DNA from: Hexactinellida sp. DTS-2022
Taxonomy: Eukaryota; Porifera; Hexactinellida
DNA: 64,000 bases
Reading direction: 5' to 3'
NCBI GenBank assembly: GCA_028753945.1
Contig: JAPNXP010000001.1
Location: forward strand, 16,048,501 to 16,112,500
This document shows positions 1 to 64,000 of the stretch, piece after piece. The notes under the pieces are model-generated. The model did not search any database and was not told the DNA's origin. It worked only from the letters and a program-made list of their open reading frames with translations. Made by a program: the position numbers and the translations under genes. Within the stretch, counting starts at the first letter, position 1, and each line of letters opens with the position of its first letter.

Positions 1-898
1 TAAGGAGAGTGTCTGCGTGAATAGAGATGTCAGTGGGGTGTTTGATTTCTCCATATCCGAAAAGTTTAACAAATTGAAGATCTAAGTTAAATACTTGGAT
101 TCGTTGTACACTAAAATCACACACATATACGAATCCAGCTTCATAACACAATCCTGCTATTCCCATAAAGCATCTTATTGCAGTACCTCTAGAGCCAGTT
201 TTCTTAATGAGCTCTCCGGCTATACTAAACCTCAATAAACTTTCTCTAGCCCTATCGGTCACAAACACTCCATCTTGTGACACACAAATTCCATGTGGCT
301 CTTTCAAGTGGTCAGTTCCGAATGAACGCAGATATTCTCCTTCTGTATTCAGTATTTGTATACGACAGTTATCTTGATCTGCAATGAAAACCTCATTTGT
401 GTTTCTATCGATTGATATTCCTCTGGGATCCCAAAACTCTCCATTTTCAATACCTTCATTGCACTCCTTAAGAAGAGGATTTTCTCTCCCCACATACTCT
501 AGTATCATTTCTATCAGATCTGTCTCTTCTATTGCTTTACGAATCATAGCAGAGAAACAACGAAACTCAACAAATTCCAGATTTTCTACTGCTACCATCA
601 ATTCTTCTTTGGCGCGTATTTTCGCATCAATTCCTTCCTTCAATGAGTTTAATTCCCCACCTAGAATGTTGCTAGTCATTACATTCACCGCATTATCTCT
701 CACAATTCTCAGCTGTTCCATTGCCGTATCCAACTCAACATTCCTATCGTGTCCCTCCTTCATTCTCGCTAATCTTCCCAGAAGATTCCGTCTCTTCTCC
801 GCTAGAAGCAAATCCAGCTCATCAAAGGTACGTTCGATTTCCAGTTTCAGAGCTTCTAGCTTACCATCGGTATTTACTGCATCTCTATTAGCAGCCAT
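1..898 (-). CDS. Coiled-coil plus NHL-repeat protein, 5' part (runs off left edge)
   Basis: Read on the minus strand, an ATG at 898-896 opens a frame that stays open for about 299 codons to base 1, so the 3' end lies outside the window. The first ~125 residues are charged and heptad-like (begins MAANRDAVNTDGKLEALK), a probable coiled coil. NHL-type beta-propeller repeats follow: the segments GISIDRNTNEVFIADQDNCR, PHGICVSQDGVFVTDR and VYVCDFSVQRIQVFN each show the family pattern of a hydrophobic strand, a D/N turn, then RIQ(V/I)F/L. Animal proteins of this layout (TRIM-NHL relatives without an obvious RING here) act as cytoplasmic scaffolds or RNA/protein binders; which applies is unknown. A TATA-like box lies about 30 bases upstream. 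A broken paralogue lies at 31.2-32.5 kb. No intron is seen in the visible part. Confidence 0.85.
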   Translation of the reverse strand, partial: MAANRDAVNTDGKLEALKLEIERTFDELDLLLAEKRRNLLGRLARMKEGHDRNVELDTAMEQLRIVRDNAVNVMTSNILGGELNSLKEGIDAKIRAKEELMVAVENLEFVEFRCFSAMIRKAIEETDLIEMILEYVGRENPLLKECNEGIENGEFWDPRGISIDRNTNEVFIADQDNCRIQILNTEGEYLRSFGTDHLKEPHGICVSQDGVFVTDRARESLLRFSIAGELIKKTGSRGTAIRCFMGIAGLCYEAGFVYVCDFSVQRIQVFNLDLQFVKLFGYGEIKHPTDISIHADTLL

Positions 899-925
899 CT
901 CTTCTATGAACAGATTACAATGCAG

Positions 926-934
926 ATTTATATA
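926..934 (-). promoter_or_regulatory. TATA-like box of the NHL gene
   Basis: On the minus strand the sequence reads TATATAAAT about 30 bases upstream of the ATG at 898. That spacing implies a very short 5' UTR or a slightly downstream start. TATA boxes also precede the MATE and small coiled-coil genes here. Confidence 0.45.
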
Positions 935-1215
935 CAGGACTCATTCTTACTAATGCGACGATGCTTTCAACAGGAAAAATTTATGTGCGCCTAGATTTAC
1001 TTTGAGGTTCACACTGTCACACTCGCAATAATTTTCAATTGTTATTACGTCTATGGATTTATCCATCGATTTTCGCGCGCCTAATTTCAAATTTTCCTCT
1101 CTAATTAACACTCTAGGTGAAAAAGCCCCCCTACGTTGGGTGCCATACTACCTTTGTCAGGTAAAATTCCAAATCAAAACTATATTGTGCAACCTACGTT
1201 TTAATTTCCTAACTA

Positions 1216-1407
1216 CAGTCAACTCTCGTTGTAGCGAAATGCTTGGGACCTGTAAATTACTTCTTTGTATCCGAATATTCGTTATAAGCGGATGATAACT
1301 AATGCATTTAGTGCTCTGGGGAAAAATCTCCATTTCGTTATAAGCGGGTATTTCGTTATAAGCGGGCATTTCGTTATATCCGACTTCGTTCTAGAGGCAG
1401 ATCACTG
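1216..1407. mobile_element. TA-flanked MITE, pogo/Tc1-like ends
   Basis: The element is bounded by TA on both sides (1214-1215, 1408-1409). It begins CAGTCAACTCTCGTTGTAGC and ends with the complement of CAGTGATCTGCCTCTAGAAC. Inside, TTCGTTATAAGCGG recurs in direct copies. A better preserved relative sits at 61208-61362, with the same internal text (CTTGGGACCTGTAAATT). No coding capacity. Confidence 0.65.
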
Positions 1408-1507
1408 TATACCATATTGTTACTTTTCTATTTACCTTTTTACCTTTTGAAGCTATCACTAAAATTGTAGGTTAAATTATATCCCGCCCAAGGAAATGAA
1501 AAAAAAA

Positions 1508-1605
1508 ACTAAAATTGTAGCTGTGCAGACAACATTATCAGTCGATCACAAAATATAGTGCCTCTAAAATAAAATACTGTCGGCACAGCTGTATTTTAGA
1601 TTTTT
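1508..1605. mobile_element. Palindromic MITE (GCAGCTGTGCCGAC family), diverged copy
   Basis: The left arm carries AAAATTGTAGCTGTGCAGAC and the right arm CTGTCGGCACAGCTGTATTTT, so most of the element can fold on itself around a TAGTGCCT core. Related copies are at 24668-24796, 25478-25607, 26686-26811, 27982-28109 and 32948-33073; a half copy is near 6150-6200. Ends fall in A/T runs, so the exact boundary and target duplication cannot be read. Confidence 0.6.
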
Positions 1606-1879
1606 ACCCAAATTAACGCAATATGTATTTATGCATAGTGTATGTACACTTGGAAATTACGATTACATACATATTCCTTCCCGAGAGTACGTTATAACCA
1701 AATTATACTGTATATATTATGCTATTATAATATATGGGTGGATATTGATTATGACCATTAATTATGCCAATTAGCACTTTGATTTTTTTTGTTTACAACA
1801 ACTTACTGTAAATAGGTAATATATATGAAATCTTCATCAACATATTTGTATTTATTAGCAGTTTATTATACAGCCATTA

Positions 1880-2048
1880 ATTGTAAATCCGCTCCTAATC
1901 CTGGTCTGATCCAATTTCATACGCCTAAATCGAAAATTAATGTTACGGACTTACGGTATAGGAGAAGATTCCAAATTATTGCGCTCCTAATTTCAAATTT
2001 TCCAAAAATCATGCTCCAAAAGGAGCTTCTCGCGCTCCTGGATAATAA
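1880..2048 (+). repeat. Dispersed ~160-bp repeat (CGCTCCTAATCCTGGTC family)
   Basis: Starts near TTGTAAATCCGCTCCTAATC and ends near GCGCTCCTGGATAATAA. It recurs at 59093-59250 (same strand) and at 49792-49944 (reversed) with the same internal landmarks (GTTACGGTATAGGAGA, AAAATCATGCTCCAAAA). Arms containing GGAGCG words face inward, so it is probably a non-autonomous DNA element. No TSD could be fixed. Confidence 0.6.
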
Positions 2049-2063
2049 TTGTTTATTAGAACA

Positions 2064-2923
2064 CGAGCCCTTCGGTATAGGTCGCTTAGCGACAGATCGG
2101 TGCAACGTACCTCAAGTTAACGGCCGCTCTGCGGCCTTACTCCTCACTAAATCGGTGATTATATAATTGGTAAAATTTGTCAAAGTTATATCTATCCCTT
2201 TCCACCATTTTACATAATTTTAACTTGTCTCCTATAATGCCCGTTGGAAGCTGGCTTCTTCATTCTGCATTATCGTTAATTTGTTTACCTTTATTTGTGA
2301 ACAACAACAACAACAACAACAACAAATATTCATTTATAAATTTATAATGCGAAAAACCATACTTGTTTATCTATAATACCCGTTGAAAGGTAACTTCTAG
2401 GTTGATTTTGAATTATCATTAATTTGTTTACCTATTTGTGTAAACAACAACAGCAAAATTCATGTTCTAAAAATCTAAATGCGAAATTCGTGTTCAGCAT
2501 ACTTTTACCTATTATAATATTTGGAGCCTAGTCTTTATCTCAATTATATATGCTGTTTCTATTTCCCATCACTTTAATACAGTGGTTCTTAACCTTATTT
2601 ATGAAATTTCCCCTTTTGGCCTGTTCAGTTTAGCGATTTCCCCCTTCATTTGTAGAATAAGGAATAAAGCATCCTTGAAATTACAAATTATTAGCTGTCT
2701 GGGGATAACTGCTTCTTGGCCACAAGTGGATCAATGTTAGGAGGTATTATTTTATTTTGTTTTATTATTATTATTAATTTTGTCTAAATTGATTTCCCCC
2801 TTATATTCCCGAAATTTCCCCCCAGGGGGAAATTTCCCCCAGGTTAAGAACTACTGCTTTAATACAATCCGGACAAACACACAAACAAATATACACACAC
2901 AATAATCGAGCTTTAATATTATA
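2064..2923 (-). mobile_element. Non-autonomous Helitron, family A (split by a hAT MITE)
   Basis: On the minus strand the 5' end is the degenerate TATAATATTAAAGCTCGATT, and the 3' end carries the family's three small hairpins (GGCCGC..GCGGCC, GGTGC..GCACC type, GTCGC..GCGAC) ending GGGCTCG next to T. The body holds the characteristic GTAAACAA / GTTGTTGTTGTTTAC and AGTTAGCTTTCAACGGGTAT words. A hAT MITE at 2580-2856 splits the copy; its 8-bp duplication reconstitutes the family text CACTTTAATACAATCCGG. Confidence 0.75.
2580..2856. mobile_element. hAT MITE with 8-bp TSD CTTTAATA
   Basis: Terminal inverted repeats CAGTGGTTCTTAACCT / AGGTTAAGAACTACTG are flanked by a perfect 8-bp duplication CTTTAATA at 2572-2579 and 2857-2864. 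The inside has C-rich and G-rich patches (AATTTCCCCC) near the ends, which resemble those of 59658-59970 and 10373-10983. An 8-bp TSD and CAGTGG ends are hallmarks of the hAT superfamily. It lies inside Helitron A and is therefore younger than it. Confidence 0.9.
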
Positions 2924-4037
2924 AATTCAATATTATTATTGTATTTAAATATTTACGAATAATCAATAAACTCACCAATAATTCGATACTCTTTCAATTA
3001 AACAAGAATTTGTTGTCGTTGTAGTTGTTTGTTAGTTGTTAGACGTAAACACGTTATTCAATTTGTTTAAAATTAACTTTAAATTAATTTCCTATCATAT
3101 TATGCTGTAAGTGGCACAAGTTGAATCTACTGTGGGTCTCCTATAATAATTTCCTATCAGATTACACCAGTTCTGCTATAATTAGATACTACACTGTAAT
3201 ATGAGAATATTAATATAATACAGTACCATAGAATGCATTATAATTATCCTTAGTTTAACTCATATCATGCATATCTTTAGTCTACGAATATATTTGTGAC
3301 CATGGGTTGCGTAATCCAAGAAATTTTTCGTAATCCAAGAAAACGTGCGGTCGCACCCCCTCAAAATATCCCAAACTTTATATTATACTAGTGTGCTTTG
3401 AATCTGATCAGTGTGAATTGGCAGCCACTTCGACCGCCCTCCCCAAAAGAAGTTTCCAGCGCCACCACTGGGCATGTTACTTGCTTCATGTGAAGTTTTA
3501 CTGACATTACGTACTGACATTATTCCCTGATTTACCAATTACTCTGTTAGAGAACTTTATCTCCTCGGCCTCAGGACTATAGATAAGAGCTCTCCTGATA
3601 TACTCAAGGGCATTTCCTTTCCGCACCCATCGAAATTGTTTAGCTTCTCATATATAGACCAATTTAATATTATAACTAGCGGCCCCATTGGCATATGCTA
3701 TATAATCTCTTCTTCATGCGTAATAACGGGAATTTTATATGATTAATTAGCACAGGGGATAAAAAAACCCATGATTAGAATTGTTTTAGTTATACATTTT
3801 ATTGATATAGCTATGTCTGTTATATGTAATTGTTATTACAAAGGCATTGAAATTCTTAAAATAGCACTTGAAGAATTGTATATTACACTAAATTGAATTG
3901 ATATTTAGCGGCTTGAGCAGAAATTCTTCTATACATCAGCAATAAGTATACAAGTAACTTAGCAACCCCTGCGAGAGATAGCCTCAGATAGATATGCAGG
4001 TGTCCTTATATTATGTAGTTAGTACGCTAGACATTAA
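2924..4037. other. Gene-free AT-rich stretch
   Basis: No ORF, tRNA fold or repeat boundary could be supported. A short direct repeat of CGTAATCCAAGAAA occurs near 3311-3345. It lies downstream of the coiled-coil gene at 4038-4394. Confidence 0.5.
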
Positions 4038-4394
4038 TTACATTGGGATGACTCTGAGTTCTATCATATAAAAACTGATTTCATCTTTCAACTTCATCTT
4101 TTCATCAGTTAAATTACCCTTTTCTATCTGTAACTGTTGGCATACTCGTTCAAGATTATTGTATTCTTTTTTCCGTTTCTGAACAGAGTACCTTGTATTC
4201 CATTCCAGTCTCTGGTTCTTCAGCTCAGCTTTATCCGCTGCTTCCAAGTCTTCTGATATTGAAGCCAGTACCTCTATATTAACACTGCACAACTTAATAG
4301 GGTCAATAATGTACCTAATATTATTGCCTAATTTAACTTCATTCCTCCAATTGGGAATTAAAATTTGTTCAATTCTTTCGAAATAAGACTCCAT
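4038..4394 (-). CDS. Small coiled-coil protein, family member 1 (unrecognised family)
   Basis: A 118-residue single-exon ORF beginning MESYFERIEQILIPNWR. I do not recognise the family, but three other members occur at 45579-45944, 47682-48041 and 52188-52526. Shared features in order are: Y(F/Y)ExI..IL near residues 4-12; a W-R/K-x-E/K motif at ~16-19; G plus a short hydrophobic stretch at ~23-33; a conserved (D)KA near 53-55; then a charged coiled coil ending (D/E)EKxxLxxEIxFY. No signal peptide or membrane segment is present, so a cytosolic or nuclear oligomer is likely. A TATA box lies ~85 bases upstream, and the 5' UTR shares GAATTCA and AAACTAAAtAAGACA words with member 2. No function is inferred. 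Confidence 0.7.
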   Translation of the reverse strand: MESYFERIEQILIPNWRNEVKLGNNIRYIIDPIKLCSVNIEVLASISEDLEAADKAELKNQRLEWNTRYSVQKRKKEYNNLERVCQQLQIEKGNLTDEKMKLKDEISFYMIELRVIPM

Positions 4395-4476
4395 CTGTCC
4401 GCTATACGTTTATCCTTGTCTTATTTAGTTTGGGTTCTGAATTCAAACTTGATACTTCCTAAAACTTTGATGAACC

Positions 4477-4485
4477 TTTTATAAA
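4477..4485 (-). promoter_or_regulatory. TATA box of coiled-coil family member 1
   Basis: Minus-strand TTTATAAAAG lies about 85 bases upstream of the ATG at 4394. Members 2 and 3 have AGTATAAAAG at 40-66 bases from their ATGs, so a strong TATA promoter is a shared family trait. Confidence 0.55.
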
Positions 4486-5039
4486 GAATCAAATATCAAC
4501 CCATTTCTGGTATTTATTTTCAGTTATTCCAACGTTTGTGTTGTAACTTGTTTTTTGTTTATTCTTCAAAACTTATTGAAAAAAATCTTTATCTACTCGT
4601 AGTACTGCATTCAGTTTACTAGAATAGTGTAGTTAAATGTATTTTAGAAGTATTTTTAATTTATGCAAACGTATCAGTCTCATACAACTTAAGTTACCTG
4701 TATTGATTACATGCAAACAAATATTACATCAAATAATAAGCGTTATATTAAACTTAAATATTAGTCTGTTAATATACTTGCTCTTTATAAATTTATATAA
4801 ACTAAATCTTAATTATCCATTTTTGTTTATCCCCTTATACCTGTTTATCTCACTATTAGCAAGCTATAAGATTATGCTACATGTGTATATATCAGTAGTC
4901 ATTGCTGATCCAAGCTCTTTTTATGGAAAAATTATAATAATCTAACATTAGTTGGCATTACTCTCTGAAAAAAATATTCTGGACTAATAACTATTGTATC
5001 CAGGAAAATAACATTTTCAAATGGATTACAAACTTATTA
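4486..5039. other. Gene-free AT-rich stretch
   Basis: Contains a 102-codon plus-strand frame at 4637-4945 made almost only of I, L, Y, F and S from AT-rich codons. It has no motif, so I do not believe it is a gene. Nothing else is recognisable. Confidence 0.5.
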
Positions 5040-5777
5040 TCTATATTAATAAATCTCGATTGTTGTGTGTGTGTGTTGTGTGTGTGTGTTTGTTTGTCCA
5101 GATTGTATTAAAGTGATGGGGGAATAGAAACCGCATTTATAATTAAGATATGAACTAACTTTCAAATCTTATAATAGGTAAACAAATGTTATAATAGGTA
5201 AACAAGTATTGCTGAATACGAATTTCGAATTTATAAATTTCTAATATGAATATTTGTCGTTGTTGTTTACACAAAATAGGTAAACAAATTGTGAAAATTC
5301 AAAATCAACCAGAAGTTAGCTTTCACCGGGTATTATAGGTAAACAAGTATGCTGATTTCGAATTTCGCGTTTAAAAAATTTATAATATGAATATTAGTTG
5401 TTGTTGTTTACACAAAATAGGTAAACAAATTAATGAAATTCAAATCAACCAAGAAGTTAGTTTTCAACGGGTATTATAGGTAAACAGGTATGCTAAACAC
5501 GAATTTCGCATTTATAAATTTAGAACATGAATATTTTTGTTGTTATTTACATCAATAGGTAAACAAATTAATGAACTTCAAAATCAACCTAGAAGTTAGC
5601 TTATAAAGGGCATTATAGGAAACAAGTTAAAAGTATAGAAAATGGTGGGAAGGGATGTATATTCAATGGCAAATTTACTCACTAAATAATCAATCCTTTA
5701 GTGAGGAATAAGGCCGCATAGCGGCCGTTAGCTTGAGGTGCGTAGTACCGATCCGTCGCAAAGCGACCGAGACTTCG
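5040..5777 (+). mobile_element. Non-autonomous Helitron, family A
   Basis: Begins TCTATATTAATAAATCTCG after an A, followed by a GT-rich run and GTTTGTCCAGATTGTATTAA, the typical Helitron 5' layout. The body has three rounds of the ~140-bp internal unit (GGTAAACAA... AATCAACC.AGAAGTTAGC... CGGGTATTATAGG). The 3' end has the GGCCGCATAGCGGCC hairpin, a GGTGCGTAGTACC hairpin and a shortened last stem ending TTCG before T. Confidence 0.8.
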
Positions 5778-6149
5778 TTTACATTAAAATGATTACAGAA
5801 TAAATTAGTTTGATGCGGGTTTGTAAATATACAATGATTTGATCTGCCTAATCCTTACGCTATGAATTAATTTCCCACGCGCGGATCCAGGGGTGGGGAG
5901 ATCTATCCCACGATTCCCGACACCAGGGAAGTTTTACTTTCCAGGCGACCAGTCAAATTCCTGGACGCTGTGCCAAGAATACATTTCTAGTGTACTCGAA
6001 TGTCTAAAATTTGCTCGCTCTCTACAATCTCTCGTTCGGTATTCTATTTGGTAATGAATTGCTTTGCAGGATCACTGGACAGTCGAGATCGAGTTTTCTG
6101 TAATACACATACGTATTTAACTACACAAAATATAGTAGGTTTAAACTAA

Positions 6150-6310
6150 ATAAACTAAAATTACAGCTGTGCTGACGGCATTTACTTTTGAGGCTCTATC
6201 TCTCCACCAAATCTAGCACCTCGCCAGGGGTGGGGTCGGTTAACCGTTCTGAGGCCACGGTTACGATTCGTTTTCTCGTCACGGTAAATCGGTTAACGCC
6301 CATCCTACTC
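6150..6310. repeat. Half palindromic MITE beside a hAT-like GGTTAACCG repeat
   Basis: 6154-6200 matches one arm of the palindromic MITE (ACAGCTGTGCTGACGGCA...). Next to it, 6218-6307 begins CAGGGGTGGGGTCGGTTAAC and ends with a loose complement (GGTTAACGCCCATCCTACT). This resembles a tiny hAT-type MITE, but no convincing 8-bp duplication is visible. Confidence 0.35.
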
Positions 6311-6475
6311 ATTATATATAACCTATAAAAAATTTGATAATGCTACACTCTAAGACTCGCTTTTTAAAGTATTACCCCTAAGTACATGAACTGATATATT
6401 TCGTATTTTAGGTAACTTAGGAACGATGTTGTTACAGAAAATTCATTTTGTAATGATTGGAAATGGTTTTAGGAA

Positions 6476-7070
6476 TCTATATTATTAAATCTCGATTGTT
6501 GTTTGTGTGTGTGTTTGTTTGTTTGTCCGGATTGTATTAAAGTGATGGGGGAATAGAAACCGCATTAATATATGAGATATAAACTAACTGTCAAATGTTA
6601 TAATTGGTAAACAAATGTTATAATAGGTAAACAAGTATGCTGAACACGAATTTCGCATTTACAAATTTATAATATGAATATTTGTTGTTGTTGTTGACAC
6701 AAAATAGGTAAACAAATGAATGAAAATTCAAAATCAACCTAGAAGTTAGCTTTCAACGGGTATTATAGGTAAACAGTATGCTGAACACGATTTTCGCGTT
6801 TATAAATTTATAATATGAACATTTGTTGTTGTTGTTGTTGACACAAATAGATAAATACATAAATGAAAATTCAAAATCAACCTAGAAGTTAGCTTTCAAC
6901 GGGTATTATTGGTAAACAAGTTAAAACTATAGAAAATGGTAGAAAGGGTTGTATATAATCCACTACCATTTTCCATGGTAGCAATTGTGAGGAGTAAGGC
7001 CGCATAGCGGCCGTTAACTTGAGGTGCGTAGCACCGATCCGTCGCAAAGCGACCGAGACCGAAGGGCTCG
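6476..7070 (+). mobile_element. Non-autonomous Helitron, family A (well preserved)
   Basis: Left flank A, then TCTATATTATTAAATCTCGA, a GT/TTTG run and GTCCGGATTGTATTAAAGTG. Two internal units follow, then TACCATTTTCCATGGTAG and the three 3' hairpins: GGCCGCATAGCGGCC, GGTGCGTAGCACC and GTCGCAAAGCGAC. It ends CCGAAGGGCTCG and is followed by T. No ORF. It is one of at least eight family A copies here. Confidence 0.88.
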
Positions 7071-7234
7071 TATTATAGTAATTTTCTAACAAAATTCAGA
7101 TAATTTTGTATTTTACCCAATAATTTCCTCACTGCTCATATTCAACAGACCGGCTAACTGGTTAATATAATTTGTACCCGTTAACCGATATTAGCAACGG
7201 TTACCGGGTAAAGTTTTGTAATATATCTAACCAA

Positions 7235-7400
7235 ATTTTGTAAACAATAAAATAAAATTTCATATTAGCGAAATTCGTAATCATCATACTTGTTTAGCTA
7301 TTATAAGATGATGTGGAAGTTACTTTATATCTGAATATAAATGCGGTTTATATTACCCACCACTTTAATACAATCTTGTCAAACACACTACAGTCGAGTT
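7235..7400 (-). mobile_element. Old Helitron A relic (5' portion)
   Basis: Matches the family A 5' half in reverse: GCGAAATTCGTAATCATCAT, ATACTTGTTTAGCTATTATA, AATGCGGTTT, CACCACTTTAATACAATC and a decayed end. The 3' hairpins are missing. Bases 7401-7879 that follow hold nothing I can identify. Confidence 0.5.
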
Positions 7401-7879
7401 TGAGTTATGTAGTTATAAATTTATGTGGTAAATTAATTATATTCCTCACAAGGCCCTTTTTAACCTTTGTCTTTTAAGCATAATATCCATTCAAGCTGGA
7501 AAAAATAAGCAAATAACAGAGAAATAAATATTGTAGAAGTACAATTAGTAATTCAAGCTTCAAGCAACATAATAACATTTGTAGATGCTTCAACATGGTT
7601 GTTTACATAAAACGATATGTAAATTATGATAAAATAGTGGAGGTGTCAAACTCATTAACTATATAATGAGCTATTTAAATATATAATTTTTGATCATTAT
7701 GAGGCAATTAAAATGTAAAAATTCTGATTTCAGATTTGAACACCACATGGTCGAATTAGTCTAGGTGTTTATTTTCTAATCATTACGAATATTTCTACTG
7801 ACATACATCCACATTCTCATTTGTACCACAAGTGGTACATGGCAGGGACACTTATATAGATATTGGATAAAATGACTTA

Positions 7880-8050
7880 TAATCACAATGTAATGAAATT
7901 TATAACTATAGCAAGATATTTAACTTCGTTTCAGCGTAGGTTAATCAGCCGTTAATACGCTACAAGAAGGATATTGTGTCTAGAATAAATTAATATTTCT
8001 GTTGTTCAAATAATTTTGGTCTGCTAGTGTATAATCAGGAAATAGCAATG
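7880..8050. repeat. Dispersed ~170-bp repeat, inverted relative at 15495-15660
   Basis: The block TATAACTATAGCAAGATATT... GCTACAAGAAGGATATTGTG... TATAATCAGGAAATAGCA is present in reverse complement at 15495-15660 with few differences. Nature unknown; neither copy shows terminal repeats. The second copy is followed by the MATE duplication. Confidence 0.6.
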
Positions 8051-8107
8051 TTTATACTATGAATCAAATCAACACATAAACAAATAGGTACAAACAGAGG
8101 GGGACGC

Positions 8108-8275
8108 TGCATTAGTTCGAATTTATATGTTGGCATTAGTTCGAATTTCTGATGTTGGCTATAGTTCGAATTAATTCTTATCTCGGCATTAGTTCGAATG
8201 TTAGATATACGCATTAGTTCGAATTAATTTGATGTTACATGGAATCCCTCAAAGGGACATTGATTCGAATACATA
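8108..8275. repeat. Cluster of GCATTAGTTCGAAT motifs
   Basis: The 14-mer GCATTAGTTCGAAT, or a one- to two-base variant, occurs five times at irregular 25-40 base spacing between 8108 and 8225. A sixth diverged copy (GACATTGATTCGAAT) lies near 8262. This is reminiscent of MITEs with repeated subterminal protein-binding sites. Confidence 0.6.
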
Positions 8276-8755
8276 GTATATTTGCAAGTATTCCATACAA
8301 TTAATCAATTAAATGTGGTTTTACGTTTACAAATTGTCACTTGCATTAATATAGTATTATATACAATTTCGCAATGTGTTAATGAATAATGATATTCCTT
8401 CCTCTATAAAATCTGTTTTCATTTCAGTTACGTACATATATTAATCTATTTAATTCATTTAATCGTATGGAGTATACCCTGGATCAATATCGGCGCAAAG
8501 GTGGAAAAGTTTTTACTAGCTCGGATGGATATAAATACTTTTGTCATAAATAAAAAAATTATACTATACATTACCTAAAATGTACTTTTTTCAAGAATGG
8601 ATGTAAAGGAAGTGCAAAATTAAATATATAAGTTAATCTAGTTTACCCCAAATCACAGCATAACCACAATGTTGAAGAATATAATGCTGAAATTCATGAA
8701 ATTATGACAAAAATAAAGAGAAAAGCTATGACTTCTAGAGACAATCTCAGAGAAA

Positions 8756-9291
8756 TCTATATTATTAAATCTCGATTGTTGTGTGTGTGTTTGTGTGTTT
8801 GTGTGTTTGTGTGTTTGTGTGTTTGTGTGTTTGTGTGTTTGTGTGTTTGTTTGTCCGGATTGTATTAAAGTGACGGGGGGATAGAAACCGCATTAATATA
8901 TGAGATATAAACTAACTGTCAAATGTTATAATTGGTAAACAAATGTTATAATAGGTAAACAAGTATGCTCAACACGAATTTCGCATTTACAAATTTATAA
9001 TATGAATATTTGTTGTTGTTGTTTACACAAAAAGGTAAACAAATTAGTGAAAATTCAAAATCAAACCAGAAGTTAGCTTTCAACGGGTATTATAGGTAAA
9101 CAAGTATGCTGATTTCGAATTTCGCGTTTATAAATTTATAATATGAATATTTGTTGTTGTTGTTTACACAAAAAGGTAAACAAATTACTGAAAATTCAAA
9201 ATCAACCTAGAAGTTAGCTTTCAACGGGTATTATAAGTAAACAAGTGTGCTGAACACGAATTTCGCATTCATAAAATTATAATATGAGTAT

Positions 9292-9352
<61 letters not shown>

Positions 9353-9510
9353 CACAAATAGGTAAACACATTAATGAAAATTCAAAATTATAACGTCCCT
9401 TGCTACCATTTCCCATGGTAGAAAGTGTGAGGAGTAAGGCCGCACAGCGGCCGTTAACTTGAGGTGCGTAGCACCGATCTGTCGCAATGCGACCGAGACC
9501 GAAGGGCTCG
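8756..9510 (+). mobile_element. Non-autonomous Helitron, family A, inserted in a FLYWCH/MULE gene
   Basis: Begins TCTATATTATTAAATCTCG after A8755 and ends CCGAAGGGCTCG at 9510 before T. Three internal units and a long GTT run are present. Host codons on both sides join in frame when the element is removed, with no target duplication, which is the Helitron A^T signature. Confidence 0.92.
9294..9350 (+). repeat. (GTT)n microsatellite inside Helitron A
   Basis: An uninterrupted run of about 18 GTT triplets that expands the family's normal 3-5 copies. On the minus strand it encodes a poly-Asn frame that I consider spurious. Confidence 0.9.
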
Positions 9511-10242
9511 TTTTCAATGAAATTACAAGGTCAGATCCTGCAGGTTCATTGGTCACATTCAGAGAATGCGAATCTTCTATGTTTCGGGCAAGGAAATCAT
9601 TGCAGCCTAAAATCCCTCAATCTGCCATTGAATTCTGTAAGCAGGACCCATCGACAAATTTTGCATTACACCTAAAGGCTACCGTTGTACTCGAAGATCG
9701 AATTGCTGTTATCTTTTTCTCTGATAGGATATACGAAATACTTGCAGATGGTAACAAAATAGATTTCGATGGTACATTTTACGCCGTCCCTAAACAATTT
9801 TATCAATTATGGACGCTTTTTATTACGATTGGAAGACATATTATTCCTTTGATCCATTGCCGTACTTACTAATAAAGACGAAGAGCTTTACACAGCGGTT
9901 CTTTTCAAGATCAAAGCTCTGATTCCTCAGCTACAACCAACTTCCACGATGTCGGATTGGGAAATAGGAGCCCGAAATGCATTTAAAATGTATATCCCGG
10001 AACCAGACTCTATGGTTGTTGGTTTCATTATACACAAGCTATATGGAAAAAAATCCAAAAATGTAGATTGACATCAACTTACAAAGCAAACCCCGAACTT
10101 GCCACATTTATACGAAAGGTTATGGGATTACTAGTTATTTAGATAACGATAAATAACCTATTAATCATTAGCCTTCCTTTAATCCATGGTCCAGTTTCAC
10201 AAAGTTGATGCATAGGCCTTATATAACTTAGGTCACGGGTGA

Positions 10243-11293
10243 TCGTATTCGGTTCTGCTAACTGGCTCTCACATATTTTCACGTCTGTTGAAGATATGAG
10301 GGTACAAATCGAATTTGGTATCAAGATTATCAGTGTTTTGCATTTTGTCTGATTTGTATCTAGTATCTAGAGCAGTGGTTCCCACACTTTTTTATCTCAT
10401 TCCCCCTTTTTCAACACATTTTTTTGCATTCCCCCTTCCCAAGTTTGCACAAATAATTTTAAAGTTTGGATACTAAGGAGAATAGTGTATAATGAACTAA
10501 TACTCATCGCATTTCACTGTTCCAATACATATACTACCAACAAAACCAAATTGAAGATAATCATCTTGAAATTTTATCTTTTTCGCAGCCATAACTAATT
10601 CTGAATGAGTGAGTTTACAAACTTTTATATAAAGAAATGAATTGAGAAAAGTAGTGAATAGTTATTGGGAAACCAAATTTTGTTTTTAAGAAACATATAT
10701 ACTCAACTTAGCCAAATAATAGCTAGTTAATATGAGATGTCTCACTGATAGTAGTGTATTGTCAAAAACATAAAATCAAACAAGACCTTCAACAGCATTT
10801 ACTTAATAATAAATTTTTTGGAAAAGTTAATAATAACTAAAACAGAATACAATAATGGATTTTACCTAAAGTAGTATGCATAAATCTGCTGAAAAAATGA
10901 AAATTTACAACGCAGCCATTCCCCCTAAAAAGTGCCAAATTCCCCCCCCAGGGGGAAATCCCCCCCCCCTTTGGGAACCACTGATCTAGAGGCATTTGTA
11001 ATGCCTGTTGCCTTCAGTTGTATGCAACAACTCTGCAGTTCATTTGGTGTAGTATATTAACAGTCCCTCTTGGATGTTTGTTAGTCTATTATATACCTTG
11101 GAAAGCGTCATGATATTATCTCCTTCTAGCCAACGGTTTAATGGCTACAAGCATTTCTGAATTTTACTGTTATATCTCTACAATTGGGAATACATAGCGG
11201 AAAAGGTTTCAAGGAATACTACTAGCTCAGAAAGTTCAAATGCTGTTCGAATATCACCGTCAATGTCAGATACTCAGAGACTCCCAACAGGTA
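10243..11293 (+). pseudogene. MATE transporter pseudogene fragment (C-terminal third), split by a hAT MITE
   Basis: From ATTCGGTTCTGCTAACTGGC to about 11293 the DNA follows the MATE genes' 3' third (compare 18052-18480), including the GCATTTGTAATGCCTGTTGC and TTGTATGCAACAACTCTGCA words. Numerous indels and stops interrupt the frame. A 611-bp hAT MITE with an 8-bp duplication sits inside. The 5' two-thirds of the gene are missing. It documents an older fourth copy of the MATE family, more diverged than the three intact ones. Confidence 0.85.
10373..10983. mobile_element. hAT MITE with 8-bp TSD ATCTAGAG
   Basis: Ends CAGTGGTTCCCACAC / GGGAACCACTG are flanked by perfect ATCTAGAG duplications at 10365-10372 and 10984-10991. 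The empty site equals the intact MATE sequence GTATCTAGAGGCATTTG. The interior is AT-rich and non-coding with C-tracts near both ends. Confidence 0.92.
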
Positions 11294-11417
11294 AAAACAT
11301 AATCCTTTCCTTCAGGTTTCTAATGTTAATAGCATCGTTCTCTTTGTACTCGCTTTTATATTGTAGTTAGAAACCTCTATTTGTCCCTATTTATTTATGT
11401 GGTGGTTTGATTCATAA

Positions 11418-11487
11418 CAAGCTGCTCGTCCCCGCTACGCGCGTTCTTACAACTTGCACTCGGGCCTGTGGCCCTCGCTTGTATTCA
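11418..11487 (-). mobile_element. Helitron family B, 3'-end fragment
   Basis: CAAGCTGCTCGTCCCCGCTA ... GGCCTGTGGCCCTCGCTTGT matches the 3' hairpin block of the full family B copies (38255-39331). The rest of the element is absent. Confidence 0.6.
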
Positions 11488-11599
11488 TGGCCAGGGACTT
11501 CTTTAATATAGGGACTGTAAACTTCGTTTTACGGTAAATTAGCGAAGGCCTAAAACAGTATTGTTACTTATTGATATCCCGTAATCCGCTAATGCTAGA

Positions 11600-12010
11600 A
11601 CAGGAAATGTATTATTGTCGTATAGGAAGTCATATTTTGGGAGTCCAACGGTAATATTGGTTTATCGAAAATATTTGTGGAATGTAAGTTATGCGATTCT
11701 CACACCCTTCCATATATGGTAATATTGTTAAAATCTCGAGATTACTTAACTATATACATATGAAATGTATCATTTTCGTACAGGAAATCATATTTTGGGA
11801 GTCCAACGGTCATATTGGTTTATCGAAAATATTTGTGGAATGTAAGTTATGCGATTCTCACACCTTTCCATATATGGTAATAATGTTAAAATCTCGAGAT
11901 TAGTTAGTTTTATACATATGAAATTTATTATTGGCGAATGGGAAATGGGAATTCATATTTAGGGACTCAGTAGATCACATTGATTTACCTAAGGCGTTCC
12001 CCTTATGTAT
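11600..12010 (+). repeat. 158-bp tandem repeat, 2 full copies plus a decayed third
   Basis: CATATTTTGGGAGTCCAACG recurs at 11631 and 11789 with ~95% matching text between (GTTATGCGATTCTCACACC, ATATGGTAATA, AAAATCTCGAGATTA). A weaker third unit begins near 11930. It lies just outside the FLYWCH/MULE pseudogene. Confidence 0.8.
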
Positions 12011-12064
12011 ATTTGATTACGTCATTGTGGTTAAATCCGATGAGAAATCATTCTCAAAAGTATT

Positions 12065-14844
12065 TTAGATGTCTCCAGCGTATTTGAGCTTAGGAAAGCT
12101 TGGGTGCGCATGGCATATCCCTGATTTGAAGGCGTTGTGCCATCCTTCAACACAGTTATTAGAACGAGGCATGCTATTAATTATTCTTGTGTACATGTTC
12201 CATAATCTGATAGGAAATGGAGGTATCCGTCGAGTATTGTCTGGAAGCTTTTTGCCAATATAGTAGTCTTCAAAATACATCGCAATATTGCATGCTGATT
12301 GGGGGGATTCTGTCATTAAGATATTGAAACTATCAACTACGTACATCAGTTTCTGGCACAAATGCCAGACTCGGCAGCATTTTGAGTTTAATCCCATACT
12401 CCATGTCTTGACAATACTCTGATCTAGTCCTTCAGTTGGATTTTTATGTATACGAGCCCTTCGGTCTCGGTTGCTTTGCAACAGATCGGTGCTACGCACC
12501 TCAAGTTAACGGCCGCTGAGCGGCCTTACTCCTCACATTTTCTACCATGGAAATGGTAGATAGCTATCTAATTTTCATTAATTTGTTTACCTATTTGTGT
12601 AAACAACAACAACAACAAATACTCATATTAGAATTTTATAAATGCGAAATTCGTGTTCAGCACACTTGTTTACTTATAATACCTATTGAAAGTTAACTTC
12701 TAGGTTGATTTTGAATTTTAATTAATTTGTTTACCTATTTTGTGTAAACAACAACAACAAATATTCATATTATAAATTTTTAAACGCGAAAATCGTGTTC
12801 GGCATACTTGTTTACCTATAATACCCGTTGGAAGCTAACTTCTAGGTTGATTTTGAATTTTCATTAATTTGTTTACCTATTTTGTGTAAACAACAACAAC
12901 AAATATTAATATGAGAAATTTATAAACACGAAATTCATGTTCAGCATAATTGTTTACCTATAATACCCGTTGGAAGCTAACTTCTAGGTTGATTTTGAAT
13001 TTTAATTAATTTGTTTACCTATTTTGTGTAAACAACAACAACAAATATTAATATGAGAAATTTATAAACGCGAAATTCGTGTTCAGCATAATTGTTTACC
13101 TATAATACCCGTTGGAAGCTAACTTCTAGGTTGATTTTGAATTTCATTAATTTGTTTACCTATTTTGTGTAAACAACAACAACAAATAATAATATGATAA
13201 ATTTATAAACGCGAAATTCGTGTTCGGCATACTTGTTTACCTATAATACCCGTTGGAAGCTAACTTCAGGTTGATTTTGAATTTTTATTAATTTGTTTAC
13301 CTATTTTGTGTAAACAACAACAACAAATATTCATATTAGAAATTTTTAAATGCGAAATTCGTGTTCAGCCTACTTGTTTACCTATAATACCCGTTGAAAG
13401 CTAACTTCTAGGTTGATTTTGAATTTTAATTAATTTGTTTACCTATTTTGTGTAAACAACAACAACAAATATTAATATGAGAAATTTATAAACGCGAAAT
13501 TCGTGTTCAGCATAATTGTTTACCTATAATACCCGTTGGAAGCTAACTTCTAGGTTGATTTTGAATTTCATTAATTTGTTTACCTATTTTGTGTAAACAA
13601 CAACAACAAATAATAATATGATAAATTTATAAACGCGAAATTCGTGTTCGGCATACTTGTTTACCTATAATACCCGTTGGAAGCTAACTTCAGGTTGATT
13701 TTGAATTTTTATTAATTTGTTTACCTATTTTGTGTAAACAACAACAACAAATATTCATATTAGAAATTTTTAAATGCGAAATTCGAAATCAGCATACTTG
13801 TTTACCTCTATAACATTTGTTTACCAATTATAACATTTGACAGTTAGTTTATATCCCAATATTAATTGCGGTTTCTATTCCCCCATCACTTTAATACAAT
13901 CCGGACAAACAAACAAACAAACAAACAAACAAACACACACACAACAATCGAGATTTAATAATATAGATGTTCTGCGATAAGTGAAAAAAGCATCCTGATG
14001 TGGAAGCGGTGAAGTGAGATTCTATGGAGTTTATTGAGGCCTTTTCGAAGTCAACCATAATTGATGTGGGATTTAATGCTGGTTCGATTTCAAGTAGTTT
14101 TGAAAACATTCTATCGTAAGTTGTTTTGCTTTACTATTAAGTTTTGCATAAATACATGGGAATAAGTAACCATTTCTCTGTGCATGGATGGTATATAGTT
14201 GAAAGAAGTGTTCTGGGACGACGTTAAAAGTTCCATCACAATACCAACTATCACTTTCTTTGAGTAATGTAAGAAATTTTGGAGTTCCAAAAAGAAGCAG
14301 TCTGTTAAAATCATCATTGCCAGAATCGAAGAACAAAAATGTTTCATCTTTGGAAGTTAATGTATATCGATGCGGTATAACAGTTTCTGCACAAGAGGTA
14401 GGATTCCCAAAATCATTACCTTGTATCTTTTTGTATTTTTAATTGTTTTCTTTACAGAATCAAATTTTGGGAATTTATTTATGCTTTGTGCTGGAAAACT
14501 TTGAACTACACTACATAGAAGAGTAAGAAGACTCCTGGTACTCATTTCCGAATCAGAAGCATTAATCTTTAGGATGTTATAAGCTTTTAACATTTCTAAC
14601 TTAGCTGGGTCGGATCCATGAGAATGTCCACAAATCAATTCTGATGAAGTTGTGGGTTTTATTATATTGTTGCTTGACTTGCTTCTCGTATGTATTCTTG
14701 AATTGCAAACTCCGCGCGCTTTTCGCATACCCAGTACTCGACATCAATCGACATTCTGTTGAGTGTGTAAATAAAGCCTTCAACAGTTGCTTTATCCTTC
14801 TGTCTTTCACTCTTGATACTTTGAATGGTAAATGGAGTAGCCAT
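12065..14844 (-). pseudogene. Second FLYWCH / MULE transposase-domain gene, split by a Helitron
   Basis: From 14844 leftward the minus strand encodes GFIYTLNRMSIDVEYWVCEK, then VCNSRIHTRSK and GHSHGSDPAKLEMLKAY, the C..C..H..H pattern of a FLYWCH finger, across two frameshifts. Next come MULE segments WYCDGTFNVVPEHFFQLYTI, SIMVDFEKASINSIESHF and GCFFHLSQNIY. Helitron A fills 12453-13967. After it, AMYFEDYYIGKK, IPPFPIRLWNMY and MPRSNNCVEGWHNAFKSG give the C-terminal part of MULE proteins. A +1 shift at the Helitron junction and others upstream show decay. It differs in sequence from the copy at 8467. Confidence 0.75.
12453..13967 (-). mobile_element. Non-autonomous Helitron A with expanded internal tandem array
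   Basis: The plus-strand view starts CGAGCCCTTCGGTCTCGG (3' end) after an A and ends ATTTAATAATATAGA (5' TCTATATTATTAAAT) before T. Between them about nine units of ~142 bp follow head to tail (ATTAATTTGTTTACCTATTT, TTGTGTAAACAACAACAACA, GCGAAATTCGTGTTC, ATAATACCCGTTGGAAGC). Units at ~12983-13290 reappear at ~13407-13716, giving a ~424-bp higher-order period of three units. Other copies carry only 2-3 units. Confidence 0.9.
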
Positions 14845-15104
14845 TATTTGACGATGTTGATGAGGTTTATAGATTTAATTAAATATAGATAGAAAACACG
14901 TATGTAGTATACATAGCCAGTTAGATATGTTTAATAAAAGTAACTGAGGGTATTTACATTGAAAGTGACGAATCCATATTAGATAATAGAATTAAATGAT
15001 AAATGGATAATTAGTATTGCGGTTTTTAGCACTCAATTGAAGAAACCATATTATCGAAGAGAAATAAATAAACAACCTTGCACCCATTGAACACGCGACT
15101 AATT

Positions 15105-15200
15105 TTCCATGCGACCAATTTTCCGGCGACCAATTTTCCGGCGACCAATTTTCCGGCGACCAATTTTCGGCGACGAATTTTCCAAGCGACGAATTTTCCG
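15105..15200 (+). repeat. ~15-bp tandem repeat (CGACCAATTTTCCGG)
   Basis: GCGACCAATTTTCCG and variants repeat about seven times without gaps (15-16 bp period), drifting to GCGACGAATTTTCC at the right. Nothing coding is nearby; 14850-15100 holds no recognisable feature. Confidence 0.75.
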
Positions 15201-15239
15201 ATGACGGTAAAATTTATTGGTCAAATGTATTGACCCAGA

Positions 15240-15487
15240 ATTATTTGTGTTTATTTTTTCAGCCAATTAAATTGCAGTCTCAGTTAGGATTCCTATAATG
15301 CATACTTAACAACTGATAGTTTTGTCACCTTTTGAGAGGGAAGACATGAATATTTTCTTAGATATTAGAACTTGTTCCTAGAAACATTATTTCCCACCCC
15401 CGTTCCAAAATTTAAGTCTGTAGCTCTTACCAGTTCCTCAATCAATTCCGAACAAAACAAAAAATCATTGTGATTTAATATATAAGA
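15240..15487 (-). mobile_element. Helitron family B, 5'-end fragment
   Basis: On the minus strand the end reads TCTTATATATTAAATCACAATG, then TTTGTTTTGTTCGGAATTGA and GGAACTGGTAAGAGCTACAG, matching the 5' half of 38255-39331. The 3' hairpin block is absent. Confidence 0.7.
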
Positions 15488-15719
15488 TATAAACTTGCTA
15501 TTTCCTGATTATACACTAGCAGACCAAAATTATTTGAACAACAGAAATATTAATTTATTCTAGACACAATATCCTTCTTGTAGCGTAATAACGGCTGATT
15601 AACCTACTCTGAAATGAAGTTAAATATCTTACTATAGTTATAAATTTCATTATTTGTGATTATAGATCTAAGGGCTCGTTACATTAATCTCTCGAACAAC
15701 TTTGTTGATTTATGAGCTA

Positions 15720-16543
15720 CTAGCCGAAAAGCCGCCCTCCGGGCGGCGTTTTTCTGCTAGTTTCCTATGCTTTTATACGCTTTGTCTTTGGTGGTAAGTT
15801 TCATTTTCACGTTTTATTCGCTTTCTCGCTGTATTGGGCTTTTGTTTAACATCATTACCACACGCGAACGTTTTTTAAGTGCCATACTTAATAGTTGAAT
15901 AACAGGTTTGGATTTAGTATGTCAATTATGACTGAAGTTGGCAAAAATATGTCAACCCGATCTATATATAAAGCAATAGTATGCAGGGTGTGATACAGAG
16001 GGGGGGGGGCCTGGGATTCCCCACAAAAGTTTCCCCACCCCAGGAAAGATGCCCCCATCCCAGGAATTGTCTTAATTTTGGCCTATACTATACATATACG
16101 TATATGCTGCTCCTTTATCCAAGGGAACAGTCTGTTTCTAGAAAAGTCCCCCCCCCCAGCAAATAACTGATTGGCTATACAAACGGAACACAAATAACTG
16201 ATTGGATGAATTAATTTACTCTCGCCCAATTAAATCACAGTCTCAGTTAGGCATTCTATACTGCACACTTAACAATTGATAGAGACATTAAAATCCTTTT
16301 ATACTAATTGAATGCTAGATGCTAATCCATACTGAAAAACCCTCGAATTTAATAGGCTAAAGGTTTTGTCACCTTTAAGGAGGGAAGATGTGAATATTTT
16401 TCTTAAAAATTCCTTATCTGGAGTGGTCACGTAATTCCTAGATAATATGCAAAATTTGGTACAGATCGGTTCAGGCATCTCAGAGGAGATGTGAGGACAG
16501 ACAGACAGACAGACAGACAGACATTGTATTTTATATATATAGA
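15720..16543 (-). mobile_element. Helitron family C with canonical TC...CTAG ends
   Basis: On the minus strand it begins TCTATATATATAAAATACAA, with a (TGTC)n run and GTCCTCACATCTCC, and ends with hairpin GCCGCCCGGAGGGCGGC, TTTTCGG and CTAG. Flanks are A and T. Its empty site is preserved in the third MATE duplicate: TGAGCTA + TTAGCTTTAG equals the uninterrupted text near 43826-43842. The inside matches family B (GACTGTGATTTAATT, CAATTGTTAAGTGTGCA) plus a G/C-tract patch near 16000-16170. No ORF. Confidence 0.93.
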
Positions 16544-16976
16544 TTAGCTTTAGCACAGACTGCACAGTGTGGCTTTTGGAATTATAATGATGTAGTATAT
16601 AAATTGAAATAGATGCAATTAAGGCTGTATAAAAGAGAAGAATATACGCAAAAAGTATTTATGGCGGAGATTAATTCATGTGTTTCTATTTGTGTGCATT
16701 TATCGCTTAGTTAATTAAATTTTGAACATCCTGAACTAACTGATAATATTTTAATACTGCATGTTATTCATCATAACAGCCAAAATTGTGAAAAGAAATA
16801 TCAAATGAAATATCAAATATTATAATAGAGTTGCCTATGAACAGACAATATTAAATTCTGAACAAGTGTTGGGTAACTTGGGTCACAAAGCCAATTAAAC
16901 GAATATAAAGAACAATAAGAAGAACAATAATTAGAACAATAAGAAGTACAATAAAAAGAATCAATGAATATGTAGA

Positions 16977-16983
16977 TATAAAA
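16977..16983 (+). promoter_or_regulatory. TATA-like box of MATE gene 1
   Basis: TAGATATAAAACATTGG lies ~52 bases before the ATG at 17033. It is preserved in copy 2 (reverse) and weakened to ACATAAAAC in copy 3. It is preceded by an ACAATAAGAAG-rich microsatellite. Confidence 0.45.
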
Positions 16984-17032
16984 CATTGGAATTAAAAATA
17001 TATTTAGCGTAGAGAACAATAAAGCATTTCAA

Positions 17033-18574
17033 ATGGAATTTATTGAAAAACACAAATGGATTATAGAAGAGCTCAAGCACCTAAACAAGCTAGCTGTAGT
17101 AGGGGCTTCTAGTTTCTTTTGTGATGCTATTCAATCCAAAATGGGTACAATTTTCATCTCAAGAACATCAGGTGATGAGATAAGCGAGAAAGTCAGTTCT
17201 CTGTATCTCGGACAGACGATAATATATTTCACAGCTTTTGTGATGATGCAAGGAATTGCAACTGGTATGAACACACTCTGTTCACAAGCATACGGGGCTA
17301 AGAACCACAAACTAGTCGGCATGTACTACACAAGGGCATTGTTCATAGCATCACTCACATGTTTCCCTTTATGGAGTCTCTTGATTAATGTTAGGCCTCT
17401 CGTACACTACCTATCAGGCGATATTCTGTTAGCAGAAGGAGCAGGGCAATACACAACGATATTCTGCTTTGGATATCCAGCGTATATCTACTACAAGCTG
17501 ACTAACGGATTTCTACAGTCACAGAACATCGTGTACCCAATTCTAGTAATTGTGATAATGGGAAATTGCTTAAACGTATTTCTACAGTGGTTGTTAGTAG
17601 TTGTAATTCCCTTGGAGATAACAGGTGTTGCTCTGTCATATATAATTAGCACATACATGATTGCTCTTTTCCTATACGTGTATGTTCGAATGACAGAGGT
17701 GCATATTAGGAACCACAATGATTGGTCATTTGAATTCTTAACTGACTGGTACCATTTCTTGAAGTATGGAATCACTTGCATTGGACAGTTTTTTGTCGAT
17801 ATAATAAATGTCAGAATTATTCCAGTAGTATTCATAGGATTTATTCTGGGAGATACAAAACAATTTGCGATGTTGGGGATTCTAAACATAGTTTGGACTC
17901 TATTTTCTGCAGCGTCATATGGATATGGAATGGGAGCCCTGGTCAGAATCGGGAACCTTCTTGGAGAAAATAATTTGACACAGGCTAAGAAAACCGCTGT
18001 TGTAAGCATATGCTATATGCTTTTCATACTCAGTGTCTTTGGGATAATCATATTCGGTTGTGCTAACTGGCTTTCTTATGTATTCACGTCTGTTGAAGAA
18101 ATGAGGGTACTAATAGAATTCGGTTTAAAGATTATCAGTGTATGCATTTTGTCTGATTTGTCTCTAGTATCTAGAGGCATTTGTAATGCCTGTTGCCTTC
18201 AGTTGTATGCAACAACTCTGCAGTTCATTTGGTGTCTCTTAACAGTCCCACTTGGATGTTTGTTTTCCTTTTATATATCTTGGAAAGCGTCAGGATATTA
18301 TCCCTTTCTTGCCATCGGTCTAATGGCTTCCAGTATTTCTCAGCTCTTACTACTGTACCTCTATAATTGGGAAAATATTACAAAGAAAGTTGCAGCAAAT
18401 ACTAACATAGAGAACTCAATTCCTGTCCCAATATTAATGATAATATCAGATACTCACATACTTCCAACAAGAAAGTGTGACTATCAAAACATTGTTCTTT
18501 TCATGCGGTATATCACTGTGTTGTTGTTTGGCATCATTTTGTTTGTCTCTTCTTTTGTGTTTGGGAAGATTTGA
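17033..18574 (+). CDS. MATE-family (SLC47-like) transporter, copy 1
   Basis: An intact 513-residue single-exon ORF starting MEFIEKHKWIIEELKHL. It is polytopic, with about 12-13 hydrophobic segments. MATE landmarks are NTLCSQAYGAKNHKLVG (~80-96), FLQSQNIVYPILVIVIMGN (~159-178), GNCLNVFLQW (~177), and in the second half GYGMGALVRIGNLLGENN (~296-313), the repeat of the first-half motif. A last hydrophobic helix at the extreme C-terminus (VLLFGIILFVSSFVFG) resembles the extra 13th helix of animal SLC47 proteins. Known members exchange H+ or Na+ for organic cations and drugs at the plasma membrane. Copies 2 and 3 have the same length and differ at a few percent of residues. A TATA box lies upstream. 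The start is fixed by conservation in all three copies. Confidence 0.93.
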   Translation: MEFIEKHKWIIEELKHLNKLAVVGASSFFCDAIQSKMGTIFISRTSGDEISEKVSSLYLGQTIIYFTAFVMMQGIATGMNTLCSQAYGAKNHKLVGMYYTRALFIASLTCFPLWSLLINVRPLVHYLSGDILLAEGAGQYTTIFCFGYPAYIYYKLTNGFLQSQNIVYPILVIVIMGNCLNVFLQWLLVVVIPLEITGVALSYIISTYMIALFLYVYVRMTEVHIRNHNDWSFEFLTDWYHFLKYGITCIGQFFVDIINVRIIPVVFIGFILGDTKQFAMLGILNIVWTLFSAASYGYGMGALVRIGNLLGENNLTQAKKTAVVSICYMLFILSVFGIIIFGCANWLSYVFTSVEEMRVLIEFGLKIISVCILSDLSLVSRGICNACCLQLYATTLQFIWCLLTVPLGCLFSFYISWKASGYYPFLAIGLMASSISQLLLLYLYNWENITKKVAANTNIENSIPVPILMIISDTHILPTRKCDYQNIVLFMRYITVLLFGIILFVSSFVFGKI

Positions 18575-19013
18575 TAGATCTATTTGGCTCTATTTATGAA
18601 TTACTAAATTGATTTCTATAGTTTCTAAATATTGCTCTTATTGATTAGATTTACTAACTCCAGTTTATCTAATAATTTCTATATTATTTTCAATGTTCTT
18701 CCTTATTTCTAGATTGTATTAAATTGAATGGAAATTCTAAAATGCATTTATATTTGAGATAAAAGACGCCTCCAATTAATATACTATTCAAACCAGCGTG
18801 CTGAAAATACCATGAATATCATATCTAATATATCTACCAAAAGACACCAATAGTCTAATCACTGATCAGCCTGCTCTACACGGCCGATCGGCCGGCAGGA
18901 ACTTCAACAATAACAATTTTAGAACTGTGCTTCTGATAGAATAAACTATAGTAGGAGGCTACTACAGAGTTCTTATTTGAAGAAGCACACGAAAAATTAT
19001 TATTGTAACCAAG

Positions 19014-19319
19014 TAAGTAATTAGATTAATAAAAGGTTAGTTATATTCCCCTATTTCTAATAAAATCCGGACAAAAAACACAAATAACAATCGAGTTTAA
19101 ATAAAATAGATAAGTTTATAGTGTTTTAGTATGGGAAAATTCCAAAAATACTCAACTTTTTTGAAAATTTCCAAATATACTCAACAATACTCAACTAATT
19201 TGTAAATATAGTAAAGTTTTTCCAAATATACTCCAGTTTTATTGGGTTATTCCAAATATATTCAAGTTTATTGGACTATTGAAACTAGTATGGTGCTCCA
19301 ACCACAATATTTATTATTA
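19014..19319 (-). mobile_element. Helitron 5'-end relic followed by left arm of a TTGAGTA-motif foldback
   Basis: 19014-19110, on the minus strand, is a Helitron 5' end (TCTATTTTATTTAAACTCG, GTCCGGATTTTATTAG). From 19111 the text holds repeated (A)TACTCAA words with TTCCAAATA spacers. It pairs with TTGAGTA words at 20085-20283 on the other side of a family B Helitron. The paired left-arm and right-arm flanks (TTTTAGTATG / CATACTAAA) also match. Confidence 0.55.
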
Positions 19320-20058
19320 CAAGCTGCTCGTCTGCTCTACGCGCATCCTGATAACTTGTACTCGGGCTTGCCCCCTCGCTTGTATTTCAAGCATGTTCCT
19401 TTTCAAATTAAATGTCGTTCTTGATGAGATATACCCCCTAGCTGTCTATTTATAACCGTGGATCCTAGCTTCAGGTTTATATAGAGTAAATAATTTGGAT
19501 ATTTATGCTAATTTGAACAGATAATTTTCTAGATATTAAAGATTGTCCGTGTATGATAATATACCAACTCCAAATATAAAATTAAATATTACTAAGAAAC
19601 TGTACTAGTGGACCCTTAACTTTGGGATGTGGTTAGTTATTGTATTGATGATGATAATTTGATATCAAATAACACAATGGATTGTTAAAATGTATGGCTA
19701 GACAGACAGAACACAAATAACTGATTAGATGCCTGAACTTCCTCTCGACCAATTATATTACTGTCTCAGTATTCCATAATGCACACTTAACATTTGACAG
19801 ACTCTAAAGCATTCAATACTAATTGATGCTAGCTGCTAATCCATACTGGAACAACCCTCGAATTTAATTGATTAAAGGTTTTGACACCTTTTGTGATGGA
19901 AGATGCAAATATTTTTTTGAAATTGAACTTGTTTGTACATACAGTATTCCCTACCCCCCTGCTCAATTTTAAGTCTGTAGCTTTTACCAGTTCCTCAATC
20001 AATTCTGAACAAACAAACAAACAAGCAAACACAAAACTTTGTCATTTAATATATAAAA
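19320..20058 (-). mobile_element. Non-autonomous Helitron, family B
   Basis: The plus strand starts CAAGCTGCTCGTCTGCTCTA after an A and ends near ATTTAATATATAAAA. The body shares ACTCCAAATA, TCTCGACCAATTA and CAGTTCCTCAATCAATTC with 38255-39331. It sits between the two arms of the TTGAGTA foldback, so it inserted into that element. Confidence 0.75.
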
Positions 20059-20084
20059 TAGACCAAATATAGCCTTTCTATATA

Positions 20085-20283
20085 TACACTTGAGTAGATC
20101 TGTGTATTTACTGAAAAGTTGAGTAGATTTGGAATTTATTGACAAAAGCTTGAGTAGAATTGAAATTATTTTGAAAAACTTGAGTAGATTCGGAAATATC
20201 TAGTCTTATATTTGAGTGTGAGTAAAAAGTTGAGTATATTTGGAAATTTTTTTAAACTTGAGTATTTTTGGGAACTTTCCCGT
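20085..20283 (+). repeat. Right arm of TTGAGTA-motif foldback
   Basis: Seven TTGAGTA words (AACTTGAGTAGATTYGGAA type) occur at 25-40 base spacing. They are the inverted partner of the TACTCAA words at 19140-19290. Confidence 0.6.
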
Positions 20284-20285
20284 TT

Positions 20286-20386
20286 TAGTATGTATATATG
20301 TTGTAGGCGAAATTGAGTTTCAGGCGAGATTGAGACTCAATCTCGCCTGAAACTCAATTTCGCCTACAACATATACGTACATACTA
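20286..20386. repeat. Near-perfect 50-bp-arm hairpin
   Basis: The left arm TAGTATGTATATATGTTGTA... and right arm ...TACAACATATACGTACATAC are perfect complements except a 2-base indel. There is a single-base centre at 20335 (GATTGAG-A-CTCAATC). The core carries AGGCGAAATTGAGTTTCAGG. It lies on the axis of the MATE inverted duplication. Confidence 0.92.
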
Positions 20387-20401
20387 AACACCATAAACCT
20401 A

Positions 20402-20490
20402 TCTATATTATTGAACTCTATTGTTGTTTGTGTTTTTTTCCGGATTGCATTTTAAAGAAATAGGGGAATGGAGCTTAATCTTTATCAATA
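20402..20490 (+). mobile_element. Helitron 5'-end relic
   Basis: TCTATATTATTGAACTCTAT after A, GTTTGTG, then CCGGATTGCATTTTAAAG and AATAGGGGAATGGAGC. It is the mirror of the relic at 19014-19110. It is cut by the family B element that follows. Confidence 0.6.
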
Positions 20491-21544
20491 CAAGCTGCTC
20501 ATCCGCGCTACGCACGTTCTTACAACTTGCACTCGGGCCTGCGGCCCTCACTTGTTTTCAAACACATGCCTTTTCAAAATAAAATGCCGCTTGTATTTAA
20601 ATACATACTCCAATAGACGTAATGCAAATTGAGTAATGTATGTGCATGATTGAGCTCAAACTGAATTTAGTCTCATATAAAAAGATGTCGGGTATGTAAA
20701 AAATTATACACCCCCTCCCTACATCTCGCTTTTGCCATTTCTTTATAAAAAAATGACGGGCTGTAATACTTATTCCTTGGCATTACTTAAAATTCAAAGG
20801 CCCTATGCACAGGTTCATTATATTACGGGGAATCATATGGGTAATATTTAGTTGACCGCTAGTGACACACGTAACAGTAATGCTATTGTTTCAGAGTAGG
20901 TTGTCCCCCCTAAGTTGTCTATTAATATCCGTGAGCCCCAGCCATAGGTATATACGTATAAGGACAGAAAAAATATATTCGGAAATACTAATCAGCGCCG
21001 CGCCTGTACTGTTGAATATTTATGCTAATTAGAACTGACAATTTCTAGATATCAACGAATGTCCGTGTATAATAATATACCAACTCCGAATAGAAAATTA
21101 ATTAAATATCACTAAGGAACTGTACAACTCTGTTGACCCCTGACTTTGGGATGTGGAGAAGTTATTGAATTGATTGGTAATAATCAAATAGAAACAATGG
21201 AATGTTAGAAATGTTTGGATAGACATGACACAATTAACTGATTGAATGAATGAACTTGCCTAGACCAATTAAATCACAGTCTCGGATAGGCATTATATAA
21301 CGCACACTTAACAATTGATAGAGACACTAAAATCCTTTTATACGAATTTAATGCTAGCTGCTAATCCATACTGGAAAACCCTCGAATTTAATAGGCTAAA
21401 AGTTTTGTCACCTCTAGGGAGGGAAGATGCGAATATTTTTCTTAGATAATAGAACTTGTTTATAGATACCCTATCCCCCCTATACCCTATCCCCCTATCC
21501 CCCCCTATTCCCTATCCCCCTGCCAAATTTCAAGTCTGCATCTC
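20491..21544 (-). mobile_element. Helitron family B, 5' truncated
   Basis: Starts CAAGCTGCTCATCCGCGCTA after A and follows the family B consensus to CAAATTTCAAGTCTGCATCT. It then breaks directly into the 3' flank of MATE copy 2, losing ~90 bp of the 5' end. A C-rich minisatellite (CCCTATCCCC units) is at 21468-21536. Confidence 0.75.
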
Positions 21545-21545
21545 A

Positions 21546-23766
21546 GGCTGATCAGTGACTAGACTATTGGTGTCTTTTGGTAGATATAAAAGATATGATA
21601 TTCATAGTATTTTCAGCACGCTGGTTTGAATAGTATATTAATTGGAGGCGTCTTTTATCTCAAATATAAATGCATTTTAGAATTTCCATTCAATTTAATA
21701 CAATCTAGAAATAAGGAAAAACAGTGAAAATAATATAGAAATTAGTACAGAAACTTGAATTAGTTATTCTAATCAGTAAGAGCAATGTTTAGACTATAGA
21801 AATAAATTTAGTAATTCATAAATAGAGCCAAATAGATCTATCAAATCTGCCCAAACACAAAAGAAGAGACAAACAAAATGATGCCAAACAACAGCACAGT
21901 GATATACCGCATGAAAAGAACAATGTTTTGATAACCACACTTTCTTGTTGGAAGTATGTGAGTATCTGATATTATCATTAATATTGGGACAGGAATTGAG
22001 TTCTCTGTGCTAGTATTTGCTGCAACTTTCTTTGTAATATTTTCCCAATTATAGAGGTACAGTAGTAAGAGCTGAGAAATACTGGAAACCATTAGACCGG
22101 TGGCTAGAAAGAGAAAATATCCTGACGCTTTCCAAGATATATAAAAGGAAAACAAACATCCAAGTGGGACTGTTAAGAGACACCAAATGAACTGCAGAGT
22201 TGTTGCATACAAGTGAAGGCAACAGGCATTACAAATGCCTCTAGATACTAGAGACAAATCAGACAAAATGCATACACTGATTATCTTTAAACCGAATTCT
22301 ATTAGTACCCTCATATTTTCAACAGACGTGAAGACATAAGAAAGCCAGTTAGCACAGCTGAATGTGATTATCCCAAAGACACTGAGTATGAAAACCATAT
22401 AGCATATGCTTACAACAGCAGTTTTCTTAGCCTGTGTCAAATTATTTTCTCCAAGAAGGTTCCCAATTCTGACCAGGGCTCCCATTCCATATCCATATGA
22501 AGCTGCAGAAAATAGATTCCAAACTATATTTAGAATCCCCAGCATCGCAAATTGTTTTGTATCTCCCAGAATAAATCCGATGAATACTACTGGAATAATT
22601 CTGCAATTGGTAACACCGACAAAGAACTGTCCAATGCAAGTGATTCCATACTTCAAGAAATGGTACCAGTCAGTTAAGAATTCAAATGGCCAATCATTGT
22701 GGTTCCTAATATGCACCTCTGTCATTCGAACATACATATATAAGAGAAGAGCAATCATGTATGTGCTAATTATATATGACAGAGCAACACCTGTTATCTC
22801 CAAGGGAATTACAACTACCAACAACCACTGTAGAAAGACGTTTAAGCAATTTCCCATTATCACAATTACTAGAATTGGGTACACGATGTTCTGTGACTGT
22901 AGAAATCCGTTAGTCAGCTTGTAGTAGATATACGCTGGATATCCAAAGCAGAATATCGTTGTGTATTGCCCTGCTCCTTCTGCTAACAGAATATCGCCTG
23001 ATAGGTAGTGTACGAGAGGCCTAACATTAATCAAGAGACTCCATAAAGGGAAACAGGTGAGTGATGCTATGAACAATGCCCTTGTGTAGTACATGCCGAC
23101 TAGTTTGTGGTTCTTAGCCCCGTATGCTTGTGAACAGAGTGTGTTCATACCAGTTGCAATTCCTTGCATCATCACATAAGCTGTGAAATATATTATCGTC
23201 TGCCCGAGATACAGAGAACTGACTTTCTCGCTCATCTCTTCACCTGATGTTCTTGAGATGAAAATTGTACCTATTTTGGATTGAATAGCATCACAAAAGA
23301 AACTAGAAGCCCCTACTACAGCTAGCTTGTTTAAGTGCTTGAGCTCTTCTATAATCCATTTGTGTTTTTCAATAAATTCCATTTGAAATAAATATATTTT
23401 TAATTCCAATGTTTTATATCTACATATTCATTGATTCTTTTTATTGTACTTCTTATTGTTCTTATTATTGTCTTATTATTATTCTTCTGATTCGTTTAAT
23501 TAGCTATGTGACCCAACACTTCTTCAAATTTAATATCGCCTGTTCCTAGGCAACTCTATTTACAACAGATATCATAATTTGATGCTTCTTTTCACAATTT
23601 TGGTGTTCTGATGAATAACATGCAGTTCTAAAATATTGATAGCTAGTTCAGGATGTTCAAAATTTGATTAACTAAGTGACAATTGCACACATATACAAAA
23701 TACTTTTTTCCCCATAAATTCATTTTATAAATATATTCTTCTCTTTATACAGCTTTGATTGCAACT
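21546..23766 (-). repeat. Right arm of the MATE inverted duplication
   Basis: Reverse copy of 16607-18870 including flanks. The outer edge is interrupted at GCAACTA by a TA-type MITE (23768-24134), after which the homologous flank (TCTCAATTTAT) continues briefly to a Helitron 5' end at 24159. Confidence 0.88.
21841..23382 (-). CDS. MATE-family (SLC47-like) transporter, copy 2
   Basis: An intact 513-residue ORF. The frame is open nine codons further upstream, but the start is set at MEFIEKHKW because copies 1 and 3 begin there. It has the same topology and motifs as copy 1 (NTLCSQAYGAKNHKLVG; GYGMGALVRIGNLLGENN). Differences cluster at RTSGEEMSEKV, the NCRIIPVVF segment (copy 1 has NVRIIPVVF), TFSCANWLS and GYFLFLATGLMVSS. 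It is tail to tail with copy 1 across a 2.7-kb repeat-filled spacer. Its 5' flank has lost ~20 bp relative to copies 1 and 3, but the TATA-like text remains. Expected to be a plasma-membrane cation/H+ antiporter, by family only. Confidence 0.93.
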   Translation of the reverse strand: MEFIEKHKWIIEELKHLNKLAVVGASSFFCDAIQSKIGTIFISRTSGEEMSEKVSSLYLGQTIIYFTAYVMMQGIATGMNTLCSQAYGAKNHKLVGMYYTRALFIASLTCFPLWSLLINVRPLVHYLSGDILLAEGAGQYTTIFCFGYPAYIYYKLTNGFLQSQNIVYPILVIVIMGNCLNVFLQWLLVVVIPLEITGVALSYIISTYMIALLLYMYVRMTEVHIRNHNDWPFEFLTDWYHFLKYGITCIGQFFVGVTNCRIIPVVFIGFILGDTKQFAMLGILNIVWNLFSAASYGYGMGALVRIGNLLGENNLTQAKKTAVVSICYMVFILSVFGIITFSCANWLSYVFTSVENMRVLIEFGLKIISVCILSDLSLVSRGICNACCLHLYATTLQFIWCLLTVPLGCLFSFYISWKASGYFLFLATGLMVSSISQLLLLYLYNWENITKKVAANTSTENSIPVPILMIISDTHILPTRKCGYQNIVLFMRYITVLLFGIILFVSSFVFGQI

Positions 23767-23767
23767 A

Positions 23768-24134
23768 CCTTATTATAGTAAATTAACGCGCCATGTAATT
23801 AACGCGGAGGAAATTAACGCGAATTGGAGCTGAACATTTTCAAATACATGAAATTAACGCGAATAAATTTTATAAAAAAATTTCAGGATTATTAATCTCC
23901 TGATTTAATACTATTATTGTGCCCAAATAGGCTTCCAATCTACTTGATAGACATGGTATATCCTTTCAAACTAGTTGCACATCTGAAAATATGTAGCTCG
24001 GAAGTTTGTCCATCCATTGTATAATTTTGCTAAATAGCAGGAAATTAAGGTCATGGAAATTAACGCGAAGGAAATTAACGCGATTTGTAGAAATTCGCGT
24101 TAATTCCATGGCGCGTTAATTTCCTATAATAAGG
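23768..24134. mobile_element. TA-flanked MITE with repeated AAATTAACGCG motifs
   Basis: Terminal repeats CCTTATTATAGTAAATTAAC / GTTAATTTCCTATAATAAGG are flanked by TA at 23766-23767 and 24135-24136. The word AATTAACGCG occurs about four times near the left end and four times (both orientations) near the right end. The insertion interrupts the duplicated MATE 5' flank, whose intact form is in copies 1 and 3. No ORF. Confidence 0.85.
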
Positions 24135-24158
24135 TATATCTCAATTTATTTAATTACA

Positions 24159-24660
24159 TCTATATATTAAATATTAAAAGCGGAATTGTTGTGTGTGTGT
24201 GTGTGTGTGTGGGGATGTTTGTCCGTAATTGATTGAAAATACCATACAACCTAGAGAGCTAAAATTTGGTATATATGAGTAGTTTGTCATAGCGACATGG
24301 GTCTATTGGTTTTCTAAGCGAAATATTGTGAGTATGACATGACACGGTAACCTTTTCCTTAATAACTTTTGCACATTTGACTCGGTTAGTATAAATTTTA
24401 TATAAAAATAGACAACACATAATGGAACACCTTTGTTAAAATTATAAAACTTTACGCACTTACTTAACGAAAGTTATTAGTTAAAATGTGTCCTATTATT
24501 TTAACACTATGTGGGTGATCTAATTTGTTTGGTTAACAAGAATGCACTAGACTAAGAGTAGTAGGCTTCTCTGATGCATTGTTTATTTATTACACTTATA
24601 TTGGCTTCCTATAAGCTATAATAAGACTATGAATGGAATTTCGTAACTTCTAACCTTTTG
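24159..24660 (+). mobile_element. Helitron 5' end, family D (3' end not found)
   Basis: Begins TCTATATATTAAATATTAAA after A, then AGCGGAATTG, a (GT)n run and GTTTGTCCGTAATTGATTGA, the usual Helitron start. The right boundary given is only where the palindromic MITE begins. The element may run on through the repeat modules to 28.5 kb. Confidence 0.5.
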
Positions 24661-24667
24661 AAATTAA

Positions 24668-24796
24668 AAAAATCCAAAATTGCAGCCTGTGCCGACGCAT
24701 GTTCCTTTGCAGGCACTATATTTTGTTGGTTGTTTATTGATAGTGCCTCCAAAGGAACATGCTGTCGGCACAGGCTGCAATTTTGGATTTTTTTTT
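24668..24796. mobile_element. Palindromic MITE (GCAGCCTGTGCCGAC family)
   Basis: Arms AATCCAAAATTGCAGCCTGT... and ...ACAGGCTGCAATTTTGGATT are complementary over ~55 bp with a short centre (TTTTGTTGGTTGTTTATTGA). TGTTCCTTTG and CAAAGGAACA words sit inside the arms. It is followed by TCGCCAAGTCATCAACGCC text shared with the 27982 and 26686 copies. Confidence 0.85.
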
Positions 24797-25477
24797 CGCC
24801 AAGTCATCAACGCCTTAAGGTGACAAGAACCATTTGTTAATTAGTCCGAGTCAAAAGGAACGGTCGATAAATTTGAAGTTTGTTTCTATCATAAACCATC
24901 TTGAGTTTACTGCCATTCATTCATTATGTATTGATAATAAATTATATTATTAGTTATTTATTTTAGCAATGTTATCCACGGTGATTTGAGTAAAGTCAAT
25001 AAATTCCTTATATTATTAGATTTACTACAATTAAATAGAAGCCAGCTGGAATTTATAAGTTGAATCAATATAATTATCGCGAGTTGAATCATTAGAGTAA
25101 GATTTAACAAGTTAAATCAATATAATTGCTACAAGTTGAAACAATAGAATTAGATTTAACAGTTTTACTGAAATTGAAGTGTGAGTAAACAAAAGAAATT
25201 TTCAACTCAATTGTGGCACAAACTAAGCCCAATTTGAAATTCGTGCACTGTGAAAAGGTGTAGAATTTAATTCTTTATCGAATGCATATAAATTTAATTT
25301 TCGGGTACTATTTATTGTTCCTGTTTCAATATTAAACAGGTGCAAAAATGTGTCCAAAAAAATGTAATAAAAAATCGTGACCCCAGGTGCACATCTGTAA
25401 CCCATGAGACACATATCCTGAAAATTTGGGCTCTTAGTTAATAAAACTCTGTTTGTGGAGAGGATACGGAAGGAAAA

Positions 25478-25607
25478 TAAAATCCAAAATTGCAGCCTGT
25501 GCCGACGCATGCTCCTTTGGTGGCACTATATTTTGTTGGTAGTAGTTTATTGATAGTGCCTCCATTGGAATATGCTGTCGGCACAGCTGCAATTTTTGAT
25601 TTTTTTG
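25478..25607. mobile_element. Palindromic MITE copy
   Basis: AAATCCAAAATTGCAGCCTG ... GGCACAGCTGCAATTTTTGA. Same arms and centre as 24668-24796. The centre has an extra TAG (TTGGTAGTAG). Confidence 0.8.
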
Positions 25608-26685
25608 CCATGTCATCATCACTAAGAAGGTGTTAAATTATTCCAGAAAGGTGTTTCAAAAGGCAACGACCCTTAGAGTGGTGGTAGTTTCCATTTAGCT
25701 CACTTCATTTTAGAGATATTCAAGTTTCAGTAGAATATAATATGTGCTGAGTCAGCATTTTTTAAGTGCGTGTTGGGTATTCACCCAACTCCAACCAACC
25801 CATGCGAATTATTTAATTCACAAAATTGTAAAAATACATTTTTTTGACGATGTCATAATCACCTCAAGGTGTCAAGACCCACTTGTATAGGTGGTACCTG
25901 GCATAAGGACCAATTGATAAATTGAAAGTTTGTTTCTATCTTATTTAATTTCTGAGATTTAGGATATTTAATTAATTAGTATAAATAATTATTAATATTA
26001 TTTATAATATGACACCAATTTCAATGTCAACTTACAATTATTATGTTAAATTATTTTGTCATAAATAATTAATTAATTAATTCGGTTATCAAATTTCAAT
26101 TCCGCACTCTCGATAACCCCTAATAAACAATTTGGAAGCATCTATATAAGTAATATACTGACTGAATTAAGTATAAATAATTACGTCAGTATATTAACAG
26201 TGCAATAATATTCTCGCAGAAGTAAATATAATCACATAATCTGTCGTTGTTATGAAATATATAATCTTAGTTTTCAATTGGAAAATAGAAGCCTACTCGA
26301 TCTCACAAGTTGAATCAATAGAATTATTACAAGTTGAAACAATAGAATTAGATTTAACACTTTCAATTGAACTGAAGTGTTAGTAAACAAAAGGAATTTG
26401 CAACTCAATAGTGGCACAAATGAAAGGCAGTTTGAAAATTCGTGCACTGTGACAAGGTGTAGAATTTAATTCTCTATCGAATGCATATAATTTGAATATT
26501 TGCGCACAATTTATTGTTCTTTTTCTAACATTAAACAGGTGCAAAAATGTGTCCAAAAAAATGTGATAAAAAATCGTGACCCCAGGTGCACATCTGTAAC
26601 CCATGAGACACATATCCTGAAATTTTGGGTTCTTAGTTAATAAAACTCTGGTCAGTAGAGAGGCTACGGACTAATAATATTAATA

Positions 26686-26811
26686 AAAATACAAAATTGC
26701 AGCCTGTGCCGACGCATGTTCCTTTGGTGGCACTATATTTTGGTGGTGGTCTAGTGATAGTGCCTCCAATGGAACATGCTGTCGACACAGGCTGCAATTT
26801 TGTATTTTTTT
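26686..26811. mobile_element. Palindromic MITE copy
   Basis: AAAATACAAAATTGCAGCCT ... AGGCTGCAATTTTGTATTTT. Both arms carry the same A/T change relative to sister copies, so the arms are still perfectly paired. Confidence 0.82.
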
Positions 26812-27981
26812 CGCCATGCCATGAACGTCACATGGTGTTTACACCCATTTATTAATTTGTTACGGGACAAAGGAACGTTTGATAACTTTCTTGCTTCTTC
26901 TATCTTTATAAGTTATAATAAGTTATATAAGTAATTAAACAATCTTGAGTTTAAGTTTATATTTCATTATAATGCGTTTAAGACCCCCCTATTACTCTAA
27001 TACAATTCGGGCACCAAACACGTACACATACGAATAGTCATTTAATAGATATTCCATTTCATTAATCCATTGTTTGCATATCAGTCATCGTTTTAAAATT
27101 GAAATCAGCATACGGTACTTGTTTACTTAGAATGACATATGGATTAAGTTTATATTCCATTATTAATGCGTTATAAATCCCCCCTTGCACACACATAGAC
27201 AAATATTTATACAAATAGATATTCCATCTCATTAATCCATTGTTTGAATATCAGAAATCGTTCTGAAATTGAATAACTGTTGAGTGAAATTGAATTTTAA
27301 TATAGGAAAATACTTTAATACAACTATGTATTAGAAATCGATTTATATAGTAGCAGCTATTGAATCAAATTGAATTATTCATATAATAGAATACCTTATT
27401 GTAACTATGATATCAGAAATCGATTTGTATAGTAATAGCTATTGAATGTAAATTTATTATTCATATATACTAGAATTGTTTATTGTAGTTATGATATCAG
27501 CAATAACTTGAATCGAAATAACACTGAATCTATTGAATTATTCATAAATAGTAGTTCTTCATCGAAACCACCAAATATTTGCATAATTGAATATTAATGA
27601 ATTTACGTTTTTAGAAAGTTAAGGGTGAATTGTGGCAACTTTGAGCCTAATTATCAGGAAAATGAGGACAGTATTAAAAAATCGTGAAGAGCTATCAGTT
27701 GCAAAATACTTTTCTGATACTAATGATTCTAAAAATTTTCTTGTTATTGCATTTATTTTCTTATGGGACAAAAAAAGCTAAAAGTCCCGTTAACAATTTT
27801 TCAAAATCGAAATTAATAAATCGTGACCCCAGGTGCACATCTGTAACCCATGAGACACCTATCCTGAAAATTTCAGTTCTTAGTTAATAAAACTCTGTTC
27901 TGTGGAGAGGCTACGGACTAATAATATACCAAAGCACTAAGACCAATACTGGGCCACTATACTATAGTATAGTCGGCACAG

Positions 27982-28109
27982 TAAAAATCCAAAATTGCAG
28001 CCTGTGCCGACGCATGTTCCTTTGCTGGCACTATATTTTGTTGGTGGTTTATTGATAGTGCCTCCAAAGGAACATGCTGTCGGCGGAGGCTGCAATTTTG
28101 GATTTTTTT
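27982..28109. mobile_element. Palindromic MITE copy
   Basis: AAAAATCCAAAATTGCAGCC ... GGCTGCAATTTTGGATTTTT. One arm has GGCGGAGGC for GGCACAGGC. Confidence 0.82.
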
Positions 28110-28539
28110 CGCCAAGTCATCAACGCCCAAGGTGTGAAGAACCATTTGTTAATTGGTCCGAGTCACAAGAAACGGTAGATAAATTTGAAGTTTGTTTCTA
28201 TCATAAACCATCTTGAGTTTAATGCCATATGTATTGATAATAAAGTATAATATAATGTTTTATTAATTTAGCAATGTTATCCACGGTGATTTGAGTTGAG
28301 TCAACAAATTCCTTATATTATTTTTTTTTTTTAATCCATTGTACAGTAATACTACAATTAAATAGAAGCCAGCTGGAATTTATAAGTTAAATCAATATAA
28401 TTATCGCAAGTTGAATCAATAGAGTAGGATTTAACAAGTTAAATCAATATAATTATTACAAGTTGAAACAATGGAATTAGATTTAACAGTTTTATTGAAA
28501 TTGAAGTGTGATTAAACAAAGAAATTTCAACCCCCATTT

Positions 28540-29603
28540 TAGTGGGGTCAAAAATTAAGGTTCCGTGACCAACCTCTGGCTAGTTAAGTTTTATGCCTGA
28601 TTCTGATACTTTAGGATATAACTCGAGATTTAAGCTCCCATGCCGCTCTGGAAAGTTTGGGCAAACTTTTTTATAGCGACAAATTCAAAGGGCCTCCGGC
28701 AATCATTTTGAAAAATTAAGGCCCCTCTCTGAACATTTCATAAATTGAGATTAGAGTATTTTTGAACTGTATGCAATAAGTAGTAGCTGCACTGAAAATT
28801 TCAACTCAATCGGGACTATACTTTTAATGCAATAACCTTTTGAAGATTCTTACGTCATTTGTCACCATGGGAGGTCCCTTCTTTAAACTATTTTTTTAAG
28901 GGATTTGAAGCATATCTCATCCTATATACATGCAATAACCTTTTAACTCGCTATGTAGTATGTCTCCATGTAAATCTCGGTAATAGACCTAAATTTACCA
29001 CTTTGACTATACAAAAATTGAAAATCCAGTCAATTGACTTCAAAATTGTGATAATTATATATATAAAGTGGCCGAATAAAACGATTATGGGTCAGTTTTT
29101 TTTGCTTCGTCACCCCCATGTGAGATCTCCAGAAGAGTCAAGGTGCTAAATTTAGGCTATTACCGAGATTTACATGGAGACATACTACATAGCGAGTTAA
29201 AAGATTATTGCATGTATATAGGATGAGATATGCTTCAAATCCCTTAAAAAAATAGTTTAAAGAAGGGACCTCCCATGGTGCCAAATGACTTGGGAATCTT
29301 CAAAAGGTTATTACATTAAAAGTATAGTCCCGATTGAGTTGAAATTTTCAGTGCAGCTACTACTTATTGCATACTGTTCAAAAATACTCTAATCTCAATT
29401 TATGAAATGTTCAGAGAGGGGCCTTAATTTTTCAAAATGATTGCCGGAGGCCCTTTGAATTTGTCGCTATAAAAAAGTTTGCCCAAACTTTCCAGAGCGG
29501 CATGGGAGCTTAAATCTCGAGTTATATCCTGAAGTATCAGAATCAGGCATAAAACTTAACTAGCCAGAGGTTGGTCACGGAACCTTAATTTTTGACCCCA
29601 CTA
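28540..29603. mobile_element. Foldback element, ~464-bp arms and ~137-bp loop
   Basis: The outer ends are TAGTGGGGTCAAAAATTAAG and its complement ending TTTTTGACCCCACTA. Reading inward, every landmark on the left (GTGACCAACCTCTGG, CCATGCCGCTCTGG, GGGCCTCCGGCAATC, GGCCCCTCTCTGAAC, ACCATGGGAGGTCCC, CATGTAAATCTCGG) recurs in reverse complement on the right. The arms run to about 29003 and from about 29141 with only a handful of mismatches. Flanking TA at each end may be the target duplication. The arms carry no ORF. Confidence 0.93.
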
Positions 29604-29910
29604 TATACTAAATAAATAGTATCAACATGTGATATTCTAGAAAATTCACAAAAATTATTGGTCAGAAAATGGCCTAAAAAACAATAATCGCCTAGGCTAC
29701 TATTCGAATAAATACGGTAAGTAATAAGTATCTTATACGAAGTTAGAAAAGGATAAACACAAGTGGATTTGATTAGCCACTCTACTATGCGGTCTGGATC
29801 GAGCCAGACCGATCTAACATTTTGATCATACGGTCTGAACCGTCCAGAAAAAGTCAGTGACTGTCTGGACCGGTCCATTACATTGCCGGACTGCTGCATC
29901 TGAATTAGAT

Positions 29911-30240
29911 ATGTCGGACACAGACCGCAAGGACTCTCCTCCAGCCAGTATCCGCGAGGGAGATTTGGACCCAAAGTGCGTCAATTCCGGTAACCCAGTC
30001 TTCACGTGTCGGCCCCCCCCTCCCGCCTCCCCGGCACTCGCGCCCACCGAAGACCCCTCCCAGAAGCCCCGCCCCTTCTACCAGACTAGCTCCAGCAGGT
30101 ACGGCGTCTCGGGCCCCAGCGACGAGATGCTCCCTCTCACCTATCACGGGAAATCCAACAAGTTCTCGGAGCACCTCATGAATGCAGGCATGTATCGGAA
30201 CAACTCTCTCAACACGGCCACTGACAAGAGTCCGTTCTAG
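29911..30240 (+). CDS. PIERCE2: PIERCE1/2-like ciliary microtubule inner protein
   Basis: A 109-residue single-exon ORF starting MSDTDRKDSPPASIREG. An upstream in-frame GTG at 29857 is not used as start because homologues begin MSDT-like. Recognisable features are NSGNPVFTC (~26-34); a proline-rich insert from a C-rich tract; PFYQTSSSRYG (~55-65); and the terminal block NKFSEHLMNAGMYRNNSLNT (~81-100). The GNPVFxC and (K/S)xFSxHL..GMYRNN(S/T)LNT patterns are those of PIERCE proteins, small inner proteins of ciliary doublet microtubules. The N-terminus favours PIERCE2 over PIERCE1. It is GC-richer than its surroundings. Sequence recognition is from memory of the family, so the paralogue assignment is less sure than the family. 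Confidence 0.72.
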   Translation: MSDTDRKDSPPASIREGDLDPKCVNSGNPVFTCRPPPPASPALAPTEDPSQKPRPFYQTSSSRYGVSGPSDEMLPLTYHGKSNKFSEHLMNAGMYRNNSLNTATDKSPF

Positions 30241-31226
30241 CCACACACTGCAGTACTGTATGCACCGACTAATCACTTATTCTCCCTGCTATCGGTATTG
30301 TATTACGTATCCATAGTATTTGTATTGTATTTACGGCAGGATTGTCGTGGGAAGGGTACTTTATTTATTTATTCCCACAGGATATCCGTGGGAATTTCCA
30401 GTTTCCCACAGGATTACCTTTGGAAGGAAATCATTTCCAATTCTTATTCATATATTGAATCCCCATTCCCACTGCAGCGCGATGCATGCAATTGTCCGAA
30501 CTGTTTTATATATATTTTTCGTTTGCCAGAATAGATTTTTGTAAGTTCTCAGTTGCTCCATTGAATGTCATGTCGATATACTCACTTTCTTCTAATTGCA
30601 GCCAGCGGGCAACAAACATCCCATATGCTGTAGTAAGATAGATAAAAGTATTTATTTATTAACTAATTTACTCAAGTATGTAACATGTTTCTCCAGCATT
30701 GGATAAGGCCCGCCTAAAGCCTTTCCGTATGAACTTTGTACCTCTAAAGCCTGAGTTTCAATTCTTCTCGCAGAGGCAGATATTTCCATTCGTATCCTTA
30801 TTTACTCAAATAATATCCCATACGGGCAGTGGCGTAGCCAGGGTGCGCACTTGGGAAACAGGCAACATCCAAAAAAAATTTCCCGCCAAGATGTCCACTA
30901 GTATAATATTATAGTGCGGAAATGCCGCACCCATAATTTGCAGTGCAGCTAAAATTCATTATATCTTAGGCTATTATTCGAGTGAAAATACGGTACGTAT
31001 AGTATATTCCAATACATAATACGTCTCTAGACAAGTGCATCGTGCTGTATAAACCATGGATTGTATTTGTGTAACAGTCTACTCCAGTAATAACGAAGTC
31101 GATTATATCAAAATATCGCTTATTACGAGTTATTTATGTTCTCCCAATCTAGTGTTTTAGCGAACTAAATGAAACGGTCCCTTTGACTTCATTATAGCGA
31201 GCAGTTCATAAACAGCAGTTCATAGA
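30241..31226. other. Gene-free stretch with a MITE end
   Basis: 30241-30835 has no supportable gene; the overlapping 70-80-codon frames near 30300-30540 lack motifs. At 30836 a CAGTGGCGTAGCCAGGGTGC end matches the TIR of the hAT MITE at 53011-53381, but no partner end follows, so it is a fragment. 30960-31226 is the 5' flank of the NHL gene. Confidence 0.4.
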
Positions 31227-32548
31227 ATGGCAACTGAGTTTGTAGCGGACATGCGAGAAGAGACAGCCAGAGAGCTGGAACGAATTCGAGGGGAAGTGGT
31301 GATAGCGAAAGAGGAGTTACGTGTCCGATTCGAGTCTTATTTCCAAGTGCTACGTGACAGACACCTCGAACTGGTGGCACAGCTGGATGAAGTGGTCCGT
31401 GTGGCAGAGACACAAGTGGAGGATAGACAGGTGAAGCTGAATCAATTGAAAGTGACCAAAGCTGATGTGACACACAATCTCCAACACAATGAGCTCAATG
31501 AGACTCTAGTTAATGTGTCCCGAGAGTTGGACGAGAAGATACGGGGGCTAGAGGCGACTGTGGATCGGATTCCATTTGTGTGGCTCGAAGGGCATGACGG
31601 GTGGTTGGAAGGTGGCATGGCTGGATTGTGTCGCTTGTGTGAGGGTGTATCCTACGTGAACAGACACAGCCCAGTGTGGTCTGGTGTAGATAAAGGAGAG
31701 GGACAGATGGAAATAAAATATCCTTCTGGTCTGTCAATAGACAGAGACAATGGATATATTTATGTGTGTGATACATGGGCTCACAGGATTCAGGTGTTTA
31801 GCAAAGAAGGGAAATATTCGAGAACGATTACACAAACTAGTATGACTGGTTCTAATTCCATAGCTGTCTGAGTCTCACTCCATCACCTATTTGTCAGGTG
31901 TGTTAGTCCATTTAATATCTGCAAGCTAGATAAAGTGTCTGGGGACATTCTGTGTCGTGTTGAAACAGAGGATGCCATGCGTGGTTCACACAGACACACT
32001 GATGTAGGAATGGGGAAACTAATAGCATATATGATATTCATTTCAGTGTTGAGGATTTGCGGTCTGTCGATATGACTCCACTTAACTCTCCACATATAAC
32101 AGAGGGCACTATGCTATGGGACCTAAAATTAGCTCCCTCTCTAATTATAGTCCTGTTTGTTGGGTGTCCCTATTCAATCCAATCATTTTCCAGAGATGGA
32201 AACCTAATGCATTTGATCGTGTCACAGGAACAGCTGATTGGAGCTTATTATTTATGTCTGGACAGACACAGGAATATTTTAATTAGTCACTATGGAGCTC
32301 ATAATGTTAAAGTGTTCAACAGAGAGGGACAGCTTGTCGGTACCATGGGACACGAAGGGACAGGACCTGGAGAGTTCCAATTTCCTCAAGGCATAGACAT
32401 CAACAAGGAGGGACTTGTTGTTGTTGTTATTGATCGGAAAGATTCCCACAAACTGCAATTTTTTTTATCTTATTATTTACAAACTTTTACTTTTATTACA
32501 TTATTTTCTTCAATATGTATTGTAGATGCATGTTTTCGATATTTCTAA
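31227..32548 (+). pseudogene. Second coiled-coil plus NHL-repeat gene, interrupted
   Basis: The first frame (31227-31871) gives a ~125-residue coiled coil (MATEFVADMREETARELERI...) and then NHL text: YPSGLSIDRDNGYIYVCDTW and AHRIQVFSKEGKYSRTI. A TGA at 31869-31871 stops it, but the same frame continues with family-like text (FVRCVSPFNICKLDKVSGDI). NHL repeats resume in another frame from about 32057: GCPYSIQSFSRDGNLMHL, HRNILISHYGAHNVKVFNRE, GPGEFQFPQGIDINKEGLVV. A TTTCATTTCAG at 32038-32048 could be a splice acceptor, so an intron could explain the frame change but not obviously the TGA. I favour a decaying gene; a spliced gene remains possible. Confidence 0.65.
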
Positions 32549-32947
32549 TATTGTCTGTTTGTAGGACACAAACATCAACTTGTATTTTTTGAATACCTGA
32601 AATACACTTCGTATTAACCGTGTCCGTACTAACGAGATTCTACTGTATTGTACCAGTATAGTTTGAATCCCAAATTAATTTCCAAGAGGGTAACGACTTG
32701 TGGGAAATACCGCAGTCAATTTACAGATCAACTCGTAAAATGATTCTAGACAGAATTGAAGTTCTTCATAGATTTAAAGCAGTATTCTGTAATTATCTTG
32801 TATATGGGGTATTGTGGATGGTAAATTCAAGTAATGCGTCTTAATTTATGTTAAATTATTGGTTTATAAATTATAATGAATTAAGATGGTATTGCAAATA
32901 TACTTACGTATATTGCAAGTAATGTACATTCTGCCTATGCGGAGAAA

Positions 32948-33073
32948 AATAAAATAAAATCACAGCTGTGCATACAACATGTTCCTTTGGAGGCACTATC
33001 AAACTACCAACTACCAAAATATAGTGTCTTCAAAGAAACATGCTGTCGGCACAGCTGCAATTTTAGATTTTTT
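32948..33073. mobile_element. Palindromic MITE copy
   Basis: AAAATCACAGCTGTGCATAC ... GTCGGCACAGCTGCAATTTT, with TGTTCCTTTGGAGGCACTAT and a mirrored TAGTGTCTTCAAAGAAACA. It lies 5' of the Mutator-type gene; 32560-32947 before it holds only a MITE end (CGTACTAACGAGATTCTACTG at ~32625-32645). Confidence 0.75.
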
Positions 33074-33399
33074 GGTTAATAGTTGAATTCTATAATTCCA
33101 TCTATGTAAAACTCAACAATGCATTGCATTAGCTACAATCTATTTGTGGTTACAACAGAGTAATTATGAAACTAGTTACGAATTTAGATTGCTGGATTGT
33201 AAGAATATCACATTTCAATTGTGCCTGACATTTGAAACCATTGGTTGTAATATTTTGTTTCCAAAAGTGTCGAATATTTGGTGGCGTACTTGTCGCTAAG
33301 TAAATTGAGAATGCAGAAGTTCGTTATAAATAAGAATTGTTCTGTCAATAATTAGAATTAGAACACATTACACAAACTTATCTTTGTTTCTTATCGATA

Positions 33400-35679
33400 A
33401 TGGCTGAAGCTGAAAACTCGCAATATCGCGAAAAGGATCTCCCTCAGTTGATAATTCCTGAGGAGCTAGTTAACCCGAGTTCCTCTGATTCCGAACTTGA
33501 AACGGAATTACCGAAGACTCTCAGTACTCCTGTATCTCAGTTAGGCGCCGGATTTAGTGCCTTCGACTTTTCGGACACTGACGAACCGCCCTCCTCACCT
33601 ACCACTATCCCGAAAACGAGGAAGAAGCGTTATCCGCAGCGATTTCCCAGTAAGCACTTTGGACTGTTTCGTACTCCATGTAAAGTCAAGCCGAAACGTC
33701 CACGTGTCTCTACTAGAGGGTTGAAGATTCTAGAAGGATGTCATTTCCCCACACCGCATATGGCCTATGATGTCATCCTAAACGATGGTGGCAACGTTTC
33801 AACGAGGTCTCTCTTTGTTCCCCATGGGTCACAAATCATGAATATGGACATTCTGTCTAAAGTGTTCAGCTTGATTAGATGCCAAGAACCTAATTGCCAT
33901 GGTGGATCACTAAAGCTGCACAAATATCCACTAACCAGAGGGCTGCAATCCTACCTCATATTGCATTGTTCCCGCTGTCACTCAATTGTAGCACGCTTCC
34001 CTACTTCTCTCCATATTGGCGAATCTCCCTCAGAGGCGGTGAACAACCCTAAAATGATGTCTCATCGCGCCAGTGAAATCAATATCCGTGTCACTGTCGC
34101 CCTTCACACAACCTCTTTCGCCTGGCAGGATTTCCGGCTTGCCTGCGCGCTACTGGATCTCCCGGTGCCGCAGAAGAACCTCGACAAGCGTTCAATGGAA
34201 CGGTTTTGTGAAGTCACCTCAAAAGTAGCCGCCACTGCGATGGATCTAGCTGCTGAAGAGGTGCGCTGTAGGTTGGATTCTGAGCCGTCAGTCATCGCTG
34301 GTGTTACTCGCTGTCACGTGAGTTACGACGCTTCGTGGCATAGGAGGGGCCACTACTCAAATCAGGGATTCGGCGCCGCTATCGATTCTCACAGTGGTAG
34401 GGTCCTCGATTATGGCGTTATGCAGCGAGTCTGCAAGAAGTGTTCCAGTTGGTCCGAGGAGAGAAAAGCATCCTTTCCCGAGGAATATGAATCTTTCCGA
34501 GAGCACCACACCAACTGCACCATCAACTTTACAGGCACCAGCCAGGCCATGGAGGGGGCGATAGCGGTTGACCTGTGGAACAGATCTGTCAAACGCAATC
34601 GGTTGGTCTACAGTACCTATATTGGGGACGGCGACTCATCTTCATTCAAGAGAGTTGTTGAATCTGACCCGTATGATGGCCTCGAACCGATTCGGAAGGA
34701 GGAGTGCCTTGGTCACCTGCAGAAACGGCTCAAGAAGCATTTGACCAAAAAGTTAACAACGTCAGCGCCCATCCCGAAAGCGAAGGCTGATAGAATAGGC
34801 CAACTGTACTTCCGTGTTGTCGTTCAGAATAGGGGCAAACCAGCAGAAGAGATAAAACAAGCCCTTTGGACTTTAGTAGGGCACTTGGGAGAGGACCATA
34901 CGCACTGTCCAGTCACCTGCGAATCCTGGTGTTACTTCGCGAAAGCCCAAGCGGAGTTTGCACTGGATTCTTCTGTGACTCTTCCCAAACGCCGCATTCC
35001 TTTCTGCACTGACTCAGAAATAGTTCGGCTCAAACAAGTTTTCCACACATTTGCATCCCTTGAAGTCTGCGGTGCTCTAACTATGGGCAAAACCCAAAAC
35101 GCAAACGAATCCCTCCACTCTGTAGTCTGGCATAACTCGCCCAAGGGTAAATACGTTGGTCAGAAGTCCCTTGAATGCAGCACTGCACTAGCAGTGACGA
35201 GTTTCAATGAGGGCTCTCTCTCGTTCGCTGCTATTCTACGAGAATACGGTGTTTCCGTTTCAGCATCCACTGTACAGCACCTGGCTTCTAGAGACAAAGC
35301 AAGAATGTATAATCGCGAGAGGGCGATCAATGAGACCCAGAAGCGACGTAGACGCCAGCATAGCGTCCGTAGCCAAGCGGCCGAAGCCTCTCGTCAGAGG
35401 AGAGATAAGACGGCTTCTAAATACTTCTCTGGTGCCTTTGGTACAGAACTCCTGCCAACACAATCTGTAGCAGGGCCTGAAAGCGTAGAAGAATCGGACA
35501 CAGCATGTGCCACCTGTGAATTACGCATCTGCCCAATTGGTAGGAGGAGAAAGGTCGAAGAATGGATCGGATGTGACCTTTGTGATCGCTGGTACCATGG
35601 GAAATGTGTGGGAGTGAATAAGGTCTCAGCTTTCACCGATTCGCCCTTCTTTTGCCCAGACTGTGAAGACTCTTCATAA
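33400..35679 (+). CDS. Mutator-like transposase with C-terminal PHD finger
   Basis: An intact 759-residue ORF. Layout: ~1-110 acidic then basic low-complexity; ~160-195 a Cys-rich site (RCQEPNCHG...HCSRCHS); ~270-610 the Mutator-type DDE domain of metazoan proteins, with candidate catalytic residues in VSYDASWHRRG (~308-318), YIGDGDSSSFKRV (~407-419) and NANESLHSVVW (~566-576); ~640-690 an Arg-rich linker; ~703-757 a PHD finger (CATCELRIC, WIGCDLCDRWYHGKC, FFCPDC). PHD fingers read histone tails, so chromatin-guided insertion or a domesticated role is possible. GC content and codon use are higher than the AT-rich neighbours. I could not find terminal inverted repeats around the ORF, so whether it is still a mobile element is open. 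The start is the first ATG after upstream stops. Confidence 0.85.
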   Translation: MAEAENSQYREKDLPQLIIPEELVNPSSSDSELETELPKTLSTPVSQLGAGFSAFDFSDTDEPPSSPTTIPKTRKKRYPQRFPSKHFGLFRTPCKVKPKRPRVSTRGLKILEGCHFPTPHMAYDVILNDGGNVSTRSLFVPHGSQIMNMDILSKVFSLIRCQEPNCHGGSLKLHKYPLTRGLQSYLILHCSRCHSIVARFPTSLHIGESPSEAVNNPKMMSHRASEINIRVTVALHTTSFAWQDFRLACALLDLPVPQKNLDKRSMERFCEVTSKVAATAMDLAAEEVRCRLDSEPSVIAGVTRCHVSYDASWHRRGHYSNQGFGAAIDSHSGRVLDYGVMQRVCKKCSSWSEERKASFPEEYESFREHHTNCTINFTGTSQAMEGAIAVDLWNRSVKRNRLVYSTYIGDGDSSSFKRVVESDPYDGLEPIRKEECLGHLQKRLKKHLTKKLTTSAPIPKAKADRIGQLYFRVVVQNRGKPAEEIKQALWTLVGHLGEDHTHCPVTCESWCYFAKAQAEFALDSSVTLPKRRIPFCTDSEIVRLKQVFHTFASLEVCGALTMGKTQNANESLHSVVWHNSPKGKYVGQKSLECSTALAVTSFNEGSLSFAAILREYGVSVSASTVQHLASRDKARMYNRERAINETQKRRRRQHSVRSQAAEASRQRRDKTASKYFSGAFGTELLPTQSVAGPESVEESDTACATCELRICPIGRRRKVEEWIGCDLCDRWYHGKCVGVNKVSAFTDSPFFCPDCEDSS

Positions 35680-36289
35680 TATCACTCTTCATTATTCATT
35701 GTGTTAGTATTTCTGTTTGTATTGTATAGAAAATAGAGCAAATAAAAGTAAATGAGCTTTGAATGAGTTTATCTCAGAATTATATTATTTAGTACCATAC
35801 GATCTAAAAGCTTAGTTCTGGAATATTTTCTGAAGATAGTATACTGAGATTTGGAACATAGCATTAGAATACGTAAACTAAAACCTGTTACTGTTCCGAT
35901 AATCCGATTGTCAAAATTTGTCCTTAATTACAAAATGGAGAACTCTGTCCACCAAAAAAGTGGCTCAAAAGTGAAAGAATATCCGATTTACGAAGGTTGC
36001 CTTATACTGATAAATAGCATAACAACATAGCTCCTAGAGAACCTAAATGGTGCATGGTAGAATGCCTTTGATCGATTTTTAGGACTGTAATCTTTTTCTA
36101 TTTATCAGAACTAAGCTTTTAGTCTATATTATTCTGTGTGAGTTATAAGCAATTAGGTGGATTTTCACACTTTCAAAAGTGTGACAATGACGTCATAATT
36201 CCATGGTAGGTGTGATTTTTTAAAAATAGTATAGATTTGTATGAGTCTTATATTCTACATGGTCAAGACACCCAATTGAATTTAATCTG
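35680..36289. other. Intergenic stretch with a shared GACGTCA repeat
   Basis: 36125-36222 contains GAGTTATAAGCAATTAGGTG... GTGACAATGACGTCATAATT, present in reverse complement at 56518-56612. Elsewhere nothing is recognisable. Confidence 0.5.
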
Positions 36290-37641
36290 ATGTCGAAAAG
36301 GATAGCAATTATAGGTGCAGGGCCATCCGGACTCTCAGCAATGAGAGCGTTCCGAATGGCAGGATTAAAAGGCGAAACTATCCCGGAAATAGTTTGCTTT
36401 GAAAAGCAAGAGGATTGGGGTGGTGTATGGAATTACACATGGCGAACTGGCACTGATGAATATGGTGATACAGTGCATAGCAGTATGTATAGAAATATGT
36501 GGTCGAATAATCCGAAGGAGATCGTAGAACTCCCTGATTACACGTTTGCGGAGCATTTTTGTAAGCCTATTCCTTCATTTTACCGCGAGTAATTCTTCTT
36601 GATTACATTTTAGGGAGAGCTAAGAAATCGGATATAATGCAGTTTATCAAATTCAACATGCGAGTTGAAAGTGTTGTGTACATGAATGATAAATTCATAA
36701 TTCGTGTATGGAATAAAAGAGAAAATTGTGTGTTCTCAGAAGAATTTGATTATGTGATTGTCGCAAGTGGCAACTTTTCAGTCCCGCATTTTCCAGAATA
36801 CAAAGGAGTTGATTTATTTCCGGGTCGTATTATCCACTCACACGATTTCCGAAATGCAGAACAATTCCAAGGTCAGGATATAATATTAATTGGTAGTGCA
36901 CTTTCTGCAGAAGATATTGCTATCCAATGTTGGAAGTATGGTTCTAAATCTGTTACAATTGCTTATCGAAAAAGACCTAGGAAATTCAATTGGCCTGAAG
37001 GGATTATAGAGAGACATCTTTTAGATCACATGGAAGGGAAAACAGCAGTATTCCATGATGGTTTTCGTCAGAATGCAGATGCGCTAATCTATTGCACTGG
37101 TTATTTATTCCATTTTCCTTTTATGGAAGATAAGCTCAAACTGAAGAATGATGCACAACTGAAATATTGCCCGGGACTCTACAAGGGAGTAGTTTGTCAT
37201 AATAATCACAGACTATTTTATATGGGAATGACCTGTCTATTGTACCCTTTGATTAACATCGACATTCAAGCTTGGTTCTTGCGTGATGTAATTTTAGAGA
37301 GAATCATTTTGCCTTCGATTGAAGATATTCAGAAAGATATTAGCTTTTGGATGGAAAGAGAGGAAACTTGTAGGATGTTTATTGAGAAACTATACTTTCA
37401 GACTGATTATCTCAGAGATCTTTTGACACACCTGAGTGGTTATTCTATACCTAATCTTGACCTACTTTCACAGTATTATTTAATTCGACAAGAGCATAAA
37501 AAGAAGGATGTTCTCACATATAGGGACCATTCTTACACTTCGGCTGCTACTGGAATAGTCTCTCCTAATCGTGCTGTAAAATGGATTGATGCAAAATCTT
37601 TGGAGACGTTGGACACATTTTTAGAATCCGAATTTATCTAG
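36290..37641 (+). CDS. Flavin-containing monooxygenase with a single frameshift
   Basis: Two frames join to a ~450-residue FMO. Residues 1-100 carry [17 protein letters not shown] (FAD Rossmann motif), [15 protein letters not shown] and [13 protein letters not shown]. The first frame ends PIPSFYRE-stop at 36592. The second, joined about 36583-36589, continues [17 protein letters not shown]. It has the FMO fingerprint [14 protein letters not shown] (FxGxxxHxxxF), the NADPH site [14 protein letters not shown] and [16 protein letters not shown]. One missing base, probably a C in TTTTACCGCGAG, explains the break. FMOs use NADPH and O2 to oxygenate soft N or S nucleophiles. The length fits the short insect/plant-like FMOs rather than ~530-residue vertebrate ones. 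It may be an assembly error or a very recent pseudogene, since the rest is clean. Confidence 0.85.
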
Positions 37642-37747
37642 TTTTGTATGTTTTTTTCATTATTATTCAACATTTATATATTTGGACAAATTTAGTAGGT
37701 AGGAATAGGACTGTCCCATGATTCTTGGGATTAACTTTCATGATTCA

Positions 37748-39335
37748 CGAGCCCTTCGGCCTCGGGTCGCGTTGCGACAGATCGATGCTACACACCTCAA
37801 GTTAACGGCCGCTGCGCGGCTTTACTCCTCACTAAACAATAGATTACATAGTTAGTAATATTTGTCATCGTTATAATATCCATTTACCTATAATATCCTT
37901 TGAAAGCAAACTTATAGGTTGATTTTGAATTTTCATTAATTTGTTTACCTATTGGTGTAAACAACAACGACAAATATGCGTATTAGAAATATATATACGC
38001 GAAATTCGTGTTCTTCATTCTTGTTTACCTATAATATATAATACCCGTTGAAAGCTAACTTCTAGGTTGATTTTGAATTTTCATTAATTTGTTTACTTAT
38101 TTTAACAACAATAAATATTCATATTAGAAATTTGTGAATGCGAAATTTGAAATCAGCATACTTGTTTACCTATTATAACTTTCCCCCATCACTTTAATAC
38201 AATCCGGACAAACAAACACACACACACACAAACAACAATCGAGATTTATTAATACAAGCTGCTCGTCCGCGCTACGCGCGTTCTTACAACTTGCACTCGG
38301 GCCTGCGGCCCTCGCTTGTATTAAAAACACATGCCTTTTCAAATTAAATGTCGGTTGTATTTAATTACATACTCCAATAGACTTAAACTGAATCTAGGCT
38401 CCTATGGAAACTTTCGATTATGGAACGAAAAATTGACGAAAAAATTATACATATACCCCCTCCCTACATCACGCTTTTTGTCATTTTTGTAATAAAAAGG
38501 ACGGGTTGTAACACTTATCCCCGGCCCCCTTGAGCATTACTTAAATTCAAAAAGCACATATTGATTATATTATGGGGAATCATATGGGTAATATTTAGGT
38601 GACCGCTAATGACACACGTAACAGTAATGCTATTGTTTCAGAGTAGGGCTGTGCCCCCCTAAGCTGTCTATTTATATCCGTGAGCCCTAGCCATAGGTAT
38701 ATACGTATAAGGACAGAAAAAATAATTGGGAAATACTAATCAGCGCCTGTATTGCTGAATATTTATGCTAATTATAACTGACAATTTTCTAGATATTAAC
38801 GCATGTCCGTGTATAATAATGAACCGACTCCAAATAGAAATTAATTAAATATCACTAAGGAACTGTACAACTCTGTGGACCCCTGACTTTGGGATGTGGA
38901 GAAGTTATTGAATTGATTGGTAATAATCAAATAGACACAATGGTATTTTAGAAATGTATGGCTAGACAGAGGGAACACAATAACTGATTGGATAAATGAA
39001 CTTCCTCTCGACCAATTAAATTACAGTCTCAGATAGGCATTCTATACTGCACACTTAACAATTGATAGAGACACCTTTTATACGAATTGAATGCTAGCTG
39101 CTAATCCATACTGGTAAACCCTCGAATTTAATAGGCTAAAAGTTTTGTCACCTATAGGGAGGGAAGATGTAAATATTTTTCTTAGATATTAGAACTTGTT
39201 TCTAGATACACTATTCCCTATCCCCCTGACAAATTTCAAGTCTGTAGCTCTTACCATTAACCAGTTCCTCAATCAATTCTGAACAAACAAACAAACAAAA
39301 ACAAAAAATCATTGTGATTTAATATATAAGATAGA
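37748..39335 (-). mobile_element. Helitron family A, interrupted at its 5' tip by Helitron B
   Basis: The plus view starts CGAGCCCTTCGGCCTCGG after A, has hairpins and three internal units, then CCATCACTTTAATACAATCC, a (CA)n/AAAC run and CAATCGAGATTTATTAATA at 38254. The last four bases TAGA follow after a family B element (39332-39335). A joined TTATTAATATAGA is the normal family A 5' terminus. Confidence 0.9.
38255..39331 (-). mobile_element. Helitron family B, complete, nested in Helitron A
   Basis: The minus-strand 5' end is TCTTATATATTAAATCACAA, then TTGTTTGTTTGTTCAGAATT and GGAACTGGTTAATGG. The 3' end carries hairpins GAGGGCCGCAGGCCC and GCGCGTAGCGCG and ends GAGCAGCTTG. It sits exactly between A38254 and T39332 of Helitron A with no duplication. 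1077 bp, non-coding. 3' end is CTTG where canonical Helitrons have CTRR. Confidence 0.93.
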
Positions 39336-40117
39336 TTAAACTGGTTATCTGGGTGTTTGTCATTCCCTGTGGCAAATTATTTATGGGTTACCCTTTCCCA
39401 CTGTTCTACAACTGACCTCAGGTTACCAAATTCTTTAAATATTTTTTTCATTTATCTAAACAGCCAATAGTGACACTGTCAGGTCTGTACGAAAGTTAAA
39501 TTGTTGTTAAACTAGAAAGTTAGACTGTACGAAAGTTAAATTGCAGAATGTGGGCATGTTCTACGAGACCGCACAGGATGCAATGCAGTCTTTCCAGAAA
39601 AGACAATGGTGGAAAAACACGAAAATATAGTTTTTAAAAAGGCAGTTTTATTAGCGTGGAGTACCACAAATTTACAGTTTCAAATTCTATAATGTTGAGT
39701 CCTATAATCTGAGAGTTTATCGGGTATTATAAGAGCGAATTGGATTGTAATTGTCGACTTAGATGTGAGATTTAAATTTCTTGGCTTTTAAGCTTTTTTC
39801 AAAGTATGCAATTTCGGAACTATTTTAGTTGAGATTAATCGCCAAACCTCAACTACTTTATAAAGAGATACTTTCATACAAAGTAATATTAGGCAAAAAT
39901 CAAAATGTTATTAGCTAATTATGAGAATTTTTCTTATCGTTAGCATACACGTTTACATTAGAGAATAATCAAAATTTGTTGACGCATTCAAATGTAAGCT
40001 TACATCAAGGTATTATAGCAAGTAATAGAATTTGAACAATTTTGAAGACAAGTTTAAGCATACGTGAGATTACAAAAATGTAATATAGTTAATGAAGAAA
40101 TAATTTCAAGATACAAG
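39336..40117. other. Gene-free stretch
   Basis: Holds a short direct repeat, CTGTACGAAAGTTAAATTG, at ~39484 and ~39525. Otherwise no feature I can support. Confidence 0.45.
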
Positions 40118-40125
40118 TATAAATA
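40118..40125 (+). promoter_or_regulatory. TATA box of small membrane protein gene
   Basis: AAGTATAAATAAG lies 73 bases before the ATG at 40198. It is followed by ATCAACAGAAAGTTTCATCA, without further ATG except at ~40134. Confidence 0.45.
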
Positions 40126-40197
40126 AGAAATAACATGCTCTCACATATCAACAGAAAGTTTCATCAAGGATCTACAACGTCTTCTCAGAATTCAAAA

Positions 40198-40690
40198 TGA
40201 ATTTCCCTACAAAAATCGCAATAAAGATGGCTGTTCTTCTATTCCTCCAACAAATGAATCTCTCATATTGTGCTAACACAGCAGTAACAGTGATCACATG
40301 TAATTTAAGATGTATAGTGGCATTGTAACAATAATTAGTGCATTCGTTACTTTAACTTGCATCACTCTGGGTTGTATAGGATATTTCTGTAAGAAGCGAG
40401 CACTGCAAAACGCTATCCGAGCAAGAGCCAATAACCAGGGACGCATTGTTAGAGTTCGCGTTGTAGCCAATCGTAATGCACCCAATCCCACCACAAATAC
40501 AGTTAGCACTGTGGTCGCCAATGCATTTGTAGCTCATCAGAGCAATCAGCCTACAGTCAGCAATAATAGCATAACTAACTCCGACACACTCCCTCCTGTC
40601 ATTCCTGGATACACATACACTATTCCCAATCATGTTGTTGCTGCTAATAACACAGTATTACACCCTCCAACTGATAATGATCCTAAATAG
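40198..40690 (+). CDS. Small single-pass membrane protein (unrecognised), possible frameshift near the N-terminus
   Basis: A TATA box (TATAAATA, 40118-40125) precedes an ATG at 40198. That frame encodes a signal-peptide-like start (MNFPTKIAIKMAVLLFLQQM) and runs to a stop at ~40330. A second frame, 40310-40690 (126 aa), begins MYSGIVTIISAFVTLTCITL, one strong membrane helix at ~4-27. It continues with CKKRALQNAIRAR (basic, cytosolic-stop signal) and a Thr/Asn/Pro-rich tail to PPTDNDPK. The two overlap out of frame by one base. Joined, they would make a ~160-residue type I membrane protein; unjoined, the first could be a uORF. No homologue is recognised. Confidence 0.5.
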
Positions 40691-41250
40691 AATAACTATG
40701 AGCTAACCCCATTAGTATAAGTTTGTAATATATAATCTGAATGTTGTTCTCTCTTCCTATCCTATGTTCTGTTTTTTTCATGTGAATGCTGGTAATGATC
40801 AATTGTTTTATGGGCTTACTTACATACTGCCCAACAACATTTCACTTGTTTATCCTGTTTAGTATAATTGATTTTATCCTATAAATTATTACCCTGTCAG
40901 TATCAGAAAAATATACAGTATACTATAGTATAATAATTCGATATTCATAATCTAATATTATCAACTTCTTGAAATTATGATACTTAGCCATTAAAGGGAA
41001 TTAAGACGAGCGTGTTTGATTATGATGTAACCAATACATCTTCCTGGAACTTTTTCAATGATATACAGAGTTGAATCTGAGATGTTTAATTTAGGAGGGC
41101 CTTTGAGTAATTGAGTTATGTAATGTTATGTAACTTGGCAAAAGCTTCAACAGGAGATACTAGATGATTATTGATCTAATTTTGATTGCTGCCTATCAAT
41201 CTTGAAACTTATAAAAATTGATTAGTTTTCGAAAATTGATAGAAAAAATT
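40691..41250. other. Gene-free stretch
   Basis: 3' flank of the membrane-protein gene. Nothing recognisable up to the truncated Helitron A. Confidence 0.45.
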
Positions 41251-41545
41251 GGTAAACAAATCAAAGAAAATTCAAAATCAACCTAGAAGTTAGCTTTCAA
41301 CGGGTATTATAAGTAAACAAGTGTGCTGAACACGAATTTCGCATTTATAAAATTCTAATATGAGTATTTGTTGTTGTGTTGTTGTTTACACAAATAGGTA
41401 AACAAATTAATGAAAATTCAAAATCATAACGTCCCTTTCTACCATTTCCATGGTAGAAAGTGTGAGGAGTAAGGCCGCACAGCGGCCGTTAACTTGAGGT
41501 GCGTAGCACCGATCTTTCGCAAAGCGACCGAAACCGAAGGGCTCG
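41251..41545 (+). mobile_element. Helitron family A, 5' truncated
   Basis: From GGTAAACAAATCAAAG through AGAAGTTAGCTTTCAACGGG and the three 3' hairpins to GAAGGGCTCG, followed by T. The 5' end is missing. The end abuts the 3' flank of MATE copy 3. Confidence 0.8.
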
Positions 41546-43869
41546 TTAGATATGATCTTCATAGTATTTTCAGCACGCTGATTTGAATATTATATTAATT
41601 GGAGGCGTCTTTTATCTCAAATATAAATGCATTTTAGAATTTCCATTCAATTTAATACAATCTAGAAATAAGGAAGAACATTGAAAATAATATAGAAATT
41701 AGTACAGAAACTTGAATTAGTTATTCCAATCAGTAAGAGCAATGTTTAGAAACTATAGAAATCAATTTAGTAATTCATAAATAGAGCCAAATAGATCTAT
41801 CAAATCTGCCCAAACACAAAAGAAGAGACAAACAAAATGATGCCAAACAACAACACAGTGATATACCGCATGAAAAGAACAATGTTTTGATAATCACACT
41901 TTCTTGTTGGAAGTCTGTGAGTATCTGATATTGTCAGTAATATTGGAACAGGAATTGAGTTCTCTGTGCTAGTATTTGCTGCAACTTTCTTTGTAATATA
42001 TTCCCAATTGTAGAGGTACAGTAGTAAGAGCTGAGAAATACTGGAAGCCATTAGACCGATGGCTAGAAAGGGATAATATCCTGACGCTTTCCAAGATATA
42101 TAAAAGGAAAACAAACATCCAAGTGGGACTGTTAAGAGACACCAAATGAACTGCAGAGTTGTTGCATACAAGTGAAGGCAACAGGCATTACAAATGCCTC
42201 TAGATACTAGAGACAAATCAGACAAAATGCATACACTGATAATCTTTAAACCGAATTCTATTAGTACCCTCATTTCTTCAACAGACGTGAAGACATAGGA
42301 AAGCCAGTTAGCACAACCGAATATGATTATCCCAAAGACACTGAGTATGAAAACCATATAGCAAATGCTTACAACAGCGGTTTTCTTAGCCTGTGTCAAA
42401 TTATTCTCTCCAAGAAGGTTCCCGATTCTGACCAGGGCTCCCATTCCATATCCATATGAAGCTGCAGAAAATAGAGTCCAAACTATATTTAGAATCCCCA
42501 ACATCGCAAATTGTTTTGTATCTCCCAGAATAAATCCGATGAATACTACTGGAATAATTCTGCAATTGGTAACATCGACAAAAAACTGTCCAATGCAAGA
42601 AATTCCATACTTCAAGAAATGGTACCAATTAGTTAAGAATTTAAATGACCAATCATTGTGGTTCCTAATATGCACCTCTGTCATTCGAACATACATGTAT
42701 AGGAGAAGAGCAATCATGTATGTGCTAAATGTATAGGACAGAGCAACACCTATTATCTCCAAGGGAATTACAACTACCAATAACCACTGTAGAAAGACGT
42801 TTAAGCAATTTCCCATTATCACAATTACTAGAATTGGGTACACGATGTTCTGTGACTGTAGAAATCCGTTAGTCAGCTTGTAGTAGATATACGCTGGATA
42901 TCCAAAGCAGAATATCGTTGTGTATTGCCCTGCTCCTTCTGCTATCAGAATATCGCCTGATAGGTAGTGTACGAGAGGCCTAACATTAATCAAGAGACTC
43001 CATAAAGGGAAACAGGTGAGAGATGCTATGAACAATGCCCTTGTGTAGTACATGCCGACTAGTTTGTGGTTCTTAGCCCCGTATGCTTGTGAACAGAGTG
43101 TGTTCATACCAGTTGCAATTCCTTGCATCATCACATAAGCTGTGAAATATATTATCGTCTGTCCGAGATACAGAGAACTGACTTTCTCGCTCATCTCTTC
43201 ACCTGACGTTCTTGAGATGAAAATTGTACCCATTTTGGATTGAATAGCATCACAAAAGAAACTAGAAGCCCCTACTACAGCTAGCTTGTTTAAGTGCTTG
43301 AGCTCTTCTATAATCCATTTGAGTTTTTCAATAAATTCCATTTGAAATGCTTTATTATTTCGCTACGCTAAATATATTTTTACTTCCAATGTTTTATGTC
43401 TACATATTCATTGATTCTTTTTATTGTACTTCTTATTGTTCTTATTATTGTTCTTCTTATTGTTCATTTTATTCGTTTAATTAGCTTTATGACCCAAGTT
43501 ACCCATGACAAGTTCAGAATTTATTATTGTCTGTTCATAGGCAACTCTATTATAATAGATATCATCATTTGATATTTCTTTTCACAATTTTGGCTGTTCT
43601 GATGAATAACATGCAGTATTAAAATATTATCAGTTAGTTCAGGATTTCAAAATTTTATTAACTAAGCGATAAATGCACACAAATAGAAACACATGAATTA
43701 ATCTTTGCCATGAATACTTTTTGCATATATTCTTCTCTTTTATACAGCCTTAATTGCATCTATTTCAATTTATATACTACATCATTATAATTCCAAAACC
43801 CACACTGTGCAATCTGTGCTAAAGCTAATAGCTCATAAATCTACAAAGTTGTTCGAGAGATTAATGTAA
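41546..43869 (-). repeat. Third MATE duplication unit
   Basis: Reverse copy of 15663-18850 minus Helitron C. Its outer edge keeps the uninterrupted target TGAGCTATTAGCTTTAGC and ends at ATTAATGTAACGAGCCC, the same boundary as the stub at 15663-15680. Confidence 0.85.
41800..43341 (-). CDS. MATE-family (SLC47-like) transporter, copy 3
   Basis: An intact 513-residue ORF beginning MEFIEKLKWIIEELKHL. Motifs match copies 1 and 2: NTLCSQAYGAKNHKLVG, FLQSQNIVYPIL, GYGMGALVRIGNLLGENN and a C-terminal hydrophobic helix. Distinctive changes are IIGVALSYTFSTYM, NWYHFLKYGISC, NWEYITKKV and LLTISDTHRLPTRK. It is closer to copy 2 in the first third (RTSGEEMSEKV, FTAYVMMQG) and to copy 1 in places later (FGCANWLSYVFTSVEEM), suggesting mosaic exchange. 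All three frames are free of stops, so selection on the protein is likely. The TATA-like box is weakened to CATAAAAC. Predicted plasma-membrane cation/H+ antiporter. Confidence 0.93.
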   Translation of the reverse strand: MEFIEKLKWIIEELKHLNKLAVVGASSFFCDAIQSKMGTIFISRTSGEEMSEKVSSLYLGQTIIYFTAYVMMQGIATGMNTLCSQAYGAKNHKLVGMYYTRALFIASLTCFPLWSLLINVRPLVHYLSGDILIAEGAGQYTTIFCFGYPAYIYYKLTNGFLQSQNIVYPILVIVIMGNCLNVFLQWLLVVVIPLEIIGVALSYTFSTYMIALLLYMYVRMTEVHIRNHNDWSFKFLTNWYHFLKYGISCIGQFFVDVTNCRIIPVVFIGFILGDTKQFAMLGILNIVWTLFSAASYGYGMGALVRIGNLLGENNLTQAKKTAVVSICYMVFILSVFGIIIFGCANWLSYVFTSVEEMRVLIEFGLKIISVCILSDLSLVSRGICNACCLHLYATTLQFIWCLLTVPLGCLFSFYISWKASGYYPFLAIGLMASSISQLLLLYLYNWEYITKKVAANTSTENSIPVPILLTISDTHRLPTRKCDYQNIVLFMRYITVLLFGIILFVSSFVFGQI

Positions 43870-44252
43870 CGAGCCCTTAGATCTCGGTCGCTTCGCGGCC
43901 TTAGCCTCCTCAAAATATCACTCATAAAAGTAAATATGTTACATAGTGTAATTTGTTTGGGAAGTTAAAATCAAATCCATCAAGGTGGAAACGAGAATAG
44001 ATTAAAGTAGTTCATATTCATAGTTCAATAGATTTCAAATGTACCTTAGGGATAGTTCGATTCTGCATCATCAAAAACAGACAACTTATGCAATTATTTT
44101 CCTGGTATTATTTCTGTTTTAGGAGCAGTTTAACGCTCCGACCCTCTATCTCGTATAGCAAACCGAACCTCAGTTTCATTTCTGAAAAAATACACCCACA
44201 CAGGGTGCCAAACGAATTATTAGTACCTTAACTGAATGCACTTTACATACTA
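43870..44252. other. Helitron-type 3' hairpin stub and unannotated DNA
   Basis: 43870-43912 (CGAGCCCTTAGATCTCGGTCGC... GGCCTTAGCCTCCTCA) resembles a compact family A 3' end with altered hairpins. 43913-44252 holds nothing recognisable. Confidence 0.4.
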
Positions 44253-44913
44253 CGAGTCCTTCGGTCTCGGTCGCTTTGTGACGGATCGGTGCTACGCACT
44301 TCATGGTAACGGTCGCTATGCGGCCTTACTCATAACCCTTTCTACTATTGAAAATGGTAGAGGATGTTATATACATCCCTTTCAATCATTTTCTATAAGT
44401 TTTTACTTATAATATCCGTTGGAAGCTGGCTTCTGGATTTATTTTGATTTTTGAATAATTTTTTCCTGTTTTTTTAAACAACAATATGTTAACAACAGAT
44501 ATACATATTATAATCTGTCAACGCGAAATTCGTCATCAGCTTACTTGTTTACCTATAATACTCGTTGAAAGCTAACTTCTGGGTTGATTTTGAATTTTCA
44601 TTAATTTCTTTGCTTATTTATATAAACACAACAACAATAAATATACATATTATAAATTTGTAGATGCGAAATTCGTAAGTAGCATACTTGTTTACCTATT
44701 ATAACATTTGGAAGTTAGTCTCCATCTCAATTATAAATGCGGTTTCTATTCCCGCATCACTTTAATATAATCTGGTCCTGGACAAACAACAAACAAACAA
44801 ATAAACAAACAGACAAATAAACAAACAGACAAACAAACAAACAAACAAACAAACAAACAAACAAACAAACAACAAACAAACAAACAAACAACAATCGAGT
44901 TAAAATAATATAG
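44253..44913 (-). mobile_element. Helitron family A, older copy
   Basis: The plus view runs CGAGTCCTTCGGTCTCGG, GGTGCTACGCAC, two or three diverged units, ATAAATGCGGTTTCTATTCC and CACTTTAATATAATCTGG, then a long (CAAA)n run, and ends TCGAGTTAAAATAATATAG. 44914-45578 that follows has no recognisable feature. Confidence 0.8.
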
Positions 44914-45578
44914 TCACTATACCCATCAAATTGTTGGAAATTAAGTACTGAGCACGAATCTTACAATATTTAGTGCTTTGAATGCATTTGAATCAGCTAT
45001 CCTATCCTTGAATGCCGGCGATTTCCTTCGGACACCAACTTTTATCCCTTGAATTTTTTATTTCATAAATTCTTCTATTAGCTAAAGTTGATCAGCACCT
45101 AAAATACTGCAATTGTTTCCGAACTTTTATTTTGAAATGCACGATTTGCCAATTTTTCTGCACCATATTGCTGGACTATTAATGAAAGTGATTGCTGGAG
45201 TTCTTACTAGCTGATAGATTTATGCATCGTTTATTACTGGTTAAAGCATGGTTGCTCTGGTGTCCAAGGTAAAAAACCCAACTTTCATTCACTTTCAATT
45301 GAAATTCAATTTACTTTCACTTGGCAACTAAGAATTTTAACTTAATTAATTAAATAATTTAGATATTAGTTTGCTGGTTATTAATTTGCAGTATTTACAA
45401 GTTACTATAAAGATTATCATAATTATTACTTTAACAGTTAAATTTAACCGATAACATTGTAAAGCCATTGGTGTTCACTGTTTGCATCGTGTACATGTGC
45501 TATGTGGCGTATATGTTGGTGCGTTGTTAGTTATAGGCTAGTTAATGTTATAGAAAGGGAATTATGATGGCTAACTAT

Positions 45579-45944
45579 CTAGTTGAGAGTTAGTTTAGAT
45601 TTGTACAAGTTTATCTCGGCTTCCAACTCTATCTTTTCTGTTTGTAGCCCATTCTTTTCCTCTCCTAAGACTATCAGTTGAGTACCTAGCTCTCTCAGCT
45701 CTCTTTTGAGTTTCTCGTTAGAGTTTTGGCTCCTCCAGCGTGCTAACTCCACCACAGCTCTGTCGTACTCTCTCAACTGTGACGTAATTAATCTGTAGTT
45801 ATGATAGTCTATTGTTCCTATCTTATCCAGATCAATAAAGCTATCTAGATTTAGATATTCCCCCATTCTAACTTCATGTTTCCAACGGGGATCCAAAATC
45901 TCAGCTATATTCTCATAGTAAGACATGATATCAGACTTATTCAT
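45579..45944 (-). CDS. Small coiled-coil protein, family member 2
   Basis: A 121-residue single-exon ORF, starting MNKSDIMSYYENIAEILDPR. Same order as members 1, 3 and 4: YYENIAEILDPRW (~9-21), KHEVRMGEYLNLDSFIDLD (~22-40), KIGTIDYHNYRLITSQL (~41-57), a DRAVVELARW helix start (~61-70) and a coiled coil closing EKIELEAEINLYKSKL. Closest to member 3. TATA box TATAAAAG lies ~40 bases upstream. The 3' flank shares CCCTTTCTA...TTAACTAGC with member 3. No known domain. Cytosolic by absence of signal or membrane helix. Confidence 0.72.
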   Translation of the reverse strand: MNKSDIMSYYENIAEILDPRWKHEVRMGEYLNLDSFIDLDKIGTIDYHNYRLITSQLREYDRAVVELARWRSQNSNEKLKRELRELGTQLIVLGEEKNGLQTEKIELEAEINLYKSKLTLN

Positions 45945-45983
45945 TTCGGTCTATGTCTTTTTAGTTTTTGTTGAATTCAAGAA

Positions 45984-45991
45984 CTTTTATA
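45984..45991 (-). promoter_or_regulatory. TATA box of coiled-coil family member 2
   Basis: Minus-strand TTTAGTATAAAAGTTC lies 40-47 bases from the ATG, then TTGAATTCAAC and AAACTAAAAAGACAT, a 5' leader echoed in member 1. Confidence 0.6.
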
Positions 45992-46479
45992 CTAAAGCTT
46001 TTTTGATCTATTAATCATAAATCAGTATTCCTGTTTTAAATATATACCTTCTTTACTAATTGTTCCGTATTCAATTAATAGAAGATGTTTATGCTATACG
46101 TATATTCGATTGACAGGTTTGAAATCCGATCGACTTATTACTCTTACAAATTGAAAAAGAGAACTATTAATATGGATTACTAGTTACACCATATTCTACA
46201 AATCATTAAATATACTTTTAGTGATCGAATATTTAACATTAAACGGTCTAATTTCTATATTATTTAAGATATTTTTCGGGGATATAGCCTAATAAAACAG
46301 AATCTATATTGCTAAAATGTTGATTATAGTTTATCTAAGTTATATAGTACTTTACATGAAGTCTTCACGAATTACAAAAAATTATCTTATTATTACAGAA
46401 TTGATATCGAGTACGTATATGGGGTATATTTACGTAGTACGTATTTGGAAACTAATGCAGTATGCAGTACTGTTCTATG

Positions 46480-46690
46480 ACAGTTACTTACCATGACAGC
46501 TTACTTACCTCTATTACTATAACCATGGTTAACCAGAAACAAATTATCTCTGACGGTACTTACCTTCTTTGCTATCGCTTCACGTGTTATACTTCCTGTT
46601 ACGCATTTACACTTATAAGGATTCACATATCAAATTCCAATTTACTATCATGTTATTGCAGCAACATTGCATTCAATAATTCCATATTAG
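46480..46690 (+). repeat. Dispersed repeat shared with 60250-60530
   Basis: ACAGCTTACTTACCTCTATTA... TCTGACGGT... TTATACTTCCTGTTACGC... ACACTTATAAGGATTCACAT matches 60250-60390 with ~75-80% of bases. At 60370-60530 the ACACTTATAAGGGTTCACAT word is mirrored, giving a MITE-like inverted repeat. The 77-codon frame here is an accident of the repeat. Confidence 0.5.
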
Positions 46691-47189
46691 CATAGACATT
46701 TTGGATAAAGTGTGAAGCCATACGAAATATGGTAAGTAAACCGTCATGAATAGAAAGTATCCCTGCTTAAATAATAGTGGTTATAGTAATAGAACCGTCA
46801 TACAACAGTACAATAATTGACTTATTGTGAAAAACTAACCTATTTTTCAGTATAACAATATATTATCCCCTCATGCGATGAATAAACTCAAATATTCCCT
46901 TTGATGGATCTACGTAATTGTTGATATAGAATAGATGATATTCAGATATTATTCTCTTCCACGATTGAGTCTACCCTTGAGCCACCGATGGGGTGAGGCT
47001 GGATTCACCAATGACAATATAAATAATAAAATTTTCCTCTTTGGAATCAATTAAGGAGTTACAAAAATATGTAATACGAGCTAATTGGTCTCGATTTTTT
47101 AAATTATAGTATTTAATTACATTAGAACTTGTTTATTATCTAATTAGCATAATATTCATAAAAATCACATAACATTTGTACGTTGTATT
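46691..47189. other. Gene-free stretch
   Basis: AT-rich, no supported feature. Confidence 0.4.
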
Positions 47190-47500
47190 ATTCCTCTCTT
47201 AATTAACAACAACAATAATTGTTTACACTTTTTAACATCATTTGTGAACAATATAATCGAAATCAGCATACTTGCTTATCAATCATACCCTCTAGGTTCT
47301 TTTCGAATATTAATTGATTAATTAGTTATTAATTAATTAAATATTAAAACCTATTTTGAAAACAACAATAAATATTCATATTAGAAATGTGTAAATTCAA
47401 AATTCGGGTTCAGCATCTTTATTTATCTATTTTAACATTTGACTGTTAGTCTTTCTCAAATATAATGCAGTTTAAACAAACAAATAAACAAATATGTTCA
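47190..47500 (-). mobile_element. Old Helitron A relic
   Basis: Words of the family A body survive in reverse: AACAACAACAATAATTGTTT, ATCAGCATACTTGCTTATC, AATTCGGGTTCAGCATC, ATTTTAACATTTGACTGTTA. Ends are lost. Confidence 0.5.
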
Positions 47501-47681
47501 TGCTACAGTGTCAAAACATTTATGTTAAAAACTCCATGCAAATACATATTTAATGTTAAAACTTGCAATTATAATAAAACAAAAATATTGTTATCAGAGC
47601 ATAGCTTGTAAATGAGCAGTGCTATAATGACTATGATGTATTATACGCTAGTTAGTAGAAAGGGGATTACTACATTCCAGT

Positions 47682-48041
47682 TTAAGAGTCAAGTCTTTTG
47701 TAAAACTCAATCTCACAGATTAGTCTTTTCTTCTCTGCTTGTAGTTCTGTTAACTCTATTGTAACTAAATCTATTTCTTTTTGGAGTTTCCTAATTTCTT
47801 TATTGGGTTTATCATGAGACTCTCTAGTTTTCTCTTTACCACGCGCTATCTCAATAACAGCTTTATCATGATCCGTGAGATGTGACATCATCTGTTTCAA
47901 TCTATGGAAGTCAATCTTTCCAACAATTTCTCGATTGATATATTCTCCCAGATTGAGATACTGTCCCTCAATCTTCTTAGCTCTCCAACAAGGATACATA
48001 ATTTCCTCAATCTTCTCATAATAGGATACAAATCCATTCAT
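47682..48041 (-). CDS. Small coiled-coil protein, family member 3
   Basis: A 119-residue single-exon ORF, starting MNGFVSYYEKIEEIMYPCWR. The N-terminal block YYEKIEEIMYPCWRAKKIEG (~7-26), YLNLGEYINREIVGKIDFHR (~28-47), HDKAVIEIARGK (~58-69) and a long Lys/Glu coiled coil (EIRKLQKEIDLVTIELTEL...) to EIEFYKRLD match the other members. It lies 1.7 kb from member 2 on the same strand, separated only by repeats, so these two look like a tandem pair. TATA box AAGTATAAAAG is ~60 bases upstream. The 3' UTR has CCCTTTCTACTAACTAGC, as in member 2. No recognised domain. Confidence 0.72.
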   Translation of the reverse strand: MNGFVSYYEKIEEIMYPCWRAKKIEGQYLNLGEYINREIVGKIDFHRLKQMMSHLTDHDKAVIEIARGKEKTRESHDKPNKEIRKLQKEIDLVTIELTELQAEKKRLICEIEFYKRLDS

Positions 48042-48099
48042 TTTTCAATATAATTTTAGTTTAATTTGTATTTTTACATTTTATTTTACAGTCTACTTA

Positions 48100-48107
48100 C
48101 TTTTATA
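48100..48107 (-). promoter_or_regulatory. TATA box of coiled-coil family member 3
   Basis: Minus-strand GGAAGTATAAAAGTAAG lies 59-66 bases before the ATG at 48041. Same core as member 2. Confidence 0.6.
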
Positions 48108-48524
48108 CTTCCTCTAGGCTCTATGGTACGATACCAAAACGATAATGTTCTAATATTACTCAGGGACTCCAAGCGATAATTATACGGTGTTTATTTACCT
48201 AAATATTTTGTTTACAAATATCACTGGGTTAAACAGTGTATTTATTCAATACCACTATAACAAAATAGTATGTAATCATAAACAAGACTCCATGTGATTA
48301 ACTGTTTAAGGAATTATCACTAGATTTGATTGATACTATACAAGACATTGCTATTATTTTGGATTACGACTGCACATTAGAATCTATTTTCACTTGGGTT
48401 TTATTTAACTCCTGTATATTCTTCTTCGATTAACTTTTTTATTTCGATTGCACTTGTTTACAAATACATTTAATGCTGATTAATGTTATAGTTTGTTAAA
48501 CGATTTCACTAAATCTTAGTGATA

Positions 48525-48665
48525 CAGTAGATGCCGGATAATAGAACACCGGTTATAAGAACATTCTACTGGAAAACGGTTGCCATATACCCCAATATAA
48601 TTTTATGCCGGTTATAAGAACGTTTTATGCAGTTCCCGACGATGTTCTTATAACCGGCATCCAAG
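48525..48665. mobile_element. TA-type MITE with GGTTATAAGAAC motifs
   Basis: Starts CAGTAGATGCCGGATAATAG after TA and ends GTTCTTATAACCGGCATCCA. The GGTTATAAGAAC word repeats inside. Sister copy at 63569-63726 has clean TA duplications. The last bases here are degraded. Confidence 0.7.
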
Positions 48666-48920
48666 TTTTGGTATTTCAATTCAAATTTACTTTATAAGAA
48701 ATATATATTTACATTACAGTCGAAATCGTAAGTGTGTTTGATTAAGACTAATATTTCCGAAAAATCTTGAGGCTTTCTGAATCACATTCTGTGATTATTC
48801 ATTTGCATTGATTTGAATTGCTTCACAAACTACGTATATCCAATCATTACGGAATCTGATAGTAATTTTACTAGTTCAAGTTTTTACTAGTTACTATTCC
48901 AAATAAACTAGACTCTGAAT

Positions 48921-49318
48921 CAGGGTTGCCTATCCAATCCAATCGAGAAGATTCTCTTGATTGCCGATTGCTGCATTTTTAATCGATTGGATTGCTTCGA
49001 TTTCTTTCGATTGTTTGTTTTTTAAATTTCTACATAATCCCAAATCTAAAATGCTAAATTGCTCGTCAATTAAACCCAATAATATATGTTTGAAGTTTGA
49101 AACATTACTGTTTTTTATATTAATATTGAGGAGTAACAATCGAAAAAATCGAAGAAACATTCGAAAAAACAATCGAATAAAATAGAAGAAAATTCGAAAA
49201 TAATAGAGGATTTTTGGATTGTCGATTTCGATTGGATTGTCATCCGAATAATAGATTGACGAAATTTGGATTGCTGATTGTCCAAAAATGGCTCGATTGG
49301 ATTGGATTGGCAACCCTG
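48921..49318. mobile_element. hAT MITE with 8-bp TSD CTCTGAAT
   Basis: Terminal repeats CAGGGTTGCCTATCCAATCC / GGATTGGATTGGCAACCCTG are flanked by perfect CTCTGAAT at 48913-48920 and 49319-49326. The interior is rich in TCGATTGGATTG and GATTGC words. The minus-strand 127-codon frame inside is made of these repeats and is not a gene. Confidence 0.92.
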
Positions 49319-49326
49319 CTCTGAAT

Positions 49327-49791
49327 TACAATGACAATATATTTATTAATTTATATGTGAAAAATATATTGTGCATTCTCTGTAAAGCAAATCTCTTACA
49401 AAATGCGTGATAATAAGCGTGTATTAGTATTTAATCCATCTATCAAATTATGCTTATTAATATTATTGGATTTTTTTATTAAAATTGCATACGGAATAAA
49501 AGGCATAGTGACTCAACTTGTGAGGCTATTAAACTAAATTTAGATTTTCATTAAATTGGGAATCACTTTCACTACTGGAATTGTGAGTGCAACTACACGT
49601 ATGTAAATACCTGCGCCCTATTACAGGACATTATTTTATATTAATTATATTAAAATTACCATGTACCCTGTGGATACATTTCCAGTAAATACACAAGATT
49701 ATAGTTTCCCGACATTTTCTATTGGAAGCCCTAAGCGGGGTTAATATTTCAGATCTCCCACATGCCTCAGCATTTACGGAAAGGAATTATA
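49327..49791. other. Gene-free stretch
   Basis: AT-rich; no feature supported. Confidence 0.4.
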
Positions 49792-49944
49792 TAGGAGCGC
49801 GAGACGCTCGTTTTGGAGCATGATTTTTGGAATTTTTTAATTAGGAGCGCGTAAATTTGGAATCCTCTCCTATACCGTAATATTTATTTGAGATTTAGGC
49901 GTATTAAAATAGGATCAGACCAGGATTAGGAGCGTATTTACAAA
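49792..49944 (-). repeat. Dispersed CGCTCCTAATCCTGGTC repeat, reversed copy
   Basis: GGAGCGCGAGACGCTCGTTT ... CCAGGATTAGGAGCGTATTT matches 1880-2048 and 59093-59250 in reverse. Confidence 0.65.
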
Positions 49945-52039
49945 TGGCTGTATAATACACTGGCTGTTTTCTAACAAACGGGATAAAAACGAATATTGGA
50001 ACATTCGGTGTATTCCTGTATTCCTCTATCACAAATAAGTACTCAAGACTTAATCTGAAAAACTATAGTTAGATTACTTCTAAATATATCAATTAGAAAA
50101 ATGTTTGGTATCAGGGCATATTTCTCCAGACCAACATTTGATGAGCAAAGTTTATCAGGAGATTTCTAATTTCTCAAGTTGGCCCGATCAATATAATTTA
50201 TTTTTACACAATATTAGATTATTCTGATTGAATTTATATTATTTACATAAAGATTATTCACTAATCACTTAGAAAATATAGAAACCTAACTGGGTATTTT
50301 GCATGGTAAAGAGATGTGATAATTATAGAATATCAATATTCGTTCGTTAGAGAGGATTCCATTCGTTTAGATCTGAATTTTTATCCCATACAACAGTCCT
50401 ATATCAAATAACAAATATAAGGTGGATCATGCGAACTCTGACTTTGGTATTTATGTCAGTCTGGAATCAAAAGCAACTCACCACCACTCAGCAATGTGTA
50501 GTTTCCAGTGCTTTACAAGTTAGGTGGTTTGGTAGCGTTAGCCACCAAATTTTTTATTTGGTGGCTAATCCACCATATATTGTGGATTATTTGATTTTGT
50601 GTATATTCATTATATTTTTCGTTGCATTATTTGTTATTACGTAATTAATATTAGTGGTTTTACTGCACCCCAGAAGTTTGTTAAGCCATCAGTGGTTTGT
50701 TAAACCGGCCTTTGTTTTCTTTAGCCACCAGAAAAAGTGAGGTGGTGGCTTAATTAACCACCATCCCGGCCATCAAAATGTATTTATCGTGCATTGGTAG
50801 TGACTAGAAAAAACTAAACTTAATGTTTGACACAAAAAGTTCTACAATTTCCATAATATTTCAACCCCCCTCCGCTCCCCATTCTACACAATCCCACCAC
50901 TTCATAGGGCTACACATCCCCCATTGGGACAAACTGCTCTAGGTTCCGGGAGCTGCTAATAGGTCCTCTAGAACTTTGCTAGCTACTAATTTATAGACCA
51001 ATTTACCATGGTAACAGGCGGATCCCGGCAATTTATCTCCCGGGCCTCTAAAACTTATTCACTACTCATCCATTTGTTAAGAGATTAGGCCACGATCTAG
51101 TGCGAAGATTAGTCGCTGTTTGGCGACCCCAACTCATAAGTACGTTATGTGGTGGTTTCGTCCCATTCCAGAAACTCATCAGGAAGGTAATTGCCCCTCG
51201 ACTACTGCCGTAGAGCTCTATATTACCTCTACCGTATTTCCTGTGTGTCCCTTTCCACATGATACGCTATGTAGAACCCTATACTGCCAACTTATGCAAG
51301 GCTCCCAACCTTACATACTCCTAAAGACTAGGGATGACCTGTACACAATTACCAAATTAGTAATTTACAAACTGTCAGTACCTTGACATATACTCTCCCA
51401 TGGCCCCTCCGGAACTAGTGAAATGCCACCTTATCTCCCACTTGGAGGCCTTGGGTTTCCGAATTATATTTCTAAATGTATAATTGTCTAACCTCACTTG
51501 AAGCGTCCTATGAACCTTGGAATGTCACAATAATATATTAGTTGCTTAGTATAAATTATATTCCAATAGTACAGCCAATATCTATATATAATTTAGGTCA
51601 CATGCATGTGTTCCACGATAATGCTGAGAATATACTAGTTGACTGACTAATATTTTCCACCATTCAAATGAATTGAAACTAATGGATATTTTAATACATT
51701 ATTAATTGCAAATGTACTTCGAGATAAATATATATTAAGTGTTGGTGTCGCAACAGAGAGCAATAATTACTACTGTTGTTATAGAAACAAAAATGTTTAA
51801 CATAACTAGAAATATCCGTAATCTTGTACAACAAAACAATTAAAAATTATGTTGAATAAGTATTACATTGGATTACAGAAAGCAAATCTTATCAAACGCA
51901 ATTATATCTACCAAACAACATATACTGTTTTAAAATATAGAGGGAAATGTTTGAATAATCATAACACGACTGTTGCTAAATAATATATGGAGCGTAAAGG
52001 TTGGATAAGTTATGTATGACACTATTTCTAAAAATAGAA
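49945..52039. other. 2-kb stretch without a supported gene
   Basis: A small hairpin of GGTGGCTAA/TTAGCCACC words lies at 50539-50567, and a related AGCCACCAGAAAAAG...GGTGGTGGCTTAA cluster at ~50690-50765. Frames at 50429-50644 and 51120-51386 have no recognisable motif. A less AT-rich patch, 50850-51480 (TATCTCCCGGGCCTC, TTTGGCGACCCC), could be an old element or exon remains, but I cannot name it. Confidence 0.4.
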
Positions 52040-52187
52040 TTATAAATAGATAATCTAGTATAGTACTTATTCATTGGGATTATTCCATTGTTTAATAATT
52101 AAAGAAACCTGCGAAAACTGGGATTGCTTTGGATATAAAATGAAGCTGAGTATAAGAGAGGTTGACTCGTTAATCAATGTAACTAAA

Positions 52188-52526
52188 ATGGCAGAGCAGG
52201 AAGCTTATTTCGAGCAGATTAAACAGGTCCTAGTTTCTTCTTGGAGAATAAAGCTGAGACTGGGAGAAGACCTTCGACAGTTTGTGGATCTTGAAAAGTT
52301 AATCGCCTTGGATATTTCAACCTTGAATTATATACTGCGACACATGAGAGAAAGTGAGAAGGCAATATTAAAAGATCTCAGGCAAAGAAGGAAGGATATG
52401 ATAAATCGAAATTTTATATCTATTGAGAATCAAGTGAAATCGCTGGAGAGTCAAAAATATACATTAATTAATGAGAAAAGCGCGTTATTGGCTGAAATAG
52501 ACTCCTATAAGCTACAACTAAACTAA
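52188..52526 (+). CDS. Small coiled-coil protein, family member 4
   Basis: A 112-residue ORF, starting MAEQEAYFEQIKQVLVSSWR. The frame is open upstream, but this ATG aligns with the starts of the other members and follows a TATAAAA at 52134-52140 (~50 bases). Blocks: YFEQIKQVLVSSWRIKLRLG (~7-26), LRQFVDLEKLIALDISTLNY (~29-48), a SEKAILKDLRQRRK coiled-coil start (~57-70) and EKSALLAEIDSYKLQLN at the end. Closest to member 1 (YFERIEQIL, KLGxxxR). It is the only member on the plus strand. Its 3' flank does not show the CTAGC motif of members 1-3. Confidence 0.68.
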   Translation: MAEQEAYFEQIKQVLVSSWRIKLRLGEDLRQFVDLEKLIALDISTLNYILRHMRESEKAILKDLRQRRKDMINRNFISIENQVKSLESQKYTLINEKSALLAEIDSYKLQLN

Positions 52527-53010
52527 CAACATGTACCTATAGCAAGCTTCAATACACTAACAATACATACACATTAATTAACGTTATATTTTAGGTGACT
52601 TCCTTGCTCAGTGAAGATAACATTATTTAAAGCATTTTATATATAACAGTAACTAAACTAAATAAATAGAGACACCTGTTAGATCATGTGACAATTCTTA
52701 GTTTTATATTTCTATTATCAATGTTAATTTAGAGTAATCTTAAAATAATTATCTTTGAATGTTGATATATTATTGCAAATTGATATATTATCCAACCAAA
52801 CTATCGAAATCCAAAAATTGTAAATAATTTGATGACATCATCATCACCTCAATTTTTTAGTTGCCCTCAGAAAAGTGCTACGTGCCATAGGGAACATATT
52901 ATATAACTTACTTCAAATTATCTCAAATGAGAATATGTTTCAAAAATTATTCACGAGATTCCAGTTTTCGCCCAAAAACAATTTTAATTTTTTACAAACT
53001 TCATTGATGT
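52527..53010. other. Gene-free stretch
   Basis: 3' flank of member 4. Nothing recognisable before the hAT MITE. Confidence 0.4.
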
Positions 53011-53381
53011 CAGTGGCGTAGCTACACCGGGCCTGTGCCCGAGTTTATTCATTAGTTCGGTTATGTATAGTTAACATCAGCTATTTCGAATGAATTTCAT
53101 TTTTCCTAGTTTCATTATTAAGATTTGTATCGAAGCACTAGCGAATCCCCTTTAACTGGAAAATTCGATTTATCGTAGGCATCTCTTTTTCCGTTACAAA
53201 ATTTACAGCCCTTTAACTCAAAAATTTCTGATTTTCGAAATATTTTGATTATACAAATGCATAAAAGCTGTCAGAAATATCAAAATTCAGATGTCTTATA
53301 AATTGCATACTTTGTGTCAAGTATTCTATTAAAAATTTAGTGGTGTGCTCGGGCAAACACTGAGGGCTGGCTACGCCACTG
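53011..53381. mobile_element. hAT MITE with 8-bp TSD ATTGATGT
   Basis: Ends CAGTGGCGTAGCTACACCG / CTGGCTACGCCACTG are flanked by perfect ATTGATGT at 53003-53010 and 53382-53389. Subterminal CGGGCCTGTGCCCGAG and CTCGGGCAAACACTG patches; non-coding. A solitary end of the same type is at 30836. Confidence 0.92.
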
Positions 53382-53895
53382 ATTGATGTACTTAACACTT
53401 TCGTTCAGAGGAGCAGACATTAAACCTATGGTCCGTTTCTTATACCATACATACATCATCTCTGTGATAACTGCTATTTATTTGAATGAGTTTAAATTCT
53501 GATGTAATGCATTAATTAATACTGTCAGGTTCTTTTATTATGAACATTCAAGGGACTAAAAATTGCGTCCATAATGGAGAGAATTCATTATGACACGATA
53601 ATCGCCAGACAATTACTATAGTATACCTAAGATAGTCAGATTACTATAATGTCAATAAACTCTTCTATATCTCAACAGAAAGATGCAGTGAGACCAATTA
53701 ATGTTAGGCATGGTGGTCCCCCTCTGGTGGTGGGCTGCACTGTTCAGCTGAACAATCTGAACGTGCCTGCCTACATCGTATTCATATCATTGAACAAGTC
53801 AGTATTTCGACTTGTGGATTATGCATACGGATAAGTCCGATAAGACCTCGGTTAGTACGTACTTTTTCTTGTTTCCCATGATGGTACGTCTTAAC
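53382..53895. other. Intergenic stretch with an unplaced 61-codon frame
   Basis: The frame 53649-53834 (begins MSINSSISQQKDAV) has GG-PP and hydrophobic stretches but no motif I know. It could be an exon or chance. Confidence 0.3.
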
Positions 53896-56332
53896 CAGGG
53901 GTGGGCAAACTACGGCCCGCGGGCCGGATCCGGCCCGCTTGTGATTTTGAACCGGCCCGCCTGGCTTAAGTTATTTGAGATTTGAGTGCTCCAATTATAT
54001 GATAACTGTCTTACTCTTCCTTACATTTTACGTTTTCGGAGATAACGTCCCATGGAAAATTTGATTAAGTGATCTAGGATACGTATAAATTGACCCAAAG
54101 TGAACGTCTTTCTCGAATTTGTAAGATAACTTGATTTCTCTTGACTCAAATTTTTATGTTCTTTATAAATTACATTAAGCTAGTATATATGTAATTGACA
54201 TTCAGTTTTTATTCTGTTTGGGACGAAATTTCCTCGGACAAAATTTCAAATTACGATAATTCTGTGGGAGAGATTCCGAGATTCTTTCCTGACCTATTAA
54301 TCAATTCGTTTTTAGTTTTTATTAATAGTACTTTATCTTGGTATGGCTTCGAAAATTTCAAAGAAAAGGAAGGTAGATAAGGAATGTCGCGTTTTCAATG
54401 AAGAGTGGCGAGGAAAATATTTCTTTACAGAAGTGAATGGCCGATGTGTTTGTTTGCTTTGTAATGAGAGTCTGGCAGTATACAAGGAGTACAATGTCAG
54501 ACGTCACTATGACACACAACATGCGAGAGCTCACAGAAATATGTCAGAGTTAGAGAAGAAAGCTTTAGCTGAGAAACAGACACATTCTTTGCTTAAGGAA
54601 CAACAAGTGTTCACAACTCAGACACCTTTCAATGAGGCAGTAACCAGAGCTAGTTTTGTAGTAGCTCATAAAATTGCTCAGGAAAGTAAATCCTTCAGTG
54701 AAGGAGAGTTCGTGAAGGACTGTCTGCTGGCATGCTCTGATATTCTCTGTCCTAAAGAGACGAAAACATTTGACTGTGTCAGTCTTTCCAGAAGAACAAT
54801 TACCCGCAGAGTAGAAGAAATCTCAGCAGATTTACATGATCAAGTCAAGGATGAATGTAGAGACTGTATCTGCTTCTCTTTGGCCCTTGATGAGAGCACT
54901 GATATCAAGGACACTGCCCAGCTGCTGATATTTATTCGTACAATTGACTTTAACTTTAAATTATCGGAAGAGCTCGCGTCAATGGAGCCATTGAAAAGTA
55001 CAACTACTGGTACAGATTTGTTAAAGGCAGTTAATGAGTGCATCGAGAAACTGGGAATTTCGTGGGATAAGCTAGTGAGCGTCACAACTGATGGTAGCCC
55101 CAACCTAAAAGGAAAACATATTGGATTACTGAAAAAGCTTCAGGATCAACTCCACATTGAGAATCCGGACCAAAATATAATATTCTTGCACTGTATTATC
55201 CACCAGCATGCCTTATGCAAGGGTGCTCTTGGTTTGACGAATGTTTCTGATGTAGTGACAAAGGTTGTCAATTACATCAAAGCTCGAGGGCTAAATCATA
55301 GGCAGTTTCAAGCTTTTCTGCGAGACATGGAAGCACCATATGCTGATGTCCCCTATCATACGAAAGTAAGATGGTTGAGTCTGGGAAAAGTATTCAAAAG
55401 AGTTTGGGAGTTGAGGGAAGAAATAAACCTCTTCCTAACCATGAAAGATAAGGCTTCAGACTTCCCTGAGCTAAATGATAGCGAGTGGTTGTCTGACTTC
55501 GCATTTGCAGTTGACATAATGGAGTACATGAACGAGCTAAATACCCACTTGCAAGGCCAGGATATGTTGGCTCACAATATGCATGCAAAGGTGGAGGCCT
55601 TCAAAGCCAAATTGCAGCTCATTTATGCAGGAATGAACAAAGGCAACTGCGACCATATGCCTACACTCAAGCAGACATCAGTTTGTGGTGACAAGCTGGG
55701 ATACTACGCGTCAAAGCTTCAAGATCTGCACAAGGAATTTTCGGAAAGATTCAGAGATTTCGATCTTGTAAATGTAGATATGTCCATTGTTTCCAGGCCT
55801 TTTTCAGTTGAAGTGGAGGGAATACCCACTCATCTGCAAATGGAAATTCTAGATTTGCAAAGTGACAACTTACTCAAGGATAATTTTCGGGAGATGTCAC
55901 TCTCAGGTTTTTATGCATCCCTGAATGATGTCACATTTCCACGTTTAAAATCTCTGGCTCGTAAGATTCTTGTTCTCTTTGGTTCAACATATGTATGTGA
56001 GCAGGCTTTCTCCAGGATGAAGTTCATCAAGGATAAATCAAGATCTGTAATGACAGATGAACACCTTGATCAGCTTATGCGAATTGCTATATCACCAAAA
56101 GAACCAAATTTTGACAAACTAATAAAAATGCAGAATCAACTGCATTGCTCTCATTAAAAACACTATTAGAAAAATTATTATTTATGATTATTGTTTATTT
56201 TACAATTAGCTAGTAAGTTTCTCTAATAAATTACCAAATGGAACGTAGTCGTAGCCTCGTAGGTGAATACGGCCCGCATACAAATTTGGAATTAGAATGC
56301 GGCCCGCGAAGCAAAAAGTTTGCCCACCCCTG
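53896..56332 (+). mobile_element. Complete autonomous hAT transposon with 8-bp TSD GTCTTAAC
   Basis: Terminal repeats CAGGGGTGGGCAAAC / GTTTGCCCACCCCTG are flanked by perfect GTCTTAAC at 53888-53895 and 56333-56340. Subterminal CGGCCCGC words repeat at both ends (four near the left, two near the right), as in other hATs. It encloses one intact transposase ORF, giving 2437 bp in total. The target was itself a TA-type MITE end (CTTAACCAAGTTCTACTGTA). Confidence 0.97.
54343..56157 (+). CDS. hAT transposase (GTF2IRD2/ZBED-type)
   Basis: An intact 604-residue ORF (MASKISKKRKVDKECRVFNE...). Residues ~10-60 hold a BED-like zinc finger: FFTEVNGRCVCLLCNESLAV with RRHYDTQHA (C..C..H..H). Mid-protein RNase-H-fold landmarks: SLALDESTDIKDTAQLLIFI (~183-202, first Asp), VTTDGSPNLKGKHIGLL (~247-263, second Asp) and IFLHCIIHQHALCKGAL (~281-297). 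The C-terminal hAT dimerisation region is at ~540-590 (KILVLFGSTYVCEQAFSRMK). It excises and inserts DNA with 8-bp target duplications, recognising the flanking CAGGGGTGGGCAAAC ends. Close vertebrate relatives are GTF2IRD2-like and ZBED domesticated transposases. The open frame, intact ends and perfect TSD imply recent activity. Confidence 0.95.
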   Translation: MASKISKKRKVDKECRVFNEEWRGKYFFTEVNGRCVCLLCNESLAVYKEYNVRRHYDTQHARAHRNMSELEKKALAEKQTHSLLKEQQVFTTQTPFNEAVTRASFVVAHKIAQESKSFSEGEFVKDCLLACSDILCPKETKTFDCVSLSRRTITRRVEEISADLHDQVKDECRDCICFSLALDESTDIKDTAQLLIFIRTIDFNFKLSEELASMEPLKSTTTGTDLLKAVNECIEKLGISWDKLVSVTTDGSPNLKGKHIGLLKKLQDQLHIENPDQNIIFLHCIIHQHALCKGALGLTNVSDVVTKVVNYIKARGLNHRQFQAFLRDMEAPYADVPYHTKVRWLSLGKVFKRVWELREEINLFLTMKDKASDFPELNDSEWLSDFAFAVDIMEYMNELNTHLQGQDMLAHNMHAKVEAFKAKLQLIYAGMNKGNCDHMPTLKQTSVCGDKLGYYASKLQDLHKEFSERFRDFDLVNVDMSIVSRPFSVEVEGIPTHLQMEILDLQSDNLLKDNFREMSLSGFYASLNDVTFPRLKSLARKILVLFGSTYVCEQAFSRMKFIKDKSRSVMTDEHLDQLMRIAISPKEPNFDKLIKMQNQLHCSH

Positions 56333-56517
56333 GTCTTAACCAAGTTCTACTGTATTAAAACACAATTAATCTTTGTGTCGTAACATAAGTAGTATGTATA
56401 TATATATTTGTTTGCATGTACAGAATTGATCGAAAAATACAAAACCCACAGGGCTATGTTTGGCATGCATGGATATTTTGGGTCTGGTCCGGACAAGTTC
56501 GAGTCTTGAACGAAAAT

Positions 56518-56612
56518 TAACACCTATCATAGAATTATGACGTCATTGTCACATTTAAAAAAATGTGAAATCCACCTAATTGCTTATAACTCACATTCCA
56601 TGAGATAGAAAA
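56518..56612 (-). repeat. Dispersed GACGTCA repeat, inverted relative of 36125-36222
   Basis: AACACCTATCATAGAATTAT, GACGTCATTGTCACATTT, ATGTGAAATCCACCTAATTG and CTTATAACTCAC match 36125-36222 in reverse complement. The rest of 56341-57163 has no supported feature. Confidence 0.6.
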
Positions 56613-57163
56613 TGATAACGTCATTATGCAATAATGAGTAAGCAGATTGGCAATCTGGTATGACCAACGTGTTCGTATTATAAATATACATATCCTATTA
56701 AATTTTCAGATTTTTATCTTGTAGAGGGTGCGAATTATGTGCATTTAAGTGAATTTCCATACTTGTCAAAATGTTACAATGACGTAATTCGCGTAATAAC
56801 TTGGTGAGGAGTGAGAAATTTTGCCTGGAAACCTCAACTTGTTGTCGGGTGCCAAAAGTTACCCATATATGCCGAAAATTAGATTTTTGGAAACAGTCCA
56901 ATTTTTTCAATCAACTCGAAACAAATAAATATATACGCACACGAATCTATATACAGTGACAGTCTTATGTTTAAATAGTATAGAATATGTGTAACCAGAA
57001 TATTATTAAAAAGCACAACTAAAGTTTAATTACTAAATCTCACAAAGGGAAAGAATCTCAATAAAATCACCGAAAGATAATCCATCAATATAATCCAGTT
57101 ATTAAAGTATTAATAATTATACACACCAAATAGAGTATAGTAGAAAGTACACTGATACCCCAT

Positions 57164-59011
57164 TTAAGGTAATTTAATTGGCGAGAGAACTTTTTTTTGA
57201 GCGGTAGAGTGGGACAAGAGAGGGGTATGTGGGGCTTCATCTTCAGTATGGTCGGTAGTGACTTCTTGAATATCAATTTGAGTGGGTCTGACAACAGGGT
57301 TTGAATCTATACGATATAAAATAGAAAATAGTCTAGTATTGTGAACTTATTATTGTGAAACTGTAATATTAGTTCAAGCTTCTAGTAATCGAATGAATTA
57401 ATGTAACTGAACCGTTAGCTACAGTTTATAATCCCATGGTTTCTTACGAAGGCTTTTCTAGGCTCAGATCAATGCAATGTTTGTAATACAACGGTTTATA
57501 GGAATCTGGTGGAAACACTGTTCCGAGGTCACCGTCACACCAATGATTAATACGTATTTAATCACTCGTGTAGTATAAAATGTATTAACATTTACCATTT
57601 TTAATGCTAGCATTCTGATGTTTATATTGTTCAAAATGTGTTGGCATTAAGCAAAGGTGAATTGGCACTCTAAATTAATGTTGGAAGTACTTTCTAGAAA
57701 GAATGTAGGACCAAAATGACTTAATTAAGCGTGGTCACTATACTGTATAATGCATGTACAATAAGAACTAAGTATAATGCTAATATAGTAGAAACCTGTG
57801 GTTTGACCAAGACTATCTGAAGAATCACCAGGTGTAGCACCTTGAATAGTACTTGAATGCACTCCGATCTCTTCCAGATTCATTTCATCAAACTTATCGA
57901 AATCCTTTTTCTGTTTAATAGACCATCGTTTCACTCCCCTTATTCCCAAACAGCTGATTTGAGTTTCTTCGCCAGGATGGAAGTGAGAAATTGGTTCGTG
58001 GATACAATGGTCTGGCATCTCACTACGTATGATCTTATCCTGAGTTTTCTTAGATACTGTCTTCTTATGTCTATAGAAAGCATGTTATTACACAATTGCC
58101 AACCCTTCAAGGATCCCTGGAAATCGAGTGACTCAATAGTTTCATCCCAAATCCAGGGATTCAGAACATTTATGTTGGCTCAGAGTTCTCTTAATGAATA
58201 AATTAAACTAAAAAAACGTATATAATAAGTCTTAAAAAATGTATCAAGAAAGTGTTATACTACATACAAGTATAAATTATTTTCAGGTACTATTTAGCAT
58301 ATCCAAAGAAATATCCTAAATCCATGAATTAAAAAATATTTTAACAATATTAAGAAATTATTTAACGGTGTTGGTAAGTATGTTATTATAAATAAGCAGC
58401 AATTACCACAACTACAGGATGATTCGAAATATAATTAACCAAATTAAGCAATAAATAGAAAGTATTGGAAAACAATCTTCAGCAATTTAGTGCATTTTGT
58501 TCCGTTAGTCACAGTTATCCCGATTGTATCAATTATTTACAATTAAGGCAATTTTCACATCTTGAACTAAGACTAACTGCTGGATTATAAATTGGATTTT
58601 ATATGTGTTTAGGTAGTAGGTGGAATCATATTTTCATTAACGGAATTATTGTTTCCCATAAATACGCTGAAAACAATATGTTTACTGAATCTTCATAAAC
58701 GAGGAAAATAGCTAACTTATGGAAGAAGTGTGGATGCAGATGTATGTCATGCTTCTCGAACAACAAATGTTTATGTCTCCTGCGAACATGCGGCTCTCTC
58801 TTAGCGCGAGAGAGGTGCATCAAGTGGTATATGTTGTCGAACAGATAGCTGTTCCTGTGGCTAGTGGCCCTGTCCTCTGCAGGGCAAGGCGCCACGGAGA
58901 TGGGAGCAGCTGACTCGGGGTTGGCTTGAGCGGACTCTGGAATATCAGACAGAGTTGTAGGTGCTATTTCAATGTTGTCGCTTTGGTCGCTTGGGTCGCT
59001 TGGGTGTGATA
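57164..59011 (-). CDS. NHE gene, three predicted C-terminal-tail exons
   Basis: Three minus-strand blocks have splice sites in compatible phase with the transporter exons. Exon 5 (59011-58717) follows CTCTCTCCAG and encodes SHPSDPSDQSDNIEIAP..., NSYLFDNIYHLMHL and an Arg/His-rich stretch; it exits at CATAA/GTTAGC (phase 2). Exon 6 (58070-57796) follows TTTCTATAG and encodes HKKTVSKKTQDKIIRSEM..., DKFDEMNLEEIGVHSS and DSSDSLGQTT; it exits at CACAG/GTTTCT (phase 1). Exon 7 (57306-57164) follows TATCGTATAG and encodes SNPVVRPTQIDIQEVTTDHT, EDEAPHTPLLSHS and a stop after SPIKLP. Together they form a ~230-residue Ser/Glu-rich cytosolic tail, where NHE regulators normally bind. Phases are the main support, because tails are poorly conserved. 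Confidence 0.55.
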
Positions 59012-59092
59012 CTGGAGAGAGAAGTGTATTATAGTATAATTTTAACAGAGTAGTAATCGTTGGTTGGGAAGCAGTGTAGTATAGGCATTTGT

Positions 59093-59250
59093 AAATACGC
59101 TCCTAATCCTGGTCTAATCCTATTTCCATACGCCTAAATCTCAAATTTATGTTACGGTATAGGAGACATTCCAAATTTTCGCGCTCCTAAATTCAAATTT
59201 TCCAAAAATCATGCTCCAAAAAAGAGCGTCTCACGATCCTGGATAATCCC
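59093..59250 (+). repeat. Dispersed CGCTCCTAATCCTGGTC repeat in NHE intron 4
   Basis: TACGCTCCTAATCCTGGTCT ... AGAGCGTCTCACGATCCTGG matches 1880-2048. It lies just upstream of the exon 5 acceptor. 59434-59470 beyond it is a TA-type MITE end (CAGTAGACTCTAGTTAAT). Confidence 0.7.
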
Positions 59251-59657
59251 TTGTTGGGAAGTATATCAATTGTCACACCACTATAGAGTATACAGGGTAC
59301 ACTACATACAGTTGTATACTCGTTTTGTATGAACATGGTTAATACGGGTTACGTCAATTTTCGTGTAAGAGAACAAATTTTAGAATGTCCCCTGATGATG
59401 TTCGTACTAACGAGAATATTTCCTTGTATAATACAGTAGACTCTAGTTAATACGAACACGGATAAGGCGAAATATCAGTTAAGGGGTACAAAGGTTTAAT
59501 TCTCCTGGCCAAGCCTATACAAGTGCATGCAAGTGACTCAGATTAATACAAATTCCAGATAATCAGTACAAATTTCGAAGGTCCCCTAGTCTTTTTATCA
59601 ACCAAAGTATACTGCAGTTTGTAAAGGCTATAACTGTTGATATAATCTAATCTACCC

Positions 59658-59970
59658 CAGGAGTTCTTAACCTGGGGGAAATTTCGGGAATCTAAGGGGG
59701 AAATCAATTTTGACATAATTAATAATAATAATAATAAAACTGAAATAATAATACAAACCATATATTTTATCTACATAGGTTATTTCAAAAGTACTGATCT
59801 CCAATCATATTGATGTCGTGCACTATTGTTTGCTAATTATGCAACCAGCAGACAGCTAATAAATTGTATGTTTAATTAAGGCTACTTTTTCCTTATACAG
59901 ATGAAGGGGGAAATCGGGTAGAGTGAACAAGCCAAAAGGGGAAATTACATAAAAAGGTTAAGAACCCCTG
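59658..59970. mobile_element. hAT MITE in NHE intron 4, imperfect TSD
   Basis: Ends CAGGAGTTCTTAACCTGGGG / AAGGTTAAGAACCCCTG; the interior GGGGGAAATCAATTTTGACA and GAAGGGGGAAATCGGG resemble 2580-2856. The 8-bp duplication has decayed (ATCTACCC vs GCCTATCC), so it is an older copy. Confidence 0.75.
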
Positions 59971-60016
59971 GCCTATCCCCCTTGATAAGACTATATTTAA
60001 TCTATCCCAGGCTTAC

Positions 60017-60159
60017 ATTTCTTCTTCTTACAGTGTCCATGACGCACAGACAGATCTTCCAGACCCAGATTAGCGTCCTGATGCTGTTTGGCTATAAACC
60101 TGTGTATTATCTGCTCGTCTCTCCCCTCTGGATAGCGCTCGAATATCTTCCGAAGATAC
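60017..60159 (-). CDS. NHE gene, exon 4 (start of the cytosolic tail)
   Basis: After acceptor GTGGCTAG the exon completes Arg and reads YLRKIFERYPEGRDEQIIHR, FIAKQHQDANLGLEDLS and VRHGHCKKKK. In NHE1-type proteins this is where the membrane domain passes into the lipid- and CHP-binding tail. The donor is either at 60017 (AAAT/GTAAGC) or 60032 (CACT/GTAAGA). Both leave phase 1 and both fit exon 5. Confidence 0.75.
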
Positions 60160-60533
60160 CTAGCCACTATAATGTGATTATAGTACAGTAGACCCTCGTT
60201 AATCCGACCCACTGACATAATTGCAAATATTGTTGTTTCGATTACTGTTCTAGGACAGTTTACTTACCTCTATTAATATAATCATAATTAACCAGGGATA
60301 CATCAATCTGTGACGGTTTACTATCGTCTTTGTAATGGCTTCACACTTTATACTTCCTATTACACATCTACACTTATAAGGGTTCACATCACAAATTCTA
60401 ATTGGAAAATGTCATTATGGCCAAAATTTCTTAGCTACAGTAATATGAAAATTATGAATGCTATGTTAATGCAATGTCAAATTATGATAGTAAATTAGAA
60501 TTTTAGATGTGAACCCTTATAAGTAGATGTGTA

Positions 60534-60704
60534 CAGTGGAACCTCCACAAACGGGGCCTGTAGAAACGGGGATCCTCTGAATATTGGGTTAAAAAATGCA
60601 GCAAATTCCTAGTCCCTCATAAATGGACCTCCACAAATGGGGAATCGGCAGAAATGGTGGCTAAGACCTTGCGTCCCTGGCACCCCGTTTCTGAGATTCT
60701 ACTG
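60534..60704. mobile_element. TA-flanked MITE in NHE intron (CAGTGGAACCTCC ends)
   Basis: Ends CAGTGGAACCTCCACAAACG / CGTTTCTGAGATTCTACTG are flanked by TA at 60532-60533 and 60705-60706. AAACGGGG/AAATGGGG words repeat inside. Its right edge lies ~33 bases 3' of exon 3's donor. Confidence 0.82.
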
Positions 60705-60737
60705 TAAATGTTAGAATAGACGTAAATAACAACAAAC

Positions 60738-63306
60738 CTAGCATCGAATCTCTCCCACCAGTCCCTGGCCCTGTGGTGTCCGATGCTGCCCGTTATCTCC
60801 TCTATCCCCGACAGGATATGGTCAATAGCAGTCTCGTGTATAGTAGTGCTAAGGGTCTTATCCTTCTGAGTATCAAACTTAATGTGCAGTAGTTTCATCC
60901 AGTACTTAACTGTAGAGCCCTGTATAAACACTGTGAAGAATACAACAGCTAGTGTGGTCGTTACAAAGTGCTGTCTCGTAGTAATCTCGTCTCTCGCGCA
61001 GAGCTGCATTTCATTAGTTATCATTCCCAGCTGATTGAAGCTGATGAGAGAAAGCCCGAACGCAACTGCTCCTCGCAAGCCGCTGTAGCTCATTATAAAC
61101 TGATCCTAATTCAGAGAGCAGTGATTATTTGGTTGTAAGAGATTGAGTGAGAATGGAAAGTATTCAATTAAAAGAGATTTTATGGAAGTAGGGATTGGTT
61201 ATAAGTACAGTGAACTCCCGTTAGAACGAAGTGCTTGGGACCTGTAAATTCCTTCATAATATCCGTATTTACGTTATAAGCGGATGATAAATAATGCATT
61301 TAGTGCTCTGGGGGAAATATCCCTTTCGTTATAAGCGATTATTTCGTAACGGGAGTTCACTGTACTAGTTTATAAATAATAATCTGTTAAATTATAACAG
61401 AATATTAAAATCAGTGTGTTAATTAAACTCGACAATGTAAATGTTACCAATCACTTCAATATGAGTGAACATAAGTTATAATAACACACTGACTTCTAAC
61501 ATAGAAATTATTGTATATAAGTCATCCTTATGTACTTTCCAATTCAATTATCTTTCTATACTTTAAAGTGTAAACCAAATATGTTGTAGTGTAAGCTCAA
61601 ACCAGGGAATATATCCATGGTATTTTGCATTATTTCGGAATAGCACTGGTGCATTCGCGAATACACCAAATTCGGATTAATATTGCAATTGAGAATAGAA
61701 TCAAGTATATTTTCCAAAAAAGGAAAATAAACTGATCTAATTTATCCATAGTTCTTATAAATGAGAAGAAAACTATAAATTAAATTAAGAATAAATATAA
61801 TAAAAACTTACCTGGAAAGTAATCTTCTTTACTCGATATAAATTAACAAAAGAAGAGATAGCAAATACCCCAGTGACCCTGAACACCGTAATACCGATAA
61901 GAGTTATAAGAGTTAGTCCAATATCCCATTTATTCAGAATATCCAAGTTTGCAGTGTACAAACCGATGAAGAGGGATATTACAGTTTCACTCACAACAGC
62001 GAACATCTTTATGCCATACTTAACTACGCTATGAGACTTGTGTGATATGTTAGCCTCCACGTAATGTTTCATTGTAATAGCAACAGCTATCATGCTAATT
62101 ATACCGGACAGCATAAACAGCTCAGCCAGGAGATACGCGAAATAAGCCATTATGAATATAAACATTGGCTCGAGCACACGTATGTGGTCAGTGAAGCGAG
62201 TTATGAAACAGGTCAAATACCCGATCACAATTCCTATCAGCACACCGCCGATATTCACAATAAAGAACTTAAGGAAAGCGAAAGCTATATCGTACCACTG
62301 AAACGCTACTTCGTCTCGGCCTATGACACAACCAGTAGAGTTCTCCAGGTCTACGCCCCCGAATTCGTGGCTCTCTAAGCCTCTGAGAGGCACGTTTGCG
62401 AACTCTAGCAGGACATTGAACATGACCACCGTCACTGCGTCGTTAAATAGAGACTCTCCGAACACTAGGATGTGCAGGAGTTTGTTCACGTGGATCTACA
62501 AAGGAATTGTATAATAAATTATTGGAAAGGCATTGGAGCCTGTAGGCAGGGTGACCTGAGAATTTGGGCCAAAACCTGGACATTTCTCAAAATTTCGACA
62601 AAAATCCGGGACAATCCTGGATACAGGTTATAAAAAACTGGACACTATTAGTTTAATGTGAACGAATCGGAGACAATTGGATGATAATAAAAAATAATTG
62701 CAAAAAACAACAACCTGGACAATTAGAAAATTACTAGACATCGCATAATAATTGTAAAAAAATTGGACAATGGTCACCCAACATGATGAAGGGGATTGAA
62801 ATAGTGTCCCTATAAATCGGAATTTCGTATGAACTGTGTTCGTACTAACGAGTTTCTACTTAATGTTATAACGAGGTTCTATTTATTGTTATAACGAGGT
62901 TCTACTTAATGTTATAACAGAGTTCTACTGATAAGAATGAATGACTCTACTCACCTCTTCAAACACGACCAATACAGCGACAGGATCAACAGCAGATATG
63001 AAAGTGCCGAACATAAGTGCATTTGGGATTGTGAGGCGAGAAGATACGACATACGTACCCATTATGGACACCTTAGAAAACCCGTATAAAACCATCCCGA
63101 GTCCAAACGCATTCCAAACAGTGTTAACAAGTGCTAGGAGGGCTATGGTGAGTGCGTTTTCGAAGAGAGCTCTGTTGTTCATGAAATAGCCGGCTTCTAG
63201 CACGATGGGAGGCAGGAGCACGAGGAAGAACAGCGTGGGCGTGAAGCTTATTTCTTTAATGTAATTGGGCCTGCCAGCTACGATACTGGATCCCAGGAAT
63301 ATATAA
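60738..63306 (-). CDS. Na+/H+ exchanger (SLC9A, NHE1-like), membrane-domain exons 1-3
   Basis: Exon 1 (63306-62955) follows CCAATAG and encodes YIFLGSSIVAGRPNYIKEIS, FFLVLLPPIVLEAGYFMNN and ISAVDPVAVLVVFEE, then GTGAGT. Exon 2 (62495-61812) follows TTTGTAG and encodes IHVNKLLHILVFGESLFNDA, IRVLEPMFIFIMAYFAYLLA and YVEANISHKSHSVVKYGIK, to KKITFQ and GTAAGT. Exon 3 (61105-60738) follows GAATTAG and encodes DQFIMSYSGLRGAVAFGLSL, FFTVFIQGSTVKYWMKLL and a tail start. All phases agree. FGESLFNDAVTVV carries the family's conserved transport Glu-Asp region; VEANISHKS and SGLRGA are NHE signatures. It exchanges Na+ for H+ at the plasma membrane. The N-terminal exons must lie right of 64000. Confidence 0.92.
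61208..61362. mobile_element. TA-flanked MITE in NHE intron (CAGTGAACTCCCGTT ends)
   Basis: Perfect terminal repeats CAGTGAACTCCCGTTA / TAACGGGAGTTCACTG with TA at 61206-61207 and 61363-61364. Internal CGTTATAAGCGGATGATAAA and CTTGGGACCTGTAAATTCC are as in 1216-1407. Confidence 0.88.
62843..62932 (+). repeat. ~27-bp tandem repeat in NHE intron 1
   Basis: ACGAGGTTCTACTTAATGTT units occur about three to four times. They resemble the right end of CGTACTAACGAGATTCTACTG-type MITEs, so the array may have grown from such an end. Confidence 0.7.
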
Positions 63307-63568
63307 CTATTGGAGTACAGTACGCATTATAATATCTATTTATATCCCAATGTTACAGTGTATTTGTTGCAGTTTATGGACGTGCATGGCACGAATTTCA
63401 ACAGCAACAGATTAACTAGTTGTCCCTTGAAATTATAACCAACTTTGAACTTTGATATAAAACAAATGCTGATGGAAAAATGTAATGTAACATTGATTCA
63501 TTTTTATTTTGTGTGGGTATACACTGCACAAAGATATACCATTAATCGAATATAGTATAGACTGTATA

Positions 63569-63726
63569 CAGTAGATACCGGATATAAGAACATACTGGTT
63601 ATAAGAACATACCAGATATATGAACACTATATTGGAAAACGGTTTCCCTATACCCTGTGTAATTTATGCCGTTATAAGAACACTATATGCAGTTCCCGAC
63701 GATGTTCTTATATCCGGCATCCACTG
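63569..63726. mobile_element. TA-flanked MITE (CAGTAGATACCGGATATAAG ends)
   Basis: TA at 63567-63568 and 63727-63728. Ends CAGTAGATACCGGATATAAG and CTTATATCCGGCATCCACTG. Three ATAAGAACAT words in the left half, GCAGTTCCCGACGATG near the right. Sister of 48525-48665. Confidence 0.88.
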
Positions 63727-63866
63727 TAGTACAAATTTGAGTATTTGCTAGCATCTTGTATTTACAATAAGATTTAAAATATACTACTGAATATACTTCA
63801 AAAACATCCCTGGTTGATTATAGATTTAGCGTATAATACGTACTGATGGATAGCGTATCACGTATA

Positions 63867-64000
63867 CAGTAGAGCCTCTGAACAACGGACACCTTGGGAC
63901 CGGAACCGTTGTCCGTTATTTAGAGGTTGCTTTTCTATTAGACATATGCTAAATAAATAAATCCGTGCCACGAGGGTTGTCCGTTATTTAGAGGTTGTCC
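63867..64000. mobile_element. TA-type MITE, cut by the window edge
   Basis: After TA, CAGTAGAGCCTCTGAACAAC, then TTGTCCGTTATTTAGAGGTTG twice (63908-63930 and 63975-64000). The right end is outside the window. Confidence 0.65.

Follow-up and report, generated by a model that had tools for sequence, protein, structure and literature searches.

Short TATA-driven genes of apparent CNC/Maf-type bZIP origin in a hexactinellid sponge: zipper retained, basic region eroded

Four short open reading frames (ORFs) in a 64-kb stretch of the genome of Hexactinellida sp. DTS-2022 (hereafter the window) are, judging by their sequences, derived CNC/Maf-type bZIP proteins, akin to but smaller than the Nrf2/Maf transcription factors of the stress response, and they belong to what looks like a burst of roughly 90 small CNC/Maf-derived genes in this genome. 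The four seem to have lost the part of the protein that grips DNA while keeping the zipper through which bZIP proteins pair. We hypothesize, as the probable explanation, that they are products of a burst of TATA-driven mini-genes and serve as a zipper-pairing, microProtein-like brake on bZIP partners.

Results

The original prediction described a family of four short, single-exon, TATA-driven genes, and its coordinates proved exact; strands (three minus, one plus) are added here. The genes, with the parts of m4, are as follows.

4038-4394, minus strand: m1, predicted CNC/Maf-like mini-bZIP ORF of 118 aa
4478-4483, minus strand: m1 TATA box, 89 bases upstream of ATG
45579-45944, minus strand: m2, ORF of 121 aa
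45986-45991, minus strand: m2 TATA box, 47 bases upstream of ATG
47682-48041, minus strand: m3, ORF of 119 aa
48102-48107, minus strand: m3 TATA box, 66 bases upstream of ATG
52134-52139, plus strand: m4 TATA box, 54 bases upstream of ATG
52188-52526, plus strand: m4, ORF of 112 aa
52284-52361, plus strand: m4 segment resembling the extended homology region (EHR) of CNC/Maf proteins, residues 33-58, VDLEKLIALDISTLNYIL..ESEK, placed by profile alignments and model helices
52362-52433, plus strand: m4 basic region, shortened and degenerate, residues 59-82
52443-52508, plus strand: m4 leucine zipper, residues 86-107, with L86, L93, L100 and Y107 (every seventh residue, hydrophobic)

All four genes have an uninterrupted, full-length open frame with ATG and stop, preceded by TATA[AT]A at 89, 47, 66 and 54 bases 5' of the ATG in m1 to m4 (m2 has a second TATA box 102 bases upstream of its ATG), and members 2 and 3 adjoin on one strand; the short uninterrupted frames, the TATA promoters and this adjacency had been proposed. 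The m4 frame stays open upstream of the ATG at 52188, which is favoured as the start because of the TATA box at 52134. With m2 as reference, end-to-end identity to the other three window members is 36, 30 and 32%, and 14 columns are invariant in the four-member alignment; the nearest paralogue of m2 is m3 (38%). The layout first described, a short N-terminal helical domain followed by a coiled coil and expected to dimerise, is upheld, and in m2 it can be read as an N-terminal IL..W block, CNC/EHR-like helices and a leucine zipper, with an eroded basic region. A search of the 64-kb window with the family profile yielded no fifth member.

Sequence profile, promoter and, weakly, fold show the family membership of these genes. 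For a profile of the four window proteins alone, Nrf2 is the top PDB match across the whole CNC-to-zipper span; over the CNC/EHR part, which precedes the basic region, the matches are Nrf2, MafB, MafG and SKN-1. That the four form a real gene family is borne out by their end-to-end alignment and by an HMM trained without them, on other loci only, which recovers them all (m4 at E = 1.9e-6, m3 at 1.4e-5, m1 at 1e-4 and m2 at 0.046, scaled to a nominal 300,000 ORFs). When their sequences were shuffled 10,000 times, not one shuffle scored as well as E = 1000 under HMMER default filters. The CNC/EHR-like domain is weak in m2, whose profile score for it is the poorest among the window genes (rank 3 of 78). 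The predicted model of m4 has helices at residues 35-40 and 43-51, and Maf structures are the best, though weak, matches to the AlphaFold models of m4 and m2.

The family can thus no longer be called undescribed and without a named domain. The (I/V)D..K(L/I)..(L/I)D block is the start of the CNC/Maf EHR, and what had been described as a coiled coil is the leucine zipper of a bZIP protein, so that a match to a known domain, named beforehand as a refuting result, was obtained. Only profiles reveal this match; taken singly, the window proteins fall short of the Pfam cut-offs, with m4 scoring 14.1 bits against bZIP_Maf (PF03131; curated cut-off 22 bits) and m1-m3 unlisted for PF03131, and no other Pfam domain is above cut-off in the window proteins.

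The zipper and the basic region have fared differently. All four d positions of the leucine zipper are hydrophobic in all four window members, and the zipper score exceeds the family median in each. The heptad phase between the zipper and the upstream domain is lost in all four (shifts of 3 residues in m1, 1 in m2, 3 in m3 and -2 in m4) and kept in 65 of 71 others; in basic-region score, m2, m3 and m4 rank below every other member, m4 being last; m3 has a proline within the former basic region; and the net charge of this region, +8 on average across the family, is +2 to +5 in m1, m3 and m4 (m2 lies outside the alignment used). The basic region of m1 is partly kept (N-T-R-Y-S-V-Q-K-R, including the Asn and the Arg eight residues on) yet off phase, and a zipper-phased basic region with both Asn and Arg+8 was found in none of the four window genes. 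Because their basic region is degraded and off phase, we file them as derivatives rather than as DNA-binding CNC/Maf factors. At 112-121 aa they have what defines a microProtein (small size, a dimerisation domain kept, a DNA-binding part absent), m1 being borderline.

The family is far larger than the four members first proposed: the genome has dozens, and many more members had been named in advance as support. Pfam bZIP_Maf matches occur at 85 places, 70 of them above cut-off; for 61 of these 70 the open frame is no longer than 220 residues. The places cluster and are enriched towards contig ends, and an array on C14 is large-Maf-like. TATA[AT]A lies 25-125 bases 5' of the ATG in 67 of the 81 members read. 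The dN/dS ratio, also suggested as a check, is below 1 (0.09-0.51) in all 16 measurable paralogue pairs, which shows selection on these paralogues; window members are not among the pairs. Stop codons occur in three of the 85 bZIP_Maf matches, one being the gene's own end, and one additional related place has three stops.

On profile grounds, both halves of the CNC-Maf heterodimer are expanded, with 25 CNC-type and 49 Maf-type members: the first matches of a profile from 15 of the 25 are Nrf2, BACH1 and SKN-1, and those of a profile from 15 of the 49 are MafG, MafB and MafA. The four window genes group with the CNC-like (Nrf2-like) side. The basic-region Asn is kept in 17 of the 25 CNC-type members and absent in 44 of the 49 Maf-type members, where its replacements are mostly Met and Ser; elsewhere in the basic region, 58 of 80 members have Arg+8 and 62 of 80 have Tyr or Ala at +3.

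Discussion

In the explanation that we prefer, short, uninterrupted, TATA-driven genes would have arisen in a burst from CNC/Maf-type bZIP transcription factors, and the window genes would have retained the pre-basic helical domain and an intact zipper as the basic region eroded and left the helical phase. The product of each would most probably be small and nuclear and would use its zipper to dimerise with complete bZIP proteins, presumably Maf-type or CNC-type proteins of the same family; such pairing may hold the partners off DNA or redirect their action.

CNC-bZIP proteins (Nrf2/NFE2, BACH1, SKN-1) likewise have a helical CNC domain, then a basic segment, then a leucine zipper, whereas the window proteins are only 112-121 aa in total, with no activation or degron domain seen, an eroded, off-phase basic region and an additional N-terminal IL..W block. 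The succession of EHR, basic segment and zipper is also that of Maf proteins, both small and large, and the small ones are near the window proteins in size, but here a single genome has dozens of copies and the basic-region Asn is mostly absent in Maf-type members. CHOP, Id and LITTLE ZIPPER retain a dimerisation part and lack a DNA-contact part. The same is described for Nrf1 gamma/delta (PMC4188613), and the mini-TGA StTGA2.1, a bZIP without the full basic region, is reported to activate (PMC10022624); the effect of the window genes on partners may, for this reason, be other than inhibition. All of these are single genes or isoforms, unlike the separate short genes of a large family seen here.

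A wider reading, which we regard as possible but tentative, is that about 100 short TATA-driven mini-bZIPs form a combinatorial CNC-Maf system in which the near-invariant Asn has been given up by most Maf-type members and some on the CNC side, including the window genes, have become zipper-only regulators. In this reading both partner sides would be expanded, often as duplicating clusters towards chromosome ends.

We consider it unlikely that the window proteins continue to bind DNA as transcription factors, their basic region having been rebuilt and their site preference changed: basic regions do vary widely in the family, with Arg+8 and Tyr/Ala +3 mostly retained, and m1 keeps its N-T-R-Y-S-V-Q-K-R, but the bottom-ranking basic-region scores of m2, m3 and m4, the phase loss in all four, the proline in m3 and the reduced charge in m1, m3 and m4 argue otherwise. 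A precedent is offered by the oomycete Phytophthora sojae, for which a large lineage-specific bZIP expansion by duplication is described, with the conserved Asn replaced and the Asn-substituted proteins expressed and presumed functional by the authors (PMC4046829); the replacement named in that report is cysteine, as against mostly Met and Ser in our Maf-like group, and here a CNC-like expansion stands alongside, together with EHR and TATA promoters.

Coiled-coil adaptors outside transcription, their ancestral bZIP role lost, are an improbable alternative. The IL..W helix block, uncovered by PDB matches (which start at profile position 33 or later), may be another kind of binding surface, but neither the zipper nor the CNC/EHR-like domain has been lost, and Pfam offers no other domain above its cut-off. 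Decaying leftovers of the expansion, heading to pseudogenes, we hold to be distinctly improbable: degenerate basic regions and stop codons at some related places fit such a fate, whereas the four intact frames with TATA boxes, the above-median zippers and the greater conservation of second than of third codon positions do not. An unrelated new coiled-coil family merely resembling bZIP, the view first taken, is very improbable, for although single members fall below Pfam bZIP cut-offs, coiled coils cross-match and the zipper half supplies most of the window-member profile score, the held-out HMM and shuffles, the EHR positions and TATA architecture common to the family and the Nrf2 match over the entire span all speak against it, as does the result for L019, L020 and L029, long ORFs of helical appearance that m4 matched weakly and that the family profile did not hit.

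Conclusions

Animal bZIP repertoires are reported to be small and stable, with 12 in the inferred animal ancestor and little later change (PMC4736632), and a survey of 896 bZIPs describes the basic-region Asn as near-invariant, altered in few lineages only. With its set of some 90 mini-genes derived from CNC/Maf factors, this genome would stand out strikingly from that pattern; it would supply many bZIP basic regions without Asn, and its mini-gene set would be a natural experiment in the growth of transcription-factor dimer networks. If the combinatorial reading is true, the sponge would have a rapidly inducible dimer network tuned through the choice of partner, not through the DNA site.

Family membership and size

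The four short ORFs of the original prediction (members 1-4, m1-m4), here read as CNC/Maf-like mini-bZIP genes, are all present in the ORF reading of the window:

4038-4394, minus strand: m1, ORF of 118 residues
45579-45944, minus strand: m2, ORF of 121 residues
47682-48041, minus strand: m3, ORF of 119 residues
52188-52526, plus strand: m4, ORF of 112 residues

Aligned end to end, m1, m3 and m4 are 30-36% identical to m2, and 14 columns of the four-member alignment are invariant; a family profile run over all frames of at least 25 residues found no fifth member in the window at E < 1. The genome comprises 18 contigs totalling 112.4 Mb, and the window corresponds to C1:16048501-16112500. Genome searches with m2, m4 and m3 matched 12, 18 and 11 places, respectively, at E-values of 10 or less; most of the weaker matches fall in short open frames on contigs other than that of the window. 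A bZIP signature is visible at several of the matched places, such as NRRAAKRFR in locus L006, and a bZIP family exceeds the Pfam cut-off in 5 of the 10 scanned. Pfam bZIP_Maf matches at least 85 places, at least 70 above the curated cut-off, and among the matches listed 61 of the 70 above-cut-off places sit in open frames no longer than 220 residues; bZIP_1 matches 48 places, 17 above cut-off.

The frame pool comprised 592 open frames of at least 70 residues taken from the collected loci, and the family profile was trained to convergence on 77 frames with m1-m4 left out. With E-values computed for a nominal 300,000 ORFs, this held-out profile recovers m4 (E = 1.9e-6), m3 (1.4e-5), m1 (1e-4) and m2 (0.046); none of 10,000 shuffled versions reaches E = 1000. 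Shuffling the zipper alone removes most of the profile score and shuffling the N-terminal part alone also lowers it, so the signal comes mainly from the zipper, with a further contribution from the CNC/EHR part (the extended homology region, a helical domain preceding the basic region). We regard CNC/Maf ancestry of m1-m4 as nearly certain. Altogether 82 frames were retained, one of which (E = 0.43) was excluded from the tree and group counts; 21 of the 82 lie outside the 85 bZIP_Maf places, 61 of which were read, the other 24 including 10 above cut-off. Setting aside the weak frame and three resembling other bZIPs leaves 78 family frames read, which with the ten more above cut-off gives an estimated family size of roughly 90: what had been described as a four-member family has dozens of members in the genome.

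CNC-type and Maf-type groups

A quick 83-row maximum-likelihood tree splits a 29-row group containing m1-m4 from the remaining rows (SH-aLRT 93), and in it MafB groups, on the opposite side from m1-m4, with an array of four larger Maf-like open frames (L032-L035, C14:77.6-85.0 kb, 259-380 aa; SH-aLRT 93). The Nrf2 row lies near the split, on the side opposite the m1-m4 group; m2 and m3 pair (support 89), many forks are poorly supported, and a single clade for m1-m4 was not recovered. Besides the window genes we distinguish 25 CNC-type rows (one a 334-residue ORF with a long branch) and 49 Maf-type rows, the three rows resembling other bZIPs being left out of the groups. By local alignment score, 43/49 Maf-type rows are closer to MafB, while 18/25 CNC-type rows are closer to Nrf2, 6 to MafB and 1 ties; m2 is closer to Nrf2, m1 and m3 are near-ties, and m4 is slightly closer to MafB. 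A profile was also built for each group: the CNC-type profile (from 15 of 25 members) places Nrf2 (1.5e-14), BACH1 and SKN-1 ahead of MafB, and the Maf-type profile (from 15 of 49 members) places MafG (4.4e-14), MafB and MafA ahead of Nrf2. Together with single-member best matches (L049 to Nrf2, 9e-11; L033 to MafA, 3e-13; L044 to MafG, 3e-6), these profiles show that both the CNC and Maf halves of the known heterodimer have expanded. L032-L035, with dN/dS of 0.34-0.51 in five pairs, are plausibly relatives of the ancestral Maf behind the expansion.

Basic region and zipper

The basic-region asparagine is kept in 5/49 Maf-type rows (Met in 15, Ser in 10) versus 17/25 CNC-type rows (Fisher 6e-7), and the Arg eight positions past it is retained in 35/49 Maf-type rows. 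Across eukaryotes, a survey covering 896 bZIPs in 49 genomes reports only three differences at the Asn and Arg positions (PMC4736632); oomycetes are the known case in which the Asn of expanded bZIPs is substituted (PMC4046829).

Module scores ranked the window members against 77 others, with gaps scored -1 and insertions ignored, which makes the ranks alignment-dependent: from the bottom, the basic region ranks 1 in m2, m3 and m4 and 11 in m1, the zippers rank 43 to 67, and the CNC/EHR part ranks 3 in m2 and 20, 24 and 48 in the other three. All four zipper d positions are hydrophobic in each of m1-m4. In a phase test that disregards which residues are present, the spacing between the CNC turn and the zipper differs from the family norm by a multiple of seven in 65/71 others and 0/4 window genes (offsets -2, +1, +3 and +3; Fisher 1.7e-4). 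The basic and zipper parts of a bZIP form one helix, so this shift is expected to break the geometry for gripping DNA. In m1-m4, then, the zipper is intact and the basic region is damaged and out of phase.

Promoter, selection and genomic placement

The promoter is common to the family, which bears out the 'TATA-driven' description as a family-wide trait: TATA[AT]A occurs 25-125 bases 5' of the ATG in 67/81 frames versus 81/402 same-width blocks further upstream (Fisher 7e-27); the 81 are the frames with enough upstream DNA, the weak frame and the three other bZIPs being counted among them. A fuller form, TATAAATA, is present in 43/81 frames versus 1/17 other long ORFs, and TATA[AT]A is present in 6 of those 17. 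Where a box was chosen (69 frames), it lies a median of 62 bases from the ATG, and A-rich sequence starts about 25 bases past it.

Relatives of m1-m4 are under purifying selection. Among 41 paralogue pairs of at least 50% identity, 25 with saturated dS were dropped, and the remaining 16 all give dN/dS of 0.09-0.51 (three with dS > 1.2); these pairs are not independent, since a single four-copy cluster supplies six of them and the C14 array five. For the window pairs dS is saturated in 5/6, and identity is higher at second (0.54-0.65) than at third codon positions (0.32-0.44). On contigs of known length, 35/69 above-cut-off matches are no more than 500 kb from a contig end versus 15% expected (18/42 with clusters merged, p 1e-5), contig ends being assumed to be chromosome ends and placement being mapped for this family alone. 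Clusters are common; one of them, made up of the five Maf-type genes L046, L047, L048, L050 and L053, occupies C1:16.201-16.221 Mb, about 90-110 kb past the window. Met replaces the basic-region Asn in all five, and four share 88-98% identity.

The window also holds three long, uninterrupted MATE transporter ORFs (17033-18574, plus; 21841-23409, minus; 41800-43341, minus; 513-522 aa; Pfam run on the first only), which at 96.8-97.0% DNA identity are recent copies in mixed orientation. A Mutator-like transposase ORF at 33400-35679 (plus; 759 residues) carries a PHD finger at its C-terminus, and an ORF of 604 residues at 54343-56157 (plus), 1.8 kb from m4, combines a zinc finger with a hAT-type dimerisation region. 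A flavin monooxygenase-like gene spans two adjoining frames at 36290-37641 (plus; two exons or a frameshift); at 31227-32548 (plus), NHL and beta-propeller matches in two frames come after a helical stretch, an arrangement resembling a TRIM-NHL-type gene; and likely sodium/hydrogen exchanger exons lie at 60617-63326 (minus; Pfam on 61788-62489 only, the rest from reading translations).

Proposed mechanism

In the proposed mechanism, m1-m4 would be expressed as nuclear proteins that use their zippers to pair with full family members. Each bZIP partner contributes one half of the DNA grip (PMC4736632), so dimerising with one that lacks a basic region should prevent or change DNA binding. Mini-TGA is a parallel case: the protein dimerises, no DNA binding was detected and transcription is still altered, there by activation (PMC10022624), so the effect of m1-m4 could go either way. 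We lean modestly towards m1-m4 acting as a brake, keeping full bZIP partners off DNA or redirecting them.

bZIP families that duplicate within one lineage and lose DNA contact are already known as a kind; no report of a comparable animal bZIP expansion was found in the literature searched. New, as far as searched, are the scale seen here, the expansion on both the CNC and Maf sides, the Asn loss in a Maf-like group and the common TATA promoters.
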